A DNA stretch of 64,000 bases, taken from Haloferax litoreum (lineage in GTDB: Archaea > Halobacteriota > Halobacteria > Halobacteriales > Haloferacaceae). Positions 1-64,000 of the stretch are shown here, one piece after another (position 1 is the stretch's first letter; each line of letters begins with the position of its first letter). Location: positions 186,001 to 250,000 of the forward strand of contig NZ_WKJO01000003.1 of assembly GCF_009674605.1 (NCBI RefSeq), in the 5' to 3' direction. The notes beneath the pieces were generated by a model. It had not been told where the DNA came from and did not search any database. It was given only the letters and a program-made list of their open reading frames with translations. Made by a program: the position numbers and the translations under genes.

Positions 1-258
1 CTCGCCGGCGATGAGGAGGTTCTTCGAACCGTCTAGCTCGGTGACGTACGACTCCGTGTTTCCATCCGGGTCGGTGACGAACAGTTCGACGACAGGGATG
101 CTCTCACCGTCCGGGTAACTCGCGTCGACTTCCAGTGCACCGTCTTCGATTCGTATCCCCTCGATGTCGACGAGTGACGCCGCCACACCGAGGGAGTCAG
201 CGACCTGTTGTCGGAGGTCTCCGAGCGGGATTCGAACCGACTTCCGAGTCGTTCCCAT
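1..258 (-). CDS. Hypothetical protein, N-terminal part only (runs off left edge)
   Basis: An open frame runs leftward from the ATG at 258 to the window edge, giving the first 86 residues. It begins MGTTRKSVRIPLGDLR and continues with alternating hydrophobic and acidic residues typical of a soluble halophilic protein. The phrase VELFVTDPDGNTESY suggests a beta-rich fold. There is no signal peptide, membrane segment or recognisable motif. The C-terminus is outside the window, so family and length cannot be judged. The gene lies 38 bases from the end of the next leftward gene and could be in the same transcript. I do not recognise it. Confidence 0.6.
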   Translation of the reverse strand, partial: MGTTRKSVRIPLGDLRQQVADSLGVAASLVDIEGIRIEDGALEVDASYPDGESIPVVELFVTDPDGNTESYVTELDGSKNLLIAGE

Positions 259-296
259 GGGCACCACTAGGACCGGGGGGTGTATGAGCGTGTCCG

Positions 297-872
297 CTAG
301 ATGGACGCTTTGTCCAGTGCGGCGGCGAGGCGAGAGTCCTCGGGGACAGCGTCGTCGAAATCCGCAGAACCGAGGGGAACCTTGCCGTTCACAGAGAGGA
401 AGCCGAGTTCACCGTACTCCGCGTCTTCGAGGTTGGTCAGGAAGGCGACTTTCCGTGACGCGGGAACGTCCTCGACGACAGCGTCGGGGGCTACCGACTC
501 GTAGAGCGCGTGGTGTTCGTGGACGTGTTCGACACATCGCTGTGTCGGTGCGAACAGTAACAGGACGTGGACGCCGGGGCCGTCACGGGCGAGTTTCGGC
601 CGGATGTCGTGTTCGTCGTCTTTGTAGAAGTAGCGCTCCATGCGGCGGTACTGACGCAGAATCTCGTTCGCCCCTGTGGCGTGCCGAATCGCCGCGTCGG
701 CTTTGAGTTCGATGAGGTAATCGACCGGTTCGGGCGTTCGAACGCGAACGTACACGTCGGCGACGCCACGGTTCCCGTAGTGGTCGTACGGTTCTTCGAG
801 GTGGATGTCCACGTCGTCGAAAGCCTCCCGGAAGTGTTCGACGACCCGGGTCGCCAACTCGTCCTCACGCAT
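297..872 (-). CDS. Hypothetical protein with PD-(D/E)XK nuclease-like core
   Basis: 191 residues starting at MREDELATRV. An in-frame ATG 24 codons upstream would add a basic, aromatic stretch unlike the rest of the acidic protein, so I prefer the internal start. The central region holds GVADVYVRV followed by VDYLIELKAD. An Asp on one strand and an E-L-K triplet on the next resemble the catalytic core of the PD-(D/E)XK nuclease superfamily. A helix with RQYRRMERYFYKDD follows. There is no signal peptide or membrane segment. Its neighbours do not form an obvious restriction or defence locus, so a nuclease role is inference from the motif only; a non-catalytic member of the fold is equally possible. 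Confidence 0.6.
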   Translation of the reverse strand: MREDELATRVVEHFREAFDDVDIHLEEPYDHYGNRGVADVYVRVRTPEPVDYLIELKADAAIRHATGANEILRQYRRMERYFYKDDEHDIRPKLARDGPGVHVLLLFAPTQRCVEHVHEHHALYESVAPDAVVEDVPASRKVAFLTNLEDAEYGELGFLSVNGKVPLGSADFDDAVPEDSRLAAALDKASI

Positions 873-981
873 TCGTTGGCCGAACTGACGTGACCATCGG
901 GGAAAGGTTGCGCGATTCGACCGGCACACACCGACCGACCACAAGGGACTTCACCTCCCGAAAAAGTTGGTCGAACGACAC

Positions 982-1599
982 ATGTCTCCGCGAACCCGCA
1001 GACGGTTCCTCCACGGGTGCGGCGCGGCCCTCCTCATCGGTCTCGCCGGGTGTACTGGCAGCGACTCCAGCACTCGAGGGTCGCCGACGGCACACGGTCC
1101 CCGACGAGAGGACCTTGTCACCGACTACGACTACCTCGAACTCAGACACGAGTCTCCCGAGGCAATCTTCGGGGATGCAGACCGAGAGGACGAGTCGGCG
1201 CTCCCGTCCTTCCTCCTCGGGTCAGAAGACGAGCTACGGGACGTCGAATTCACAGCGATACCGGACGGAATCGAAGACGCTCGACGGTTCATCGACTCGA
1301 CGAACTTCGACGAACAAGCACTCGTCATCATCCAGCATCGAACCGACGCATGTCACGGCGTCGACCTGTTGTACGTCGCGTCGCCCCCCGACCACTCCGT
1401 CGACGTGGATTTCTGTCGGACGCTCCGCGACGCCGACGTTGAATGTTCGACCGACGAGCGTCACGTCCTCGCCTCTCTCATCCGACTGCCGTACGCGTTG
1501 TCGGACCGGTCTGAGCACGGGTGGAGTCACGGCGGCGGGACGAGTTGCCGCCTTCCACCGTCGCTTCGAACCGAGACGATGGACGAGGAGGACGCGTGA
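982..1599 (+). CDS. Tat-exported lipoprotein, function unknown
   Basis: 205 residues from MSPRTRRRFLHGCG. The N-terminus has the twin-arginine motif TRRRFL, a short hydrophobic stretch and the lipobox LAGC, so it should be exported folded and lipid-anchored outside the cell. The mature part is acidic and contains several cysteines (HRTDACHGVDLLY, DVDFCRT, DVECST) that could form disulfides or bind metal. A start five codons upstream (MVERH) is possible, but the chosen ATG puts the Arg pair in the usual position. Only two bases separate its stop from the next lipoprotein gene, so the two are very likely co-transcribed. I do not recognise a family beyond haloarchaeal lipoproteins. Confidence 0.7.
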   Translation: MSPRTRRRFLHGCGAALLIGLAGCTGSDSSTRGSPTAHGPRREDLVTDYDYLELRHESPEAIFGDADREDESALPSFLLGSEDELRDVEFTAIPDGIEDARRFIDSTNFDEQALVIIQHRTDACHGVDLLYVASPPDHSVDVDFCRTLRDADVECSTDERHVLASLIRLPYALSDRSEHGWSHGGGTSCRLPPSLRTETMDEEDA

Positions 1600-1601
1600 C
1601 G

Positions 1602-2939
1602 ATGCGCGAGACGCGGCGGAGGTTCCTCGCGGCACTCGGTGTCGTGGGAGCGACGAGTCTCACGGGGTGTCTCGGCGAACTCGACCTGCAGAACGACGAA
1701 CGGCCGGCCCTCGACGTGGCGACGCTCCGCGAAGTCGAAGCACTCGGGTCGCCGACGTTTCCAGCCACGACGCCCGCACCAATCGCTCCGACGTTCCTCG
1801 AAGAGAGTGAGGCGCGCGCGAGAGAACTACTCGACTCGGTCCCGGCGACGATGGACAGTTCAGCGGTCCCGAACGAGGCGGTTCGCCACATCTACGCGGA
1901 GGCGTACGAGGATGCGACCCGCAGACTCGACCGGCCGTCGTCGGAGACCACACCCTTCGAGACGCTTCGTTCACTTCGCTCCGCGCGTGGCCGTGCGGCG
2001 ATGGCCAAGGGAACCTACGAGGCGGCAGTCGGTGAGTTGACCGAAGACGACGTTCGTGCGATGGCCGATTCGCTTCGCTCGGATATCGAGTCGTTCAGGC
2101 TGGCACACCGGTACCTCGGTGACGACGTGGGGACAGCACTCGTCCTCCACGCGGAAGTCGAAGACTTCGTCGCAGCGGCGGCACGGTTTCTCAACAACGC
2201 CGGCGAGAGAGGGCGATATGGGGGGAGTGCGCCCCGTGTCGGGGAGATGGCTGATGCAGTCGAATGGGCGCGGGCGTCGCTAGAAGGCGCTCGCCACCTC
2301 GCTGACCGCTACCGAGGCACGCTCTCGAATCCGCGACACTTTGGCGACCTGTTCCGAGAGAGCGCATCTTCTCTCACGGCTATCGTCGCGGACCGCAGAG
2401 GTGAGTATCCTGACACCTACAGGCCACTCCTCGACGACTTCGACAGCGACCTCGACGACACCCCTGCGGAAAACCTCCTGATGGAGACGTTCGTCCACAT
2501 GCATTTCGGCGTCGAGCAGGCACGAGACGAATTACGGGCAGGCCGTCCAGCGAATTCGCTACTCGGGGCACACGCCGCGGAGCGACATCGGCGTGCCTCC
2601 GAGGCGGCACAAGCAGCGGTTCGGAACGACGAGTACCTGTCCCTCGACGCTGCGACACAGGTCCACGAAGAGAAACTCTCGGCACTCGAAGCGCTCGAAA
2701 CTGCCCGCTCGACTCGCTCGCCGTCGGTCCTGACGAGACGCGCACTCACTGACGTCGCATCCCGAATCGACCAGGGTGATAGCTATCTCGAACGCTCACT
2801 CGAAGCCGACACCTACCGGTCGGCACGGAATGCACTGGGACAGTACGCGTTCGTGGCGTTCACCGCCCGGGAGACACCGGGAGTAAGCGCGTGGGTCCTC
2901 GGGGCCATTCGAGCGAGACCCGCAGACGACGACGCGTGA
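1602..2939 (+). CDS. Tat-exported helical lipoprotein, function unknown
   Basis: 445 residues from MRETRRRFLAALG. Twin-arginine motif RRRFL, hydrophobic stretch and lipobox LTGC place it outside the membrane as a lipoprotein. The mature protein is almost entirely helical by composition, rich in Ala, Arg, Glu and Leu, with repeated stretches such as RAMADSLRSDIES and LHAEVEDFVAAAARF, suggesting a helical-bundle domain. The ORF could open 27 codons earlier, but that extension is out of keeping with a Tat signal and overlaps the previous gene, so the ATG two bases after the preceding stop is chosen. It forms a two-gene unit with the smaller cysteine-containing lipoprotein upstream. A binding or structural role at the cell surface is inference. 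Confidence 0.7.
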   Translation: MRETRRRFLAALGVVGATSLTGCLGELDLQNDERPALDVATLREVEALGSPTFPATTPAPIAPTFLEESEARARELLDSVPATMDSSAVPNEAVRHIYAEAYEDATRRLDRPSSETTPFETLRSLRSARGRAAMAKGTYEAAVGELTEDDVRAMADSLRSDIESFRLAHRYLGDDVGTALVLHAEVEDFVAAAARFLNNAGERGRYGGSAPRVGEMADAVEWARASLEGARHLADRYRGTLSNPRHFGDLFRESASSLTAIVADRRGEYPDTYRPLLDDFDSDLDDTPAENLLMETFVHMHFGVEQARDELRAGRPANSLLGAHAAERHRRASEAAQAAVRNDEYLSLDAATQVHEEKLSALEALETARSTRSPSVLTRRALTDVASRIDQGDSYLERSLEADTYRSARNALGQYAFVAFTARETPGVSAWVLGAIRARPADDDA

Positions 2940-3145
2940 CGCGTCTGGAGACAGGGGTCATCGCTCGGGCACTCCCCGACTCGACTGTCGGCCACTCACT
3001 CAAAATCAGTTCGAACAAAACGACTAATATCGATTGTGAGATATCGACTGACTCACGTGCTGGACAGAAATCCAATAAAACGAAAAATCACCGAATCGGT
3101 TCTCACGACCAGTGAGTTCGCGTTCGGACACGAGGTGACGAGTCA

Positions 3146-4063
3146 GTGAACGGCCGGGTTGCGGCGGGTCTGTTCGTCCTCCTCGGACTGCTGTGGGGAA
3201 GTTCGTTCGTCGCCATCGAGGTCGGGTTGGAGTTCTTCCCACCACTCCACTTCGCCGCGATTCGGTACTACCTCGCGGGTCTTATCGTCCTCGGATACGC
3301 CGTGTACTCGACCGACTACTGGCGACCACGGACGCGAACCGACCTGACACTCGTCGGCATCGCCGGCGGGTTGATGATTGGCGGCCACCACGCGTTTCTC
3401 TACCTCGGCCAAGAGTACGTGTCGGGTGCTGTCGCGGCCATCGTCATCAGTCTCGGCCCGATTCTCACGACGTTGTTCGCCACCGGCTTCCTCGGTGACA
3501 GACTCACTGCACTCGGCGTCCTCGGCCTCGTCCTCGGATTCGTCGGCGTCGGACTCGTCGCTCAACCAGACACGAGTGCGCTCCTCTCGAGCGACGTCGT
3601 CGGTGTGGGTATCGTCTTCGTCGCCGCCGCGTGCTTCGCCCTCGGTGCCGTCTTGACTCGCCCGTTCACGTCGGATATCCCCGCGCGGACCCTCCAGGCG
3701 TGGGCGATGCTCCTCGGCGCGGGACTCCTTCATCTCAGCGGCGTCGCCACCAACGAATCGCTCGCGTCTATCGAGTGGACGGCGACAGCGTTCGGGTCAC
3801 TCGTGTACCTCGCCGTCGTCAGCGGTGCGGCGGCCTTCCTCATCTACTTCGAACTCCTCTCGCGATTCGGGCCGACCCAAATCAACCTCATCGGCTACCT
3901 CGAACCCGTCTCGGCGACGCTCCTCAGTTGGGCGTTTCTGGGCCAACTCATCGACTCGCTCACGGCCCTCGGATTCGTCGCTATCTTCGCTGGGTTCGCC
4001 CTCATCAAACGCCGCGCACTCGCAGAGTTGGTCGGGTCTGTCCGCGGAGCGTCTGCCCGCTGA
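3146..4063 (+). CDS. EamA/DMT-superfamily membrane transporter
   Basis: 305 residues with about ten hydrophobic segments, matching the two tandem EamA repeats of the drug/metabolite transporter superfamily. The first repeat opens with GLLWGSSFVAIEVG and the second resembles it from about residue 150. Such proteins export small metabolites or amino acids across the cytoplasmic membrane; the substrate cannot be read from the sequence. The start is GTG, chosen because the first helix begins at once after it. A TetR regulator follows on the same strand after about 100 bases and could control it, although the operator-like sites lie around the TetR gene itself. Family assignment is firm, substrate unknown. 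Confidence 0.85.
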   Translation: MNGRVAAGLFVLLGLLWGSSFVAIEVGLEFFPPLHFAAIRYYLAGLIVLGYAVYSTDYWRPRTRTDLTLVGIAGGLMIGGHHAFLYLGQEYVSGAVAAIVISLGPILTTLFATGFLGDRLTALGVLGLVLGFVGVGLVAQPDTSALLSSDVVGVGIVFVAAACFALGAVLTRPFTSDIPARTLQAWAMLLGAGLLHLSGVATNESLASIEWTATAFGSLVYLAVVSGAAAFLIYFELLSRFGPTQINLIGYLEPVSATLLSWAFLGQLIDSLTALGFVAIFAGFALIKRRALAELVGSVRGASAR

Positions 4064-4138
4064 GGGTGTGCCCCTCCGTTCGTGTTCGCCGCCACTCGTT
4101 TGACCGACCGTCCAGAGCAACGCACACAAGTATTCGAC

Positions 4139-4152
4139 GAGTGAACACTTAC
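4139..4152. promoter_or_regulatory. Candidate TetR operator upstream of its own gene
   Basis: The site reads GAGTGAACACTTAC. Its reverse complement matches the site at 4805-4818 at 12 of 14 positions (GTAAGTGTTCACTC versus GTAAGTGCTTACTC). It ends 8 bases before the TetR start codon, where a bound repressor would block transcription. Binding by the adjacent regulator is inferred. Confidence 0.55.
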
Positions 4153-4160
4153 CTAGTCAG

Positions 4161-4754
4161 ATGCCCGCCGATTCCGTCCCGCCCGAGCAGAAAGAAGAAG
4201 TTGCACAGGCCGTTCGAACGGCACTCGCCAAACACGGCTACGCCCGGTTGACGACCAAGAAAGTGGCCGCAGAGAGCGAAAAGAGCGAGGCAGGTCTGTA
4301 CTATTACTACGACTCGAAAGACGAGATGATCGTCGCCTTCCTCGAATCGTCTGTCGATTACCTCGCGCGCAGTCTCGACCAAATCGACGCCGACGGGCCG
4401 GAGGCGCGCCTCCGCGCCGTCTGTGATATCCTCCTCGTAGACGAAGCCGACGAGGCCGCACGCGGCGTCAACGTCGCCGTCATGGAACTTCTCTCCCACG
4501 CACCGCACAACGAGACGCTCCGTGGACCACTGCTCCAGATGGAACAGCACACGCTCGATGTCATCGCCGATATCGTCCGCGACGGTGTCGAACAGGGTGT
4601 CTTCCGCGACGTCGACCCCGACGGAACGGCGGCGTTCATCCTCTCGGCGACGGACGGATACACCGGGTTTGCGCTCGCACTCGGGATGGACGGTGTCGGG
4701 GACAAACTCCGGGGGGCGCTCTCGACGTATCTCGACTCACTCGTCGTCGACTAA
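4161..4754 (+). CDS. TetR/AcrR-family transcriptional repressor
   Basis: 197 residues. The N-terminal helix-turn-helix spans about residues 12-55: a first helix (EEVAQAVRTALAKHG), then TTKKVAAESEKSEAGLYYYY and DSKDEMIVAFLE, the classical TetR pattern. The remaining 140 residues are helical, as in the ligand-binding and dimerisation domain, and contain LLQMEQHTLDVIADIVRDG. Near-identical operator-like sites sit just before this gene and before the next transcription unit, so it probably represses itself and the downstream small ORF/DUF2306-type membrane gene until a ligand binds. The ligand is unknown. Regulation is inference; the family is clear. Confidence 0.9.
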   Translation: MPADSVPPEQKEEVAQAVRTALAKHGYARLTTKKVAAESEKSEAGLYYYYDSKDEMIVAFLESSVDYLARSLDQIDADGPEARLRAVCDILLVDEADEAARGVNVAVMELLSHAPHNETLRGPLLQMEQHTLDVIADIVRDGVEQGVFRDVDPDGTAAFILSATDGYTGFALALGMDGVGDKLRGALSTYLDSLVVD

Positions 4755-4804
4755 CCGACTCTGTGTCGTTCAGTGTGTCCCACGAGTGGTCTGGACTACA
4801 CTAA

Positions 4805-4818
4805 GTAAGTGCTTACTC
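4805..4818. promoter_or_regulatory. Candidate TetR operator before the small ORF/DUF2306 unit
   Basis: GTAAGTGCTTACTC lies inside a longer imperfect palindrome, TAAGTAAG-TG-CTTACTCA, with 7 of 8 arm positions complementary. It directly precedes a TATA-like element (4824-4831), where a repressor would exclude the basal factors. Its similarity to the site at 4139-4152 supports one regulator for both. Confidence 0.6.
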
Positions 4819-4823
4819 AGTAG

Positions 4824-4831
4824 TTTTATTA
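4824..4831 (+). promoter_or_regulatory. TATA-like element for the small ORF/DUF2306 unit
   Basis: TTTTATTA is centred about 27 bases before the ATG at 4855. That is the archaeal TATA-to-start distance, so the transcript should begin at or very near this ATG and be leaderless. Confidence 0.5.
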
Positions 4832-4854
4832 CGATACTCGCCTGACTCGTATCC

Positions 4855-4947
4855 ATGCCGCCTCACCAAGTCCTCCTGACGGTGCACAGAACGAGACCCG
4901 CTGTCGGTTTCCACAACTCGGACCTGCTGGAGGTGAGAGAGCGATGA
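4855..4947 (+). CDS. Possible 30-residue leader protein overlapping the DUF2306 gene
   Basis: An ATG at 4855 opens a 30-codon frame, MPPHQVLLTVHRTRPAVGFH and onward, ending in a TGA that overlaps the ATG of the next gene (ATGA). The TATA-like element sits at the distance expected for a leaderless message starting on this ATG. Translation of this ORF would then deliver ribosomes to the membrane-protein start by termination-reinitiation. The peptide is basic, unusual for a halophile, and has no recognisable motif, so it may act only through its translation. Existence is inferred from promoter spacing and overlap. Confidence 0.4.
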   Translation: MPPHQVLLTVHRTRPAVGFHNSDLLEVRER

Positions 4948-5618
4948 GCGTCTTCGAAGACGCCACACTCGGAATACACGTCGTCGCCGGATTCGCCGCG
5001 TTGTTCGCCGGCCTCGGGGCTATCGTCACGACGAAAGGTGGACGCCGCCACCGCCGTGCCGGCCGAATCTTCGTGGCAGGAATGACAATCGTCGCTGTCA
5101 CGTCGCTCGTGCTCTTCGTCCTCGACCCGTCGCCGGGTCGTACCTTCCTCGCACTCGTCGCCGTCTTCAGTTACTACTTCGTCTTCTCTGGAGACCGCGT
5201 CCTGTCGAGGAAGCGACCCACGGACCGCCCGGAGACGGTCGATTGGGTCGCCGTCGGATTGCTCACCGTCGCGGGGAGTGGTCTGCTCGTCATGGGGGTG
5301 TACTTACTCCTCGCGGGAGACGGGTTTGCGACGGTGATGCTGGTCTTCGGCGCTGCCGGGGCGGGATTCGGTCTCCGTGATATTCGGGCGTTCCGCCGTG
5401 CCCGCGCCGAGTCACGCGAGTGGTTCTTCGAGCACATCGGCAGGATGGGCGGTGGCTACATCGCGACGGTGACGGCGTTCTCGTCTGTCAACTTCGAGTT
5501 CCTCCCGATGGTCGTGGCGTGGCTTTGGCCGACTGTCGTCGGGACGCCGCTCATCTTTCTCACCATCCGGAAGTACAAACGTGGAACGTCGGGCAGAATG
5601 GTAGTGTCGGCGGACTGA
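4944..5618 (+). CDS. DUF2306-type polytopic membrane protein
   Basis: 224 residues with about seven hydrophobic segments. Near the first is IHVVAGFAALFAGLGAIV, and between the first and second is the His/Arg-rich loop GGRRHRRAGRIF, a pattern of the DUF2306 family of small integral membrane proteins. A second histidine in FFEHIGRMGGGYIAT precedes the last helices. Function is unknown for the family; the conserved His residues might bind haem or metal. The gene appears to be in one unit with the overlapping small ORF and under the TetR-type site at 4805. The start could only be this ATG if coupling is used. Family assignment is moderately sure. Confidence 0.75.
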   Translation: MSVFEDATLGIHVVAGFAALFAGLGAIVTTKGGRRHRRAGRIFVAGMTIVAVTSLVLFVLDPSPGRTFLALVAVFSYYFVFSGDRVLSRKRPTDRPETVDWVAVGLLTVAGSGLLVMGVYLLLAGDGFATVMLVFGAAGAGFGLRDIRAFRRARAESREWFFEHIGRMGGGYIATVTAFSSVNFEFLPMVVAWLWPTVVGTPLIFLTIRKYKRGTSGRMVVSAD

Positions 5619-5705
5619 CTCCCGAACGGGACGTCTCTGCGGGGCAACTCACTCTCGCCGTGACGGTGTAGGCCCGTCCCGCTGATAATAAAATAGAGAA
5701 ATTAT

Positions 5706-5722
5706 ATAATAGCACTTATTAT
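5706..5722. promoter_or_regulatory. Inverted repeat in the metal-importer promoter
   Basis: ATAATA and TATTAT form perfect 6-base arms around GCACT, within an AT-rich stretch that also contains ATTATATAATA. It sits 22 bases before the start of the substrate-binding protein gene, overlapping the likely TATA region. A metal-responsive repressor site is the obvious reading but is inferred. Confidence 0.5.
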
Positions 5723-5744
5723 CCTAAGACGATTTCCTATTAAC

Positions 5745-6806
5745 ATGCGACGACAGAACCGCCGCGACTTCCTCGCCGCCGTCTCTGGAGCGACGACGGC
5801 GGCACTCGCCGGATGTCTCGGTTCCGGTACGTCTGGTCAATCGGCTGCCCCAGACGAGACGCAGGCGACTGCATCGTTCTTCGTCTTCGGCGACGTGACG
5901 AGTCACGTGGCCGGTGAGGCGGCGTCTGCCGAGACACTGGTTCCACTCGGACAACACGGCCACGGGTGGGAACCCGGACCCGACGTACAGGGACGTATCC
6001 TCGAATCGACTGTCTTCGTCCACGGGATGAGAGACTTCCAACCGTGGGCCGACGACATCGTGGCCTCACTCGAAGCGGATGGGTCGGACGTGGTCTCCGT
6101 CGATATCTCCGCCGACGTATCCCTCCACGAAGTCGGCGACGACGGACACGCTCACGACGATGATGACGAAGATGCCCATCACGACGAAGACAACCACGAA
6201 GACGACAGCAGTGGAGACGACCACCACGACGACACGGTGACAGACTCCCACGAAGAACACGACACCGGTTCGGTCGACCCGCACTTCTGGATGGACCCCC
6301 AGCGCGTCGCCACTGCGACGGGGACGGTCCGAGATGCGCTCCAAGCGGTCGATGCCGAGAACACCGACGCCTACGCCGACAACGCCGAGCGCTACCTGAC
6401 TGCGCTGGCAGACCTCGACGCGGCCTTCGAGGAGGGGCTCGAATCCCGCGAGCGAGACGTAATTCTCGTGGCAGGTCACGACGCCTACGGCTACCTCGCC
6501 GACCGCTACGACTTCGACGTCGTCGCGCTCACTGGACTCTCACCAGACGACGAACCGTCGCCGCGAGATATCGAACGCGCCCAGGCGACTATCGAGGAAC
6601 ACGGCATCCGGCACGTTCTCGCCGACCCACTGGAATCCGACCGTGCCGCGACCCAACTCGTGGCCGAGACGGACGCCGAGGCAGTCCTTCCACTCACCTC
6701 GATTCCCGGCCTGACACAGGAGTGGGTCGAACAGGACTGGGGCTACGTCGACATCGTCCGAGAAATCAACCTCCCGTCGTTGCGTACGGCATTGGACGCC
6801 CGATGA
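5745..6806 (+). CDS. Zinc/manganese ABC importer, substrate-binding lipoprotein
   Basis: 353 residues. A Tat signal (QNRRDFLAAV) and lipobox LAGC with Cys24 give a lipid-anchored binding protein. It belongs to the ZnuA/cluster 9 family. Candidate metal ligands are His71/73 (GQHGHGWEP), His180 (DPHFWMDP) and His245 (AGHDAYGYLADRY). Residues about 134-172 are a flexible His/Asp/Glu loop, typical of zinc-specific members, thought to capture or sense zinc. It captures metal outside the cell and passes it to the permease encoded two genes downstream. The stop overlaps the next start (ATGA), so the three genes form one unit. Zinc is favoured over manganese because of the His loop; this is inference. 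Confidence 0.9.
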   Translation: MRRQNRRDFLAAVSGATTAALAGCLGSGTSGQSAAPDETQATASFFVFGDVTSHVAGEAASAETLVPLGQHGHGWEPGPDVQGRILESTVFVHGMRDFQPWADDIVASLEADGSDVVSVDISADVSLHEVGDDGHAHDDDDEDAHHDEDNHEDDSSGDDHHDDTVTDSHEEHDTGSVDPHFWMDPQRVATATGTVRDALQAVDAENTDAYADNAERYLTALADLDAAFEEGLESRERDVILVAGHDAYGYLADRYDFDVVALTGLSPDDEPSPRDIERAQATIEEHGIRHVLADPLESDRAATQLVAETDAEAVLPLTSIPGLTQEWVEQDWGYVDIVREINLPSLRTALDAR

Positions 6807-7594
6807 CCGCTGTCTCGCTCAGCGACGTGGTGTTCTCGTATGGCGATGTCCCCGTCGTCGACGGTGTCTCCCTCGACGTTCCGGAAGGCGACTTCCTCGG
6901 ACTCGTCGGCCCGAACGGGTCGGGAAAGAGTACGCTGTTGACGTTGATGCTCGGACTCCAACGCCCCGACAGCGGCGAAATTCGTCTGTTCGGCGAACCG
7001 GCCCACGAGTTCGCCGACGGCGAGCGTGTCGCGTACGTCGCACAGGACGTGACGAAGACGGCCAGAGACATGCCAATCACCGTCCGTGAAGTCGTTCGAA
7101 TGGGTCGGTATCCCCGCAATCTGTTCGGTCGGTTCTCGGCCGCTGACCACGCCGCGGTGGACGATGCACTCGAACGTGTCGATATCCTCGACCTCGCAGA
7201 CAGGCGGGTCGGGTCGCTCTCCGGCGGCCAACGACAACGCGTGTTCGTCGCGCGCGCACTCGCCGCGGAGACCGAGTTACTCGCACTCGACGAACCCACA
7301 GTCGCCCTCGACGCCGAATCTCGCGAGTCGTTCTACACGCTTCTCGGCGAACTCAACGACCAGGGGATGACTATCGTGCTGGTCGAACACGACATCGGCG
7401 TCGTCACTGCTCGCGCCTCCCGAATCGCGTGTCTGAATAAACGGCTGTTCTTCCACGGCCCGTCGGACGAATTCGCCGACAGCGACGCACTCGCTGCGGC
7501 CTACGGCACGAACCAGCGTGTGTTGGACCACACGCACACGCACCACGGCGGAGGCTCTCTGAGCGACGAGAAAGCGGAGGGGGACGAGTCGTGA
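6803..7594 (+). CDS. Zinc/manganese ABC importer, ATP-binding protein
   Basis: 263 residues. Walker A is GPNGSGKST (36-44), the ABC signature is LSGGQ (139-143), Walker B is LLALDEP (159-165), and the switch histidine follows in VEHDIG. This is a complete ZnuC/MntB-type ATPase that powers the importer on the cytoplasmic side. The start at 6803 overlaps the previous stop; an upstream in-frame ATG would lie inside the binding-protein gene. The C-terminal tail carries HTHTHH, an added histidine cluster like the loop in the binding protein, which could sense intracellular zinc. Its own stop overlaps the permease GTG start. Confidence 0.92.
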   Translation: MTAVSLSDVVFSYGDVPVVDGVSLDVPEGDFLGLVGPNGSGKSTLLTLMLGLQRPDSGEIRLFGEPAHEFADGERVAYVAQDVTKTARDMPITVREVVRMGRYPRNLFGRFSAADHAAVDDALERVDILDLADRRVGSLSGGQRQRVFVARALAAETELLALDEPTVALDAESRESFYTLLGELNDQGMTIVLVEHDIGVVTARASRIACLNKRLFFHGPSDEFADSDALAAAYGTNQRVLDHTHTHHGGGSLSDEKAEGDES

Positions 7595-8562
7595 CCGGAC
7601 TCCTCGCGTACACTGCTGTCGCCGCCTCACCGAGTGACGTGCTCACTCCACTCCTCGTGTTGAATGCGCTTTCGGGCCTCTTCGATTGGTTCCTCACTAT
7701 CGTCGTCGCGGGGGCGTTCTCGTGGCTTGCAGACGTGGCGGGCCTCGAATTCCTGACGTACCCGTACATGCAACGGGCGTATCTGTCGGTCCTGTGTATC
7801 GGCGTGGTCGGGCCGCTTGTCGGGTCGTTCTTGGTGTATCGTGACTTGTCGATGGTCGGCGACACCCTCGCGCACACCGCCTTCGCCGGCGTCGCAGTCG
7901 CCCTGTTTCTCGATGCGACGCTCGCCCTCTCCGTCCCACCTCTCGTGGGCGCACTCGTCGTGGCGACGATTGCAGCACTCGTCGTGCAAGTCCTCGTCGA
8001 GTACACTGACGCCCGGAGCGACGCCGCACTCGCGATGGTCCTGACCGGTGGGTTCGCACTGGGGAGCGTCCTCATCTCGCTCACCGACGGCGGGATTTCG
8101 GTGGGTATCAATCAGTATCTCTTCGGGTCGCTCGCAACCGTCTCACGCGCCGACGTCGGACTCCTCGTCTCGATGACGCTGGTGGTTGCTGTCGCGGTGA
8201 CTGCGGCGTACCGTCCGTTGTTGTACGTGACGTTCGACGAGACGGCGGCCCGAGCGTCGCGAGTCCACGTGAGAGCCATGAATACACTCCTCTCCATCCT
8301 CACTGCGTTCGTCGTCGTCAGTGCCATGCAAATAATGGGTGTCATCCTCGTCGCGGCACTCCTCGTGATTCCTGTCGTCACTGCGGCACCACTCGGTCGA
8401 AGTTTCAAGGGTTCGCTGCTGTACGGCGTAGTCGCAGCGGAGGTAGCCGGGGTTGCCGGTGTCACACTCGCCTACCTCTATGGAATCACCGCCGGAGGGT
8501 CTATCGTTCTCGTCGCAATCGGTGGGTTCGTCGTGGCCCAGGGTAGTCGTCGAATCTGGTAA
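7591..8562 (+). CDS. Zinc/manganese ABC importer, membrane permease
   Basis: 323 residues with eight to nine membrane segments, of the ZnuB/ABC-3 family. The core begins around FLTYPYMQRAYLSVLCIG and contains GDTLAHTAFAGVAVA, the helix with the conserved histidine found in this family, and later MGVILVAALLVIPVVTA. The GTG start overlaps the ATPase stop (GTGA), so translation is coupled. The first about 50 residues include an extra hydrophobic segment preceding the usual family start. It forms the transmembrane channel of the importer. A strong inverted repeat starts at the first base after the stop. Confidence 0.9.
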   Translation: MTGLLAYTAVAASPSDVLTPLLVLNALSGLFDWFLTIVVAGAFSWLADVAGLEFLTYPYMQRAYLSVLCIGVVGPLVGSFLVYRDLSMVGDTLAHTAFAGVAVALFLDATLALSVPPLVGALVVATIAALVVQVLVEYTDARSDAALAMVLTGGFALGSVLISLTDGGISVGINQYLFGSLATVSRADVGLLVSMTLVVAVAVTAAYRPLLYVTFDETAARASRVHVRAMNTLLSILTAFVVVSAMQIMGVILVAALLVIPVVTAAPLGRSFKGSLLYGVVAAEVAGVAGVTLAYLYGITAGGSIVLVAIGGFVVAQGSRRIW

Positions 8563-8590
8563 CCGAGTGTAAACAGATGTTTACATTCGG
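8563..8590. terminator. 12-base inverted repeat directly after the permease gene
   Basis: CCGAGTGTAAAC and GTTTACATTCGG pair at 11 of 12 positions around AGAT, starting at the base after the stop codon. A few T residues follow. It is most likely a 3' end or transcript-stabilising hairpin of the importer operon; being palindromic (TGTAAAC..GTTTACA) it could instead be a protein-binding site. Confidence 0.5.
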
Positions 8591-8828
8591 TTTCGGATGT
8601 CCCCGTGGAGAGACGAACACGGCGGTGTGAACGGACAAGGCCATTTATATTCAAAATCTGGGTCACGACCGGTTTCGGGGAGGAAAATGCCTTTTGGTAA
8701 TAATTTACAAATGGGTGATAAATCCGACAAAGACAGTATTCTGTGAATCTAACCATGAGGATTATGTTATTATTGTTTATGATACGCGGACGCGAGGTTC
8801 TATACCTACTGTAGTGCTCGATTTTCTC

Positions 8829-9875
8829 ATGACGATTGACAACCCTCTGACTGTTGACGACGAGGCTCCCGATACCGACGGTGGTGTCGACACGGCGGTC
8901 GGACACCGCACCGGCGGGGCGGCGGCGGACACGACGGATGTCCTCGACGACGTGGACGACGTCGACGACGCGACTGACGAGATAGAAGCAGCAGTCGCAG
9001 AACTCTCGGAGGCCTCCGAGACGGTGGCAATCAGCGCTCAAGAGATTAGCGAGTTGGCCACCGTCCAGTCCGAGAACATGCGCGAAGTCGCTGGAGAAGT
9101 CTCGAACCTGAGTGCCAGCGTCGAAGAGATTGCATCGAGTGCCGAACAGACGAAGTCGATGAGCGACCAGGCCCGCGAACTCGCCTCAGAGGGACGTGAG
9201 TCTGCCGACAGTGCGGCGTCTGCGATGGAGACGGTGGACGAGGCAACTTCCGACGTTCACGAGGAAATTCTCGAACTCCGTGAGAAGGTCGACCAAATCG
9301 ACAGCGTCGTCGAAGTCATCAACGAGATTGCGGACCAGACCAACCTCCTCGCACTAAACGCCTCCATCGAGGCCGCACGGGCGGGAGAGGCCGGGTCCGG
9401 GTTCGCCGTGGTCGCAGACGAGGTTAAGAGTCTCGCAGAGCAATCGCGTGAGAGCGTCTCTGAAATCGAGGAAGTTGTCGACGACATCCAGTCGACGACC
9501 AAGACCACCGTCGGGAACATCCAGGAGGCGAACGAGGAGGTCAACGAGGGTATCACGGAAGTCGATTCTGCCGTGTCTGCTCTCCGGAGCATCGACGTGG
9601 CCGTCGAAGAGGCCGCCGAGGGTGCCGAGGAAGTTGCCCGCGCGACCGACCAGCAAGCAGCGAGTACCGAGGAAGTCGCCAGTCTGGTCGACGAGACGTC
9701 CCGCGGTGCAGAGGAAGTCGCGAGCGAAATCAATCAGGTCGCGGCCGCCTCCGAAGAGCAAACTGCGAAAATCGCAGAGGTCGGACTCCTCGTCGAACAC
9801 GTCGACGACGAAGTCGAGACGATAGACGACGACCTCGGCGACGCAAATGACCAACTCGAACAGCGGGGGGCGTAG
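8829..9875 (+). CDS. Soluble chemotaxis transducer (MCP signalling domain only)
   Basis: 348 residues from [14 protein letters not shown]. An ORF extends 45 codons further upstream, but that part is translated from the AT-rich intergenic region, so the later ATG is preferred. There is no transmembrane segment and no recognisable sensor domain: a short acidic N-terminus leads at once into the long coiled-coil MCP signalling domain. The tip that contacts CheA and CheW is clear ([20 protein letters not shown], then [16 protein letters not shown]). Glu/Gln-rich heptads on both sides are methylation candidates. The CheW-like gene begins on the next base after the stop. It probably relays a cytoplasmic or protein-protein signal to the flagellar motor; the input is unknown. 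Confidence 0.9.
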
Positions 9876-10325
9876 ATGGCCGTTGGCGACCACCCGGATG
9901 CAACCCTCGACGAACCGACCCAAGTTCTCGAGTTCACGGTCGGAGACGAACGGTACTGTGTCGTCCTCGACTCGGTCGCAGAGATTATCGACCGTCAGTT
10001 ATCACGGTCACTTCCCGACGCACCGCCGCACGTCGTCGGTGTGATGGACTACCGCGGCGTGACGACCACACTCGTCGACACCGCCCGACTACTCGGCGTC
10101 GGGTCGAATCCTGAGGCGTCGCGCGTCATCGTCTTCGACACAGGCAAAGAGGACGACGACGTCTACGGCTGGCTCGTCGACGAAGTCTATCGTGTCACCG
10201 ACCTCGACCCCTCCGACGTGGACGATTCCCCGTTCGGCGACGACCGTACGCGCGGTATCGTTCGAACTGACGATGGCCTCGTCGTCTGGGTCGACCCCCC
10301 GACCGAATCCCCGTCCAACCCCTAA
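9876..10325 (+). CDS. CheW-domain protein paired with the soluble transducer
   Basis: 149 residues. The CheW fold is recognisable from FTVGDERYCVVLDSVAEIID near the N-terminus, followed by PPHVVGVMDYRGVTTTLVDTARLLG, the loop-strand signature of CheW, and VYGWLVDEVYRVTDL. CheW couples transducers to the kinase CheA. The gene starts directly after the transducer stop with no gap, so the two are co-expressed and this is probably an adaptor for that transducer. The protein ends in an acidic and proline-rich tail. No CheA or other che genes are in the window. Confidence 0.88.
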   Translation: MAVGDHPDATLDEPTQVLEFTVGDERYCVVLDSVAEIIDRQLSRSLPDAPPHVVGVMDYRGVTTTLVDTARLLGVGSNPEASRVIVFDTGKEDDDVYGWLVDEVYRVTDLDPSDVDDSPFGDDRTRGIVRTDDGLVVWVDPPTESPSNP

Positions 10326-10370
10326 CCGCGTCGCTTACTTTCTTGCCCACACAGCCGAATTGACCGACCG

Positions 10371-11681
10371 ATGGAAGCACGCCGGGACTCCGTAGACGCG
10401 TTCGACTCCTTTCGGCAGTTCGTCGGACTCGAACGCGACGTCCTCGTCCTCTCGCTGGCGATGCTCGCGTTCAGTCTCTCGTTTCAGATGACTGGCCGGT
10501 ACATCCCTGAGTACCTTCGCGTCCTCGGCACCGGCGCGACTGTCGTCGGTCTCTACGGGAGCGTCGGAAACCTCATCGGCGCACTCTACCCGTACCCCGG
10601 CGGTGCACTCTCGGACCGCCTCGGGTCTCGGGTCTCGCTCACGCTCTTCGGGACAATCTCGTCTGCCGGGTTCCTCGTCTGGTTCGTCGCACCGTCGGTT
10701 CCGCCAGTGACAGTCGGTGGTCTCTCGCTCGAACCGTGGATTTGGGTGTTCGTCGGCCTGTTTCTCACGCAGGCGTGGAAGTCGTTCGGCCTCGGTGCGA
10801 CGTTCGCCATCGTCAAGCAGAGTGTCCCGCCGTCGCGTCTCGCGATGGGATTCGCCAGTACCGAGATATTCCGCCGCGTCGGATTCCTACTCGGCCCACT
10901 CATCGCTGCCGCGTTGTTGGCCGCGACGGCGTCGTTCGTCGTCGGATTCAAGTACGTCCTCGTCGTCGCCGCAGCGTTCGGTATCGTCGCCACGGTTGCA
11001 CAGCACTTCCTCTACGATGCCAGCGAAGACTCGCTCGGAAAGACGTTCGAGGGCCTCTCGCAACTTCGAACGGACCTGCGGTCGCTTCCTGAGACGCTCC
11101 GTCCACTCCTCGTCGCCGACACACTCGTGCGGTTCGGAAACGGGATGGTGTACGTCTTTTTCGTCATCGTCGTCACCGACTTCCTCGCTGTCGGTTTCTC
11201 CGGGTACGGTGTCTCGCTCCGACCCGACGCGTTCTTCGGTATCCTGCTCGGCGTCGAGATGGTCGTCGCTATCGTGACGAAACTCCCCGTCTCGAAACTC
11301 GCCGAGCGAACGGGACTCAAACCGGTCGTCGCGCTCGGATTCTCGGTCTACGCCGTCTTCCCCGTCCTGCTCATCCTCGCGCCCAGTAACCAGTGGGTGC
11401 TCGTCGCACTCTTCGCGTTCTCGGGACTCCGGTTTGCTGGCCTGCCCGCGCACAAAGCACTCATCGTCGGCCCCGCGGAGAAGAACGCTGGGGGACGAGT
11501 CACTGGCGCGTACTACCTCATTCGGAATACAATCGTCATCCCGAGTGCCGCACTCGGTGGATGGCTCTACGCGTCCAGTCCGACACTCGCGTTCGGTGTC
11601 GCATCGGTAATTGGACTCGTCGGTGTCGCGTATTTTGCGATTCGCGGGAAAGAGTTCGACGCGTACGCGGGAGGGGCGTAA
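10371..11681 (+). CDS. Major facilitator superfamily transporter
   Basis: 436 residues with about twelve hydrophobic segments. The loop between helices 2 and 3 contains PGGALSDRLGSR, the MFS motif A, and the second half repeats the pattern at PVSKLAERTG. The first 20 residues are hydrophilic. The family moves small solutes by proton or sodium coupling or exports drugs; the substrate cannot be told. It starts 45 bases after the CheW gene and ends four bases before the convergent lipoprotein gene. The best-supported start is the ATG at 10371. Confidence 0.85.
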   Translation: MEARRDSVDAFDSFRQFVGLERDVLVLSLAMLAFSLSFQMTGRYIPEYLRVLGTGATVVGLYGSVGNLIGALYPYPGGALSDRLGSRVSLTLFGTISSAGFLVWFVAPSVPPVTVGGLSLEPWIWVFVGLFLTQAWKSFGLGATFAIVKQSVPPSRLAMGFASTEIFRRVGFLLGPLIAAALLAATASFVVGFKYVLVVAAAFGIVATVAQHFLYDASEDSLGKTFEGLSQLRTDLRSLPETLRPLLVADTLVRFGNGMVYVFFVIVVTDFLAVGFSGYGVSLRPDAFFGILLGVEMVVAIVTKLPVSKLAERTGLKPVVALGFSVYAVFPVLLILAPSNQWVLVALFAFSGLRFAGLPAHKALIVGPAEKNAGGRVTGAYYLIRNTIVIPSAALGGWLYASSPTLAFGVASVIGLVGVAYFAIRGKEFDAYAGGA

Positions 11682-11685
11682 CTCG

Positions 11686-12297
11686 CTATTTGGGTGTCTC
11701 CAGGGCGACTTCGAAGTAGTACATCTTCTCGACGTCGCCGTCGAACACGAGGTGGATGAGGGCCTTCTCGCCACCGGGGATGTTGTTGCTCACGTCAGTG
11801 TCTGCGCTGACCCGTGCGCCCGACTCGTCGAACACCGTCCCGACGACGCTCAGGCGTCCAATCGACGATTGGGTCGTCACCGAGAGGCCGACGCTGTAGG
11901 TGCCGGTCTCCTCGTCGACTTTGGCGTAGTTCTGCCACGCCGTGGCGAACGGGAGGTCGGAGGAGACGACGACACCCGGAATCGGTCCCTTCGTCAGTAA
12001 CGTCCCGACGACGTCCGGGTCGGAAGGGTCACGCGTGAAGTCGATTCTGTCTTCGGGCGAGGACTCTGGAACTGGTTCGGGTGTCGCCTCTGCTGTCGGT
12101 TCGGGCGTCGGTTCGGGTGTCGATTCTGGTGTACTGCGATTGTCTGGCGACTCCGTCGCAGTCTGTTGGTCGCCACTCGACACGTCGGCTTGGTTCGATG
12201 CTGGGTCCAGCGTGGTCGGACCGCTTCCCCCACCGAGACACCCTGAGACGAGTGCCATACCTACCCCGACCCCACCCAGAAAGTTGCGTCTGTGCAT
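11686..12297 (-). CDS. Secreted lipoprotein with Pro/Glu/Thr linker
   Basis: 203 residues from MHRRNFLGGVGVG. Tat-like signal HRRNFL, hydrophobic stretch and lipobox VSGC predict a surface lipoprotein. Residues about 45-85 are a low-complexity linker of TPEPTPEP type, and the C-terminal about 115 residues form a beta-rich domain (SVTTQSSIGRLSVVGTVFD) resembling FxLYD-like or Ig-like extracellular domains, a loose comparison only. A TATA-like element 25 bases upstream suggests a leaderless message. It is convergent with the MFS gene. Function unknown. Confidence 0.75.
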   Translation of the reverse strand: MHRRNFLGGVGVGMALVSGCLGGGSGPTTLDPASNQADVSSGDQQTATESPDNRSTPESTPEPTPEPTAEATPEPVPESSPEDRIDFTRDPSDPDVVGTLLTKGPIPGVVVSSDLPFATAWQNYAKVDEETGTYSVGLSVTTQSSIGRLSVVGTVFDESGARVSADTDVSNNIPGGEKALIHLVFDGDVEKMYYFEVALETPK

Positions 12298-12318
12298 GAT
12301 GATACGTACGACGACATG

Positions 12319-12325
12319 TATATTA
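12319..12325 (-). promoter_or_regulatory. TATA box of the lipoprotein gene
   Basis: On the minus strand the element reads TAATATA, centred about 25 bases before the ATG at 12297, which suggests a leaderless transcript. The rest of 12330-12577 holds no gene I can support. Confidence 0.5.
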
Positions 12326-12577
12326 GTTTATGACTGTCCTGATATACAGAACATAATCGAAGGCTGAACGTCCGTCGCCGTTATTCTATTACTAATCGTT
12401 CCAATAACTGAACTGATATGTGTGGGTGGAATCCTCCCGCTTCACCCCCGAACAGAGTTACTGTATGGCTATCGAACCGGAATAGTCGCCTGTGGGCGCT
12501 ACACGGGCTGAATTCGTCTCTGTGCGTCGGGCGAAAATGGGCACAAGATTCAACTTGTCAAACCATCATCTTAGTTC

Positions 12578-13216
12578 ATGGACATTGGGATACTCGGTGC
12601 AGGTCGACTCGGTGGGACGGTGGCCCAGTTGTTCGTCGAGGTAGGGCACCACGTCGCCATCGCGAACACGAGCGGTCCCGACTCCCTGGAAGACCTCTCA
12701 GAGACGTTTGGCTCCAACCTCGACGCCGTCGAGCCAGAACAGGCCGTGGTGTTCGGCGAGGTTGTCTTCCTCGCGCTTCCCTTCAGGAGACGCGCGTCGC
12801 TCCCGGACGCCGACGCCTTCGCGGACAAAGTCGTCGTCGACGCGATGAACCCGTACACGGAGAACTTCCACGTCATCGACCTCGGCGACCGAACGTCTTC
12901 GGAAGTCGTCGCGTCGCAACTGCCCGACGCGCGCGTAGTGAAGGCGTTCAACACGATATACTGGGAGACACTCCGTGATTTCGGCCACCCGGAACTCGAC
13001 GAACCGGAACGATTCGCCATCTTCCTCGCGGGAGACGACGCCGAGGCGAAGGCCGTCGTCGCCGAGTTGATACGTGACATCGGCTTTGGTCCGGTCGATG
13101 TGGGCTCCCTCGCGTCGGGTGGGTCGTTGTTGGAACCGGGTGCAGCCTTGTACAATCGCGAAATATCGACAGCGGAAGCACGCGAGAAGACGCAGGAACT
13201 GTTCGCACGTCGCTGA
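12578..13216 (+). CDS. F420-dependent NADP reductase-like oxidoreductase
   Basis: 212 residues. The N-terminus MDIGILGAGRLGGTVAQLF is a Rossmann dinucleotide-binding loop (GAGRLG), followed by IANTSGPDSL, the region where NADP-phosphate is bound in F420H2:NADP oxidoreductases. KVVVDAMNP and VVKAFNTIYWETL match the COG2085/NpdG family pattern (the AFNT segment is characteristic). These enzymes pass hydride between coenzyme F420 and NADP, or act as related NADP-dependent reductases. The C-terminus contains the family's GSLASGGSLLEPGAALYN. The electron partner cannot be fixed from sequence, so FNO function itself is inference. Confidence 0.8.
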   Translation: MDIGILGAGRLGGTVAQLFVEVGHHVAIANTSGPDSLEDLSETFGSNLDAVEPEQAVVFGEVVFLALPFRRRASLPDADAFADKVVVDAMNPYTENFHVIDLGDRTSSEVVASQLPDARVVKAFNTIYWETLRDFGHPELDEPERFAIFLAGDDAEAKAVVAELIRDIGFGPVDVGSLASGGSLLEPGAALYNREISTAEAREKTQELFARR

Positions 13217-13341
13217 GAAATTCGGCGAGACTGGATTTAACACGATTATTTATAATGTGTTCTCTATTCAACACTCCCCAAACGTATCTTACTTCGTGAC
13301 CTTCACGAATCACTACTGTTCACAAATAGCACGGTTTTAAG

Positions 13342-13365
13342 ACCCGTGAAATCAGAAACACGGGT
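13342..13365. promoter_or_regulatory. 7-base inverted repeat just before the HalOD1 gene
   Basis: ACCCGTG and CACGGGT are perfect arms around a 10-base loop. The TATA-like TTTTAAG at 13334-13340 would start transcription near or within the right arm. The site could be an operator, or a hairpin if the transcript begins upstream. Confidence 0.4.
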
Positions 13366-13375
13366 GTCAAGCACC

Positions 13376-13690
13376 ATGATGGCACAGACGATGCAATGGA
13401 AGGAATCACGGGTAACGTACGAAGAAGAGACTGGGGTGTACCGAATCGACAGAGATACATCCGAGCCTCTGAGTACGAACGTGGTACTGAGTATTGCGGC
13501 AATCGAGGACACCCGTCCGACGCGACTACCGCCACTCGCTCAGACCATCGACCCTGATGCCCTCAACACTGTTTTCGACTGTTCCGAGGACGCGATTCTC
13601 TCCTTTTCGTACGCCGGATATCGAGTGACGGTAGACGCACTCGGCTCCCTCGAAATCGTGTCTCTCGACGACGCACAGCCCCTCCACTAA
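13376..13690 (+). CDS. HalOD1-domain protein
   Basis: 104 residues from the ATG at 13376; a GTG start at 13346 would add ten residues but lies inside the inverted repeat. The core, PPLAQTIDPDALNTVFDC followed by ILSFSYAGYRVTVDALGSLEIV, matches the HalOD1 domain, a small haloarchaeal output domain usually found alone or behind sensor domains in response proteins. There is no sensor here. The role is presumably regulatory, but no biochemical function is established. It stands alone between an oxidoreductase and glmM. Confidence 0.75.
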   Translation: MMAQTMQWKESRVTYEEETGVYRIDRDTSEPLSTNVVLSIAAIEDTRPTRLPPLAQTIDPDALNTVFDCSEDAILSFSYAGYRVTVDALGSLEIVSLDDAQPLH

Positions 13691-13823
13691 CGACAGACCT
13701 CCCAGTATCCGGGCACTCTCTGGGCCGGTCTCTTTTCTGCAACACTGAGTAGGTGTTGCCTGAAAACCTGACACCGAGAGTAGGTGATGTATACCAAAAC
13801 GTTCTGTTCGCGTCAGAATCGAT

Positions 13824-15167
13824 ATGTTCGGAACGAGTGGAATCCGTGGTCCGGTCGGCCGAACCGTGACCGCAGACCTCGCCCTCCGTATCGGCCGCGC
13901 AGTCGGGTGTGATGCCCGGACTGTCGTCATCGGACAAGACGCTCGACTGAGTGGCGACGTCCTCGCGGACGCCGTCAGCGCAGGTGTCCGTGAGTGTGGT
14001 GCTGACGTCGTTCGCCTCGGCGTCGTCTCGACGCCAACTGTCGCCCGTTCCGTCGGATGGCTCGGCGCAGACGCAGGTATCGGAATCACCGCCTCGCACA
14101 ACCCCGCGTCGGACAACGGCCTGAAACTCTGGACGACGAGTGGCCGCGCCTTCGACAAAAGCCAGACCCGCGACATCGTCCATCGGCTCAACCGAAACGA
14201 AGTCTCGCTCGCCGAGTGGGACGAGCTCGGTGAAGAACGCGAGTGGCCCGACGGCCCAACCCGTCACGTCAACCACCTCGTCAACTCCTTCGACTCCTTC
14301 GACTCCTTCGACTCCTTCGACGACGTCGCTATCGCCTTCGACCTCGGCAACGGGACCGGTCGCGTCTCGGTCGATGCACTCTACGAACTCGGAGCGACGG
14401 TCAACACCATCGACGGGCAACGAGACGGTCGCTTCCCTGCTCGAAAGAGTGAACCCAACGCCGAGACGCTCACTGCACTCAGGAAGGTTGTTCCCGCTCT
14501 CGACGCAGACGTTGGACTCGCCCACGATGGAGACGCTGACCGTCTGGTCGCCGTCGACGAGAACGGTGAGTACGTGACCGGCGACTACCTCCTCGCACTC
14601 TTCGCCCGCGATGCAGTCTCACCGGGACAGGCCGTCGCCGTCCCAATCGACACGAGTCTGCTCGTTCAGGACGTCGTCGAGGACGCCGGTGGCTGTGTCA
14701 CCTACACCCCGGTCGGCGACGTACACATCGCTGAGACAGTCGCCAACTCGGGGTACTCCTTCGGCGGTGAACCCTCTGGCGCGTGGATTTGGCCCGACGA
14801 GACGCTTGCCCCGGACGGACACTACGCCGCGTTGAAACTCACTGAACTCGTCGCCCGCGAAGGCCCACTCTCTGAACAGGTCGAATCGCTCGGCGGAGAC
14901 GCCTACACGACGCGCCGGACCAGTCTCTCGTTCGAGAACAAGACCCAGGCGATGGACCGAATCGCCCGTGAAATCCACGCCCAGTACGAAAACGTCGATA
15001 CCATCGACGGAATTCGCGTCGACACCGACGATGGCTGGTTCCTCGTTCGCGCCAGTGGGACCGAACCACTCGTCCGTATCACGGCAGAAGCCCGGGATTC
15101 GTCCGAGGCGGACCGCCTCTTCGAGGAAGCACGCTCTCTCGTCGAGGGTGCACGGGTCGTCGCCTGA
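13824..15167 (+). CDS. glmM: Phosphoglucosamine mutase / phosphomannomutase family
   Basis: 447 residues of the alpha-D-phosphohexomutase family. The active-site serine is Ser91 in GITASHNPAS, the magnesium loop is DGDADR (235-240), the sugar-binding loop is GGEPSGAW, and the phosphate-binding segment near the C-terminus is RASGTEPLVRI. The enzyme interconverts hexosamine-6-phosphate and -1-phosphate, the step between GlmS and GlmU, both encoded nearby. Substrate preference (glucosamine versus mannose or glucose) cannot be proved from sequence; nearby glmS and glmU favour glucosamine. Residues 156-166 are an FDS tripeptide repeat inserted between the first two domains, encoded by a DNA tandem repeat. 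Confidence 0.85.
   Translation: MFGTSGIRGPVGRTVTADLALRIGRAVGCDARTVVIGQDARLSGDVLADAVSAGVRECGADVVRLGVVSTPTVARSVGWLGADAGIGITASHNPASDNGLKLWTTSGRAFDKSQTRDIVHRLNRNEVSLAEWDELGEEREWPDGPTRHVNHLVNSFDSFDSFDSFDDVAIAFDLGNGTGRVSVDALYELGATVNTIDGQRDGRFPARKSEPNAETLTALRKVVPALDADVGLAHDGDADRLVAVDENGEYVTGDYLLALFARDAVSPGQAVAVPIDTSLLVQDVVEDAGGCVTYTPVGDVHIAETVANSGYSFGGEPSGAWIWPDETLAPDGHYAALKLTELVAREGPLSEQVESLGGDAYTTRRTSLSFENKTQAMDRIAREIHAQYENVDTIDGIRVDTDDGWFLVRASGTEPLVRITAEARDSSEADRLFEEARSLVEGARVVA
14289..14321 (+). repeat. In-frame 9-base tandem repeat inside glmM
   Basis: TTCGACTCC is repeated three times, followed by TTCGAC, giving Phe-Asp-Ser units in the protein. The copies are identical, pointing to recent slippage. 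Copy-number change would keep the frame. Confidence 0.9.
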
Positions 15168-15282
15168 GCGCTGTCCCAATCGACTCCCGACCCGTTCCTT
15201 CGAACCTTGCGCTCCTGCGGCGGGTGCCCCACACTTCTCACAGTTTAAATACGATGACGCAGGAGTCAGAACCAACGAACCG

Positions 15283-15888
15283 ATGAACGACGTACCTCCA
15301 CATGCCGCGGCGACACCGAACGAAGTCACTCGACGGACCGCCCTGAAGGCGCTTGCTGGAGGTGCAACCGTCGGCCTCGCTGGGTGTCTCGGTGACGATG
15401 CCGCGTCGAAACCGGCACCAATCGACCTCTCTGGCGGCAAAGAAGACGACCAGGGTGGCATGGTCATCGGCCTCCATGCCGGGCCGAACGGACAAATCTT
15501 CTACCGTGACAATGCGCCAGACGGACACGAAAACCCGGCGTGGTTCCACACGCTGAGTATGGGACTGTTTCCCTACTACTTCGAACACGAGCAGATGGGC
15601 TGGAACGAGACGGCAATCTACGTCACAGACTACTCTGCCGTGGACTATTCGCTTACCAGCGACGGGGGAGACACGTTCATCTCGACGCACACGGGTGCGG
15701 ACACCTTTGGTGACGCCACTCAGATGACCTACGTCGTCGGAAGTGCGGTCCTCGGCGGCATGGGGAGGGACCTGATACCTTTCTCGTCGGCGGACGATGC
15801 CGACGTCTTCGTCGAGGAACACGACGGGTCGACGGTCGGATTCACCGACATCACGGCTGAATGGCTGCGTGGCTACATGCGCTCGTAG
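15283..15888 (+). CDS. NosL-like Tat lipoprotein
   Basis: 201 residues. The N-terminus has the Tat motif TRRTALKAL and lipobox LAGC. The mature part follows the NosL layout: GPNGQIFYRD, then TQMTYVVGSAVLGGMGRDLIPF and a late FTDITAEWL. NosL is a copper-binding accessory protein for nitrous oxide reductase assembly. The usual Cys-Gly-Met position reads Gly-Gly-Met (QGGMVIG), so the copper-binding cysteine is absent, although the methionine and many His remain. No nos genes are in the window. It may be a NosL-fold protein acting with another metal or oxidase. The ATG chosen is the first in frame after a TTTAAAT promoter-like element near 15243-15250. Confidence 0.75.
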   Translation: MNDVPPHAAATPNEVTRRTALKALAGGATVGLAGCLGDDAASKPAPIDLSGGKEDDQGGMVIGLHAGPNGQIFYRDNAPDGHENPAWFHTLSMGLFPYYFEHEQMGWNETAIYVTDYSAVDYSLTSDGGDTFISTHTGADTFGDATQMTYVVGSAVLGGMGRDLIPFSSADDADVFVEEHDGSTVGFTDITAEWLRGYMRS

Positions 15889-15903
15889 GCCTCACGAGAG
15901 GCC
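15888..15903 (+). terminator. Hairpin overlapping the NosL-like stop codon
   Basis: GGCCTC and GAGGCC pair perfectly around ACGA, beginning at the last base of the stop. No T-run follows, so it may be a 3'-end stabiliser rather than a classic terminator. Confidence 0.35.
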
Positions 15904-15968
15904 GATTGCTGCGCTCGTAGCCAAGGGGTACTCGAAAAAGTCGCGACTGGAGGGACTCGCACACGCCT

Positions 15969-15991
15969 GCCACCGGTTCGTGACCGGTGGC
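15969..15991. terminator. 9-base perfect hairpin between convergent genes
   Basis: GCCACCGGT and ACCGGTGGC are perfect arms around TCGTG. It lies between the NosL-like gene and the leftward gene that ends at 16056, so it could act on both transcripts as a bidirectional 3' end. Function is inferred from position. Confidence 0.45.
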
Positions 15992-16055
15992 GATGCACAG
16001 ACGTTCGTCTCTCGTACAGTGGGTGGTGACCGGAAAACGGCGCTCTGGACGGCTC

Positions 16056-16478
16056 TCAGAACGAGTTGGTCGGCACACGGACGCCGTCGACGTACACCGA
16101 CACGGAATCGGTCGAGCGGAAGTTCGTGATGTCTCCGTCGAACCGGTAACTTCGTGAGTCGTCGCCGACGGTTCCTTCGGCCGCCGGTCCGACTGCTCCC
16201 GTGGTGCTGAGTGCACCATTCGAGTTCAGTGGTGAGATTGCTCCGCTGACGGTCACCTCGAACGACGAGAGTGAACCAGTACCTGCGACGACGAGCGTGT
16301 GGTTGCCATCGTTCGGAGATGATTCGTCGGACTGTTCTGTCGCCGAGCCGAGCCCAGAGACGCCTGCGAGCGTACCCGCAGCAGTTACTGAACCGAACAG
16401 CGCGAGGTATCTCCGCCTGCCGACAGCATTTTCAGTCTTGTTCTCGGGGCCCTGCCCGGTGGACCGTTCGCTTACCAT
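16056..16478 (-). CDS. Secreted protein with Tat-like signal, function unknown
   Basis: 140 residues if the start is MVSERSTGQG at 16478; an ATG nine codons upstream (16505) is possible. The N-terminal region GRRRYLALFGSVTAAGTLAG is a Tat-type signal without a lipobox, so a soluble exported protein is predicted. The mature part is Ser/Thr/Gly-rich with beta pattern (LVVAGTGSLSSFEVTVSGAI) and ends TDSVSVYVDGVRVPT. Similar haloarchaeal proteins are small extracellular beta domains with no known activity. The upstream region is very AT-rich. Confidence 0.65.
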   Translation of the reverse strand: MVSERSTGQGPENKTENAVGRRRYLALFGSVTAAGTLAGVSGLGSATEQSDESSPNDGNHTLVVAGTGSLSSFEVTVSGAISPLNSNGALSTTGAVGPAAEGTVGDDSRSYRFDGDITNFRSTDSVSVYVDGVRVPTNSF

Positions 16479-17378
16479 GTTTCTGGAGTTGCGTATGAGG
16501 TCCATAAATGTTGCGATAATTACATTAGTAAGAAGACATGAATATCTAATCTCAATACTATTCAGATATTGACAGTCATGAACTATTATATGATGGATTC
16601 TCGTTTTGAACGATAAAATCGGCAGACAACGGTATATTATAGGTGTATTAATCACTTTCTTATGACCGCATTAATGAGCATTTTGTCCCTCGAGTATACA
16701 CAGTAAAAATTCTGAAATATTTGGTGGAATTCTAATGTCTTACATTGTGATATCTTTCTTCTGGTCCTCCGAACTGTTTCGGGAAACCCTCTCCCAAATC
16801 AGGGGCCAGCGGTACGAGAGGGACGCACGTAGGAACGTGGATAGTCACACTGTGGTCCGGATCAGTTGGACTTTGACGAACCGCACAGTCGACGATGCGA
16901 ACCCGGTGTGCTAGGAGTTCGAACTGCCCGTCTGACAACGACCTCACACACAGACGACCTCTAAGTCCTCGGCGTCGTACACGTCGCAACTGTTCCGATG
17001 GTGCCTCGCACACGGAAACGGCCATTCGTCTGAACTCCTGTCGGAATTCAACTCGGTGACCGGTACTGTCCAGCGAGTGGAAGCGTGTTGGAACGTCGCT
17101 TCCGTGACGCCGGAGCGCGAGTGCTATCGGTACCTGTACGTTACCGAAAAGAGAGACAGCGGGATTCTCTCGCCGTTTTCGTCGAGGACAGTTCTACTCT
17201 CGTCGTCGAAGACGGTTCGACGAGTGAACGCGAACCGCGGCAAATCTTTCCCGCCCGTGTGTTACCTTAGACCGGTACATCGGTGTATTCTCTGGCACGA
17301 ACACTCCAGTCCGGTCGCTGTTCGAAGTGACGGTTTCACGACCCACTCGCGCGTCGGAAACTCACTGTTTGTGGCGTA
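16479..17378. other. Gene-poor stretch, AT-rich then possibly decayed coding DNA
   Basis: 16500-16760 is strongly AT-rich with many TATA-like runs and no credible ORF. From about 16940 to 17380 base composition returns to high GC3 in one forward frame (residues such as VQRVEACWNVASVTPERECY), but that frame lacks a good start and the usual acidic composition. I read it as a possible remnant of a lost regulator gene, with low certainty. Confidence 0.4.
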
Positions 17379-17654
17379 CTAGAGGAAGTTGACGTGTTGG
17401 TCTTCCCACTCTCGCCGTGCGAGAATCGACTCTCGACCCTTCTCCGACATCTCGTAGAAGTTTGTCCGCCGGTCGTGTTGACCCTTGTTGACGTAGCCTT
17501 GTTCGACGAGTGCGTCGAGGTTCGGGTAGAGGCGTCCGTGATTCACTTCGCCCACGTCCTTGCTGATCATCTCTTTTATCTCTTGGCCGGAGGGTCGCTC
17601 CGCACCGGCAATGACGTACAGTAGGTCGCGCTGGAAGCCAGTCAATTCGAACAT
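17379..17654 (-). CDS. PadR-family transcriptional regulator
   Basis: 91 residues, nearly all winged helix-turn-helix: LTGFQRDLLYVIAGAERPSG, then EIKEMISKDVGEVNHGRLYPNLDALVEQG, the PadR signature with the recognition helix around GRLYPNLDAL, and a wing (HDRRTNFYEMSEKG). It lacks the long C-terminal dimerisation helices of full PadR proteins, as is common for haloarchaeal members. It is isolated, facing away from a DUF7344 gene, with a perfect inverted repeat (17799-17815) between them that might be its site. Confidence 0.88.
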   Translation of the reverse strand: MFELTGFQRDLLYVIAGAERPSGQEIKEMISKDVGEVNHGRLYPNLDALVEQGYVNKGQHDRRTNFYEMSEKGRESILARREWEDQHVNFL

Positions 17655-17798
17655 GTAGTCTCAACTCATATTATCGCCGTACTCTGGTATTGTTAGCCAC
17701 CTCTATACTGGATAATTGGTCTCATTACCGCTGGGAACGCGCGAGAACACATCTATTGCACATTTGACTTTTCTCAACACCCCTCCCCTCCGGTAATC

Positions 17799-17815
17799 AT
17801 CTCGATTTACGAGAT
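17799..17815. promoter_or_regulatory. Inverted repeat between PadR and DUF7344 genes
   Basis: ATCTCG and CGAGAT are perfect arms around ATTTA. It lies 145 bases from the PadR start and about 185 from the rightward gene. A regulator-binding site is plausible but unproved. Confidence 0.4.
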
Positions 17816-17958
17816 AAAACCAGGGTACTGACCGTCTACGTGTGCCAGACTTTCTGATGAAGATGAACTTAATTCTCGTCCAATATTGGTCCAGTGCCTC
17901 GCAGAAATGTCACGATAACAAAGGTCACATGTGGTGTACATTGGTCAACCGGAGTTAT

Positions 17959-17986
17959 GGTCCTCTCGCGCGTCGTGCGCGGGACC
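17959..17986 (+). promoter_or_regulatory. Bulged hairpin in the leader of the first DUF7344 gene
   Basis: GGTCC-tct-CGCGC pairs with GCGCG-GGACC around GTCGT, giving ten base pairs with a 3-base bulge, 14 bases before the ATG at 18001. No TATA element lies 27 bases before the ATG, so the mRNA should carry this leader. Confidence 0.45.
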
Positions 17987-18000
17987 ACCCGCACACACCG

Positions 18001-18534
18001 ATGACATCCCTATCAAAAGACGAGCTGTTCCGCATCCTCAGCAACTCGCGTCGGAGGCAAATCCTGTATTTCCTCCACCGAGCAGACGAGGCTATCTCGT
18101 TAAAACAACTTGCCGCGATGGTCGCCGCCAGAGAGAACGAAACGGCGGTCGAAGACGTGACCGACGAAGAACGACAACGTGTGTACATCTCGTTGTACCA
18201 GACGCACCTCCCGAAACTCGAGTCGGCCGGTCTCGTCCAGTACGACGAAGAAGAACGAGACGTCGCTCTCGTCTCGGACGTCGCCAGTCGCGGGTTCTTC
18301 TGGATGCAGCCCGAAACTGGTCGTTCGTGGACGAGGTACTACGGTTCGCTCGGTGTTCTCGGGTGGGTGATGATCGTCGGACTCTGGGCTGGACTCCCCG
18401 TCTTTACCCTTCTCTCGTGGGCGGCCGTCGCCATCTTCGTCTCGACTGCACTCGTCGCCTTGGTACTTGCACAGTACTTCCTCGAAGAACAAGGGGGTGC
18501 ACCGCCCGACGCGTTCGAAGCACTCGTCGAGTAG
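18001..18534 (+). CDS. DUF7344-domain protein with two membrane helices
   Basis: 177 residues from MTSLSKDELFRILSNSRRR. The N-terminal about 100 residues match the haloarchaeal DUF7344 winged-helix-like domain: ILSNSRRRQILYFLH, LAAMVAARENE, RQRVYISLYQTHLPKLESAGLVQYD. Two hydrophobic segments follow (about residues 120-160), ending with a short cytoplasmic tail. The layout suggests a membrane-tethered DNA-binding regulator. Upstream in-frame ATGs exist but are in AT-rich leader sequence, so the later ATG is chosen. A paralogue lies 0.5 kb downstream. Targets are unknown. Confidence 0.8.
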   Translation: MTSLSKDELFRILSNSRRRQILYFLHRADEAISLKQLAAMVAARENETAVEDVTDEERQRVYISLYQTHLPKLESAGLVQYDEEERDVALVSDVASRGFFWMQPETGRSWTRYYGSLGVLGWVMIVGLWAGLPVFTLLSWAAVAIFVSTALVALVLAQYFLEEQGGAPPDAFEALVE

Positions 18535-19056
18535 GGGAGGGGTGACTCGGTGATAGTCGATAGTTTCTCGACTCGATAGGGGCCAATGAGAGGACCCACT
18601 GTGGTGTGTTGACATATGTAATTGGTATTCTCACTTTTTGATACCACCGAATTTTCAAATTGACTATAGAAGTAATCAGCTAACAGGAATGTTAAGGAAA
18701 TCTGATTGGTGTACAGTACATAATCGACTCACTGGACCGCTATCGAAATTCTATACATCGTATCGGCATAATTGAAAATCTGAGTTAATATAGATTGTTA
18801 CAACCAATTTACTCGCACATTTTGAGACCCTAACGGTCGGACAAATCAATGTCTGGGATTGTCAGGCAGGTATATATCCTCATCTGTCGTATAGTCCCGG
18901 TAACCCTCGTGTGCTGGGTCGCGCCTGGTGGAGTGACCCGCGCTGTGGTCTGTGCCTGAGTGGTGACCGACTGTCGGAACACCACACTATGTGCCAGCTT
19001 CGGTCGTGGTGACGACCGACGTCACGCGAATACGCGAGTGGGGGAGGAAGGAAAAA
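18535..19056. other. Intergenic region with TATA box and long structured leader
   Basis: 18600-18830 is AT-rich without an ORF. TATATAT at 18871-18877 would start transcription near 18900, leaving about 155 bases of leader before the second DUF7344 gene. The leader contains GGGTC/GACCC arms (18916-18939), a perfect stem at 19000-19019 and a GTG-started 16-codon ORF from 18909 ending at a TGA. Confidence 0.45.
19000..19019 (+). promoter_or_regulatory. Perfect 7-base hairpin in the second DUF7344 leader
   Basis: TCGGTCG and CGACCGA pair around TGGTGA, 38 bases before the start codon. A purine-rich GGGGGAGGAAGG lies between the hairpin and the ATG and may be a ribosome-binding site, unusual in a genome with many leaderless starts. 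Confidence 0.45.
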
Positions 19057-19695
19057 ATGGTAACCGATTCGCTCCAAACGAACACTGACGCTGTCGAACA
19101 GACAGCACCGGAACAGATAGCCGAAACGACCGGAGGAAGCTGTGAGGTCTCCGAACAAGAACCCGAGTCTCTCTCGAAGGACGTCGTCTTCGAGATTCTG
19201 AAGAACCAACGCCGCCGCGACGCCCTTCGCTACTTGAAAGAAAACGATGGCGAAGCGAAACTCGGCGACATGGCCGAATTCATCGCGGCGAAAGAAAACG
19301 ACATCGACATCAAGGCTCTCTCTTCGAGTCAACGCAAGCGCGTGTACATTGGATTGTACCAGTGCCACCTCCCGAAGATGGACTCGGCGGGTATCGTCGA
19401 CTTCGACAAGAACAGAGGTGATATCACGCTTCTCGACGCCGCAGAGCAACTCGAGACGTACCTCAACGGTCACGTCTCGAACGACTCGGACGCTGCCGAG
19501 GAATCGGAGCGTCTCGTCTCGTCACCGAAGCGGAATCTGACGATTGCCGCGGGTGTGGCAGCCACTGTCTCTGCCGGACTGCTCGGTGTCCCCGGCCTCG
19601 AACAGATTCCTGCTGCGGGATGGGCCGTCCTGAGCACCGCGACGCTCATGGCTATCACCGCGATGGAGTCGTACAAAGACCGTCTCGCCGCGTAA
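19057..19695 (+). CDS. DUF7344-domain protein, second copy
   Basis: 212 residues from MVTDSLQTNTDAV. A polar N-terminal extension of about 45 residues precedes the DUF7344 domain (SKDVVFEILKNQRRRDALRY, FIAAKENDIDIKALSSSQRK, LYQCHLPKMDSAGIVDFD). The C-terminus has two hydrophobic segments (LTIAAGVAATVSAGLLGV and AAGWAVLSTATLMAITA), again suggesting a membrane-linked regulator. The start is supported by the purine-rich stretch immediately upstream; an alternative GTG at 18991 lies within the leader hairpin region. It is clearly related to the neighbour 0.5 kb upstream, differing mainly in the N-terminal extension. Confidence 0.8.
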   Translation: MVTDSLQTNTDAVEQTAPEQIAETTGGSCEVSEQEPESLSKDVVFEILKNQRRRDALRYLKENDGEAKLGDMAEFIAAKENDIDIKALSSSQRKRVYIGLYQCHLPKMDSAGIVDFDKNRGDITLLDAAEQLETYLNGHVSNDSDAAEESERLVSSPKRNLTIAAGVAATVSAGLLGVPGLEQIPAAGWAVLSTATLMAITAMESYKDRLAA

Positions 19696-19784
19696 TTCCC
19701 GGTTCGCAACTACTTACACTTCATTTTCACGAGTGACTCAGGGCGGTTCCCGAGTCTATCCTCTTCGCCCGCGAGTCACGTCGC

Positions 19785-19922
19785 TCAGTCTCGGGCGTCG
19801 CCTTCGGTGGTGCCCTTCTCCGGGTTGGGTATCACGAGGCGTTCACGAATACAGAACAGTCGTCGTTCGTTTTGATTCTGTATCCTTTCGACGTCACCGA
19901 CCCGACGATTAGGAGTATCCAT
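19785..19922 (-). CDS. Possible 45-residue small protein
   Basis: Begins MDTPNRRVGDVERIQNQNER and ends in EKGTTEGDARD. The charged composition with many Asp/Glu/Arg is like real small haloarchaeal proteins. There is no motif or obvious promoter at the usual distance. The 19696-20106 gap around it shows nothing else beyond an AT-rich stretch near 19970. Low certainty. Confidence 0.3.
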   Translation of the reverse strand: MDTPNRRVGDVERIQNQNERRLFCIRERLVIPNPEKGTTEGDARD

Positions 19923-20106
19923 ACCGCTAATCGTCCAGATTTCACTCGTCTCTGACCGTGACACCAATTATCATATGAGGCCCTAACTAGCCCCCCGATT
20001 CGAGAATTGGCTGTATAACAATCTCTGTCGCTCCCCCAAACACTGGTATGATTTGTGCCCAGTCACGGATACGTTCTGAAGGTACGCCCGTCGTGGGTGG
20101 TGACGC

Positions 20107-21276
20107 ATGAACCACCGCATCACGGAGGCGGTCGTGCTCGCTGCTGGTGAAGGAAGGCGACTCCGACCACTCACCACGTTCCAGCCCAAACCGATGCTTC
20201 CGGTAGCGAACCGGCCGGTCATCGAGTACGTCCTCGACTCACTGTTCGAGTGCGGCATCGAACACGTCGTCGTCGTCGTGGGGCACCGGTCGGAGCGCAT
20301 CCAGACACACCTCTCTGCTCGATACCCCGGTGCCGACGTCGAGTTCGTTCGTCAGGACTCGCGACTCGGCAGTGGTCACGCCCTCCTGCAAGCCGAGGGG
20401 CACGTCTCCGACTCGTTCGTCGTCTGCAACGGTGACAACGTCATCGACGCGGACATCGTCTCGAGCGTGTTGGAACGCTTCTCGATGACCGACTCCGTCG
20501 CGACTCTCGCTGTGGCGTCGTCGGAGACACCCGAAGAGTACGGCGTCGTCGTCGAACATGATGGCCGCATCTCAGACATCGACGAACACGCGGACGATGG
20601 AGACGGCTACCTCGTCAACGCGGGCGTCTACGCGTTCAACGAGTCTGTCTTCGACGCACTCCGCCGGACGCCGTCGTACGAAGGCGAGACCAGACTCCCG
20701 GATGTCATCCACCGCCTCGATGGATACGTCTCGTCGGTCACGGTCAACGGTGGCTGGTTGGACCCCTCTCACCCGTGGGGTCTCCTCTCTGTGACCGAGA
20801 GACTCCTCGCGCGTCTCGAGACGTCTTCGATTTCGACGTCCGCACGCATCCACGAACAGGCAATCGTCGAGGACCCAGTCGTCATCGGTGACGACTGCGA
20901 CGTGGGTCCGGGTGCCGTCGTCGGCCCCGGGACCTGCCTCCAGAACAACGTCGTCGTCGGCGCGAACAGCGTCGTCGAACGGTCCATCCTCTCGACCGAC
21001 GCTCGCGTCGACGCCGGCGCGATACTCCGAGATTCCGTCGTCGGCCCTGGTGGACACATCGGTGATGGCGTCGTCTCGCCCGGTGGGCAGGCAGACGTCA
21101 TCCTCGAAGGGCGTCTGTACACGGACCGCCAACTCGGCAGTATCGTCGGTGACCGTGCGACAGTCGGTGCGAACGTGACGCTCTCTCCGGGGAGTCGGGT
21201 CGGTGCCGAAGCTATCGTCGGAGCGGGGACGGTCCTCCATGGTGACGTCCGCGAACGCGTGGAGGTGACGCACTGA
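20107..21276 (+). CDS. Sugar-1-phosphate nucleotidylyltransferase with left-handed helix domain
   Basis: 389 residues. The nucleotidyltransferase domain opens with VLAAGEGRRLRPLTTFQPKP, the nucleotide-binding loop and catalytic lysine region, followed by NGDNVIDADIV with the metal-binding Asp and VNAGVYAFNESVF. From about residue 250 hexapeptide-like repeats (VIGDDCDVGPGAVVGPG) form a left-handed beta helix. This is the GlmU/glucose-1-phosphate thymidylyltransferase architecture. Its stop overlaps the glmS start by one base, so a role in UDP-N-acetylglucosamine supply is likely. A second, more GlmU-like enzyme is encoded at 28428, so this copy may use another sugar or nucleotide. Confidence 0.85.
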   Translation: MNHRITEAVVLAAGEGRRLRPLTTFQPKPMLPVANRPVIEYVLDSLFECGIEHVVVVVGHRSERIQTHLSARYPGADVEFVRQDSRLGSGHALLQAEGHVSDSFVVCNGDNVIDADIVSSVLERFSMTDSVATLAVASSETPEEYGVVVEHDGRISDIDEHADDGDGYLVNAGVYAFNESVFDALRRTPSYEGETRLPDVIHRLDGYVSSVTVNGGWLDPSHPWGLLSVTERLLARLETSSISTSARIHEQAIVEDPVVIGDDCDVGPGAVVGPGTCLQNNVVVGANSVVERSILSTDARVDAGAILRDSVVGPGGHIGDGVVSPGGQADVILEGRLYTDRQLGSIVGDRATVGANVTLSPGSRVGAEAIVGAGTVLHGDVRERVEVTH

Positions 21277-23093
21277 TGTGCGGAATCACTGCCTGCATCG
21301 GCGCAGACGACTCGGTCGATTCCATCATGGACGGCCTCCAGCGATTGGAGTACCGTGGCTACGACTCTGCTGGCATCGCAGTCAAAGACCAGAGTGGTAT
21401 CTCGCTGACGAAGCGTGTCGGCGAAGTGTCCGAACTCGTCGCGGCAGTCGAACAGAATCCCATCTCCGGGAACTACGGCATTGGCCACACCCGGTGGGCG
21501 ACGCACGGTGGCGTCACCGACGGCAACGCGCACCCGCACACTGACGAGTCCGGCAACGTCGCCGTCGTCCACAACGGTATCATCTCGAACTACCAGTCGC
21601 TTCGGTCCGAACTCGAATCGAAGGGCCACACCTTCAGCAGCGAGACGGACACCGAAGTCGTCCCGCACCTCATCGAAGAGAACCTCCGAAACGGCGCGAC
21701 GCCCGACGAGGCCTTCCGCGCCGCTATCGGCAGTCTCTCGGGGAGTTACGCTATCGCAGCGATAATCGGTGACGAACAGGCTATCTACGCGACTCGCTCT
21801 GGGTCGCCACTCGTCCTCGGCGTGGGCGACGGCGAGTTCTTCCTCGCCAGCGACGTGCCGGCGTTCATCCAGCACACCCAACGCGTCGTCTACCTGCACG
21901 ACGGCGACTTCGTCGTGACTCGCCCGGATGGCTACACGATTACGGACTCCGCTGGCCGGTCGGTCGACAGGCCGGTCGAGTACATCGAGTGGGACCCCGA
22001 GACGGCGACGAAGGGTGGCTACGAACACTACATGTACAAGGAGATTAACGAGCAACCCGGCGCGCTTCGCCGGACCACACAGGGACGACTGAACACCCAC
22101 ACCGGCGGCGTCGAGTTAGACGAGTTCCCACCGGGAATGTTCAGTGACGTGGAGCAAGTTCACCTCATCGCCATGGGAACGTCGCACCACGCGGGGATGT
22201 ACGCGGCGTCGCTGCTCAACGCACGCGGTATCCCCGCGTACGCGTTCATGTCCGGTGAATACTCGGTGGTCAATCCGCCGGTGACGGAGAACACCCTCGT
22301 CGTCGCGGTCAGTCAATCCGGCGAGACGGCCGACACGCTCGATGCCGTCCGCCGCGCCCGCGCTTCGGGAGCACGGACCCTCGCCATGACCAACGTCGTC
22401 GGGTCGTCGATTACCCGCGAGTGTGACGACGAGATGCTCCTCCGCGCCGGCCCTGAGATTGGAGTCGCGGCGACCAAGACGTTCTCGTCACAGGTGACGG
22501 CGCTCGCACTCCTGTCGGAACGCATCGCCGAGGACATCAAGGGGACGAGATCTCCAGACGCCCGGACCCTGATGGAGGCGCTGGCGCGCCTCCCCGGCGA
22601 CGTACAAGAGATTCTCGACACCTCCATGGCGCGCGAAATCGCAATCGAGTACCAAGACAGCGACGCGTACTTCTTCATCGGCAGGGGGCCGGCCCACCCT
22701 GTCGCCCTCGAAGGTGCGCTCAAGTTCAAGGAGATATCGTACGAACACGCCGAAGGGTTCGCCGCGTCGGAACTCAAGCACGGTCCACTCGCGCTCGTCA
22801 CCCCGGTTACCCCGGTGTTCGCCATCTTCACCGGTCACGAGGACGAGGCGACGCTGAGCAACATGAAGGAAGTCCAAGCGCGAGGTGCGCCGGTCATCGC
22901 CGTCACGAACGAACGGTCGAGCGAAGTCGTCGAGTTCGCCGACCACGTCCTCACGATTCCCGAGACGCACCCAGAGGTCGCGGGCATCCTCGCGAACGTC
23001 CAACTACAACTGGTCGCGTACCACGCGGCGAAGTTGCTCGAACGACCAATCGACAAGCCGCGGAACCTCGCGAAGTGCGTCACCGTCGAGTAA
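21276..23093 (+). CDS. glmS: Glutamine-fructose-6-phosphate aminotransferase (isomerising)
   Basis: 605 residues, the normal GlmS length. The N-terminal nucleophile is Cys2 in MCGITACIG, with RLEYRGYDSAGIAV and GHTRWATHGG of the class II glutamine amidotransferase. Two SIS domains follow, with the sugar-phosphate loops AVSQSGETADT and GRGPAHPVALEGALKFKE, and the conserved C-terminus DKPRNLAKCVTVE. It makes glucosamine-6-phosphate from fructose-6-phosphate and glutamine, the entry to amino-sugar synthesis for glycosylated surface proteins. It is coupled to the upstream nucleotidyltransferase by an overlapping TGATG. Confidence 0.97.
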   Translation: MCGITACIGADDSVDSIMDGLQRLEYRGYDSAGIAVKDQSGISLTKRVGEVSELVAAVEQNPISGNYGIGHTRWATHGGVTDGNAHPHTDESGNVAVVHNGIISNYQSLRSELESKGHTFSSETDTEVVPHLIEENLRNGATPDEAFRAAIGSLSGSYAIAAIIGDEQAIYATRSGSPLVLGVGDGEFFLASDVPAFIQHTQRVVYLHDGDFVVTRPDGYTITDSAGRSVDRPVEYIEWDPETATKGGYEHYMYKEINEQPGALRRTTQGRLNTHTGGVELDEFPPGMFSDVEQVHLIAMGTSHHAGMYAASLLNARGIPAYAFMSGEYSVVNPPVTENTLVVAVSQSGETADTLDAVRRARASGARTLAMTNVVGSSITRECDDEMLLRAGPEIGVAATKTFSSQVTALALLSERIAEDIKGTRSPDARTLMEALARLPGDVQEILDTSMAREIAIEYQDSDAYFFIGRGPAHPVALEGALKFKEISYEHAEGFAASELKHGPLALVTPVTPVFAIFTGHEDEATLSNMKEVQARGAPVIAVTNERSSEVVEFADHVLTIPETHPEVAGILANVQLQLVAYHAAKLLERPIDKPRNLAKCVTVE

Positions 23094-23110
23094 GCGCGCG
23101 CACCCCACAC

Positions 23111-23151
23111 CAGCCAGTGGACCCACACCGTCGTGTCCGCTGTTCTGGCTG
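23111..23151 (+). terminator. Candidate hairpin after glmS
   Basis: CAGCCAG and CTGGCTG are perfect 7-base arms around 27 bases, 17 bases after the stop. A T-rich CGTTTTTCAG follows at about 23171. Plausible 3' end of the operon. Confidence 0.35.
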
Positions 23152-23330
23152 ACTGACACGGAACACTGTCTCGTTTTTCAGCTGTTTTACGCCATCTAAC
23201 AGACGCAGTCTGCTGTTTTCATCGCTCACTCCCACGCCGACTTGCACGCCAAACGTATCAGACTAAATGAAATAATAAGAATACTGTAGGCGCCGATTAC
23301 ATATTCCTTGCCAACGTCTGGTAGCACACG

Positions 23331-23891
23331 ATGACACGACGAGAACTTGTGGACGACGTCCTCTCGTCGTCAGACGACCCCGATGGACCGCTAACGGGTG
23401 ACGCAGACGAGGTTCCACCCCCATCGAGTACAGACGTCCCTCCGGAGTCTACTGACGACGAACTCCTCGACGCCCTCGGAGATAGCGTTTCACGTGAGGT
23501 CTTGTTGGCCTGCAAACGCGCCCCGATGACCGCAGAAGAACTCGCAGAGAACTGTAGCGTCTCCGAATCGACTATCTACCGCCGCTTGGAGACACTCTCG
23601 TCGCTCGGACTCGTCGAACGGAGTCAACGGGTCGAGACACCGAACAAGACGTGTTACGAGACGGTCGTCGACGGTCTGTCAATCCACCTCGGCGACGACC
23701 TCCGCGTCGAGGCAGGTGCGAGCAACTACGTGGTGGACTCGATGCGGACGTTGCTCGCGGCAATCGACGTGAAACAACTCTCGTACGATAACGACGAAAA
23801 CAGCGTCGACGTGCGGTTCGAGTTAGCACCACACCTTCTAGATGCGCTGGTCGAACTGTACATCCGGGATACCACGTCGCGCAACGGGTGA
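23331..23891 (+). CDS. Winged helix-turn-helix transcriptional regulator
   Basis: 186 residues. The first 45 are disordered and acidic, then DELLDALGDSVSREVLLACK and MTAEELAENCSVSESTIYRRLETLSSLGLVERS form an ArsR/TrmB-like winged helix typical of haloarchaeal regulators. The remaining about 80 residues are a small alpha/beta domain. No ligand motif is visible. The gene is single; its upstream region (23094-23330) is AT-rich near 23265-23290 with an AAATGAAATAATAAG stretch serving as promoter. Targets unknown. Confidence 0.8.
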   Translation: MTRRELVDDVLSSSDDPDGPLTGDADEVPPPSSTDVPPESTDDELLDALGDSVSREVLLACKRAPMTAEELAENCSVSESTIYRRLETLSSLGLVERSQRVETPNKTCYETVVDGLSIHLGDDLRVEAGASNYVVDSMRTLLAAIDVKQLSYDNDENSVDVRFELAPHLLDALVELYIRDTTSRNG

Positions 23892-23957
23892 CCTGACCCG
23901 CCACACTGTTGTTGCGAGGCTCTTTCCCACCATCCAAACGACCCCCCGGTCAGTGCA

Positions 23958-24179
23958 CTATCGCCACGACTCGTCGACTTCTTCGAGGACGAGTTCGACC
24001 GCTTCGGCAGGGTGTCCAGCGGCGATGAGGTCCCACGCGGTGGCGGCAGTGACGGGGCCGATGTACTGCGACGCTTCGAGACCAGCGACGATGCTCGGGG
24101 CCTCGCGCGCGAACCAGTCGTGGACTCCCGTCCCGGTGGTGTCGGCGCTGGGAGTCGACTGCTCGGACCCAGAAATCAT
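23958..24179 (-). CDS. Small conserved-looking haloarchaeal protein
   Basis: 73 residues from MISGSEQSTPSADTT. A longer ORF exists, but the added residues fall in promoter-like sequence. The folded part reads HDWFAREAPSIVAGLEASQY and ends in AVELVLEEVDESWR, a helical, acidic mini-protein. I do not recognise its function. It is divergent from the DICT-domain gene with an AT-rich spacer between. Confidence 0.55.
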   Translation of the reverse strand: MISGSEQSTPSADTTGTGVHDWFAREAPSIVAGLEASQYIGPVTAATAWDLIAAGHPAEAVELVLEEVDESWR

Positions 24180-24343
24180 ACTGAGTGTACGACCCCGACA
24201 CCCATAGTTAAGAATCCACGACACGACGTAATGCGACCCGTTATCTCTCGAAGAAACTCAGTTTCGAGTAAGATCAGGGCTCATACATCTTATTAATTTT
24301 ATGCAAAGAATCATATGTGGGTACTACATCTTCACCACTCAGT

Positions 24344-25108
24344 ATGTCTCTCAGCGAATTGATTGCCGGTGTCGCCGCCGCTGAGCGGACGCTCACCGTA
24401 TTCAATCCGCGCGAGGGGGTCGTCGACCGCCTCGCCGAACACTTCGAGGACCGCAACGTCTCGGTCGAAGCGGCGACGGCCGACAGTGGGCCATCAAACT
24501 ACGCTGTCCTCGGGACGGGAGAGAAGTTTCACACCGCGGTCAACGTCGCGAACGTCCTCAAAGACGCCGAGGATGTCGAACCCGGGTTCGAACGGGAACC
24601 GTACGCCCCTATCTTGGACCATCTCGACGAGACGCTCTTTACGTCGTACGACCGGCAGAAGATGCTCAATGCGACGCGCGAGATAGAAGACCGGGCATGG
24701 CGCGTCGGTGCTGGCCAACTCCACTCAGGTTTTCAGACGGGCGACAACCTCGAGGCTCAACTCGAATCGTACAACCGATTAGGTGGCCGAAACGACCTGT
24801 TCGTCCACGCGTACATCTACCCGTCTGAGGACGTTCCGAAGGTGGACGACTTTCAACTCCATCTCGCTCGCTCTGAGGAAGTCCGTCGCTCGTGGTTCGT
24901 CGTCTACGACGGAAACGGAGTCGACGACTACAAGTGTGGCCTCGTCGCCGAGGAACAAGCCAACGGACAGGGATTCCGAGGATTCTGGACGTACGACCCG
25001 TCTACCGTCGACTACGTCCTCGGCCATCTGACGACGACGTACTCTATCATCGAGTCCGACGGGACGGGCGACGACGAGATGGCGTCGCCGTCTACTCACC
25101 CGACGTGA
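24344..25108 (+). CDS. DICT-domain sensory protein
   Basis: 254 residues. The sequence follows the DICT domain pattern (sensor domain associated with diguanylate cyclases and two-component proteins): an N-terminal MSLSELIAGVAAAERTLTVF, then SRQ-type ATREIEDRAWRVGAGQLHSGFQ, YNRLGGRNDLFVHAYIYP, SWFVVYDG and FRGFWTYDPSTVDYV. Haloarchaea carry many stand-alone DICT proteins; the signal they sense is not established. There is no output domain here, so it probably acts through a partner. An AT-rich promoter region lies at 24290-24310. Confidence 0.8.
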   Translation: MSLSELIAGVAAAERTLTVFNPREGVVDRLAEHFEDRNVSVEAATADSGPSNYAVLGTGEKFHTAVNVANVLKDAEDVEPGFEREPYAPILDHLDETLFTSYDRQKMLNATREIEDRAWRVGAGQLHSGFQTGDNLEAQLESYNRLGGRNDLFVHAYIYPSEDVPKVDDFQLHLARSEEVRRSWFVVYDGNGVDDYKCGLVAEEQANGQGFRGFWTYDPSTVDYVLGHLTTTYSIIESDGTGDDEMASPSTHPT

Positions 25109-25245
25109 ATCTGAGTTGGCGTGACGCACCGGCCCGCCACGATTCTCCACTCCCGAATTGACTCTCGCAGCCACCGCTGTCTGCGAAAATCAACACCGAG
25201 AACTGGGCGGGAATACTTACGACTGAGTGGTCGGAAGTGGTCCGT

Positions 25246-25602
25246 ATGGTAGACGGTATCCTCCTCGAATCCTCGCAACTGAAGGGGAAAGTAAAGGGTG
25301 GCCGCGCCGGCGCAGAGATTACCGGAATGAGTTACATCGGGTACGAAATCGGCGTCACAGAACACAGCCTCCACATCTTCGGCGACCACTGTAACGCCGA
25401 CATCAAAGACGAAGACTTTCGGTATCTCATCGTTCCGCTCGACTCGATTCAGGGTCTCGAACTGAAAGATACGACCGACCGTGGACGAGCCATCGAGGTT
25501 CACGCACTCGACGACGAAGTCGTCCTCTTCTCTGAAAACCAGACTCGTCTCTCAGAGAACCTCAAACGCGTCTTCTTACTCCTCTCTCGGCTGCTCGCGT
25601 GA
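25246..25602 (+). CDS. Hypothetical protein, possible PH-like fold
   Basis: 118 residues from MVDGILLESSQLKG. The pattern of strands (YIGYEIGVTEHSLHIFGD, YLIVPLDSIQGLELKD, AIEVHALDDEVVLFSEN) ending in an amphipathic helix (LKRVFLLLSRLL) resembles small pleckstrin-homology-like or GRAM-like domains, a structural guess only. No catalytic motif, signal or membrane segment. It stands alone. Confidence 0.55.
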   Translation: MVDGILLESSQLKGKVKGGRAGAEITGMSYIGYEIGVTEHSLHIFGDHCNADIKDEDFRYLIVPLDSIQGLELKDTTDRGRAIEVHALDDEVVLFSENQTRLSENLKRVFLLLSRLLA

Positions 25603-25672
25603 GGTGTCCACGCGGGTTGGATACTGCTCACTGACGGTGTCGTGGAACGGTCGTTGGCCCATCAGTCTCCAC

Positions 25673-26095
25673 TCACGTACTCGTCGGTCGGACGAACGTG
25701 ACGACGCGTTCGTCTCCCCCGGTGTGTCTCTCGTGAGGTCCAGTGAACGCTAATTCGTCACGCGTCCAGAACTCGACGGTCGGTTCTGTGACGAACGTCT
25801 CGGCGCTCCATCTGTATTCGATTTCGACTTCGATAGGGCGAGTTGGGTCTGGTGACGCGGAAGCACTCGTCTCGACGATTCGGGCGATGCTCCCAGTCGT
25901 CGGTGTCGTCACGAGGACGTACTGCCCCCGCTGAATGCCCCCTTCGGCGTCGGCGACGAAGTGGTCGTCTCCTACCCAGACGTTGAGGGTGTCCCCACGG
26001 AGCAACACGACAGACGCTTCGAACTCGAAGACGCCACCACCTGTGTCACCACTCTTACCGACGACTGTCAGTGAGACCGGTTGAAACTCGTGCAT
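25673..26095 (-). CDS. Hypothetical beta-rich protein
   Basis: 140 residues. Beta-pattern sequence with LVVLLRGDTLNVWVGD-like segments and repeated Thr/Val; no recognisable domain, signal or metal motif. Its end lies close to the dioxygenase-like gene upstream on the same strand (75 bases), so co-transcription is possible. I do not recognise it. Confidence 0.55.
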   Translation of the reverse strand: MHEFQPVSLTVVGKSGDTGGGVFEFEASVVLLRGDTLNVWVGDDHFVADAEGGIQRGQYVLVTTPTTGSIARIVETSASASPDPTRPIEVEIEYRWSAETFVTEPTVEFWTRDELAFTGPHERHTGGDERVVTFVRPTST

Positions 26096-26170
26096 GAGAC
26101 GGATACGCGCTGTGACGACAGAACGACTTCGCCTCCGTAGACCATCTCTTTCGAGACTGTGTATCCGGCT

Positions 26171-27106
26171 TCAGTCGTCTGCCTCGGCGACGGCGTCGAG
26201 TGGCGGCAGTCGGTCTTCGATGGCGTCTCTGTCTGCTTCCAACCACGGGGGGAGTTTGAGTTCCGTACCCAGGTCGTTGGGGTCTTCGTCCCGAGTAAAC
26301 CCGGGGCCGTCGGTGGCTATCTCGAAGAGGACTCCTCCCGGTTCACGGAAGTATATCGACCGGAAGTAGCGTCTGTCCTTCTGTTTCGTGACGTACATTC
26401 CGGCGTCGGTGAGTCGTTCGCGCCACGCCGATTGCTCGTCGTCGTCGGCCGTTCGGAACGCGACGTGGTGGACGGTTCCGACCCCCGGTCGTCCGCGAGG
26501 GCCGTCGCTGGTCAGGACGTCGATAACCGACGCTCGGTCGCCGTTCGTGGCGTACCGGAGGCGTTCTGCCGTCGATGCAGTCTGCTCGTAACCGAGAACC
26601 CTGAGGATACTTCCTGTCACCTCGGGGTCGGTCGAGTGGAGCGTCACACCGTGAAACCCACGGATTGCGTGGTCAGTTGGGACTGGACCATCGGCCCACG
26701 GGTCGACTGGCGAGTCACCCGTGACGAGTTCGAGTGGTTGCCCATCGTGGTCACGGAATGAGACGACAGTCTCACCGAAGCGTGTGGTCTGGTCGTCGAC
26801 TTCCACGTCGTGGCCGCGGAGGCGGTCTACCCAGTAGTCTATCGACCCGTCTGGGATGGTGAACGCGATGGCAGTCGCTTGGCCTCGTCCGGGTCGGCCG
26901 GGGTGTTCGCCGGCGAACGGGAAGAACGTGAGTATCGTTCCCGGCGTTCCGGTCTCGTCTCCGTAGTAGAGGTGGTAGGTGTGCGTGTCGTCGAAGTTGA
27001 CCGTTTGCTTGACGAGGCGTAAGCCAAGCACGTCGGTGTAGAACGCGACGTTTGCTGTGGGGGTACCCGCGATAGCGGTCACGTGGTGAATTCCGTTCGT
27101 CTGCAT
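26171..27106 (-). CDS. VOC-family ring-cleaving dioxygenase-like protein
   Basis: 311 residues from MQTNGIHHVTAIAGTP. It contains two vicinal-oxygen-chelate modules: one with GIHHVTAIAG, VLGLRLVKQTVNFDD and HLYYGDETGTPGTI, the other with RGFHGVTLHSTD. Conserved His in the first strand of each module and Glu in GVLFEIATDGPGF are the expected iron or manganese ligands, as in PcpA/LinE-type hydroquinone dioxygenases and the CatE-type proteins. It would open an aromatic ring using oxygen. The divergent HxlR regulator with an N-terminal cysteine supports a quinone/hydroquinone role. An in-frame upstream ATG is in promoter sequence and was rejected. Confidence 0.82.
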   Translation of the reverse strand: MQTNGIHHVTAIAGTPTANVAFYTDVLGLRLVKQTVNFDDTHTYHLYYGDETGTPGTILTFFPFAGEHPGRPGRGQATAIAFTIPDGSIDYWVDRLRGHDVEVDDQTTRFGETVVSFRDHDGQPLELVTGDSPVDPWADGPVPTDHAIRGFHGVTLHSTDPEVTGSILRVLGYEQTASTAERLRYATNGDRASVIDVLTSDGPRGRPGVGTVHHVAFRTADDDEQSAWRERLTDAGMYVTKQKDRRYFRSIYFREPGGVLFEIATDGPGFTRDEDPNDLGTELKLPPWLEADRDAIEDRLPPLDAVAEADD

Positions 27107-27377
27107 GATGATGGTGGGTGTCGTGTTTCGGTCGGTCCACCGGCACGTTGACCCGGTTGGACGAACCTGCCGAGATACGATTCGAACCTGACGCACTGTA
27201 GGAGTCGCCCGAACATATAGTTGCTCTGACAGTGGTGAAACCAGGTTACTCGCACGTCACCATACTTCGTCTGTCAGGGTGCGTTCGTTCCCGTGGACGT
27301 TCAGACGAACCAAGTAACGTTCTGAAAGTAGGTGAACTAACCGAACCACTAAAGGCGGTGTGAACCCAGAGGTGGGT

Positions 27378-27737
27378 ATGGCCTCAGAAATCTCCGCGGA
27401 CGACGCGCCGTGTCCCATCATCGACTCGCTGAAACAGATTGGGTCACAGTGGCGTCTCATCGTCCTCCACGACTTGCAGGACGGCGAGAAGCGGTTCAAC
27501 GAGCTCAAGCGCTCGACGGGCGCGAGTTCCCGGACGCTATCGCGCGTCCTCGACGACCTCCAGGAGACGGGCTTCGTCAACCGCCGTCTCGAAGAAGACG
27601 CGCCTGTCGCGACGTACTACTCGCTGACCGACAAGGGTGTCTCGCTGTGCCCGGTGTTCACCGAGATAGAAGAGTGGGCGAACGAGTGGCTCGAAGAGTC
27701 ACCCGTCGAAGTCGAAGCCGCCGAGTCGACCGCCTGA
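27378..27737 (+). CDS. HxlR-family regulator with conserved N-terminal cysteine
   Basis: 119 residues from MASEISADDAPCPIIDSLKQ. The winged helix is clear: GSQWRLIVLHDLQDGEKRF, then LKRSTGASSRTLSRVLDDLQETG, and a beta wing with the YYSLTDKGVSL typical of HxlR proteins. Cys12 (APCPII) matches the redox-sensing cysteine of the Bacillus YodB/CatR group; Cys91 lies in LCPVF. Divergence from a ring-cleaving-dioxygenase-like gene fits CatR-type control by quinone or thiol stress. It is convergent, six bases apart, with an Rrf2 gene. Confidence 0.9.
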   Translation: MASEISADDAPCPIIDSLKQIGSQWRLIVLHDLQDGEKRFNELKRSTGASSRTLSRVLDDLQETGFVNRRLEEDAPVATYYSLTDKGVSLCPVFTEIEEWANEWLEESPVEVEAAESTA

Positions 27738-27742
27738 CCCCG

Positions 27743-28186
27743 TTAGATTTCCAGTGGGTCGACGTCCGCGGCGTCGAACACTGTCTCGTGGACGTCGGCG
27801 ACGGTGACAGCGTCCAATTCGTCGAGCATCGCTTGAATTGCGGGTTCGAATAGTTCGTCGAGCACTGGCTGGATGTGTTCACCAACCGTGCACTCGTCGT
27901 TCGGTTCGTTCGCGTGGAAACAGAATGGTTCACCGTCTTCCACCGCCTCGTAGATGTCTCGAAGTGAGATGGCCCCCGGTTCACGCGCGAGTGTGAACCC
28001 ACCAGTTGGCCCGCGCTTGGAGTCCACGAGGCCTGCTTCCCGAAGTGAGCAGAGCAGTTGCCGGATGACGACCGGATTCGTGTTGACGCTCCAGGCGAGA
28101 CGGTCGGAAGACAGCCGTTCGTCGCGCCGCACGGCCAAGTTCGTGAGCACGTGAGTCGCGACGACGAATCGGCTGCTGTTCGACAT
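27743..28186 (-). CDS. Rrf2-family transcriptional regulator
   Basis: 147 residues. The winged helix reads RFVVATHVLTNLAV, LSSDRLAWSVNTNPVVIRQL and LREAGLVDSKRGPTGGFTLA, the classic Rrf2 segment with the GG wing. Cys89 and Cys99 (FCFHANEPNDEC) sit where Rrf2 proteins such as IscR and NsrR carry cluster-binding cysteines, but only two are present there, so a full three-Cys iron-sulfur site is missing. It might still bind a cluster with another ligand, or sense redox. Targets unknown; it has no adjacent partner gene on its strand. Confidence 0.88.
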   Translation of the reverse strand: MSNSSRFVVATHVLTNLAVRRDERLSSDRLAWSVNTNPVVIRQLLCSLREAGLVDSKRGPTGGFTLAREPGAISLRDIYEAVEDGEPFCFHANEPNDECTVGEHIQPVLDELFEPAIQAMLDELDAVTVADVHETVFDAADVDPLEI

Positions 28187-28427
28187 ACACTCTGATTCGT
28201 TCTACTGCCATTTTAGATTTCACGGTGGCTCGCTCGTCCTCCTCGACGCTCTCAAAATTCTGCCTTTGGTCGTTTGTACCCGATTAACTCTCCCGACTCA
28301 GAATACACCTTCACGAAAACTGTACAGACATCTCTAATTGGGCGGAAAATTCGAACGTAATGAACCAACAGAAGTTAAACTCACACGACAATCTGTCGAC
28401 GGCGACGGCCGTCGAGACTGTGACAAC

Positions 28428-29648
28428 TCAGTTGCCGTCTGCGTCTGGAGCGTCGTCGACCCTGTCGTAGAGAACGGACTCACCCGGCTTGACGGTTCCA
28501 CCGGTCGGAAGTCGGACCCCAGCGTTTAGCGAGGCGTTGATTCCCGTCTTGACACCGTCTCCGAGAATCACGCCGTACTTCCGTCGTCCGGACGAGACGA
28601 GTTCGCCTTTGAGCATCTGCCGGACGGGTTCTCCGTCGTGGCGGAGGTTGGCGACTTTCGTTCCCGCCCCGAAGTTCACGTCGCGTCCGAGAAGACTGTC
28701 GCCCACGTACGAGAGGTGGCCGACCGTCGCGCCTTCCATCAGTACACTGTTTTTCACCTCGACGGCGTGGCCGACTTTTGCGTCTTCGCCGACAACCGTG
28801 TGGCCGCGGATGTAGGCGTTCGGGCCGACAGAGGCCCCACGACGCACTAGCACGGGTCCGTCGATGACGACGCCCGACCGGACCGTCGCCCCTTCTTCGA
28901 CGACGACTGTCCCGTCGAGTTCGGCGCGTTCGGAGACGTCGCCGTCGACTCGTCCCTCGAGTTCACCGAGTTTCCACTCGTTCGCTTCGAGGAGTTCCCA
29001 CGGCCGGCCCACGTCCAACCATCGGTCGAACGCGACGCCGCGAACGTCGAACTCGTCACAGGTCCGCGCGAGTACGTCGGTCAGTTCGAGTTCGCCGCGG
29101 TCACTCTCGGCGACGTTGAGCCACGTCTGTGCCTCTGCCGGGAAGACGTACGCGCCGGCGTTGATGAGGTCCGACGGTGGGTTCTCGGGCTTTTCGATAA
29201 CTCCACTGACGAACCCGTCGCTGTCGGTCTCTAAGACGCCGTAGGACCTCGGGTCGTCGACTCGGTACGACCCGACTGCTGCACCGCCGTCGTACAACGT
29301 CGTCAACGACGGTACGTCGTACAAGGCGTCACCGTTGAGGACGACGAATGGTTCCTCGGGGTCGAGCGATGACGCCGCTGCCCGGACCGCGTCTGCGGTT
29401 CCGCGCTGTTTCTCTTGGACCGCAAATTCGACTGGGACTCCCCCTCGCTCCGTGCCAAAGTACGACCGGACGTCGTCTGCCTCGTATCCGACGACCAGGG
29501 TGAGACTCGACGCTCCGGCATCGATAGCCGCATCTGCAGTGTGTGCGACCAACGGTTTGTCGACGACCGGAAGCATCGGTTTCGGTCGTCGGTCGGTGAG
29601 TGGACGCATTCTGGTCCCGCGCCCGGCAGCGAGGATGACGGTTTGCAT
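28428..29648 (-). CDS. glmU: GlmU-type bifunctional uridylyltransferase/acetyltransferase
   Basis: 406 residues from MQTVILAAGRGTRMRPL. The pyrophosphorylase loop AAGRGTRMRPLTDRRPKP with its catalytic Arg and Lys, NGDALYDVPS and INAGAYVFP define the nucleotidyltransferase domain. The C-terminal left-handed helix (VVVEEGATVRSGVVI) ends in GVILGDGVKTGINASLNAGV, the archaeal-type acetyltransferase tail. Together with GlmS and GlmM it would complete UDP-GlcNAc synthesis: glucosamine-1-phosphate is acetylated and uridylylated. The start chosen lies at the family-typical N-terminus; an upstream ATG adds 37 unrelated residues. Specificity for GlcNAc versus other sugars is inferred. Confidence 0.85.
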   Translation of the reverse strand: MQTVILAAGRGTRMRPLTDRRPKPMLPVVDKPLVAHTADAAIDAGASSLTLVVGYEADDVRSYFGTERGGVPVEFAVQEKQRGTADAVRAAASSLDPEEPFVVLNGDALYDVPSLTTLYDGGAAVGSYRVDDPRSYGVLETDSDGFVSGVIEKPENPPSDLINAGAYVFPAEAQTWLNVAESDRGELELTDVLARTCDEFDVRGVAFDRWLDVGRPWELLEANEWKLGELEGRVDGDVSERAELDGTVVVEEGATVRSGVVIDGPVLVRRGASVGPNAYIRGHTVVGEDAKVGHAVEVKNSVLMEGATVGHLSYVGDSLLGRDVNFGAGTKVANLRHDGEPVRQMLKGELVSSGRRKYGVILGDGVKTGINASLNAGVRLPTGGTVKPGESVLYDRVDDAPDADGN

Positions 29649-30080
29649 GCCTAATGGACGCTCCGCGGGAAGGAAATTTTCTTCGGCCTGATACAGTTCG
29701 AGAGAGGAGAAGTGGGGCCCACTGAGCGGCGAGGATAGTGGGGTGTGCCTCTGTTCCACCTACCGTTTCCGACGCGTAGGTGACCGGCCCGGCAACTGGT
29801 TGTCAGATTCAACAGAAAATAATGGTTCCGAATAGTGCGCGTCCCCCACTATCGTGGTGCGCGTACTCCAAACAGCGCTTCCGCTCGACAGAATACGAAC
29901 CACACGGCCCGCGAGCGGCGAATACGTTGGGGTTACGATTGGGTTGGAGATTCGCACGGGCGCGGCGCCGTGTGTTATTAGACAGACGAACTCGGTGAGG
30001 TAATAGTTTCGTTCCGCGGCGACGTGGGCCGTCTCCGTCGGAACTATACTGTCACACCCCATCGGCTGTGGAGGGTTACG
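29649..30080. other. Intergenic region between glmU and the IMPDH-like gene
   Basis: Divergent promoter region of 430 bases. ACTATACTG near 30041-30049 could act as the promoter of the rightward gene. An inverted TATTA/TAATA pair flanks 29975-30005. No ORF here has credible composition. Confidence 0.4.
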
Positions 30081-31175
30081 ATGGAGATTCGCACAGGACT
30101 CTCGTATGGAGACGTATTGCTGGTTCCACAGCGCTCACCGGTCGATAGCCGGAGCGACGTGGACCTCTCGACCAACGTGACGCCGAACCTGCAGTTGGAG
30201 ACGCCACTCGTCAGTGCGGCGATGGACACTGTCACCGAAGCAGACCTCGCAGCCACGCTCTCGCACCTCGGCGGTCTCGGTGTCGTCCACCGCTTCCTCG
30301 ACGCCGACGAGCAGGCCGAACAGGTGCGAGCAGTCGCAGACGACGGCGGAACCGTCGCTGGCGCAGTCGGAATCGACGAGGCGTACCTCGACCGGACCGA
30401 AGCGCTCCTCGACGCCGGTGCCGACGCCATCGTTGTGGACATCGCACACGGCCACATGGAACGGTGTCTGGATGCAGTCGCACACATCCGCGACGAGTTC
30501 GACCCCGAAATCGTCGCTGGTAACGTCGTCACGCCGGAGGCTGTCGAAGACCTCTGGGAGGCGGGCACAGGATGTGTGAAGGTCGGCGTCGGTCCCGGGT
30601 CTCACTGTACGACGCGCGAAGTTGCCGGTGCTGGGTACCCGCAACTCACGGCTGTCTCGAACTGCGCCGAACGCGCCCACGACCTGGGAATCCACGTCAT
30701 GGCCGACGGCGGCATCCGTACGTCGGGTGACGCGGCGAAGGCGCTCATGGCGGGTGCCGACACCGTGATGATGGGGAGTTTCTTCGCCGGCACGGACGAG
30801 GCTCCGGGGCACGTCGTCGAAGTCGACGGCGACACGTACAAGCGCTCCCGCGGGATGGCATCGACCGAGGCCGCATCTGCCCGCGACGATAAGCAGAGCG
30901 ACATCGATGCAGGCGAGGGCGTCGAAGCGCTTACCCCGTACAAAGGACTCGTCACACCGCTCGTAGAGGAGTTCCTCGCGGGCATCCGGTCGGGTGTGAG
31001 TTACTCCGGTGGCCATACGATTCTCGCTGCCCGGGAGAAAGCGGCGTTCGTCCGCGTGGCTGGAAGCGCGAAAGAACGGGAAGGTGCGCACGGAGTCGTT
31101 TTCGCCGACCGGACTGTCGACGGCGACGACGCCGCCGAGAGAGACCACGAACAACAGGCACCGCTCGCAGACTGA
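30081..31175 (+). CDS. IMP dehydrogenase/GMP reductase family enzyme without CBS domains
   Basis: 364 residues from [16 protein letters not shown]. The TIM barrel has the family's catalytic loop [10 protein letters not shown] with Cys176, the NAD-binding IVVDIAHGH and VIAGNV-like segments, and the flap near [14 protein letters not shown] with [10 protein letters not shown]. The roughly 120-residue CBS pair found inside standard IMP dehydrogenases is absent, giving the length of GMP reductase or the short archaeal GuaB-type proteins. It oxidises IMP to XMP or reduces GMP to IMP; sequence alone does not decide. The downstream gap 31176-31825 ends the unit. Confidence 0.82.
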
Positions 31176-31825
31176 CGGCGTCGATTCGTCGGGTCTGCAC
31201 GTCGTCGCGTTCCAATCGCACTTTCCCTGCGTTGCACTACGGCCAATAGACGCATCTCCCCGTCTACCGCCTCGTCTTCGAACACATCTATGTAATACTA
31301 TAATATCTGATATATCTCTGTTCATATCTACACATCGATAACTATCGGCAGAGTATCGTTGGCATCACCAAGTACCCATCTATTCTTGCAATATCTCTAG
31401 AGCTGGCAGGTGATACTCGTACGACCGATTCTGTGGTCGTCTATCACCCGGCCGGTTCTCTCTCCCACCCGCACTCGCACTTCCAACCCCTCAAAGTGAC
31501 GAATACTGCACTGTAACCTACGAAACTCCCGGGCGTACGTTGTGAGAAATTATCTGAAATCTGTCTATGACTGGAAGATGATTGTACGGGCAGTAACCGG
31601 CGACTCGAGAGGCACTGCCCAACACCGCCACTGCAGACCGGAGTTGTCGTTCTCGAAACTGGAATCAATTACGGACGTACAAGTGTAATGGGTTGTCTGA
31701 TCCCGGGATGTCGAGTGCTAACAACAGTACCAGTGTAATGGGCTACGAGGAGTTCGTGGGGTTCGCGGCCGAGTCGTCACTCCGAGCGAAATATCGATGG
31801 TGAACGAGTGTTCGGCAGAGTAGAA
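31176..31825. other. 650-base AT-rich intergenic region
   Basis: Contains ATACTATAATATCTGATATAT-like promoter sequence (about 31295-31315) and long AT runs. No ORF here has haloarchaeal composition; a 74-codon leftward frame is basic and Ser-rich and was not accepted. Two direct repeats are listed separately. Confidence 0.45.
31677..31742. repeat. Two 16-base direct repeats exactly 50 bases apart
   Basis: GTAC(A/C)AGTGTAATGGG occurs at 31677-31692 and 31727-31742, identical but for one base. They lie downstream of the leftward IclR gene. They may be a regulator array or a remnant of a mobile or duplicated segment; nothing between them is coding. Confidence 0.6.
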
Positions 31826-32596
31826 CTACGAGTACGTCGCGCGGATACCGATGACGCGGGCGGCCTGTTTGACCATCTCTGGGACCTCGCTGTGGTACCA
31901 TTCACCTTTCATACGGGTCGTCGGGCCGGAGACACTGATAGAACCGAGGATGGTCTCGTCGTCCGAAAGAATCGGCGCACCGACGGCGCGCATCCCAGTG
32001 ATTCGCTCCTCGTCGTTGAACGCGTGACCGCGTTCACGAATCGCATCCAAGTCCGCGTCGAGTTCCGTCCGGTCGTCTATCGTCTTCGACGTGAGTTGTG
32101 GCAAGTCGTCGTCGAGAATCTCGTTTCGGTGTTCCTCGTCACAGAAGGCGAGATACGACTTACCGACAGCGGTCGTGTGCAGGTCGACAGTCGTCCCGAT
32201 GTGGGAGTCGGTCTGGAGTCCCTGTTCGGACTTCACCTGGTAGATGTAGACGCCGCGGCCGTTCTCTTCGACCATCACCTGACCGCGTTCGCCGACGGCG
32301 TCCACAAGGTCGTCCATCTCTCCAATCGAGGCGTGGTAGAGTGCGTGCCGTGTTCGTGCGTGGTCACCGAGGTCGAGGAATTTGAGACCCAAGGCGTATC
32401 CGCCATCTACCTGAACGACGTATCCCAGTTGCAAGAGCGTCTGGAGATGGTTGTGTGCGGTACTCTTCGAAATTCCGAGCGCTGTGGCCACGTCGGAGAC
32501 GCCGCTGGCCCCCTCGTCACGCAAGTGTTCGACGATGCCGAACGACGTTTTCGTAGCGCCGATAGACCCGCTTGCACGGTCCTCGTTCGTGTTCAT
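31826..32596 (-). CDS. IclR-family regulator of the catabolic island
   Basis: 256 residues from MNTNEDRASGSIGATKTSFG. The N-terminal helix-turn-helix is TSFGIVEHLRDEGASGVSDVATALGISKSTAHNHLQTLLQ, followed by the IclR effector domain with VMVEENGRGVYIYQVKS, HTTAVGKSYLAF and RITGMRAVGAPILSDDE. IclR proteins are effector-controlled, activating or repressing aromatic or organic-acid degradation genes. A 17-base palindrome lies 43 bases upstream, suggesting autoregulation. It is the last gene of the leftward importer/PrpD group and the natural regulator of the whole island; effector unknown. An alternative start 26 codons upstream would cover the palindrome, so it was rejected. Confidence 0.9.
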   Translation of the reverse strand: MNTNEDRASGSIGATKTSFGIVEHLRDEGASGVSDVATALGISKSTAHNHLQTLLQLGYVVQVDGGYALGLKFLDLGDHARTRHALYHASIGEMDDLVDAVGERGQVMVEENGRGVYIYQVKSEQGLQTDSHIGTTVDLHTTAVGKSYLAFCDEEHRNEILDDDLPQLTSKTIDDRTELDADLDAIRERGHAFNDEERITGMRAVGAPILSDDETILGSISVSGPTTRMKGEWYHSEVPEMVKQAARVIGIRATYS

Positions 32597-32638
32597 GGGT
32601 ACCAATTGGGGAGGTTCGCAATAATTGTTCGTATTAAG

Positions 32639-32655
32639 TTCGGCAGTGCCGAACA
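32639..32655. promoter_or_regulatory. IclR-type palindrome upstream of the IclR gene
   Basis: GTTCGGC and GCCGAAC are perfect 7-base arms around AGT, in the 70-base gap between the MmgE/PrpD gene and the IclR gene. Its place upstream of the IclR start fits an autoregulatory operator. Confidence 0.6.
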
Positions 32656-32666
32656 AGTGTTCGTTC

Positions 32667-34037
32667 TCACTCACTTAGTGCGGTGACGACGACCGAGACT
32701 GGGGCTGAATCGACTGCGTCGAGCGCTTCGATTGCCTCGTCGGCGCTCTCCGAACCGAGGCCGTACGTGAGCAAGGTCCGGTTTCGGTCCGTAAGTTCCG
32801 TCTCGTCGAGTGGGTCGCGATAGTCTCCACGAGGTACGTCACGTTCGCCGACGTATCGTGTTCCGTCGTGGGCGACGAGTTCCACGCGAGCACCCCACTT
32901 GTCGGGGAACGCTTCTTCGTACGACTCCTCAGCGTGGAGGTGGACGCGTTCTGTGAGTGCCTGCACCGCTTCGTCTTCGAGGGCGTCGGCGAGGAAGTGG
33001 TCGAGAGAGATGGCACCGTCGGCGACCCACCGCGCGAGGACGTACGGCGTGGAGAACTTCGCTGCTGTCAGGGTGGTTGGTCGGGTGTGACTCATGTCGA
33101 CACCGTTTCGGTAGGTGTACACGTCGATGCGCTCTACGTCATCGGGTTCGATGCCGTCTGCTTCGGCGTCTCGAAGCGCATCCAGTGGGGCGTGCGTGTA
33201 CCGACAGGAGGGGTACGGTTTGTGATACGCCTCTGTGACCCACCACTCCTCGCCGAGTGAGTCGAACAGGTGGTCGAACGCACCGTCTTCGAGGATGGAC
33301 TCGAAGGGGTCGTACACCGCTTCCATCGCCGCCGCTGACCCGCGAAGACCGGCCCCTGCGAGTGTCGCGGCACTCACCCCTGCCTGTGCGGAGAACCCCG
33401 CCGTGAAGTTCCGTGACGGTGCACCCTCGGCGAAGGGGTCGTGCATCGAGACGACAGCGAGGTTCAGCGCCGTTCGCACCGTCTCACGTATCTCGTCGTC
33501 CGAGTGGCCCATACAGACGGCCGCCGTCAACGCCGGCCCGAGCGTCGTCCACGTCGAGTGCGGGTCTCGGATAAGCCACGGAACTGCGTCGTTGAGTCGC
33601 GCCTTCATCGCGAAGATGGCGTACTCGAACCGGGTACAGAGTTCGTACGAGCGAACGCACGCATCGACGAACGTCTGGCCGTCGACGTCGTGAGCCTCGG
33701 CGACACCGATGGCACCTGCCACGATGCTTGCACCGACGTGTCCGCCTCGGTTGTGGCCTTCTTCTATCTCCTGTGTTATCGCGGCAGTCGTGTTCAAGAG
33801 GGCCGCCTGTGCGGGGTCGGTTCGCCTGTCTGTCCCGAGGACCGACGCTGACCCGTCTGCGAGTGTCATCTCTTGGAAGACTGCAGTGTTCTGCGGTGCT
33901 GCGGCACCCGCGACAGTGGCCGCGAGTACGTCCGCGACGACGCGCGTACCGGCCGCCCGGACGTGAGGTGGCACCTCGGTGTTCAGAAAGTCGTACACGT
34001 GTCGTTCCCAGTCTCGAACCGGTGTCTGTGGAATCAT
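32667..34037 (-). CDS. MmgE/PrpD-family protein (first copy)
   Basis: 456 residues. Family features: helical N-terminus (VRDWERHVYDFL), the ITQEIEEGHNRGGHVGASIVAGAIG segment with the conserved acid and histidine, KPYPSCRYTHAPLDAL and a long C-terminal alpha/beta part. The family contains 2-methylcitrate dehydratase, cis-aconitate decarboxylase and iminodisuccinate epimerase, all working on branched polycarboxylic acids. Which reaction is catalysed is not readable here. A paralogue lies 28 bases upstream in the same unit, suggesting two steps or a heteromer on one acid intermediate. Family firm, reaction open. Confidence 0.85.
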   Translation of the reverse strand: MIPQTPVRDWERHVYDFLNTEVPPHVRAAGTRVVADVLAATVAGAAAPQNTAVFQEMTLADGSASVLGTDRRTDPAQAALLNTTAAITQEIEEGHNRGGHVGASIVAGAIGVAEAHDVDGQTFVDACVRSYELCTRFEYAIFAMKARLNDAVPWLIRDPHSTWTTLGPALTAAVCMGHSDDEIRETVRTALNLAVVSMHDPFAEGAPSRNFTAGFSAQAGVSAATLAGAGLRGSAAAMEAVYDPFESILEDGAFDHLFDSLGEEWWVTEAYHKPYPSCRYTHAPLDALRDAEADGIEPDDVERIDVYTYRNGVDMSHTRPTTLTAAKFSTPYVLARWVADGAISLDHFLADALEDEAVQALTERVHLHAEESYEEAFPDKWGARVELVAHDGTRYVGERDVPRGDYRDPLDETELTDRNRTLLTYGLGSESADEAIEALDAVDSAPVSVVVTALSE

Positions 34038-34065
34038 AGGTCTTCGATGAATGAGGAGGGGAGTC

Positions 34066-35394
34066 TCAGGCCCGAGTCAGGGCACAGAGGACGCGGGGGG
34101 CCGCGGGTTCACGGGCGGCGGTCCAGAGGCCGTCGATACTCTCGTCCCCGATGACGGGTGTGACGAGGTGTTCGAACTTGGTCTGAAGGGTGTCATCCGA
34201 GAACGGTTCGTGTTCACCACCCCGTGCGGCGCGAACAGCGTGGGTGTACGTGTCTCCGTCGACTGTCTTGATGGTCACGCGTGCCCCACGTTCGTCGGGG
34301 GCACGTGAGGCGAACTCTTCGGTGGCGGTGACTTCGACTCGCTTCGCCAGTGCGAGTGTCTCTTCTGTCAGTGCTTCGTCGGTGAACGCCAGTTTCCCGG
34401 TGTCTCCAGTAACCAGCGACGACGCGACGGCGAACGGAATCGAGAACTTCGCCTGTAACGCGTTCTTCGGGCGGGTGTTCGAGAGCGACGCGGCGGCCGG
34501 GTACGTCTCGACGCCAACCGTCTCGACGTCTGCAGCGTCGAGTTCCTCTGTCTCGGTGAGTGTCTCGACGGCGTCGAGGACGGCGTGGGTGTATCGACAC
34601 GCGGCGTGGACTTTGAAGTAGCCTCGCTCTATCTCCCAGCGTACGCCCAGTTCGTCGGCGAGGGCGTCTCGGTTCGGTTCGCCAGACGCGACCGACGCGA
34701 GGTGCAGTGCGATACCGTCTTCGAGGCCGGTGAACCCCGCTTCGGCCTGCTCGACGGCGACGAGGCCCGAGAGATTGCTCATACCTGCGTAGCTATTTCG
34801 GACCGTCGCACCCTCGGTTGCCGCCTCGAACCGCGTGTGCTGTGCGTAGTTCGCTGCGATGCGCATCGCGTCGAGCGTCGTCTCGGCGTCGAGTTCACGG
34901 AGGCGAGCGACTGCTGCTGCCGTCCCGACACCGCCCCACACGCCGTGCGGGTGGACGCCGTCTGCCAGCGGCACGACCATCTCGGCGACCCGGACGGCGA
35001 CTTCGTACCCGGCGACGAACGCGGTCAAGAGTTCGTCACCGCTCCGGTACGACGACTCGCCGTCGGCTAAGAGCGCCGGCAAGACGTGAATCGCTGGGTG
35101 GCCCGCCGCGAATCGGTGGCCTTCGTCCAGTTCGAGGACGGTCCCTGCAGTCGCGTTGACGAACGCCGCACGGTACGCAGACGTTCGCTCGCCGGCGGTT
35201 CCGAGGATGGTCGCCTGCCCACCGTTTTGGGCTGCCCACCTTCGCGTGAGCGACGACACTGCGGGGTCGGACGCGCCACCGAGGATGACGCCAATCGTAT
35301 CCGCGATGACGAGGGAACCTCTGGCAGCGACGCCGTCCGGGATATCTCCCCGGTCGAGCGTCGAGACGAACGATGCGAGCGTCGCTTCGTTCAT
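34066..35394 (-). CDS. MmgE/PrpD-family protein (second copy)
   Basis: 442 residues. It shares the family layout but diverges from its neighbour: LELDEGHRFAAGHPAIHVLPALLAD, NYAQHTRFEAATEGATVRNSYAG, FKVHAACRYTHAVLDAVETL. A paired Asp/His region (DEGHR...GHPAIH) is stronger here than in the first copy, so this may be the catalytically more typical member. It ends 28 bases before the first copy and begins one base from the livF-like gene stop, so both belong with the importer in one leftward unit. Confidence 0.85.
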   Translation of the reverse strand: MNEATLASFVSTLDRGDIPDGVAARGSLVIADTIGVILGGASDPAVSSLTRRWAAQNGGQATILGTAGERTSAYRAAFVNATAGTVLELDEGHRFAAGHPAIHVLPALLADGESSYRSGDELLTAFVAGYEVAVRVAEMVVPLADGVHPHGVWGGVGTAAAVARLRELDAETTLDAMRIAANYAQHTRFEAATEGATVRNSYAGMSNLSGLVAVEQAEAGFTGLEDGIALHLASVASGEPNRDALADELGVRWEIERGYFKVHAACRYTHAVLDAVETLTETEELDAADVETVGVETYPAAASLSNTRPKNALQAKFSIPFAVASSLVTGDTGKLAFTDEALTEETLALAKRVEVTATEEFASRAPDERGARVTIKTVDGDTYTHAVRAARGGEHEPFSDDTLQTKFEHLVTPVIGDESIDGLWTAAREPAAPRVLCALTRA

Positions 35395-35395
35395 C

Positions 35396-36100
35396 TCACA
35401 CCCCGAGGTACGCCTCGACGACGCTGTCGTCTTCGAGGAGTTCGGAACCGCTCGCAGTCATGCTGATTCGGCCGTTCTCCATCACGTACCCGCGGTCGGC
35501 CACTTGGAGCGTCTGTTGGACGTTCTGTTCGACCATGAGGACGGTCACGCCTTGTTCGTGAATCTCTTCGACCACGTCGAACACTTCTTGGACGAGTTGT
35601 GGTGCGAGTCCAATCGACGGTTCGTCGAGGATGAGGAGGTCCGGTTCGCCCATCAGGGCGCGTGCGAGCGTCAGCATCTGCTGTTCGCCACCGGACATCG
35701 TCCCGGCGCGTTGCTTCTTGCGCTCTTCGAGTCGCGGGAACAGGTCGAGCATCTCCGCGAGGTTCTCCTCGCGGTTCGCGATTGCCTCGTCGGTCTGTGC
35801 ACCGAGGAGGAGGTTGTCTATCACGCTCATGTTGGTGAACAGGTCCCGGTTCTCGGGGACCTGCACGATACCTCGCTCGACGATTTCGTGCGATGGTTTG
35901 GTGTGAATCTCCTCACCGCGGTAGGTGATACGTCCGTGACTCGGCGAGAGGATGCCACATATCGTCCGCATCGTCGTGGTCTTCCCCGCGCCGTTCGACC
36001 CGATGAGCGCGACGATTTCTCCCTCGTCGACGTGCATGTCCACGCCGTGGAGCACTTCTATCTCGTCGTACCCCGCGCGGACGCCTTCGAGTTCAAGCAT
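35396..36100 (-). CDS. Branched-chain-type ABC importer, second ATPase (LivF-like)
   Basis: 234 residues of the LivF group. Walker A is GSNGAGKTT (about 34-42), the signature is TMSGGEQQML and Walker B LLILDEPSIGLAPQ, the phrase typical of LivF rather than LivG. It pairs with the LivG-like ATPase encoded upstream (8-base overlap). In the island this importer probably brings in the carboxylate or amide substrate rather than leucine. Substrate unproved. Confidence 0.93.
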   Translation of the reverse strand: MLELEGVRAGYDEIEVLHGVDMHVDEGEIVALIGSNGAGKTTTMRTICGILSPSHGRITYRGEEIHTKPSHEIVERGIVQVPENRDLFTNMSVIDNLLLGAQTDEAIANREENLAEMLDLFPRLEERKKQRAGTMSGGEQQMLTLARALMGEPDLLILDEPSIGLAPQLVQEVFDVVEEIHEQGVTVLMVEQNVQQTLQVADRGYVMENGRISMTASGSELLEDDSVVEAYLGV

Positions 36101-36857
36101 CGGCGTCGAACCCTCCGATGTACGCCTCGATGACGCGGTCGTCTTCGACGACTTCGCTTGGTTTGCCGAAGGCGATTCCTTGGCCCTGGTCGAGGACCTT
36201 CACGTAGTCTGAGATGTTCATGATGGCTTTCATGTCGTGTTCGATGATGAGGAGGCTCGTCCCCCGTTCCCGTAACTGCCGAAAGAGGTCGAGCATCTGA
36301 TTCGACTCCTGTGGCGTCAATCCCGCCATAATCTCGTCGAGGAGCAAAATCTTCGGCCGCGTCGAGATAGCGCGCGCGAGTTCGAGGCGCTTCTGGGCCC
36401 CGACCGTGAGTTCGCCCGCTTCTTCTTCGACACGGTCGGCGAGGCCGACGAATTCGAGGTTTTCGAGCGCGATTTCGCGTGCTTCGCGCCGCCGTCGGGT
36501 GTGGATGTGCGCGCCGACCATCGCGTTTTCGACGACGGTGAGTTCCTCCAGTGGCCGCGTAATCTGGAACGTCCGCGCGAGTCCCGCCCGTGCAACCTTG
36601 TGTGCGGGAAGGCCGGAGATGACGTTGCCTTCTAACCTGACCGTCCCCGACGTCGGCGGGAACGCTCCGCTGATACAGTTGAACAGCGTCGTCTTACCGG
36701 CACCGTTGGGGCCGATGAGCCCGATAATCTCGCCACTGTTGACCGTCATGTCTACGTCTTGGAGTGCTTGCAGACCCGCGAAGCGCTTTCCGACGCCTTC
36801 GACGGTCAAGAGAGTCTCGCCGTCTCGTTCGGTCGATTGGTGGTCCATATTCGTCAT
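36093..36857 (-). CDS. Branched-chain-type ABC importer, first ATPase (LivG-like)
   Basis: 254 residues. Walker A GPNGAGKTTLFNCISG, a LivG-type insertion with ARAGLARTFQITRPLEEL, the signature ELTVGAQKRLELARA, where LTVGAQ departs slightly from the usual LSGGQ, and Walker B ILLLDEIMAGLTPQE. The C-terminal VIEAYIGG is typical of LivG. It overlaps the next gene by 8 bases and its ATG overlaps the permease stop (ATGA). Energises uptake together with the LivF-like protein. Confidence 0.93.
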   Translation of the reverse strand: MTNMDHQSTERDGETLLTVEGVGKRFAGLQALQDVDMTVNSGEIIGLIGPNGAGKTTLFNCISGAFPPTSGTVRLEGNVISGLPAHKVARAGLARTFQITRPLEELTVVENAMVGAHIHTRRRREAREIALENLEFVGLADRVEEEAGELTVGAQKRLELARAISTRPKILLLDEIMAGLTPQESNQMLDLFRQLRERGTSLLIIEHDMKAIMNISDYVKVLDQGQGIAFGKPSEVVEDDRVIEAYIGGFDADA

Positions 36858-37933
36858 TGTTCGCTCACCTCCGTGTCACCGCGAACGCGGTTCCAGAGGG
36901 CGCGGGCCCGACTCGGCCAACTCACTACACCGCGTGGGGAGTAGATGACGATAGCGACGAGGAACGCACCGTAGATGATGCGGTCGAGTCCGTTGATGTC
37001 GGTGAACGTCGTCCGTGCAATCTCACTGACTGGCGTGACGATGAACGACCCGACGATGGGTCCGATGAGCGTCCCCGGTCCACCGACGACGGCGGGGAGG
37101 AGTATCTCGACGTTCTTGAACAGCGCAAACACGGTGTCTGGTCGGATGGTGTTGAAGTACATCGACCAGTACGCGCCACCGAGCGCGGTGAAGAACGCAC
37201 TCACTGCGACGCCGATGAGTTTGTACCTGAACGACGGCACGCCGACGCTCGCGGCGGCCCGTTCGTCCTCGCGGATGGCGAAGAAGTACAGACCGACCCA
37301 GGAGTTCTTGATGGCCCACGAGATGACCGTCACGACGAGGAGGAACCCCACGATGACGTAGTAGTACGGGAGGTCGCTCTGGAACTGGAACGCAGCGAGG
37401 CCGTACTCGGCACCGTAGTCACGGGGGAACGGTTTGAAGTAGCCGTTAGCCCCGCGCAGTTCCGACATGTTCGTGACGACGAACCGCAGCAGTTCGGCGA
37501 ACGCGAGCGTCGCCAGCGCGAAGTAGTGTCCCTTGAGATTGAAGCGGAACGTGAGGGCACCGATGAGGAGGCCGTACAGTCCGGCGATGATGCCCGCGAC
37601 GAGCATCCCAATCCAGGGATTGATGGCGAAGTCGACGAGGAGTTTCTGCGTCGCGTACGCGCCGATTCCGAAGAACGCCGCGTGACCGAACGAGAACTGC
37701 CCAGTGTACCCGGACATGATGTTCCACGACTGGGCGGTGTAGGCGTAGATGACGGTCAAGATGAGCACTTTCAGGCTCAAGGTGGCCGCGAGTTCCATCC
37801 CGGCCACGTCGATTTCGATGATGAACGGGAGCGCGGCGAGGAGCGCGAAGAGAACGACTCCCTTCACGAGTGGTGCGAACCGCTGGTCGTCGAACGTCTG
37901 GTAACTCTCACGAACGGAGTCGAGGGTGCTCAT
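36854..37933 (-). CDS. Branched-chain-type ABC importer, permease LivM-like
   Basis: 359 residues with about nine hydrophobic segments. LivM features: QSWNIMSGYTGQFSFGHAAFFGIGAY near the N-terminus, and ERAAASVGVPSFRYKLIGVAVSAFFTALGG near the middle (the EAA-like cytoplasmic loop). A short charged C-terminal tail follows. Its start overlaps the LivH-like stop by four bases. With LivH-like protein it forms the membrane channel. Confidence 0.92.
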   Translation of the reverse strand: MSTLDSVRESYQTFDDQRFAPLVKGVVLFALLAALPFIIEIDVAGMELAATLSLKVLILTVIYAYTAQSWNIMSGYTGQFSFGHAAFFGIGAYATQKLLVDFAINPWIGMLVAGIIAGLYGLLIGALTFRFNLKGHYFALATLAFAELLRFVVTNMSELRGANGYFKPFPRDYGAEYGLAAFQFQSDLPYYYVIVGFLLVVTVISWAIKNSWVGLYFFAIREDERAAASVGVPSFRYKLIGVAVSAFFTALGGAYWSMYFNTIRPDTVFALFKNVEILLPAVVGGPGTLIGPIVGSFIVTPVSEIARTTFTDINGLDRIIYGAFLVAIVIYSPRGVVSWPSRARALWNRVRGDTEVSEQ

Positions 37934-38895
37934 GCGTTCGCACCTCCGAAGAGACCCTCAGGTTTCACCAGCAGTGTTCCGATGAACAAGAGGAAGATGA
38001 GCACCTGTGAGGTCGTTCCCGGGAGGTAGTACCCTCCGAACACCTGAATCATGCCGACGATGAGTCCACCGACGAACGCCCCGGGGAACGACCCGAGACC
38101 GCCGAGGATGACGATGACGAAGGCGTTGATGAGGTACGTCTCACCGGTGAACGGGTCGAACCGCTGGAAGAGTGCGATGGACCCGCCGGCCACACCCGCG
38201 AGTGCTGCGCCGATACCGAAGGTGAGGTAGTTGATTTGCGGGACGTTGATGCCGACGTAGCGGGCACCGTCGCGGTTGTCCGCCGTGCCGCGAATCTTGC
38301 GACCGAGGTCGGTCCGGTTCAAGAACGCGCGGACGCCGAGCATCGTGCCCAGGGCGATGAGGAGGGCGTAGAACTGGCCGAGCGGGATGAACACGCCACC
38401 GACCTGCACGGACCCGAGCGAGAGTTCGACTTGCTGTGGGTCCGGCGTGAAGATAATCTCGATGGCGGATTGGATTATCAGCAACACGCCGAGGGTGGCG
38501 ATGAGTTGGTTCTGTTGGGGTGCCTCGATGATTGGTTCGACCGTCAAGACGTGGACGCCGATACCCAAGACGAACAAGACGAGTGCCGCGATGGGGATGC
38601 CGACGAACGGGCTGATTCCGACTGTGGTCGAGACCAACCAGACCGTGTACATCCCGACGACGAGGAACACGCCGTGGGCGAAGTTGATGACGTCCATGAC
38701 GCCGAATATCATCGTCAGACCCAGTGCCGTGAGTGCGTACACGCCTCCGAGGAGGAGGCCGAACGCGAGCAACTGGAGGAGAACCGGCTCCATGTTGGCG
38801 ACGTCGGTCAGGAACTGTGCAAACGGATCGGTGAATCGGCCGAGACCACCACCTTGCAGTGGGAGTGGTGCGACCGATGTGACTAGGTGTCGCAT
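37930..38895 (-). CDS. Branched-chain-type ABC importer, permease LivH-like
   Basis: 321 residues from MRHLVTSVAPLPLQGG; a start at MEPVLLQLLAFG (residue 35) is possible and would fit the usual LivH length better. LivH features: LTMIFGVMDVINFAHGVFLVVGMY, and the EAA loop around RKIRGTADNRDGARYVGINV followed by ALAGVAGGSIALFQRFDPF. The gap of 85 bases to the binding-protein gene upstream contains a TGGCA/TGCCA pair and an A-rich run on the coding strand, probably tuning expression. Membrane channel of the importer. Confidence 0.9.
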   Translation of the reverse strand: MRHLVTSVAPLPLQGGGLGRFTDPFAQFLTDVANMEPVLLQLLAFGLLLGGVYALTALGLTMIFGVMDVINFAHGVFLVVGMYTVWLVSTTVGISPFVGIPIAALVLFVLGIGVHVLTVEPIIEAPQQNQLIATLGVLLIIQSAIEIIFTPDPQQVELSLGSVQVGGVFIPLGQFYALLIALGTMLGVRAFLNRTDLGRKIRGTADNRDGARYVGINVPQINYLTFGIGAALAGVAGGSIALFQRFDPFTGETYLINAFVIVILGGLGSFPGAFVGGLIVGMIQVFGGYYLPGTTSQVLIFLLFIGTLLVKPEGLFGGANA

Positions 38896-38980
38896 GCGGT
38901 GTCTACGCTCGGGGATTGTTGGCAACTGCCATAAAAGGTAACCATCTTTTTTGCGGCGATTCGTTGACGTGTACGCGAAA

Positions 38981-40303
38981 TTAGACCTGTGGGTCGGCCT
39001 CCGCGTACTCGTCGGGGTAGACGACCTTGACCGAGAGGTCCTGGACCTGATTGACCGGTCCGAGGGCGTTGACGTTCTCACCCTCCTCGTCGAACTCGAT
39101 GGTGCCCATCGCGGAGATGTGGTCGTCGTACTGGAGGTTCTTCAACGCCTCGTTGATGTCGTCGGGGTCGTCGCTACCCGCTTCTTCGACCGCTTGGATG
39201 ATGACCTCTGCCGAAGTGTAGGCCATCCCGACGGACGCGGAGAACTCCTGGTCGTAGTTATCGGTGAACTGCGACCGAACTTCTGCGGTCTTGTCGATGG
39301 TCGGGTTCAGCGCGTAGTTGTTGTCCATGACGCCGTTGGCGAACTCGCCGATGTCGGCGATAGCATCGTCGTCGGTGAACGTCGCCGACGCGGAGGCAGT
39401 CAGGTGCGGTGGACGGTAGTCCTGGTCTTGCAGGGCCTGTGCGAGGAGCACACCGCCGGCGACGTACGTCGTGGCGATGATGGTGTCGGGGTCGGCGCTG
39501 CGGAGTTTCGAGACTTGCGTGTTGGCGTTCGACGCGCCGAACTCGATAGCCGTCTCCTCGACGATTTCGACGTTCTGCTGCGGGAGGAACTCCCGGAGAC
39601 TGTCGCGAATCGCCTGCCCGTAACTGTTGTTGATGTAGAACAGACCCGCCGTGTCGATGGTGCCGCCACCGTCACGGATGACCTGTGGAACGAGGTCCGC
39701 GTAGTCGCTCGCCAGACGGCGCGCCGGTGGTTGTGGGCGGTAGACGTAGTTGAACCCACGACCCTGAATGATGTTGTCCGCCGCCGCGATGGAGACGACG
39801 AACGGAACACCCTGTCGCTCGGCGACCTGTGTCGCCGCCGTCGTCACCGGCGAGGAGTAACACCCGGTGAGGACGTGTGCCCCGTCGCTGAGCAGTTCTT
39901 CGCTCACTTGACCGCCGAGTTCCTGTTTCCCTTGGTTGTCGCCCTCGATGACTTTCACCTGTGCGCCACCGAGTGACTCGATGCCACCTTCCTCGTTCTT
40001 CCGCATCGCGGCGAGTTTGATGGCGTTGCTCATCCCGACGCCCGTGGCGGCGAGGCCACCGGACAACGGGTGGTTCGAACCGATGATAATCTCCTCGACC
40101 GATTGTTCGGGAGTTCCGGTCGTCGTCCCTTGGTCTCCTCCGGACCCACCGGAGTCGCCGCCGGAGTCACCGCCCGAACCGCCGCCGCTGCCGCCAGCGT
40201 CGTCGCTCGTACATCCAGCTAGTGTCAGTGCCGCGACGCTCGCGCCCGTTGCTTTGAGGAAGCGTCGCCTGTTGCTCGTCGAAGACTTGAGAGTCTTACC
40301 CAT
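38981..40303 (-). CDS. Branched-chain-type ABC importer, substrate-binding lipoprotein
   Basis: 440 residues. Tat signal NRRRFLKATG, lipobox LAGC with Cys31, then a Gly/Ser/Asp linker typical of haloarchaeal surface lipoproteins. The binding domain is of the LivJ/periplasmic-binding type 1 family: IIIGSNHPLSGGLAATGVGM, VTTAATQVAERQGVPFVVS, PDTIIATTYVAGG. It is the specificity component of the importer and the first gene of its unit, with a TATA box 29 bases upstream. The ligand cannot be inferred from sequence; the adjacent degradation genes suggest an amide or carboxylic acid. Confidence 0.92.
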   Translation of the reverse strand: MGKTLKSSTSNRRRFLKATGASVAALTLAGCTSDDAGGSGGGSGGDSGGDSGGSGGDQGTTTGTPEQSVEEIIIGSNHPLSGGLAATGVGMSNAIKLAAMRKNEEGGIESLGGAQVKVIEGDNQGKQELGGQVSEELLSDGAHVLTGCYSSPVTTAATQVAERQGVPFVVSIAAADNIIQGRGFNYVYRPQPPARRLASDYADLVPQVIRDGGGTIDTAGLFYINNSYGQAIRDSLREFLPQQNVEIVEETAIEFGASNANTQVSKLRSADPDTIIATTYVAGGVLLAQALQDQDYRPPHLTASASATFTDDDAIADIGEFANGVMDNNYALNPTIDKTAEVRSQFTDNYDQEFSASVGMAYTSAEVIIQAVEEAGSDDPDDINEALKNLQYDDHISAMGTIEFDEEGENVNALGPVNQVQDLSVKVVYPDEYAEADPQV

Positions 40304-40328
40304 GGCAATCGTTCTCGGGGTTAGAGGG

Positions 40329-40336
40329 TATAAGTA
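40329..40336 (-). promoter_or_regulatory. TATA box of the leftward importer unit
   Basis: Minus-strand TACTTATA is centred about 29 bases before the ATG at 40303, the spacing of a leaderless haloarchaeal start. Upstream is GTCAC..GTGAC (40360-40375), perfect arms around six bases, a candidate operator. Confidence 0.55.
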
Positions 40337-40359
40337 ATAAATACTAGCGTACTCGTTCT

Positions 40360-40375
40360 GTCACGTTCCGGTGAC
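40360..40375. promoter_or_regulatory. Inverted repeat upstream of the importer promoter
   Basis: GTCAC and GTGAC are perfect arms around GTTCCG. Position upstream of the TATA element suits an activator. The sequence differs from the IclR-type palindrome at 32639. Confidence 0.35.
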
Positions 40376-40503
40376 GTTCGTGTTCTGGATGTGGTCTATA
40401 CTCGGCTCTCTGGCTCTCTCTGCTTAGAATAGCAGGATTCACCTCCTGCTCAGTGTGTGGGGGGCTAACACACGTTCATTACACTCCACGCTGTACGCGT
40501 TTC

Positions 40504-41286
40504 ATGGTCACATCCAGTCCGGACCAGTCGGTGCCGAACGAACACACGTTCGAGAACCAAACTGTGGTCGTCACGGGAACGGCGAGTGGAATCGGGCAGG
40601 CGTGCGCGCAGACGTTCGTCGACGCCGGTGCGACAGTCGTCGGTGGCGATAGGACAGACCAGAACGAGACAGCAGAGGTGTGTGCGGGTGGGTCGGGGTC
40701 GTTTCGGGCCGTCACCGTAGACGTCACCGACGAGACGGACGTCGCTCGACTCGTGGACACCGCAGTCGAGACGGGTGGAATCGACGTGGTGGTCAACGTG
40801 GCAGGCATCATCCGACGAGGGCCCGTGGCAGAGTTGTCGGATTCCGACTGGACGGACTCACTCGACGTGAACCTCACTGGGCCGTTTCGTCTCTGCCGAG
40901 CGGCGGCACCTCATCTGAAAACAGACGGTGGGGCCGTCGTGAACGTCTCGTCTATCTACGGACAAGTTGGTGCGGCCGGTCGGGCTAGTTACGTCACGTC
41001 GAAAGCAGGGGTGGAGGGACTCACTCGGACGCTCGCGGCGGAGTGGGGCCCCGATGGCGTCCGCGTCAACGCCGTCGCCCCCGGGTACATTCGGACGCCG
41101 ATGACCGAACCGTTCGAAGACGACGCCGATGCACTCGACAGGTTCCGGTCGCTGTCGGCGCTCGAACGAGTCGGCGACCCGGAAGAAGTGGCGTCTGTCG
41201 TCGCATTTCTCGCGGGGGATAGGGCGAGCTTCGTCACTGGTGAGACGATACTCGTAGACGGTGGAAGAGCGACAGTCGAAACGTAG
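40504..41286 (+). CDS. Short-chain dehydrogenase/reductase
   Basis: 260 residues. Cofactor loop TGTASGIG, catalytic Ser in NVSSIYG and the Tyr-Lys pair in YVTSK, with ENQTVVVTG and the C-terminal FLAGDRASFVTGETILVDGG of the FabG-like SDR group. It interconverts an alcohol and a ketone with NAD(P). In the island it could oxidise the hydroxy acid or a ring-derived alcohol, or reduce an intermediate. It is alone on the plus strand between leftward units; its start is chosen at the family-typical N-terminus. Confidence 0.9.
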   Translation: MVTSSPDQSVPNEHTFENQTVVVTGTASGIGQACAQTFVDAGATVVGGDRTDQNETAEVCAGGSGSFRAVTVDVTDETDVARLVDTAVETGGIDVVVNVAGIIRRGPVAELSDSDWTDSLDVNLTGPFRLCRAAAPHLKTDGGAVVNVSSIYGQVGAAGRASYVTSKAGVEGLTRTLAAEWGPDGVRVNAVAPGYIRTPMTEPFEDDADALDRFRSLSALERVGDPEEVASVVAFLAGDRASFVTGETILVDGGRATVET

Positions 41287-41312
41287 TGGCGGTGGCTGTG
41301 GTCCGCAGACGC

Positions 41313-42746
41313 CTATTCGAACGACTCTCTCGCGTGGATGCCGGCGAGACGGCCGTACCCGAGCGCAGTCGTCAACCCGTTCCCAGAGAGATAGCCGCCT
41401 GCACCATGTCCGCTGATGCCGCAGGCCGTGCCGCCACCGGCGTAGAGATTTGAGACCACACTTCCGTCGGTTCGGAGGACACGCGCGTGTTTGTCGACGA
41501 CGAGGCCACCCTGCGTGTGGAAGAGTGACCCGGTGACTTTGGTCCCGTAGAACGGCGCTTCGAGCGGGTGGGTTCCGTCGACGCGGCCGACTTCGTCGGG
41601 TTCGCCTGCCGACGCGGCCTCGTTGTACGCGGCGATGGTCTCTGCGGCACGCTCCCCGTCGGCCCCGAGTCTGTCTGCGAGTTCCGCGACGGAGTCTGCG
41701 CTGTGGTAGGTGCCGTGTTCGACTGCTTCGTCGAAGTCGTCGAACTCGCCCTGTAACTTCTCGAAGATGCGTTCGTCGAACAGTTGGACCGCCTGTCCGC
41801 CGGGTTGCTTCAGCACGTCGATGGCGAACTCGCTGTAGCCCGACGACTCGTCGCCGAAGCGTTCGCCGTCTTCGTTGACGAGGACGCCGCCGTTCATCGT
41901 GACAGCGTAGGTAGAGAGCATCCCCGTCTGACTCGCGACAGTCGCGTGTCCCTGATAGGCGTCCATGCACGCGAGTTCGCCGCCGAGTTCCGCGCCGAAG
42001 CGGACGCCGTCGCCGGTGTTTCCATCGGACCCGAAGTACAGCGCTCGTTCGACGTCTTCCTCACAGTACTCGGTAATCATCTCGTGGTTCCCCGCGAACC
42101 CGTCCGTCGCGAGGATGACCTTCTCTGCCTCGATTGCCTCGTCGTGGGTGAGGCCAGCGACGACGCCGCGGACAGCACCGTCTTCGGCGACGAGTTTCGT
42201 GACGGGTGCGTTCGTCAGCAGTTCGATGTTCGGTGCGTCTTCGACCCGTTCGACGAGTTCTGCGACCAGATTCTCACCGTTTCTCCCGTCGGGGGCGTGC
42301 ATCCGAAACTCGGAGTGTTTGGGATATTTGAAGTCGTCGACGAGGTGAAGCGTGACGTCCCAGTCGTCGACCAGCCAGTGGATGAGGTTCGCGCTCTCCT
42401 CGCAGAGGTACGTGACGCGTTCTTCGTCGGCTTGATAGTCGTTCTTCTCCAGAATATCCCGTGCCATGTCGGCGGGCGTCTCTTCGATACCCGCCTCCCG
42501 CTGGAGTCGCGTCCCCGCCGCGGGAATCATCCCCGTCGAAAGCGAGGTATTGCCACCGCAGTGTGGTGCCTTCTCTAAGACCGTTACGCGAATCTCCGGA
42601 TTCTCGCTGGCCGCCAGCGCGGCGACTAACCCTGTTCCACCGCCGCCAGCGACGAGAACGTCAGTGTCGATGTCCCACTCGATGTCCGACACCGAGACAA
42701 CTTCCGCGACGCTATCGCTGGGTGTACGCGCTGCTTGCTCGTCCAT
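41313..42746 (-). CDS. FAD-dependent oxidoreductase, fumarate-reductase/KstD type
   Basis: 477 residues. The FAD loop is VLVAGGGGTGLVAALAAS (34-39 Gly region), with the second FAD segment EKAPHCGGNTSLSTG and a C-terminal GGLVVDKHARV and GISGHGAGGYLSGNGLTTALGYGRLAG, the FAD_binding_2 pattern shared by fumarate reductase, 3-ketosteroid dehydrogenase and tricarballylate dehydrogenase. It should introduce or remove a double bond next to a carbonyl or carboxylate. Reads opposite to the SDR and converges with it. The exact substrate is open. Confidence 0.9.
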   Translation of the reverse strand: MDEQAARTPSDSVAEVVSVSDIEWDIDTDVLVAGGGGTGLVAALAASENPEIRVTVLEKAPHCGGNTSLSTGMIPAAGTRLQREAGIEETPADMARDILEKNDYQADEERVTYLCEESANLIHWLVDDWDVTLHLVDDFKYPKHSEFRMHAPDGRNGENLVAELVERVEDAPNIELLTNAPVTKLVAEDGAVRGVVAGLTHDEAIEAEKVILATDGFAGNHEMITEYCEEDVERALYFGSDGNTGDGVRFGAELGGELACMDAYQGHATVASQTGMLSTYAVTMNGGVLVNEDGERFGDESSGYSEFAIDVLKQPGGQAVQLFDERIFEKLQGEFDDFDEAVEHGTYHSADSVAELADRLGADGERAAETIAAYNEAASAGEPDEVGRVDGTHPLEAPFYGTKVTGSLFHTQGGLVVDKHARVLRTDGSVVSNLYAGGGTACGISGHGAGGYLSGNGLTTALGYGRLAGIHARESFE

Positions 42747-42886
42747 GGACCCTGCTAGTCAGACTCTCTCGTAAAACTACCGCCAGCGGTTGGACTTCGC
42801 TCGCGTACGCGACTGAAACACGTGGCGAGCAGCGTGTCTGTCGAAATGAGGTGAAAAACTATGGTGGTTGGGAACACGCTGAAACT

Positions 42887-43309
42887 ATGGACTCACCACG
42901 GGTCATCGTCGAAGAGTTCTTCGACCGGATGGAAGACGACAGGCGAAAGACCGTCGGCGACCTGTTCGCCGAGGACGCGGTCATCACACTCCCCGGCGCG
43001 ACGTTCGAGGGACCGACCGCGGCGTACGATTTCCTCGACTTCCTCGCGCCACGATACGAGTGGGCGGCGAAGGAGTTCGACCGCTGGATAGAAGCGGGCG
43101 ACACCGTCGTCAGTATCGGCCGACTCTACGGCGTCGACAACGACGGTGTCGAGTTCGAAGACGTGCGGTACGTCGACGTGTACGAAGTCCGCCGTGGACT
43201 CATCGAACGACTCGACATCTGGAACGACTTGGCAGCAGATGGTGTCGTCCCTATCGAGGCACCCGACCCCACCACGGAAGGGGTAGCGGAACCGCGGGAC
43301 GCTGAATGA
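42887..43309 (+). CDS. SnoaL/NTF2-like protein
   Basis: 140 residues. The sequence VIVEEFFDRMEDDRRKTVGDLFAEDAVITLP and GDTVVSIGRLYGVDNDG, with VRYVDVYEVRRGLIERLDIW, follows the SnoaL-like/NTF2 cone fold used by small isomerases, hydratases and polyketide cyclases. There is no obvious catalytic set. The gene begins a plus-strand series and overlaps the luciferase-like gene by four bases, so it is probably an accessory enzyme or isomerase in the pathway. TATA-like AAAAACTAT lies 29 bases upstream. Confidence 0.8.
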   Translation: MDSPRVIVEEFFDRMEDDRRKTVGDLFAEDAVITLPGATFEGPTAAYDFLDFLAPRYEWAAKEFDRWIEAGDTVVSIGRLYGVDNDGVEFEDVRYVDVYEVRRGLIERLDIWNDLAADGVVPIEAPDPTTEGVAEPRDAE

Positions 43310-44283
43310 GCGAGCGGATTGGCGTCCTCTTCGCACTCCGAGACGACCCCTCGCTGGTCGTCCGCGCGGAAGAACTGGGGTACGAGTCGGCGTGGGCGGC
43401 GGAAGGACAGGGAAAGACCGCATTCGGAAAACTGGAGCGCTGGGCCGTCCACACCGACGAAATCGGTCTCGCGACGGGCATCGTCAACGTGTTCTCGCGC
43501 ACGCCAGCGACGCTCGCGGCGGCGACGGCGACGCTTGACGCGCACTCGAACGGTCGCGCGATTCTCGGCCTCGGTGTCGCCCACCCCGGCGTCGTCGAGA
43601 CGTTCCACGGCGTCCCGTTCGAGCGTCCACTCTCCCGGATGCACGAGTATGTCGAACTCGTCCGGCGGTATCTCCGGGGTGACGCAGACTCGTTCGACGG
43701 CGAGTTCTTCACGCCCGAGCGAACGAGTTTCTGGGATGCCTTCGAACCAGTCCGCGACGAGGTACCTATCTACAACGGGGCACTCGGTCCCTCGAACGTC
43801 AGGCTCACCGGACAGGTGGCCGACGGATGGCTTCCCAACCTCTATCCGCGCCCTCAGTTCGAGGAGGCGATGGGATGGCTCGAAACGGGTGCTGAACGCG
43901 CCGGACGCGACGTCTCCGACGTCGACGTGGCGATGTACGTCCTCACGTCGGTCCACGAGGACCCAGACGAGGCGCACCGTTCTGCCGCCGAACACGTCGC
44001 GTACTACCTGCGCGATGTCCCCGGATACTACGACCGGGCGGCCAAGGAGGCCGGATTCGCCGACGAAGTCGAAGCCGTTCGAGCCGCACCGACGACTGAG
44101 GCCGGCGCAAAGCAGATTTCAGCCGACTTCCTCTCACCCCTCGGCATCGTCGGGACGCCGGCCGACGCCCGGGAGCGACTCGACGAACTGCGTGAGATGG
44201 GTGTCGACCTCCCCATCGTCCGGGCACCCGGCGGCGTGGAGAGAGACTGGGTCGCGCGAATGCTGGAGGTGTTCGCCCCGTAA
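43306..44283 (+). CDS. Luciferase-like flavin/F420-dependent oxidoreductase
   Basis: 325 residues of the LLM superfamily: ERIGVLFALRDDPSLVVRAEELGYESAWAAEGQG, EIGLATGIVNVFSRTPATLAAA, the GRAILGLGVAHPGVV strand, LTGQVADGWLP, and the long C-terminal part with HRSAAEHVAYYL. These enzymes hydroxylate or dehydrogenate substrates with FMN or F420. Sequence alone does not separate FMN from F420 use. Starts within the previous stop, so expressed with the SnoaL-like gene. Confidence 0.9.
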   Translation: MSERIGVLFALRDDPSLVVRAEELGYESAWAAEGQGKTAFGKLERWAVHTDEIGLATGIVNVFSRTPATLAAATATLDAHSNGRAILGLGVAHPGVVETFHGVPFERPLSRMHEYVELVRRYLRGDADSFDGEFFTPERTSFWDAFEPVRDEVPIYNGALGPSNVRLTGQVADGWLPNLYPRPQFEEAMGWLETGAERAGRDVSDVDVAMYVLTSVHEDPDEAHRSAAEHVAYYLRDVPGYYDRAAKEAGFADEVEAVRAAPTTEAGAKQISADFLSPLGIVGTPADARERLDELREMGVDLPIVRAPGGVERDWVARMLEVFAP

Positions 44284-44349
44284 CATGTGCACGCGTATGT
44301 GTGCCGTACTTTTATGCTGGATGCCATCGCATCTCAGTCGAAGCGAGTC

Positions 44350-45009
44350 ATGACAGACCGTATCTGGGAGGACCTGCTATCCGAACAGGATAAACAGGTC
44401 ATCACGAAGGCTGGTTACGACAAGGAGGGCGCGTCGTCGTGGGAGTCGCGCGGCATGGGCGAGAACCCGATGGTTCTCGTCATCGACATGCAGCGACTCA
44501 TCGTCGGCGAGAACGTCCCCATCCTCGACGCCGTCGAGGAGTACCGCACCGCGATGGGCGACATCGCGTGGAACGCAATCGAGTACATCGACCCGTTTCT
44601 CGACTTCGCGCGCGAGGAAGGACTCCCGGTGACGTACACCCGTGTCGTCCCGTCGAGTTACGACGACCCGGACCACCCGGACCTCGACATCGTCGACCCC
44701 GTCGCACCTGAAGAGGGTGATACCGTCGTCGACAAGTCCTACGCCTCGGCGTTCTACGGGACCGACTTACTCTCTCGACTCGTCCGCGGTGACCACGACT
44801 CGGTCATCATCGTCGGCAACTCCACGAGCGGATGTGTGAGGGCGACGGCAGTCGACGCGAAGCAAAACGGATTCAGCGTCATCTTGCCACAGGAGTGTAT
44901 CTTCGACCGAATCGAGGCATCCCACAAGATTGGTCTCCTCGACCTGTGGATGAAGTACGCCGAGGTGCTGGAGACCGAAGAAGTTCAGTCGTGGGTCGAG
45001 ACGCTATGA
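44350..45009 (+). CDS. Isochorismatase-family amidohydrolase
   Basis: 219 residues from MTDRIWEDLLSEQ. The cysteine-hydrolase triad is present: Asp46 in VLVIDMQ, Lys129 in VVDKSYASAF, Cys162 in NSTSGCVRATAVDA. The N-terminal extension and the TSGCVRATA segment resemble N-carbamoylsarcosine amidase and maleamate amidase. It likely hydrolyses an amide or carbamoyl group, releasing ammonia. Its stop overlaps the start of the dihydropyrimidinase-type gene (ATGA), suggesting consecutive steps on an opened cyclic amide. Confidence 0.9.
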   Translation: MTDRIWEDLLSEQDKQVITKAGYDKEGASSWESRGMGENPMVLVIDMQRLIVGENVPILDAVEEYRTAMGDIAWNAIEYIDPFLDFAREEGLPVTYTRVVPSSYDDPDHPDLDIVDPVAPEEGDTVVDKSYASAFYGTDLLSRLVRGDHDSVIIVGNSTSGCVRATAVDAKQNGFSVILPQECIFDRIEASHKIGLLDLWMKYAEVLETEEVQSWVETL

Positions 45010-46406
45010 CGTACGACCTCGTCATCTCGAACGGGACTGTCGTCACACCCGAACACGGGACCTTCGAGGCCGACGTTGCGGCCGATGGGGAGACCATCGC
45101 CGCAATCGCCGCACCGGGGACGCTCTCGGGTGAGACAGAAATCGACGCGACTGGGAAGTACGTCCTCCCCGGCGCAATCGACCCGCACACCCACCACGGC
45201 ATCTACCGTGGACTGGAAGCGGACGCCGAGTCCGAGTCCAAGTCCGACCTCGTCGGCGGCGTGACCACGATTGGCAACTACTTCCGTCGTGCTGGCGCGT
45301 ACGCCGACATCATGCCGGGGTACTTCGACGAGGCCGAACCGAACTACTACCACGATTACTTCTTCTCGCTCGGCTTGCTCTCGATGGAGCACGTCGAAGA
45401 GATTCCGACCATCATCGACGAGTTCGGTATCACGACGTTCAAGTGGTACATGAACTACAAGTATTCCGCACGGGAGAAGTTCGGCGTCGACTGCGACATG
45501 AAAGACGACTTCGGCGACGCATTCGTCCAGAAACTCGCCGAACAGGACGTGCCGACCACGCTCGGCTATCACTCCGAGAACGTCGAGATAACGAACGCAC
45601 TCGCCGGCGGCAACGTCTATCTGGAATCCGAATCCGACGACACCGGTGCCGACGCGGACGAAGGCTACGAAGTGATGGTCGAGGAGTTCCCCGGATACGC
45701 AGAGACCCAGAGTATGGTCGCGGGGTCGTCGCTCGCGAAAGTCCACGGGTACGACGACCGATTCTACGCGGTCCACATCTCCGCCGGACAGACCGCAGAC
45801 GAACTCGCCGCGCTTCACGACGCCGGGTACGAGACGTGGGGCGAGACCTGTATCCACTACCTCACACTCACGACCGACGAGTGCGACGAACGGATGAAGG
45901 TCAATCCCCCAGTTCGGTCGAAAGAGGACCAAGAGACACTCTGGAAACGCCTCGCCGACGGAACTATCTCGACTATCGGCACCGACCACTGTGCCAACCT
46001 CGCCGAGAACAAGTTCGGTGACGGCATCCGCGATAGTCTCCTCGGGTTCCCCTCGACACCGGTGATGTTGCCGCTCATCCTCTCCGAGGGTGTCAACGAA
46101 GGCCGCATCTCACTGGAACGCGCCGTGGAGGTCACGAGTACGAACGCCGCGAAGGCGTTCAACCTCTATCCCAAGAAGGGGACGGTTCGCGTCGGAAGCG
46201 ACGCCGACCTCGTCGTCGTCGACCTCGACGAGACGAAGACGGTGACGCCCGAACTCCTGCACAGCGTCAGCGGGTACTCGCCCTACGAGGGCCGCGACGT
46301 GACGGGGTGGCCGACACAGACCGTCGTGAAAGGCCAACTCGCCTACGACGACGGCGACATCGTCGGCACGAAGGGACACGGGACGCACGTCGACCGGCCA
46401 GTCTGA
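45006..46406 (+). CDS. Dihydropyrimidinase/hydantoinase-family cyclic amidohydrolase
   Basis: 466 residues. The binuclear-metal set is complete: His61 and His63 in DPHTHHGIY, the carboxylated lysine Lys146 in TFKWYMNY, His189 in GYHSEN, a later His in YAVHISAGQT and Asp in TIGTDHCAN. The C-terminal HSVSGYSPYEGRDVTGWP is typical of dihydropyrimidinase/D-hydantoinase. It opens a cyclic amide or imide ring. Starts at the ATG overlapping the previous stop. The substrate ring (hydantoin, dihydropyrimidine or other lactam) is not determined. Confidence 0.9.
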   Translation: MTYDLVISNGTVVTPEHGTFEADVAADGETIAAIAAPGTLSGETEIDATGKYVLPGAIDPHTHHGIYRGLEADAESESKSDLVGGVTTIGNYFRRAGAYADIMPGYFDEAEPNYYHDYFFSLGLLSMEHVEEIPTIIDEFGITTFKWYMNYKYSAREKFGVDCDMKDDFGDAFVQKLAEQDVPTTLGYHSENVEITNALAGGNVYLESESDDTGADADEGYEVMVEEFPGYAETQSMVAGSSLAKVHGYDDRFYAVHISAGQTADELAALHDAGYETWGETCIHYLTLTTDECDERMKVNPPVRSKEDQETLWKRLADGTISTIGTDHCANLAENKFGDGIRDSLLGFPSTPVMLPLILSEGVNEGRISLERAVEVTSTNAAKAFNLYPKKGTVRVGSDADLVVVDLDETKTVTPELLHSVSGYSPYEGRDVTGWPTQTVVKGQLAYDDGDIVGTKGHGTHVDRPV

Positions 46407-46493
46407 CTCCCACCACTGCATCGATACTACCGACCACGGACACTGAACCATCGGACGAACGCACCACGACAACACGAACGAGATACGCACGAT

Positions 46494-47699
46494 ATGACAG
46501 ACGACACGAACGGACCACTCGACGGCCTCGTCGTCCTCGAAGCAGGGTCGATGATATCTGGCCCGACTGTCGGCCGCTTCATGGCCGACTTCGGGGCGAC
46601 GGTCATCAAAATCGAACACCCGAAGTTCGGCGACCACATCCGCCGATTCGGCCCGCAGAAAGACGGCGTCGGCCTCTGGCACAAGTACCTCTCGCGGAAC
46701 AAGCAATCGATAACTCTGAACATCTCCACCGAGGAGGGTGCAGCGGTGTTCGAGGACCTCGTCAGCGAGGCGGACCTCCTCATCGAGAACTTCCGACCGG
46801 GCACCCTCGAACGCTGGGGAGTCGGGTGGGAGGACCTCTCCGAGGTGAACTCCGACCTCGTCATGCTCCGCATGTCCGGGTTCGGCCAGACGGGACCGTA
46901 CTCCGAGCGCCCCGGGTTCGGAACGCTCGCGGAGGCGATGTCCGGATTCGCCTACCTGAACGGCTTTCCAGACTCGCCACCGCTCCTCCCACCGACGGGA
47001 CTGGCAGACAACATCGCGGCGTTGTTCTCGACGTTCGCGGTGATGTTCGCACTCTACCACCGCGACGTCCACGGGGGCGGCGGCCAGTACATCGACACGA
47101 GTCTCATCGAACCAATCTTCGGCTTACTCGGCCCGCAACCACTCAGGTACGACCAACTCGGTGAGGTAGAAGCCCGGTCGGGTAATCGCTCGACGTCCTC
47201 TGCCCCGCGGAACGTCTACCGAACTGGCGACGACCGTTGGGTCGCAATCTCCGCCAGTGCGCAACCCCTCGCAGAACGGACGTTCGAGGCCATCGGTCGT
47301 CCCGAACTGAAAGACGACCCACGCTTCGAGACCAACGAAGACCGACTGGAACACGTCGACGAACTCGACCACATCATCCAAGACTGGATGGACGACCACA
47401 CCCGCGAGGAAATCCTCACTGCGTTCGAAGAAGCAGACGCGACGCTCGCGCCGGTCTACAACGTCGAAGACATCCTGAACGACGAACACTACCAGGCCCG
47501 TGAGGCGTTCTTGACCATCGACGACCCGGACCTCGGCGACGCCGTCGTCCAGAACGTCTTCCCCAAGTTCTCGAAGACGCCGGGGAGCGTCGAGTACCTC
47601 GGCCCCAGTCTCGGTGAACACAACGAGACGGTGTTCCGGGAACGACTCGGCTACGACGACGAATTCCTCGCCGAACTCGAAACGGACGGTGTCATATGA
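46494..47699 (+). CDS. CaiB/BaiF-type (class III) CoA-transferase
   Basis: 401 residues. Features of class III CoA-transferases: LVVLEAGSMISGPTVGRFMADFG, AVIKIEHP, the nucleophilic aspartate Asp172 in LADNIAALF, LLIENFRPGTLERWG and a C-terminal RERLGYDDEFLAEL. It moves CoA between acids, activating the hydroxy or unsaturated acid formed in the pathway. Its stop overlaps the lyase start by four bases, strong support for sequential CoA activation and cleavage. Donor CoA and acceptor unknown. Confidence 0.93.
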   Translation: MTDDTNGPLDGLVVLEAGSMISGPTVGRFMADFGATVIKIEHPKFGDHIRRFGPQKDGVGLWHKYLSRNKQSITLNISTEEGAAVFEDLVSEADLLIENFRPGTLERWGVGWEDLSEVNSDLVMLRMSGFGQTGPYSERPGFGTLAEAMSGFAYLNGFPDSPPLLPPTGLADNIAALFSTFAVMFALYHRDVHGGGGQYIDTSLIEPIFGLLGPQPLRYDQLGEVEARSGNRSTSSAPRNVYRTGDDRWVAISASAQPLAERTFEAIGRPELKDDPRFETNEDRLEHVDELDHIIQDWMDDHTREEILTAFEEADATLAPVYNVEDILNDEHYQAREAFLTIDDPDLGDAVVQNVFPKFSKTPGSVEYLGPSLGEHNETVFRERLGYDDEFLAELETDGVI

Positions 47700-48655
47700 A
47701 CTTACTCACAGAACTCCCAGACCAGATTCACGTCGTCGAGATGTTGCCCCGCGACGGGTTCCAGCGACTCGACGAGTTCGTCCCGACCGACGAGAAAGTC
47801 GAGATAATCGACACGCTCTCGGAGACTGGTGTCGACGAAATCGAAATCTCGTCGTTCACGCACCCGAAGGCCGTCCCGACGCTTCGAGACGCCGACGAGG
47901 TGGCGAAGAAAATCACCCGCAACGACGACGTCACCTACCGCGCCCTCGTTCCGAACCTCGTCGGCATGGAACGCGCCGTCGAGGCCGAGGTAGACAAAGT
48001 GAACGCCCTCGTCACGGTGAGCGAGACGTACACGGAGAACAACCAGAACCGGACGCGCGAAGCGGTCCTCGCCGAGATGGACGACATCGTCGAACTCGCC
48101 CACGACCACGGCATCGAAGTCGAAGCGGGCATGGGGACGAGTTTCTACTGTCCGTACGAGGGCCAGATAGACGCAGAAGAGACGCTCGCAGTCGTCGACA
48201 GTGTCGTCGACTCCGGCGTCGACGAAGTGACGCTCGCGACGACGATGGGTCTCGCGAACCCCGTAGAGATTACTGAGCGATTCAGCGCCGCGTTCGAGGC
48301 CCACCCGGACCTCGACATGGGGTTACACCTCCACGACACGAACGGGATGAGTCTCGCGAACACCCTCGCCGCGATGGCAGTCGGCGTCGACCGCTTCGAC
48401 GCGTCCGTCTGCGGCCTCGGCGGCGGCGTCGTCCTCCCTGAGGGGATGTCCGGCGTCGGAAACACGCCGACAGAAGACCTCGTCCAGATGCTCACACGGA
48501 TGGGCGTCGACCACGGCGTCGATTTCGACCGCATCGAAGCCGCCGCCCACGACGTGTCCGACCGCCTCGGACTCGGGGCGACGAGTCACGTCCTCATGGG
48601 TGGGACGGTCGAGCGTGTGCTCGAAACCGTCGCCGCCGACAAACAGGAGAACTGA
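47696..48655 (+). CDS. HMG-CoA-lyase-like lyase lacking the catalytic cysteine
   Basis: 319 residues of the HMG-CoA lyase (DRE-TIM) family. Conserved: Arg19-Asp20 in LPRDGFQR, KAVPTLRDADEVAKK, and the metal histidines His211/His213 in GLHLHDTNGMSLAN. In true HMG-CoA lyases GLGGCPY holds the catalytic cysteine; here the position reads GLGGGVV (Gly244) with extra residues and a different Cys239 five positions earlier. The family cleaves 3-hydroxyacyl-CoA esters to acetyl-CoA (or acyl-CoA) and a keto acid. After the CoA-transferase, cleavage of a citramalyl-CoA-like ester to pyruvate is the plausible role. Reaction is inferred. Confidence 0.85.
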   Translation: MNLLTELPDQIHVVEMLPRDGFQRLDEFVPTDEKVEIIDTLSETGVDEIEISSFTHPKAVPTLRDADEVAKKITRNDDVTYRALVPNLVGMERAVEAEVDKVNALVTVSETYTENNQNRTREAVLAEMDDIVELAHDHGIEVEAGMGTSFYCPYEGQIDAEETLAVVDSVVDSGVDEVTLATTMGLANPVEITERFSAAFEAHPDLDMGLHLHDTNGMSLANTLAAMAVGVDRFDASVCGLGGGVVLPEGMSGVGNTPTEDLVQMLTRMGVDHGVDFDRIEAAAHDVSDRLGLGATSHVLMGGTVERVLETVAADKQEN

Positions 48656-48659
48656 ACAC

Positions 48660-49973
48660 ATGACCGGAAAGACACTCGCAGAGAAACTCCTCTCGGAGAA
48701 GTCTGGGACCGACGCCCGCGCCGGCGACTACGTCGAAGCAGAAATCGACGTGGCGATGGCGCACGACATCACGGGGCCACTCGCGTTCCAGACGTTCCAC
48801 GAGGTGGCGGGCGAGGACGCCGACCTGTTCGCGCCCGACCGTACCATCTTCACAATCGACCACCACGCCCCCGCCGACGGGGTACAGGCCGCGAACAATC
48901 ACAACGCCGTCCGTGACTTCGCCGCCAAACACGGCGCGAACCAGTTCGACGTCGGTGACGGCATCTGTCACGCCGTTCTCGTCGAAGAGGGATTCGTCTC
49001 GCCCGGTGACCTCGTCATCGGGGCGGACTCCCACTCGACGACGTACGGCGGTCTGGGCGCGTTCGGAACCGGCGTCGGGTCCACCGACCTCGGCACCGCG
49101 TTGGCGTCCGGCGAACTCTGGTTCCGCGTCCCGCAGACGATGCGCTTCGAAGTCGACGGCGACCTGCAAGACGGCGTCTACGCGAAAGACCTGATACTGC
49201 GGTTCATCGGCGACGTTGGCTTCGACGGATGTACTTACAAGGCCGCGGAGTACGCCGGGAGCACCATCGAATCGCTCCCTATCCACGAACGACTCGTCTT
49301 GTCGAACATGGCCATCGAGATGGGCGGCAAGACGGGTCTCGTCGCGCCCGACGACCGAACTGCCGCGTATCTCGAACGCCAGACGGGGAACGAAATCGAC
49401 CTCGACGACGCGTTCCGCTCAGACGACGACGCCGACTACGAGTCGGTCCACACCTACGATGCCGCCGAGTTGGCACCGCAGGTGTCCAAGCCGTCGAACC
49501 CGGAGAACGCCGTCGACGTGACTGACGTCGAAGGGACCGAAATCGACCAACTGTTCGTCGGAACGTGTACTAACGGCCGCTACGAGGATATCAAAATCGT
49601 CGCCGACATCCTCGAAGGCGAGACGCTCGCCCCGAACGTTCGGATGGTCGTCGTCCCGGCGTCGAAATCGGTCTACAGGCACATGCTAAACACGGGCGTC
49701 TTCCAGACACTCACCGATGCCGGTGCAGTCATCCAGAACGCTGGGTGTGGACCCTGTGCGGGGTACCACCAGGGCGTACTCGGAGACGGTGACGTGTGTC
49801 TCGCCACGGCGAATCGGAACTTCCCCGGACGCGAAGGCTCGATGGAGTCGAACGTGTACCTCGCGAGTCCGGCAACCGTCGGTGCGAGCGCACTCTACGG
49901 TGAGATTACGGACCCGAGGAACATTCAGACGAATCGCTACGACGACACCATCTTCGCGGAGGTGCTGCCATGA
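48660..49973 (+). CDS. LeuC/aconitase-type hydratase, large subunit
   Basis: 437 residues of the 3-isopropylmalate dehydratase/homoaconitase large-subunit group. Cluster cysteines are visible in VGTCTNGR and AGCGPCAG, giving the 4Fe-4S ligands. Other family pieces: GADSHSTTYGGLGAFGTGVG, FTIDHHAPAD, CLATANRNFPGREGS. It adds or removes water on a substituted maleate or malate skeleton with the small subunit encoded next (4-base overlap). In this island it is unlikely to be leucine synthesis; a catabolic hydratase such as dimethylmaleate or citraconate hydratase fits better, by context. Confidence 0.92.
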   Translation: MTGKTLAEKLLSEKSGTDARAGDYVEAEIDVAMAHDITGPLAFQTFHEVAGEDADLFAPDRTIFTIDHHAPADGVQAANNHNAVRDFAAKHGANQFDVGDGICHAVLVEEGFVSPGDLVIGADSHSTTYGGLGAFGTGVGSTDLGTALASGELWFRVPQTMRFEVDGDLQDGVYAKDLILRFIGDVGFDGCTYKAAEYAGSTIESLPIHERLVLSNMAIEMGGKTGLVAPDDRTAAYLERQTGNEIDLDDAFRSDDDADYESVHTYDAAELAPQVSKPSNPENAVDVTDVEGTEIDQLFVGTCTNGRYEDIKIVADILEGETLAPNVRMVVVPASKSVYRHMLNTGVFQTLTDAGAVIQNAGCGPCAGYHQGVLGDGDVCLATANRNFPGREGSMESNVYLASPATVGASALYGEITDPRNIQTNRYDDTIFAEVLP

Positions 49974-50497
49974 CGGACTCGAATACGACCTCCGGGGGGA
50001 CGAACCCGAGCGACCCGGCGCGCGCGTGGGTCTTCGGCGACAACATCGACACCGACCAGATAACGCCGTCGCGCTTCATCGTCTCGTCCGACCCCGACGA
50101 ACTCGCACAACACGCGTTCGAAGACCTGCGACCGGAGTTCTCCGACTCTGTCGAACCGGGCGACTTCGTCGTCGCGGGCGAGAACTTCGGAAGCGGGTCG
50201 TCGCGCGAACACTCGCCGCTCTCACTCGTCGGTGCGGGCGTCTCGGGCGTCGTCGCCCAGTCGTTCGCGCGTATCTTCTTCCGAAACGCCATCAATCTCG
50301 GCTTGCCGGTCCTCATCTGCCCGGGCGCGGATGCCATCGACGACGGCGACGAGATTCACATGGACTTGGACACAGGCATCGTCGTCAACCACACGAAAGA
50401 CGAACAGTACGACGCGGAGGCACTCCCGGAGTTCCTCCAGTCGCTGGTCGAACAAGGAGGATTGAAAGCGTACACGAAAGCGAAACTCGGTCGTTGA
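49970..50497 (+). CDS. LeuD/aconitase-type hydratase, small subunit
   Basis: 175 residues. The swivelling-domain motif is ENFGSGSSREHSPLSLVGAG, with GDNIDTDQITPSRF at the start and FFRNAINLGLPVL later. Serines of the GSGSSRE loop bind substrate carboxylates. It pairs with the large subunit through an ATGA overlap and completes the catalytic enzyme. The series ends here; the next gene is convergent. Confidence 0.92.
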   Translation: MTDSNTTSGGTNPSDPARAWVFGDNIDTDQITPSRFIVSSDPDELAQHAFEDLRPEFSDSVEPGDFVVAGENFGSGSSREHSPLSLVGAGVSGVVAQSFARIFFRNAINLGLPVLICPGADAIDDGDEIHMDLDTGIVVNHTKDEQYDAEALPEFLQSLVEQGGLKAYTKAKLGR

Positions 50498-50590
50498 GCG
50501 GGCACTCGACGGTCGAATCCGACGAATCGACACCAGACGACAACAGTGGCACCCACTGACTCGCCCTTCGATACGGGGTTCAGTTTTGTT

Positions 50591-51805
50591 TTACCGGACG
50601 CGCGCATCCCAGTAGAGGAGTCCAGCGGCGACGACGAGGCACACAGCGAGACCGGCAAACGCCACGACGTAACCGAGGTACGTGGCGACGATGCCGACGT
50701 AGGCAGGACCGACGGCGTTCGCACCGAGGAAGAACGCCCGTGCGGCACCGAGGTCGGCACCCCTGTCGTCGTCCGGTGCGTTGTCGAAGATGATGGCGTC
50801 TGCGAGGGGGAACTCCATCTTGTAGCCGATTGCGAGGGCCACGACCGAGACGTAGATGAACGCACGCGCGTCGACGAACGAGAGCACTGCCAGCGCACCA
50901 GCGGCGACGAGGAGACCGACGACGGCAATCGACTCTCTTCGGAACCGGTCGCTCAGGCCGCCAGCGACGGGCTTTATGGTAATCCCGACTGCGAACACGA
51001 CGGCGAAGGTTGCGCTCGCGAGTTGTTGGTCGAATCCCTTCGCCTCGATAAGGTACGTCGGAAAGAAGTTGATGAATCCCCCGACCATGAAGTAAAACAG
51101 GCCGAACGCGACGAGTGTTCGGCGTTGCGCGGGACTGGCGAGCAGTCGCCGAATGGTCCCGGAGGCGTCGAGTCTCGGGGACCCGACTTCGTACCCTTCT
51201 GTGGACCAGAGGGCAAAGAGGACGGTGAGTCCCCCGAGAACGACAGCGACCGGGAGAAACGGCGTGCGCCACGTCGCGTATGTGAGTGCGAGGATGGCGA
51301 GGCCAGAGGCGAGGAGACCACCGAGGTCTGTACCCGCAGCGTAGAGGCCGAGTGCGCGCCCGCGACGTTCGACGAACAGGTCTGAGATGAGTGCACGCGA
51401 CGGAATCGCGAAGAATCCCTTTCCGAGTCCGGTGACGACGGCGGCGACGACGAATCCAGCGAGTCCTCCCGCGACACCGAACGTCGCGAATCCGACGACG
51501 AGGAGGGCGAGACCGGGGACGATGAGTGTCGCGCGCGTCCACCGGTCGGAGTATTCACCACCGGGATATTGGGTAATCGCGTAGACCCCCTGAAACAGTG
51601 CGAGGGCGATTCCTGCGGTTGCTTCGGTAATCTGTAAATCCGCGATAATCGTCGGGAGAAGTGGTGACAAGAGGAACCGGCCCGCCTGAAGAACCGCCCA
51701 CGCGAGCGAGACGGTGAGTAGCATCCGACCCCGATAGCCTGCGAGGACGTGTTGGTCGGACGCCGTCGTTTGGTTCACACGTCTCGTATGACGACCTGCT
51801 ACCAA
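50591..51805 (-). CDS. MFS transporter at the end of the catabolic island
   Basis: 404 residues, about twelve hydrophobic segments, with MFS motif A-like YSDRWTRATLIV and the second-half counterpart GGLSDRFRRES. It would take up or export the pathway's substrate, product or an organic acid. Convergent with LeuD-like gene. The ATG at 51805 is used; an internal GTG (MNQTTASDQHV after residue 9) is an equally reasonable start. Confidence 0.85.
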   Translation of the reverse strand: MVAGRHTRRVNQTTASDQHVLAGYRGRMLLTVSLAWAVLQAGRFLLSPLLPTIIADLQITEATAGIALALFQGVYAITQYPGGEYSDRWTRATLIVPGLALLVVGFATFGVAGGLAGFVVAAVVTGLGKGFFAIPSRALISDLFVERRGRALGLYAAGTDLGGLLASGLAILALTYATWRTPFLPVAVVLGGLTVLFALWSTEGYEVGSPRLDASGTIRRLLASPAQRRTLVAFGLFYFMVGGFINFFPTYLIEAKGFDQQLASATFAVVFAVGITIKPVAGGLSDRFRRESIAVVGLLVAAGALAVLSFVDARAFIYVSVVALAIGYKMEFPLADAIIFDNAPDDDRGADLGAARAFFLGANAVGPAYVGIVATYLGYVVAFAGLAVCLVVAAGLLYWDARVR

Positions 51806-52115
51806 TGAATTGCGGTTTCGGAACCCTGCGATACGACGCGTGGTGGTGGGTCTCGCGTCGTGTCGTCTAACTCCACTGTCTCCCCGTTAGCATCCTTTTC
51901 AAATTTAAACTAATTTATTCCAAATTTAATGGGGTAGGCGTAACATTTCACTGTCTACTGTCTAAATAGAGGAAACAATCGATATTACTGGACAAGGTGG
52001 CGATAAAACATACTATCTTTGCGTAAATTGTAGGTCTGTTCTATAGAGCTCACATTGGTTCCCCACTGTTCACCGGCGAGTGAGTATTTACCACACCTGC
52101 GGCTGATACCCAATC
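51806..52115. other. Intergenic region before the VOC gene
   Basis: AT-rich. CAAATTTAA occurs twice, 21 bases apart (51900-51908 and 51921-51929), a spacing that suits a regulator on one DNA face. GTATTTACC at 52084-52092 is 29 bases before the ATG at 52116 and is the probable TATA box of a leaderless message. Confidence 0.5.
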
Positions 52116-52523
52116 ATGGACGTCACTGCGATAGACCACGTCAACTTGCGAATCCCCGAAGATGGCCTCGACGACGCACTCGCGTTCTACAGCGACGCAC
52201 TCGGATTCGACATCGAAAACCGGGACCTATTCGAAGCAGGTGAGAAACCGTTCGTCTCGGTTCGACTCACACCGGTGAGTATCATCCACCTCCAACCGAC
52301 GTCGACGTTCCAACCGCCGAACGAGACGGCGTTCGACCACGTCGCCATCGAGTTCGACCACACCATCGACGAACTCCGCCGACATCTCGAAGATGGGGGG
52401 GTGGACATCGACCGGCAACTCGAACCACTTGGTGCGACTGGTGTCGCACCTGCGGTGTACGTCACAGACCCGTTCGGCTATACGCTGGAACTGAAAGCAC
52501 GTCCGGGTGGTGAGAACGAGTAG
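52116..52523 (+). CDS. VOC/glyoxalase-family protein
   Basis: 135 residues, a single vicinal-oxygen-chelate domain: AIDHVNLRIPEDGLDDALAF, FYSDALGFDIENRD, AFDHVAIEFDHTIDELRRHL and YVTDPFGYTLELKA with the metal-binding His/Glu set (His8, His in FDHVAIE, Glu near the end). Lyase, isomerase or dioxygenase activity cannot be told. It stands alone between intergenic regions. Confidence 0.82.
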   Translation: MDVTAIDHVNLRIPEDGLDDALAFYSDALGFDIENRDLFEAGEKPFVSVRLTPVSIIHLQPTSTFQPPNETAFDHVAIEFDHTIDELRRHLEDGGVDIDRQLEPLGATGVAPAVYVTDPFGYTLELKARPGGENE

Positions 52524-53046
52524 CAGCAACAATAGTATTGGCCAAATACCACAATACTAATTAGTGTTATCGAGATTACACTCTACCACTCGTCGCTCGA
52601 CTTCACTCGGTCGCGCACGTGGGCCGACTCACCGTGATTTGTCCTCGAGTCGTAACACCGGAGACTGAAAGCCTCCCGATACCACAAGAAAGAGGCCCTA
52701 TACTCCATTAAATCTGGAGTTTAGGAGTGGTTATGACGGTACTTACAAGTGTGTAGGATATCAATAATTTCTAGTATGGGTGGACAAAAGATTGACAAAA
52801 TAAGCGGTCACCTCGAGTTCGAGTGGGGGGAACTCGGGTACTCACCGGATGGTGTCACGGGGATCAGAGATGCCAGTAGTGTTCATACTACACACTCAAG
52901 ACTCTGGTCGTCCTGCCCGGTCACACCCGGTGGCCGCAACGATGGAGATGGGGTGATTGGCGATGCGGTGTGACGAGGGACTCGACGATGGCTCGGTCCC
53001 CACCGACGAGGGCACGCTTCGCAGGTCGGCCCGAGGTGTCTGACCG
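52524..53046. other. Intergenic region with near-palindrome and possible tiny ORFs
   Basis: AATACTAATTAGTGTT (52554-52569) is a palindrome at 14 of 16 positions and holds the perfect ACTAATTAGT. A 65-codon frame from ATG 52776 and a 26-codon acidic frame from 52963 to 53043, ending three bases before the next ATG, are possible but unsupported by homology or promoter spacing. Confidence 0.35.
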
Positions 53047-53439
53047 ATGTGTCGAGACGAAGTCGCTGGTTCGGCACACGAGGTGGCAGGATTCCAGACG
53101 GGGACGTCGGAAGCGGGTGCGACCGACAACAATCTCTCGTTGTACGTCTTCGCCGCCGTCGAACACGTTCCGCGACCCGAGGACTGCTTCGACCCACTCT
53201 CGGACATCACGTGGCTTCAGTTCATCGACGGCCTCGATATGTACGTCGTCGTGGGAGACGAGGCGGCGTTCGTCGACGCTGTCGCCCCGGATTGCGACGC
53301 ACGAGAGCCCGGTGTTTGGCTCGTCGACGACTCCGGGACCGTCCACAGTCAGTGGTCGCTTCCGTCGGAACGGAACGACGTGCTCTCGATTGGACGCACC
53401 GTCGAGCGGACAATCGATATGTGGGGTGAGGCGAAATGA
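53047..53439 (+). CDS. Unknown protein coupled to the long coiled-coil protein
   Basis: 130 residues with a polar N-terminus of about 30 residues, then a compact alpha/beta pattern: LSLYVFAAVEHVPRPEDCFD, ITWLQFIDGLDMYVVVGDEA, GVWLVDDSGTVHSQW. No membrane segment or catalytic motif. Its stop overlaps the next start (ATGA), so it is translated with the 556-residue protein and probably works with it. I do not recognise a family. Confidence 0.7.
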   Translation: MCRDEVAGSAHEVAGFQTGTSEAGATDNNLSLYVFAAVEHVPRPEDCFDPLSDITWLQFIDGLDMYVVVGDEAAFVDAVAPDCDAREPGVWLVDDSGTVHSQWSLPSERNDVLSIGRTVERTIDMWGEAK

Positions 53440-55106
53440 CGCCCCTCTTCCGTGAGATGGAGCGCGTCAGCGAGAAATTCGTCACCGCCATCCGCGGTGT
53501 CACCGTAGAGAAGTCGGTGTGGGCGAACGGCGAGGGACTCTCTGTCGTTCGATTAGAGATTTCGTCGGAGAGAGACGACCGCGTCGACTTTCGACTGCTC
53601 GAGTCTGTGCCACCGGACTTCCCGTTAGAGAATCTGGGATCGCACCCGAAGTACAACGGCGACAAGTGGACGAAAACCGACGACCGAGCGTTCGTCTACG
53701 CCGACCGACTCGAACCCTCCGGCGAGGTGTCTACTCTCTACGGAATCAAGGGACTCTCGCCGAACGACCTCGAATCATTTCTCACCGAAACGGCGGTCGA
53801 AATCGACCCTGCAGGTGACGAACCAGCGAGCGACTGCGACGACTCAACAACCATGACGAACGACGACACGACCGATACCGAACTCGACGACGACACCGGC
53901 ACCGACGAGCGACCCTTCACCTCACGGAGCGACTTCAACGGTCGTATCCCACGCGTCGAAGACCTCCGCTCGGCGTCCGGTCGATGGGACTCCAAACACG
54001 CTGACACCAACTCCTCGGACATCCAGTTCGTCGGGTCGAGGGCACAGTCGTCTGCCGACTCGGACTCTCAGTCGAAGATAGAACTCGACGACCCGACGGA
54101 GGGCGCAGACGAGAACGAACTCATCACGGAATCGGATTCCGACGGGTCGCCAGAAGAAGACGCCCCAGATACGTCTGCAGAGGTGGAAACGGCAGACTCA
54201 GCCCAGTCGTCGGTCGAACGTGACTCTGTCGGCACCGACGAACGTGATTCCGTCGACACCGACGAAATCGAGGCGGACGCAGTCGAGGACACGAGAGACA
54301 GTCCGGAAGACGCCGACGAAGCGGTGGACGCGGACAGTGCAGAGTCAGGCGACGAAGATGTGAGTCTCGAGGACTCGCCCGACGAAGAGACGACGAAGGA
54401 CCCCGTCGACCCCGCTGGCACCGAAGCCGAGGGAGACGACGAATCCGCTTCTGAACCAGACGAACTCGGGACCGACTCCTCCGACCCCGACCCCGTCGAA
54501 TCGGAGACGGACAAGGTGACTGACGCCGACAGTGTCGTCGGCGCTCTGGTCGCCGAACTCTCGGCCCGTGACCTCTCTGCGGAAGAGGAGGCAGTCCTTC
54601 GGGACTCACTTGGGGCGTCGTCGCCGAACTCACTGGACGTCCGACTCGAACACGTCCAGAACCGTGTCGACAACCTCGCGGCCTACACGACTGCGCTCGA
54701 AGAGTTCCTCGACGAGAACGGGACTGCAGAGCAGGTTCTCGACGACTTGCAAACCGACACGGCAGAGATGCGCGAGGATATCGAGCGTCTCGAATCGGCA
54801 CTCTCCGCGTCGAAGGAAGCCATACAGACCATCGAGTCACAGGTCGAGTCGATAGAAGACAGGATGGTCACCACGTCTACGTTCGAAGAACGCCTCTCGG
54901 ACCTGGACGAACGACTCGTCTCCGAGTCGGCACTCGAAGCACAGGTGGCGGAACTCACCGACGAACTCGAAGCCATCCGTGGTGACGTGGAGACCGGAAA
55001 GACGTGGCGCAGCAACCTCAGCCAAGCCATCCAACTTCCCGGCATGATGGAGGAGGCGAACGACGAGTCTGCGTCTCAGACCGAATCTGTCGAACAGCAC
55101 TCGTAG
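53436..55106 (+). CDS. Long acidic protein with N-terminal domain and C-terminal coiled coil
   Basis: 556 residues in three parts. Residues about 1-125 are a folded-looking domain (REMERVSEKFVTAIRGVTVE, VDFRLLESVPPDFPLEN, YADRLEPSGEVSTLYGIKGL). Residues about 130-360 are extremely Asp/Glu/Ser/Thr-rich and presumably disordered. From about 360 onward heptads of Leu/Ile/Val with Glu and Ser form a long coiled coil, including MREDIERLESALSASKEAIQ. No signal or membrane segment. The plan resembles scaffold or filament-like proteins, but no function is established. Coupled to the preceding 130-residue gene. Confidence 0.75.
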   Translation: MTPLFREMERVSEKFVTAIRGVTVEKSVWANGEGLSVVRLEISSERDDRVDFRLLESVPPDFPLENLGSHPKYNGDKWTKTDDRAFVYADRLEPSGEVSTLYGIKGLSPNDLESFLTETAVEIDPAGDEPASDCDDSTTMTNDDTTDTELDDDTGTDERPFTSRSDFNGRIPRVEDLRSASGRWDSKHADTNSSDIQFVGSRAQSSADSDSQSKIELDDPTEGADENELITESDSDGSPEEDAPDTSAEVETADSAQSSVERDSVGTDERDSVDTDEIEADAVEDTRDSPEDADEAVDADSAESGDEDVSLEDSPDEETTKDPVDPAGTEAEGDDESASEPDELGTDSSDPDPVESETDKVTDADSVVGALVAELSARDLSAEEEAVLRDSLGASSPNSLDVRLEHVQNRVDNLAAYTTALEEFLDENGTAEQVLDDLQTDTAEMREDIERLESALSASKEAIQTIESQVESIEDRMVTTSTFEERLSDLDERLVSESALEAQVAELTDELEAIRGDVETGKTWRSNLSQAIQLPGMMEEANDESASQTESVEQHS

Positions 55107-55154
55107 GGTCGCTGTCGCCTTCGACGCAGTCTGTCTCTCAGCACGTCGACTCGG

Positions 55155-55805
55155 TCAGAAGAGGTAGCGAACCACCGACTCCATCACCTTCCGCTCCGCG
55201 CGTCTGAGGTGTTCTTCGGCGGTCCGTCGCGTGACGCCCATCTGTGCCGCGATTGCTTCGGTCCCTGTTCCCCGTGGAAGGTCGTAGTAGCCGTGTTCGT
55301 ACGCCAGTTTGAGCGCCTCTCGTTGGCGACCGGTGAGGTCTGGCATCGCGTCGAGTGGGGCTAACAGCGGTGCATCGCCGCTCGCGAACGAGACTTCTCG
55401 CTTCGATTCGACGCTCACGTCGAATCCGCTGTCGACGAGGTCACGGAAACAAGCGGTCAGCGCGGCGGCCGAGACGGCCAGCAGACGGCAGACTTTCGCA
55501 CCTCGCTGGTACCGAAGCGGTGGGAGTAAGAGGACGCCGTGGCGGCGGAGGTAGCCCTCGATATCGTCTATCTCGTGGTGTCGAAGGCAATCGGCGGTGA
55601 TGGCGACGACTTCGTCGCCGCGTTCGACTGCCGCTTCGATGCCGACGGTTTCACGCACTCGTTCGAGTACGTCGCCGCCGACTTCGTGGCTCACGTGCAA
55701 CAGGTCACAGTGTTCGTTACACCACAGTTCTATCGTGGCACTGGTCCCAGCGGTGGCGGCAGCATACGCGCTGTCGTCTCTGATTCGGAGCGTTGCCTCG
55801 TACAC
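55155..55805 (-). CDS. Bat-type HTH_10 regulator, probably of the hut operon
   Basis: 216 residues. The C-terminal HTH_10 (bacterio-opsin activator type) is clear: LTGRQREALKLAYEHGYYDLP, GTEAIAAQMGVTRRTAEEHLRRAERK. The N-terminal 150 residues are the usual HTH_10 companion domain (ATLRIRDDSAYAAAT, NEHCDLLHVSHEVGGDVLERV). It is divergent from hutU with an 88-base gap holding a TATA element and an inverted repeat, so regulation of histidine use is likely. The signal sensed is unknown. Confidence 0.85.
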   Translation of the reverse strand: MYEATLRIRDDSAYAAATAGTSATIELWCNEHCDLLHVSHEVGGDVLERVRETVGIEAAVERGDEVVAITADCLRHHEIDDIEGYLRRHGVLLLPPLRYQRGAKVCRLLAVSAAALTACFRDLVDSGFDVSVESKREVSFASGDAPLLAPLDAMPDLTGRQREALKLAYEHGYYDLPRGTGTEAIAAQMGVTRRTAEEHLRRAERKVMESVVRYLF

Positions 55806-55830
55806 GAGCGAAGCAGATACACTCGGTAGT

Positions 55831-55837
55831 TATATAA
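55831..55837 (-). promoter_or_regulatory. TATA box of the HTH_10 gene
   Basis: TATATAA on the plus strand (TTATATA on minus) is centred about 29 bases before the ATG at 55805, giving a leaderless start for the regulator. Its distance from hutU (about 60 bases) means hutU would carry a short leader if it used the same AT-rich region. Confidence 0.5.
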
Positions 55838-55842
55838 ATTAA

Positions 55843-55856
55843 CCACCGTGTGGTGG
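55843..55856. promoter_or_regulatory. Inverted repeat between the HTH_10 regulator and hutU
   Basis: CCACC and GGTGG are perfect arms around GTGT, beside the shared AT-rich promoter. A regulator bound here could act on both directions. Confidence 0.45.
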
Positions 55857-55893
55857 GGGAACCGATACCCGTCGTGGTCTCCAAGTGAGAGGT

Positions 55894-57648
55894 ATGCACG
55901 ACCAACCATCGTCCGCCGTCGAAGACCGACTCGGCGAACCGAGCGAGCAGTGGCGTCGGTATCAGGGGTCTCCGACCGGGATGGACATCGAGTGTAAGGG
56001 GTGGCGACAGGAGGCGGCGCTCCGGATGCTCAACAACAACCTCGACCCGGAAGTAGCCGAACGACCGGAGGACCTCGTCGTCTACGGAGGAACGGGCAGG
56101 GCCGCCCGTTCGTGGGATGCCTACGACGTGATTCTCACCGAGTTACGCGAACTCGACGACGACGAGACGCTCCTCGTCCAGTCGGGCAAACCGGTTGGGA
56201 AGTTCCAGACGCACGAACGCGCCCCTCGCGTCCTCATCGCCAACTCGAATCTCGTCGGCCACTGGGACGACTGGGAACACTTCCACGAACTGGAGGCACA
56301 GGGGAAAATCATGTACGGCCAGATGACCGCCGGGTCGTGGGCGTACATCGGGACGCAGGGTATCATCCAGGGTACCTACGAGACACTCGCAGAACTCGCG
56401 CGACAAGAGTACGGGAGTGACCTGCGCGGCAAGCTTGTCGTGACTGGTGGCCTCGGCGGCATGAGTGGCGCGCAACCGCTGGCGGTGACGATGAACCACG
56501 GCGTCTGTATCGCCGCGGAGGTCAAAGCCGACCGAATCCAACGCCGTGTCGAGACGGACTACCTGATGGACGCCGCGGACTCTCTCGACGAGGCACTGGA
56601 GAAGGCGCACGAGGCTCTCGAAGCGGGAGAACCCTACAGTGTCGGCGTGCAGATGAACGCCGCTGACATGCTGGAAGAACTCCTCGCGCGTGACGAGATA
56701 CCCGACGTCGTCACCGACCAGACGAGCGCGCACGACGAGTTGGAGGGCTACTACCCGAGTGGGTACACCGTCGAAGAGGCTGACCAACTCCGTGACGACG
56801 ACTCCGAGGCGTACGTCGAAGCGAGTCTCGACACGATGGAACGCCACGTGCAGGCCATCCTCGACTTGCAAGACCGTGGCGCAATCGCTTTCGAGTACGG
56901 GAACAACATCCGCGGACAAGTCCAGACGCACCGCGGGATGACTCACGCGTTCGACTTCCCCGGATTCGTGCCCGCGTACATCCGCCCGATGTTCTGTCGT
57001 GGCCGCGGACCATTCCGCTGGGCCGCACTCTCGGGTGACCCAGAAGACATCTACCGAACCGACGAGGCGATTCGGGAACTCTTCCCCGAGAACGAGTCGC
57101 TCATGCGCTGGATAGACCTCGCACAGGAGCAAGTGTCCTTCCAGGGACTCCCCTCGCGAGTCTGTTGGCTTGGCTACCACACTGACGAGGAAGGCCTCAC
57201 CGAACGCGCCCGGTTCGCGCTGAAGATAAACGAACTCGTCGCGGCGGGTGAGATTTCGGCACCCGTCGTCGTCACGCGCGACCACCTCGACGCGGGGTCT
57301 GTCGCCAGTCCGAACCGCGAGACTGAGGCGATGCGCGACGGCACCGACGCCGTCGCCGACTGGCCCATCCTGAACGCCCTGCTCAACACCGCTGCCGGTG
57401 CGGACATCGTCTCGGTTCACGACGGTGGTGGCGTCGGCATCGGTAACTCACTCCACAGCAACAACCACGTCGTCCTCGATGGAACCGACCTCGCGGCGAA
57501 GAAGGCGCGTGCGGTGTTCACCACCGACCCCGGCATGGGCGTCATCCGCCACGCCGATGCAGGGTACGAAGACGCCCTCGACGAAGCGACGCAGTCGTGC
57601 GTCCACGTTCCGATGCGGGAGTACGACGCGGAACGAGGGGACGAATGA
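55894..57648 (+). CDS. hutU: Urocanate hydratase
   Basis: 584 residues, near the family length. The NAD-binding and catalytic segments are clear: [31 protein letters not shown], and the active-site cysteine in [21 protein letters not shown]. It hydrates urocanate to imidazolonepropionate, the second step of histidine degradation, in the cytoplasm. First gene of hutUGIH; the start codon is chosen at MHDQPSSAV. Overlaps hutG by four bases. Confidence 0.97.
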
Positions 57649-58574
57649 CGATTTCCGACCCACCCGTCTGGGACGGAACGTCGTCTGACCCGAACGACGA
57701 GCAGTTCGGGGACATCGTCCACGAGACGAGTCTCGAAGACGTGAGCGAGTACGACGCCGTGTTCGTGGGCGAACCGTACGACGGCGCGGTCATCGGTCGT
57801 CGCGGTGCCCGTGAGGGACCGACCGCGATTCGGCGCGCACTCGCGTCGCTCAAGACGAATCACTTCGACGATGGCCCGGTTGGGACCGTCGCTGACCTCG
57901 GTGACGTCTCGTTCGATGGGTCACGTGACGGCGTGGCTGGTGTCCAGTCGATGGTCGCCGACATCACCGCCGACGTGTACGAACGCGGGTCGTTCCCTGT
58001 CTTCCTCGGAGGGGACAACTCGTTGACCGTCGGCAACGTGCGTCCACTCTTGGCCCTCGACGCATCTGTCGGCGTCGTGAGCTTCGACGCCCACCTCGAC
58101 TGTCGGGAACCGCTCGATGGACCGTCCAGTGGGACACCGTACCGGCAACTGTTCGACGAGGGTCTGGACAAACTCGCCGTCGTCGGTGCGCGGCACTTCG
58201 AGACATCGACGGCGTACGCCGACTTCTTGGGCGAGGTCGGTGGGACGATTCTCACTGCCGACGAAGTCGGCCGCGACCCGGTCCAGACGACCGACTTCGC
58301 CCTCGACGCCCTCGCAAACTGTGACTTCGTCTTCGTCAGTCTCGACGTGGACGTTCTCGACCAGACCGCCGCACCGGGCGTGAGTGCGCCGACGCCGGGT
58401 GGCATCACCACTCGTGAGTTGTACACGATGCTCCGGCGAGTCGCCTCGGACTCCCGCGTGGTCGGGTTCGAAGTCGTGGAGTGCGCACCCTCGCTCGACG
58501 ACAGTGGACGGACTGTCGACGCCGCGGCGCGTGCTGTCGCTCACTTCCTCTCGGGGGTGACGGCCGATGCATGA
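57645..58574 (+). CDS. hutG: Formimidoylglutamase
   Basis: 309 residues of the arginase/agmatinase family with the manganese ligands visible in [20 protein letters not shown] and [14 protein letters not shown]. In hut context it hydrolyses N-formimidoylglutamate to glutamate and formamide, the last step. Overlaps both neighbours: ATGA with hutU, 8 bases with hutI. The start was set at the overlapping ATG; the ORF extends further upstream inside hutU. Confidence 0.93.
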
Positions 58575-59823
58575 CGCTGACACGAAGAACCGTGCATCGG
58601 ACGACGATGACCTGACAATCGTCCACGGCGCGGCAGAACTCGTCGTTGGCCCGGACGAGGGAACCGGAGTCACCGTCGTCGAGGGTGGAGCGTTCGCCGC
58701 CCTCGACGGCCGAGTCGTCGCTGTCGGACCGACCGACGACGTTCTCGCCGATTATCCACTCGCCGACGCCGACACGGTAGTCGACGCGACTGGAAAGACG
58801 GTCCTTCCGGGGTTCGTCGACCCGCACACCCACGCCCTCTTCGCCGGCGACCGTTCGGACGAGTTCGTGGCGAAACTCCGCGGGGCGACCTACGAAGAGA
58901 TACTCGCGCAGGGCGGTGGTATCCTCAGAACTGTCGATGCTGTGCGTGAGGCGTCCGACGAGGAACTCGTGGCCAATCTCACGGCGCACCTCGATGCGAT
59001 GCTCGAACATGGGACGACGACAGTCGAAGTCAAGACCGGATACGGTCTCGACACCGAGACGGAACTCCGCATGCTCGATGCAATCGCGGTGGCGGGCGAC
59101 GACCACCCCGTCGATGTCGTTCCGACGTTCATGGGTGCCCACGCCGTCCCGCAGGGGATGGACACCGACGAGTACGTCGACGAAGTCGTCACCGAACAAC
59201 TCCCAGCAGTCGCCGAACAGGGTATCGCCGAGTTCTGCGACGTGTTCTGCGAACGCGGCGTGTTCGACGCCGAGCAATCGCGTCGAATATTGGATGCAGG
59301 CCGTGAATACGGCCTCACGCCGAAGATTCACGCCGACGAATTCGCCGCTATCGGTGGCACTGACGTGGCCGCCGCCGTCGGTGCGGCGAGTGCAGACCAT
59401 CTCCTCCATACCGGCGAGTCGGGTCGAGAGACGCTCGTCGAAGTGGGTGTCACGCCAGTCATGCTCCCCGGAACCGCGTTCGGACTTGGCGCAGACTACG
59501 CCGACGCCCGCGCGTTCCTCGACGCCGGTCACGAAGTCGCCCTCGCCACCGATTTCAATCCGAACTGCTTTGCTCGAAGCATGGGGTTCGTCGCCACACT
59601 CGCCAGCGTCGGCATGCGAATGACACCGCAGGAAGCTATCAGGGGAATCACCAGCGCCGCCGCGAACGCGCTGGGACGGACTGATGGGACCGGAACGCTT
59701 CGTCCCGACAGTCCCGCTGACGCCGTCGTCCTCGACGTGCCCACTGCGACACACCTCTCGTATCGCTTCGACACGAATCCCGTTTCGACTGTCCTGAAGT
59801 CGGGGGTGGTCGTCCATGCGTGA
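58567..59823 (+). CDS. hutI: Imidazolonepropionase
   Basis: 418 residues of the amidohydrolase superfamily: metal-binding [46 protein letters not shown] and [13 protein letters not shown]. It opens imidazolonepropionate to formimidoylglutamate. Third gene of the operon, overlapping hutH by 8 bases. Confidence 0.95.
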
Positions 59824-61396
59824 ACCGACGGCATTCCCCGACACCGTCGTCCTCGACGGCGCATCCCTGACGCCCGAAGACGTGGTCGCTGTCGCCCGAC
59901 ACGACGCGACTGTCGAACTCGACGCCGACGCCATCGAACAGATGCGTGAATCGCGCGCGAGAGTGGAGTCGGTCCTCGACTCCGGCGAACCCGTCTACGG
60001 CGTCAATACCGGATTCGGCCACCTCGTGGAGACGCACATCGACCGGGAAGACATCGAACGACTCCAGACGAACCTCGTGCGGAGTCACTCCGCTGGTGCT
60101 GGCCGCGAACTCACACGGACCGAAGTCCGGTCGATGATGGTGACGCGGGCCAACACGCTCGCGAAGGGCTACTCAGGAATCCGCCCCGAAGTCGTGGACC
60201 TGCTCGTCTCCATGCTGAACGAGGGTGTCCATCCAGTCGTCCGGTCACGCGGGAGTCTCGGCGCGAGTGGTGACCTCGCACCGCTGGCGCACATGGCGCT
60301 CGTCCTCATCGGCGAAGGCGAGGCGCACGTCGAAGGGACGCGACAATCCGGCGGTGATGCGCTCCGTTCGGTCGGATTGGAACCGGTGACGCTCAAGTCG
60401 AAAGAAGGACTGGCGCTCATCAACGGCACCCAACTCACCGTCGGCCTCGCGTCGCTGTTCGTCGTCGACGCCGAGCGAATCGTCGACGCGGCGGACGCCG
60501 CTGGTGCTCTCACGACGGAAGTCACGATGGGAACGACGGCTAACTGCGACCCGGCGATTCACGACGTGAGGCCGCACCCCGGACAAAAAGAGAGCGCTGC
60601 CGCGGTTCGGCGACTCACCGAGGGTTCGACCGTCCTCGAATCACACAAAGACTGCGAGCGTGTCCAAGACGCCTACTCGATTCGGTGTCTCCCGCAGGTG
60701 AACGGGGCCGTCAGAGACGCCGTGTCCCACCTGCGTGAGGCAGTCGATATCGAACTCAACAGTGTGACCGACAACCCACTCGTCTTCCCCGCGGGCGCTG
60801 TCGACGAACGTGCTCCCGGAACTGACGTTGCCGCCGTCGTGTCCGCCGGGAACTTCCACGGAGAACCCTTAGCACTCCGTCTGGACTACGCCGCCGGCGC
60901 ACTCACGGAACTCGCGGCTATCTCTGAGCGCCGGAGTGACCGGATGCTCAATCCCGACGTACAGGAGTCGTATCTGCCGCCGTTCTTGACCGAACACAGC
61001 GGCCTCCGGTCGGGGTACATGATTGCGCAGTACACCGCCGCCGCACTCCTCAACGAGTGCCGGTCGTTCGGCCGTCCGTCGCTCGACTCCACACCCGTCA
61101 GCGGGGGGCAGGAAGACCACGTGAGTATGAGCGGTCAGAGCGCCTTGAACGCGCGCATCGTCGCAGAGAACGTCGCGACTATCGTCGGCGTCGAACTGCT
61201 CTGCGGTGCGCAGGCGGCAGAATTCCTCGACGAAGGGCTCGAACTCGGCATCGGTACGAGTGCCGTTCGCGACGCGATTCGGTCCGTGGTACCACCGTTA
61301 GACGACGACAGACCGCTGGATGGTGAACTCGAGGAGGCGTCGGACCTCGTTCGGTTCGGGGCGGTTCGGGCGGCAGTCGCAGACGCGTTAGACTGA
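59816..61396 (+). CDS. hutH: Histidine ammonia-lyase
   Basis: 526 residues. The MIO prosthetic group forms from Ala150-Ser151-Gly152 in GSLGASGDLAPLAHM; Tyr61 in YGVNTGFGHL and SVTDNPLVF are other active-site pieces. It deaminates histidine to urocanate, the first step of the pathway, though encoded last. Ends the hut operon. Confidence 0.97.
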   Translation: MREPTAFPDTVVLDGASLTPEDVVAVARHDATVELDADAIEQMRESRARVESVLDSGEPVYGVNTGFGHLVETHIDREDIERLQTNLVRSHSAGAGRELTRTEVRSMMVTRANTLAKGYSGIRPEVVDLLVSMLNEGVHPVVRSRGSLGASGDLAPLAHMALVLIGEGEAHVEGTRQSGGDALRSVGLEPVTLKSKEGLALINGTQLTVGLASLFVVDAERIVDAADAAGALTTEVTMGTTANCDPAIHDVRPHPGQKESAAAVRRLTEGSTVLESHKDCERVQDAYSIRCLPQVNGAVRDAVSHLREAVDIELNSVTDNPLVFPAGAVDERAPGTDVAAVVSAGNFHGEPLALRLDYAAGALTELAAISERRSDRMLNPDVQESYLPPFLTEHSGLRSGYMIAQYTAAALLNECRSFGRPSLDSTPVSGGQEDHVSMSGQSALNARIVAENVATIVGVELLCGAQAAEFLDEGLELGIGTSAVRDAIRSVVPPLDDDRPLDGELEEASDLVRFGAVRAAVADALD

Positions 61397-61498
61397 CCGC
61401 TTGGGTCGTCACGGCCCCGAATTCTGTGGTATTCTCGTACTTAGCTGCACACGCTGCATCCTCGTCTGGCGAAACTCGTGAACTCGCCGAGAATCGGC

Positions 61499-61642
61499 TT
61501 ACCAGAGTTGGACTGCCGGCGTCCCGCAGTCGTCGCAGACGATTGCGTCGTTGTCTTTGTAACTCCCGAGAATCAGGTCTCCGTCACAGTAGGTACAGTC
61601 GTCCTCGTCGAGCGATTCGAAAAGATGTACGGATTGAGACAT
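61499..61642 (-). CDS. 47-residue zinc-ribbon protein
   Basis: Codons from the ATG at 61642 give MSQSVHLFESLDEDDCTYCDG... ending DDCGTPAVQLW. Two CxxC pairs (Cys16/Cys19, Cys36/Cys39) form a zinc-ribbon. Haloarchaea have many such small zinc-finger proteins, several with regulatory roles. The acidic composition and paired cysteines support a real gene despite its size. It lies alone between hutH and cobyric acid synthase. Confidence 0.7.
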   Translation of the reverse strand: MSQSVHLFESLDEDDCTYCDGDLILGSYKDNDAIVCDDCGTPAVQLW

Positions 61643-61729
61643 AGTTCACGACTAGATTCCAGCCCTAAGAACATTTCTCCGGAGCGATATATTGTGATGC
61701 GTACTGGTCGTCAGAGCGGTGGCAGGTGG

Positions 61730-63229
61730 TTACGCCACGCCGACGCTGTCGAGCAACGACTCGACGTCGACGTTGTCCGCGACGAGTGACGCCGCACGCT
61801 CGTATGGGTCCGGTTCATCTCGAACTCCACTCGGTCGATCTTTACTTGCGGACTCGTACACGGCATCGACGAACGCGTTTCGCGGCGATTCGTTTGCGAA
61901 CAGGTCGTGGAGATAGGTCCCGGCGACTCGTCCCGTGGCAGCGCCGTCTCCAGTGACTGGCAGTGCGTCGCCGACCAGTTGCGTCTCTCCCATGTGTATC
62001 TCGTATCCGTCTACCGGGCCTGATGCACCTGCGAGCGGTCCGTTGCCGTCGAATTCGACGTGGACGGGCTCGACCCGTTTGTCGTGCGAAAACCGCGTCA
62101 CAGTCGGCAGATACCCGAGTCCATCGACCGTCTCGTCGTCTCGCGTGCCTTCGATATCTGCGTTCTCGATTCGCTCGCCGAGGAGTTGATACCCACCGCA
62201 GATACCGACGATGGGGCCCTCGAAGGTGGCGAGTTCGGTGTCGAAGCCGGCGTCCCGCAGTGCGAGCAAGTCGTCCACCGTGTTCTTGCTACCGGGGAGG
62301 ACGACTCCGTCGATATCTACGAGTGAGGCATCGAGTGGTAGGTACGCGACTCGAACACCGGGCGTCGCGGTAAGCGGTCCGAAGTCAGTCGCGTTCGAGA
62401 TGTGCGGGAGGCGTGGGACGCCAATCGTGACCGACCGGGCGTTTGGAATTCCGTCGTCGTCGCCGACGATTGCCCGTTCGCCTTCTGCGGGCAATGCGAG
62501 GCTATCCTCTTCGGGAAGTCCGGGGTCGTCGTACGGAATCACCCCGAGGATAGGGACACCCGTTCGGTCTTCGAAGGCGTCGAGTCCCGAGTCGAGGAGG
62601 CTCGGGTCGCCACGGAACTTCGTGATGACCGCGCCGACGACTCGATTTCTGATGTCGTCGGGGAGGAGTTCGAGCGTCCCGACGAGACTGGCGAAGACGC
62701 CACCGCGTTCGATGTCGGCGACGAGGAGAACCTTCGCGTCGGCGAAGCGCGCCGCCTCGACGTTCGCTAAATCGCGGTCGTGGAGGTTTATCTCGGCGAT
62801 AGAGCCAGCACCTTCGGCGACGACGACGTCTGCGGTGTCCGCGAGTCGTTCGTGTGACGCACGTGCAGCGTCACGGGCGTCGTGCCAATGGTCGGCGTAG
62901 TAGTCTCCGGCGGCGTTGATGCCGACCGCCTGCCCCTGTACAACCAGTTGCGACGTTCCGTCGCCGTGCGGTTTGAGCAACACCGGGTTGTGGTCGGTGG
63001 TAGGTGTCACGCGAGCAGCACGGGCTTGGACGTACTGCGAGACCCCGATTTCACCGAACCCGTCGCCCTCGCTGGTCGCGACGGCGCGCGCGTTGTTACT
63101 CATGTTCTGGGCTTTGAACGGCGCGACGCCGAGTCCGCGGGTAGAAAAGAGGCGGCAGAGTCCCGCCGCAACGGTACTCTTTCCGACGTGGCTCGCGGTT
63201 CCGGCGACGAGGAGGGTCGGCGTCGTCAT
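61730..63229 (-). CDS. cobQ: Cobyric acid synthase
   Basis: 499 residues. The N-terminal ATP-binding domain starts [24 protein letters not shown], with [13 protein letters not shown] and [18 protein letters not shown]. The C-terminal glutamine amidotransferase has the nucleophile in [11 protein letters not shown] and the histidine in GYEIHMGE. It amidates four carboxyls of adenosylcobyrinic acid a,c-diamide in cobalamin synthesis. No other cobalamin genes are in the window. Confidence 0.95.
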
Positions 63230-63399
63230 TCACTGGAGTGCAGGGGGCCTCGGTTCAAAGGTGTTGAGTTCGGCGACACCCAACCTCGTGTGATGGGTGA
63301 TACTCTAAGCCCCCACTATATTTTGGGCCACGAGTCGAATCGTTGAAATCTTGCCGCAAGTGGTGCGTTTAGTTCACTCCGCGGCCCGGTCTTTCACGA

Positions 63400-64000
63400 A
63401 TGAAAAAACAGTTGCTCGTGACGGATTTCCTGGACCGTGCGCGAACGTACTACGGCGACTACGAGGCCATCGTCGGGACCAACGCTGAGCGGTTTACGTA
63501 CAGTGAGTTCGGCGAACGAGTCGACCGGTTCTCTGCGGCGTTACAGGACCTCGGTGTCGGAAAGGGTGACCGAGTCGCTGTCCTCGACCCGAACACACAC
63601 TACCATCTCGAAGCGGCGTTCGGGTCGATGCAGTGCGGTGCCATTCACGTCCCGTTGAACTACCGACTCACACCCGACGACTACGAGTACCTCCTCTCGG
63701 ACTCGGGGACGGACGTGGTCTACGCCGACTACCAGTTCGCCAGTAAAATCGAGGCGGTGCGCGACGACGTGCCCGCAGATACCTTCGTGACGAACGACCC
63801 CGCCGCAGTCGAAGGGGACTGGCTCGACTTCGAGGACTTCCTCGACGACGCCGACCCGGACGCCTACGAGCGCCCGGAGATGTCCGAAGACGAAATCATC
63901 ACCATCAACTACACCTCGGGGACGACGGGCGACCCGAAGGGCGTCTGCCGAACGCACCGAACCGAGTCGCTGCACGCCCAACTGGTGACGATTCACCACC
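63400..64000 (+). CDS. AMP-binding acyl-CoA synthetase, N-terminal part (cut by window edge)
   Basis: 200 residues are visible. The start MKKQLLVTDFLDRART leads into the ANL-family N-domain with RFTYSEFGERVDRFSAAL, GDRVAVLDPNTHYHLEAAFG and the phosphate-binding loop YTSGTTGDPKGVCRTH. It should activate a carboxylic acid to its acyl-CoA. The specificity loop and C-domain lie outside the window. Divergent from cobQ with a 170-base AT-containing spacer (TATATTTTGGG near 63318). Confidence 0.9.
   Translation, partial: MKKQLLVTDFLDRARTYYGDYEAIVGTNAERFTYSEFGERVDRFSAALQDLGVGKGDRVAVLDPNTHYHLEAAFGSMQCGAIHVPLNYRLTPDDYEYLLSDSGTDVVYADYQFASKIEAVRDDVPADTFVTNDPAAVEGDWLDFEDFLDDADPDAYERPEMSEDEIITINYTSGTTGDPKGVCRTHRTESLHAQLVTIHH

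Follow-up and report, generated by a model that had tools for sequence, protein, structure and literature searches.

A haloarchaeal HMG-CoA-lyase-like protein without the G-loop cysteine or the catalytic tyrosine, encoded between a CoA-transferase and a LeuCD-type hydratase in Haloferax litoreum

The closest described systems include the HMG-CoA lyases (EC 4.1.3.4) of human, B. subtilis, and Brucella (2cw6, 1ydo, and 1ydn). Residues given as critical in the human enzyme include Arg41, Glu72, Tyr167, and Cys266, and those given for the metal site include Asp42, His233, His235, and Asn275 (PMC6941031). A structure from Acinetobacter baumannii (6nds) is titled HMG-CoA lyase and was solved with CoA and 3-methylmalate; it keeps the GGCP motif and has Thr in the column of Tyr167. 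Related DRE-TIM synthases, such as LeuA and homocitrate synthase, have no cysteine of the G-loop type. In Chloroflexus, an HMGL-family R-citramalyl-CoA lyase is reportedly paired with a succinyl-CoA:D-citramalate CoA-transferase, and this pair is, to our knowledge, the closest published analogue of the locus described here. A search of the open-licence literature turned up no publication on HMGL-like proteins of haloarchaea.

The gene considered here lies in a window of 64,000 nucleotides (the whole stretch of DNA that was analyzed) from Haloferax litoreum, contig NZ_WKJO01000003.1 of assembly GCF_009674605.1, positions 186,001 to 250,000. Its surroundings, in coordinates of the window, are as follows.

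31826..34037, minus strand: IclR regulator and second MmgE/PrpD gene
34066..40303, minus strand: branched-chain-type ABC transporter genes and first MmgE/PrpD gene, divergent (four ORFs there tested)
41313..42746, minus strand: FAD_binding_2 flavoprotein (fumarate/urocanate reductase-like), divergent
42884..43309 (start approximate), plus strand: SnoaL/NTF2-like small protein (PF12680)
43306..44283, plus strand: luciferase-like (LLM class, possibly F420-dependent) oxidoreductase (PF00296; TIGR04024 below cut-off)
44344..45009, plus strand: isochorismatase-family amidohydrolase (Pfam)
45006..46406, plus strand: hydantoinase/dihydropyrimidinase-like cyclic amidohydrolase (NCBIfam; start set by analogy)
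46494..47699, plus strand: family III (CaiB/BaiF) CoA-transferase (PF02515, 390 bits)
47696..48655, plus strand: HMGL-like DRE-TIM lyase lacking the G-loop Cys (Pfam, NCBIfam, alignments, model)
48660..49973, plus strand: LeuC/aconitase-type hydratase large subunit (Pfam, NCBIfam)
49970..50497, plus strand: LeuD/DmdB-type hydratase small subunit, loop FIVS (TIGR02087, 187.6 bits, cut-off 109)
50591..51805, minus strand: MFS transporter (Pfam)

The plus-strand order is thus SnoaL-like, luciferase-like, isochorismatase-family, hydantoinase-like, CoA-transferase, lyase, LeuC-like, and LeuD-like, with a 4-base overlap between the end of the CoA-transferase gene and the start of the lyase gene. The divergent stretch at 34066..40303 probably shares the regulon of this operon; relatives of its ABC transporter and MmgE/PrpD genes adjoin the lyase in many loci. 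The IclR and second MmgE/PrpD genes are found near the lyase in Natrialbaceae-type loci, and the MFS transporter adjoins the operon in Haloferax-type loci. Near the regulon, a 395-aa ORF on the minus strand (30135-31325) has zero Pfam matches and may not be a gene.

The lyase frame is open throughout and encodes 319 amino acids. The protein matches PF00682 (168 bits) and passes the cut-off of 246 bits, with 279.1, for NF004283 (PRK05692), the NCBIfam subfamily model named 'hydroxymethylglutaryl-CoA lyase'; the same model also accepts a Cys-less relative from Aminobacter (L057, below). Much of the HMG-CoA lyase active site is recognizable. The Arg-Asp pair and HxH metal site noticed in the first-pass annotation are indeed present, as RDG at 19-21 and HLH from 211, and the metal ligands of the human enzyme correspond to D20, H211, H213, and N256 (the last in a GN motif at 255-256), while Arg41 and Glu72 correspond to R19 and E50. 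All six are kept in 44/44 distinct haloarchaeal sequences, a set drawn from 78 overlapping loci scoring above 400 bits. The protein thus shares with the solved HMG-CoA lyases the fold, RDG, HxH, Asn, Glu, and the position of Cys152, but differs from them in lacking Tyr167 and the G-loop Cys, in a loop longer by three residues, in an invariant C239, and in its operon.

The column of Cys266 falls on Gly244 or, depending on gap placement, on Leu247, the residue preceding the conserved Pro248, and none of the 44 sequences has Cys at either, so the reported absence of the GGCP cysteine holds under both alignments. The reported loop expansion is likewise borne out: the stretch between GG and GN has 11 residues, versus 8 in aligned GGCP enzymes (GLGGCP...GN). 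Residues 239-256 read CGLGGGVVLPEGMSGVGN, and CGLGGGVVLPEGM begins at residue 239. C239 and C152 are the only cysteines of the protein, the latter aligning with a Cys of ordinary HMG-CoA lyases. The nearby Cys239 to which the first-pass annotation drew attention does not take over the catalytic column in sequence alignments; it lies five residues before it, in a column that holds Ala or Gly in ordinary enzymes. As read from the alignments, there is also a second loss, which that annotation overlooked: the column of the catalytic Tyr167 is Gly145, so that the tyrosine expected of an HMG-CoA lyase is missing. This column is Gly in 35/35 distinct haloarchaeal sequences, and again in the nine haloarchaeal rows of a second alignment.

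Chance or error in a single genome can be set aside, given the agreement of the 44 sequences, which have a median pairwise identity of 72% (down to 61%). E15, R19, D20, E50, C152, H211, H213, C239, G244, and N256 are invariant among them. Invariance alone is weak evidence for a role of C239, because 123 of the 319 positions never vary. Among columns with at least three Cys, however, 152 and 239 are the only ones that stay constant; 80, 208, and 229 all vary.

A second AlphaFold2 model, built from 54 sequences (mean pLDDT 90.6, pTM 0.89), replaced a first built from 12 (mean pLDDT 70.2, loop below 50). It has the HMGL TIM-barrel fold, with TM of 0.84-0.89 and Z of 40-44 against solved HMG-CoA lyases. 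The best solved match in both fold and sequence is 6nds (TM 0.88; Z 43.9, rmsd 2.1 over 298 residues), followed by the B. subtilis and human HMG-CoA lyases and then by LeuA and homocitrate synthases (Z about 28-32). Strand 8 spans 233-237 in the model, and C239 sits in the following turn, at the catalytic mouth of the barrel. Confidence is high for the block 231-240 (pLDDT 95) and lower for the G-loop block 241-250 (pLDDT 64), where the modeled loop leans on enzymes unlike this one, because the 42 added rows are all viral and keep the loop Cys.

As judged from alignments, the partner enzymes of the operon keep their presumed catalytic residues; here, motifs of the isochorismatase-family, hydantoinase-like, LeuC-like, and CoA-transferase proteins are those we take to be catalytic. 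D172 of the CoA-transferase, its putative catalytic Asp, is kept in 37/37 distinct relatives, and the protein falls below all NCBIfam equivalog cut-offs. Three Cys of the LeuC-like protein, presumably Fe-S ligands, are kept in 41/41, and its best solved relative is an isopropylmalate/citramalate isomerase (4kp1). A separate LeuC/LeuD pair adjoins a LeuA-type gene on the chromosome of the same genome, and the operon pair is therefore an extra copy. Metal-site residues of the hydantoinase-like hydrolase are kept in 38/38. The isochorismatase-family hydrolase keeps Lys131 and Cys164 in 36/36 and Asp48 in 35/36, and resembles 4l07 and 3ot4/3uao, which we take to be maleamate amidases.

This gene set recurs. 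Gene context was sampled in 27 haloarchaeal genome stretches, taken from 27 of the 40 lyase-bearing genomes. The CoA-transferase lies directly upstream of the lyase in every one (27/27), a partnership also ascribed to the R-citramalyl-CoA lyase type. LeuC and LeuD occur with the lyase in 25 stretches, and both hydrolases do so in 23; L095, truncated by the end of its contig, and L098 lack both LeuCD and the hydrolases and still have the CoA-transferase-lyase pair, and L083 and L102 are the other stretches without the hydrolases. Loci L006-L021, partly from the same species, have all of CoA-transferase, LeuC, LeuD, and both hydrolases (16/16). In Natrialbaceae-type loci the same genes occur in a different arrangement, which points to a functional set rather than to descent alone. 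Leucine-degradation genes are absent among the typed neighbours of the lyase, both in the window and in the sampled loci. Haloferax massiliensis has, on a 63-kb contig (NZ_CSTE01000007.1), two whole copies of the operon in opposite orientation, about 27 kb apart (L012 and L013). In L095 and L098, from two genomes of the same family, the CoA-transferase accompanies a Cys-less lyase with a GVGGGVVLPDELEG loop; LeuCD was not found nearby in L098, and the lyase of these two loci is perhaps a paralogue for another substrate.

Relatives outside the haloarchaea help to separate the two losses. Of 16 bacterial plasmid relatives, 15 have GGCP (L057 is the exception), as do 12/12 relatives from Armatimonadota, the bacterial chromosomes surveyed, and 80/80 from viral contigs. 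Tyr occupies the 167 column in 80/80, 5/12, and 2/16 of the viral, Armatimonadota, and plasmid relatives, respectively. The 16 plasmid loci were picked from the top of match lists, not at random; a family III CoA-transferase lies next to the lyase gene in ten and is fused to it in one, and Tyr is found in none of these 11, versus two of the five others. This distribution links absence of the Tyr with a substrate supplied by a CoA-transferase. Because the Cys is retained in the bacterial members linked to CoA-transferase and LeuCD, its loss is a further step. CoA-transferase, lyase, and LeuCD occur together also in Cupriavidus, Geobacillus, and Roseomonas, whose paralogues are likewise non-Tyr but differ from the haloarchaeal lyase in keeping the Cys in all three; gene context therefore fails to explain the Cys loss. 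In Roseomonas mucosa (plasmid locus L065, 6968-11214) lyase and CoA-transferase form a single 768-aa ORF, and the adjacent LeuD and LeuC are fused as well. Similarly, 6nds resembles the haloarchaeal lyase in its non-Tyr residue but differs in keeping GGCP and in its shorter loop.

Among the bacterial relatives read, a single one is Cys-less, L057 of Aminobacter sp. MSH1 plasmid pUSP2. A tblastn search of plasmids with two 77-aa stretches pointed, by ungapped length among the matches listed, to one further candidate, Diaphorobacter L193, which has GGCP. L057 shares EMLPRDG, GGG, and the missing G-loop Cys with the haloarchaeal lyase, but is only 39% identical to it, has no adjacent LeuCD, and carries Gly in the 239 column, with a Cys two positions before that. 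Cys-less enzymes therefore do not all share C239. The nearest plasmid matches of L057 after itself are haloarchaeal, at 42%. A tree of 40 chosen rows, nine of them drawn from the 44 distinct haloarchaeal sequences, places these nine in one clade (support 100/99) with L057 as sister (93/95, not starred), on a long branch that makes its placement unsure. Most Tyr-bearing rows, including the enzyme of an Allorhizobium carboxylase cluster, stand apart, and one, L059, falls among non-Tyr rows.

Contig 2 of the H. litoreum genome offers a parallel. The CoA-transferase closest to that of the operon (49%) lies there at 203.5-206.6 kb (L212:5475-8581). It is flanked on one side by an isochorismatase-family hydrolase, preceded by HyuA/HyuB-like genes, and on the other by a LeuA-type enzyme that has a GERAGN motif. 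A further pair of CoA-transferase and LeuA-type (GERAGN) DRE-TIM enzyme at 144.2-146.6 kb (L211:6240-8603) adjoins genes that resemble, by eye, a sugar-type ABC transporter; the HyuA/HyuB and LeuA-type names on this contig were also given by eye. The sequence of amide hydrolysis, CoA transfer, and DRE-TIM enzyme thus seems to have been built at least twice in this genome from different DRE-TIM stocks, which supports the logic of the pathway. By analogy, the parallel suggests that the G-loop Cys may be dispensable in a CoA-transferase-fed slot.

Taken together, the sequence evidence leads us to favor, with somewhat better than even confidence, a functional malyl-CoA-type acyl-CoA lyase, of the HMGL family but distinct from HMG-CoA lyase. 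The first-pass annotation had suggested a changed mechanism or substrate. A changed substrate is well supported by inference, because the critical Tyr is missing too, from a column where the aligned ordinary HMG-CoA lyases have Tyr and 11/11 CoA-transferase-linked bacterial relatives do not, because the gene has a CoA-transferase on one side and a LeuCD-type hydratase on the other and is not in a leucine-degradation set, and because the closest solved structure is complexed with 3-methylmalate. The mechanistic half of that suggestion fares less well: changed proton transfer, with C239 as candidate acid, is plausible from the model. Against the malyl-CoA-type reading, 6nds keeps its Cys, and the 3-methylmalate bound there may be a mere analogue or crystallization guest. 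The substrate is most likely a C4/C5 malyl-CoA-type thioester, citramalyl-CoA or 3-methylmalyl-CoA, although malyl-CoA and dimethylmalyl-CoA are not separable from citramalyl-CoA as candidates. LeuCD-type enzymes make a C5 hydroxy-diacid of the 3-methylmalate type from citraconate in archaeal isoleucine synthesis.

A possible pathway can be sketched. The hydantoinase-like and isochorismatase-family hydrolases may supply a diacid from a cyclic amide or imide, and the LeuCD-type hydratase would add water to an unsaturated C4/C5 diacid. Hydration of citraconate to (R)-citramalate or 3-methylmalate is favored by the LeuC relative 4kp1, by 6nds, and by the LeuD/DmdB-type small subunit; maleate to malate is possible, by analogy, because of the resemblance of the isochorismatase-family hydrolase to 4l07 and 3ot4/3uao. 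The family III CoA-transferase would convert the hydroxy-diacid to its CoA ester, and the lyase would perform the last catabolic step, a retro-Claisen cleavage of (R)-citramalyl-CoA to acetyl-CoA and pyruvate or, alternatively, of 3-methylmalyl-CoA to propionyl-CoA and glyoxylate. A divalent metal on D20, H211, H213, and N256 would polarize the substrate, with R19 and E50 retained; metal site and Arg19 together most likely act on the hydroxyl and carboxylate of the malyl-CoA-type ester. The acyl-CoA enolate would then be protonated otherwise than by the Tyr167/Cys266 pair, and C239, at the barrel mouth, is the first candidate. Nicotinate- or pyrimidine-type pathways were considered for the hydrolases and give no joint role to CoA-transferase, LeuCD, and lyase; amino-acid release from a hydantoin likewise leaves these three without one.

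Within the reading of a non-HMG lyase, we give C239 about an even chance of being the proton donor; water or another side chain, as in superfamily synthases, would be nearly as likely. The corresponding alternative, a malyl-CoA-type lyase in which C239 is structural only and proton transfer falls to water or another residue, is a serious one that we hold at a little below even. The sister enzyme L057 does without a Cys at this column, C239 is not singled out among so many invariant positions, and H. litoreum itself twice pairs CoA-transferases with LeuA-type GERAGN enzymes; yet the contrast with the varying Cys columns, and the predicted position of C239 just past strand 8 at the catalytic mouth, speak for more than a structural part. 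The most ambitious version of the catalytic reading, in which a new haloarchaeal pathway for cyclic amides or imides runs through ring opening by the hydantoinase-like enzyme, hydrolysis of the half-amide, hydration by LeuCD, and CoA transfer and ends in a lyase whose catalytic Cys has been relocated to the end of strand 8, we regard as speculative and on balance unlikely.

Readings further from the malyl-CoA-type lyase fare worse. A condensing synthase, or a catalytically dead regulator of the pathway, could account for why two residues on which the parent family depends are gone, and related DRE-TIM enzymes are synthases; however, the metal and Arg/Glu positions are kept throughout the 44 sequences, the neighbours (hydrolases, transporter, hydratase) form a catabolic set, and a LeuA-like regulatory domain is absent, there being no room for one because the protein ends after the barrel domain. 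We consider this improbable. It is very unlikely, too, that the protein is still an HMG-CoA lyase, with C239 replacing the G-loop Cys by way of the longer loop. The 37% identity and Z of 43.9 to an annotated HMG-CoA lyase, the NCBIfam subfamily match, and an invariant Cys close to the loop are what such an enzyme would have, but the critical Tyr column is Gly, the typed neighbours include no leucine-degradation genes, and the context of CoA-transferase and hydratase leaves HMG-CoA without a role.

The lyase is an accessory gene rather than part of core metabolism. Of 391 Halobacteria genomes sampled, 40 carry it, in 18 of 86 genera. It is plasmid-borne in Haloferax, Halorubrum, Halomarina, and Natrinema, and is closest, at 97% identity, to a locus of Haloferax profundi. 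A gene common to archaea at large is not indicated: a phylum-level sample gave matches in 6 of 246 genomes, four of them Halobacteria, and those outside Halobacteria were two distant ones at about 32% identity. A viral origin was also considered, but the lyase query found no relatives in viral contigs, and neither did a Cys-less alignment. A bacterial HMGL-like query recovered a virus-encoded HMGL-like family from 80 IMG/VR contigs (L113-L192; 29-46% identity), all of which keep both the Tyr167 column and GGCP.

If the reading of a malyl-CoA-type lyase is correct, the 'essential' cysteine of HMG-CoA lyase would be tied to substrate or loop design and would not be a requirement of the fold. Tyr167 and Cys266 could then serve as a two-residue marker for renaming many database entries now called 'hydroxymethylglutaryl-CoA lyase'. 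The locus also points to a testable catabolic pathway in the haloarchaea, in about one in ten of the Halobacteria genomes sampled here.
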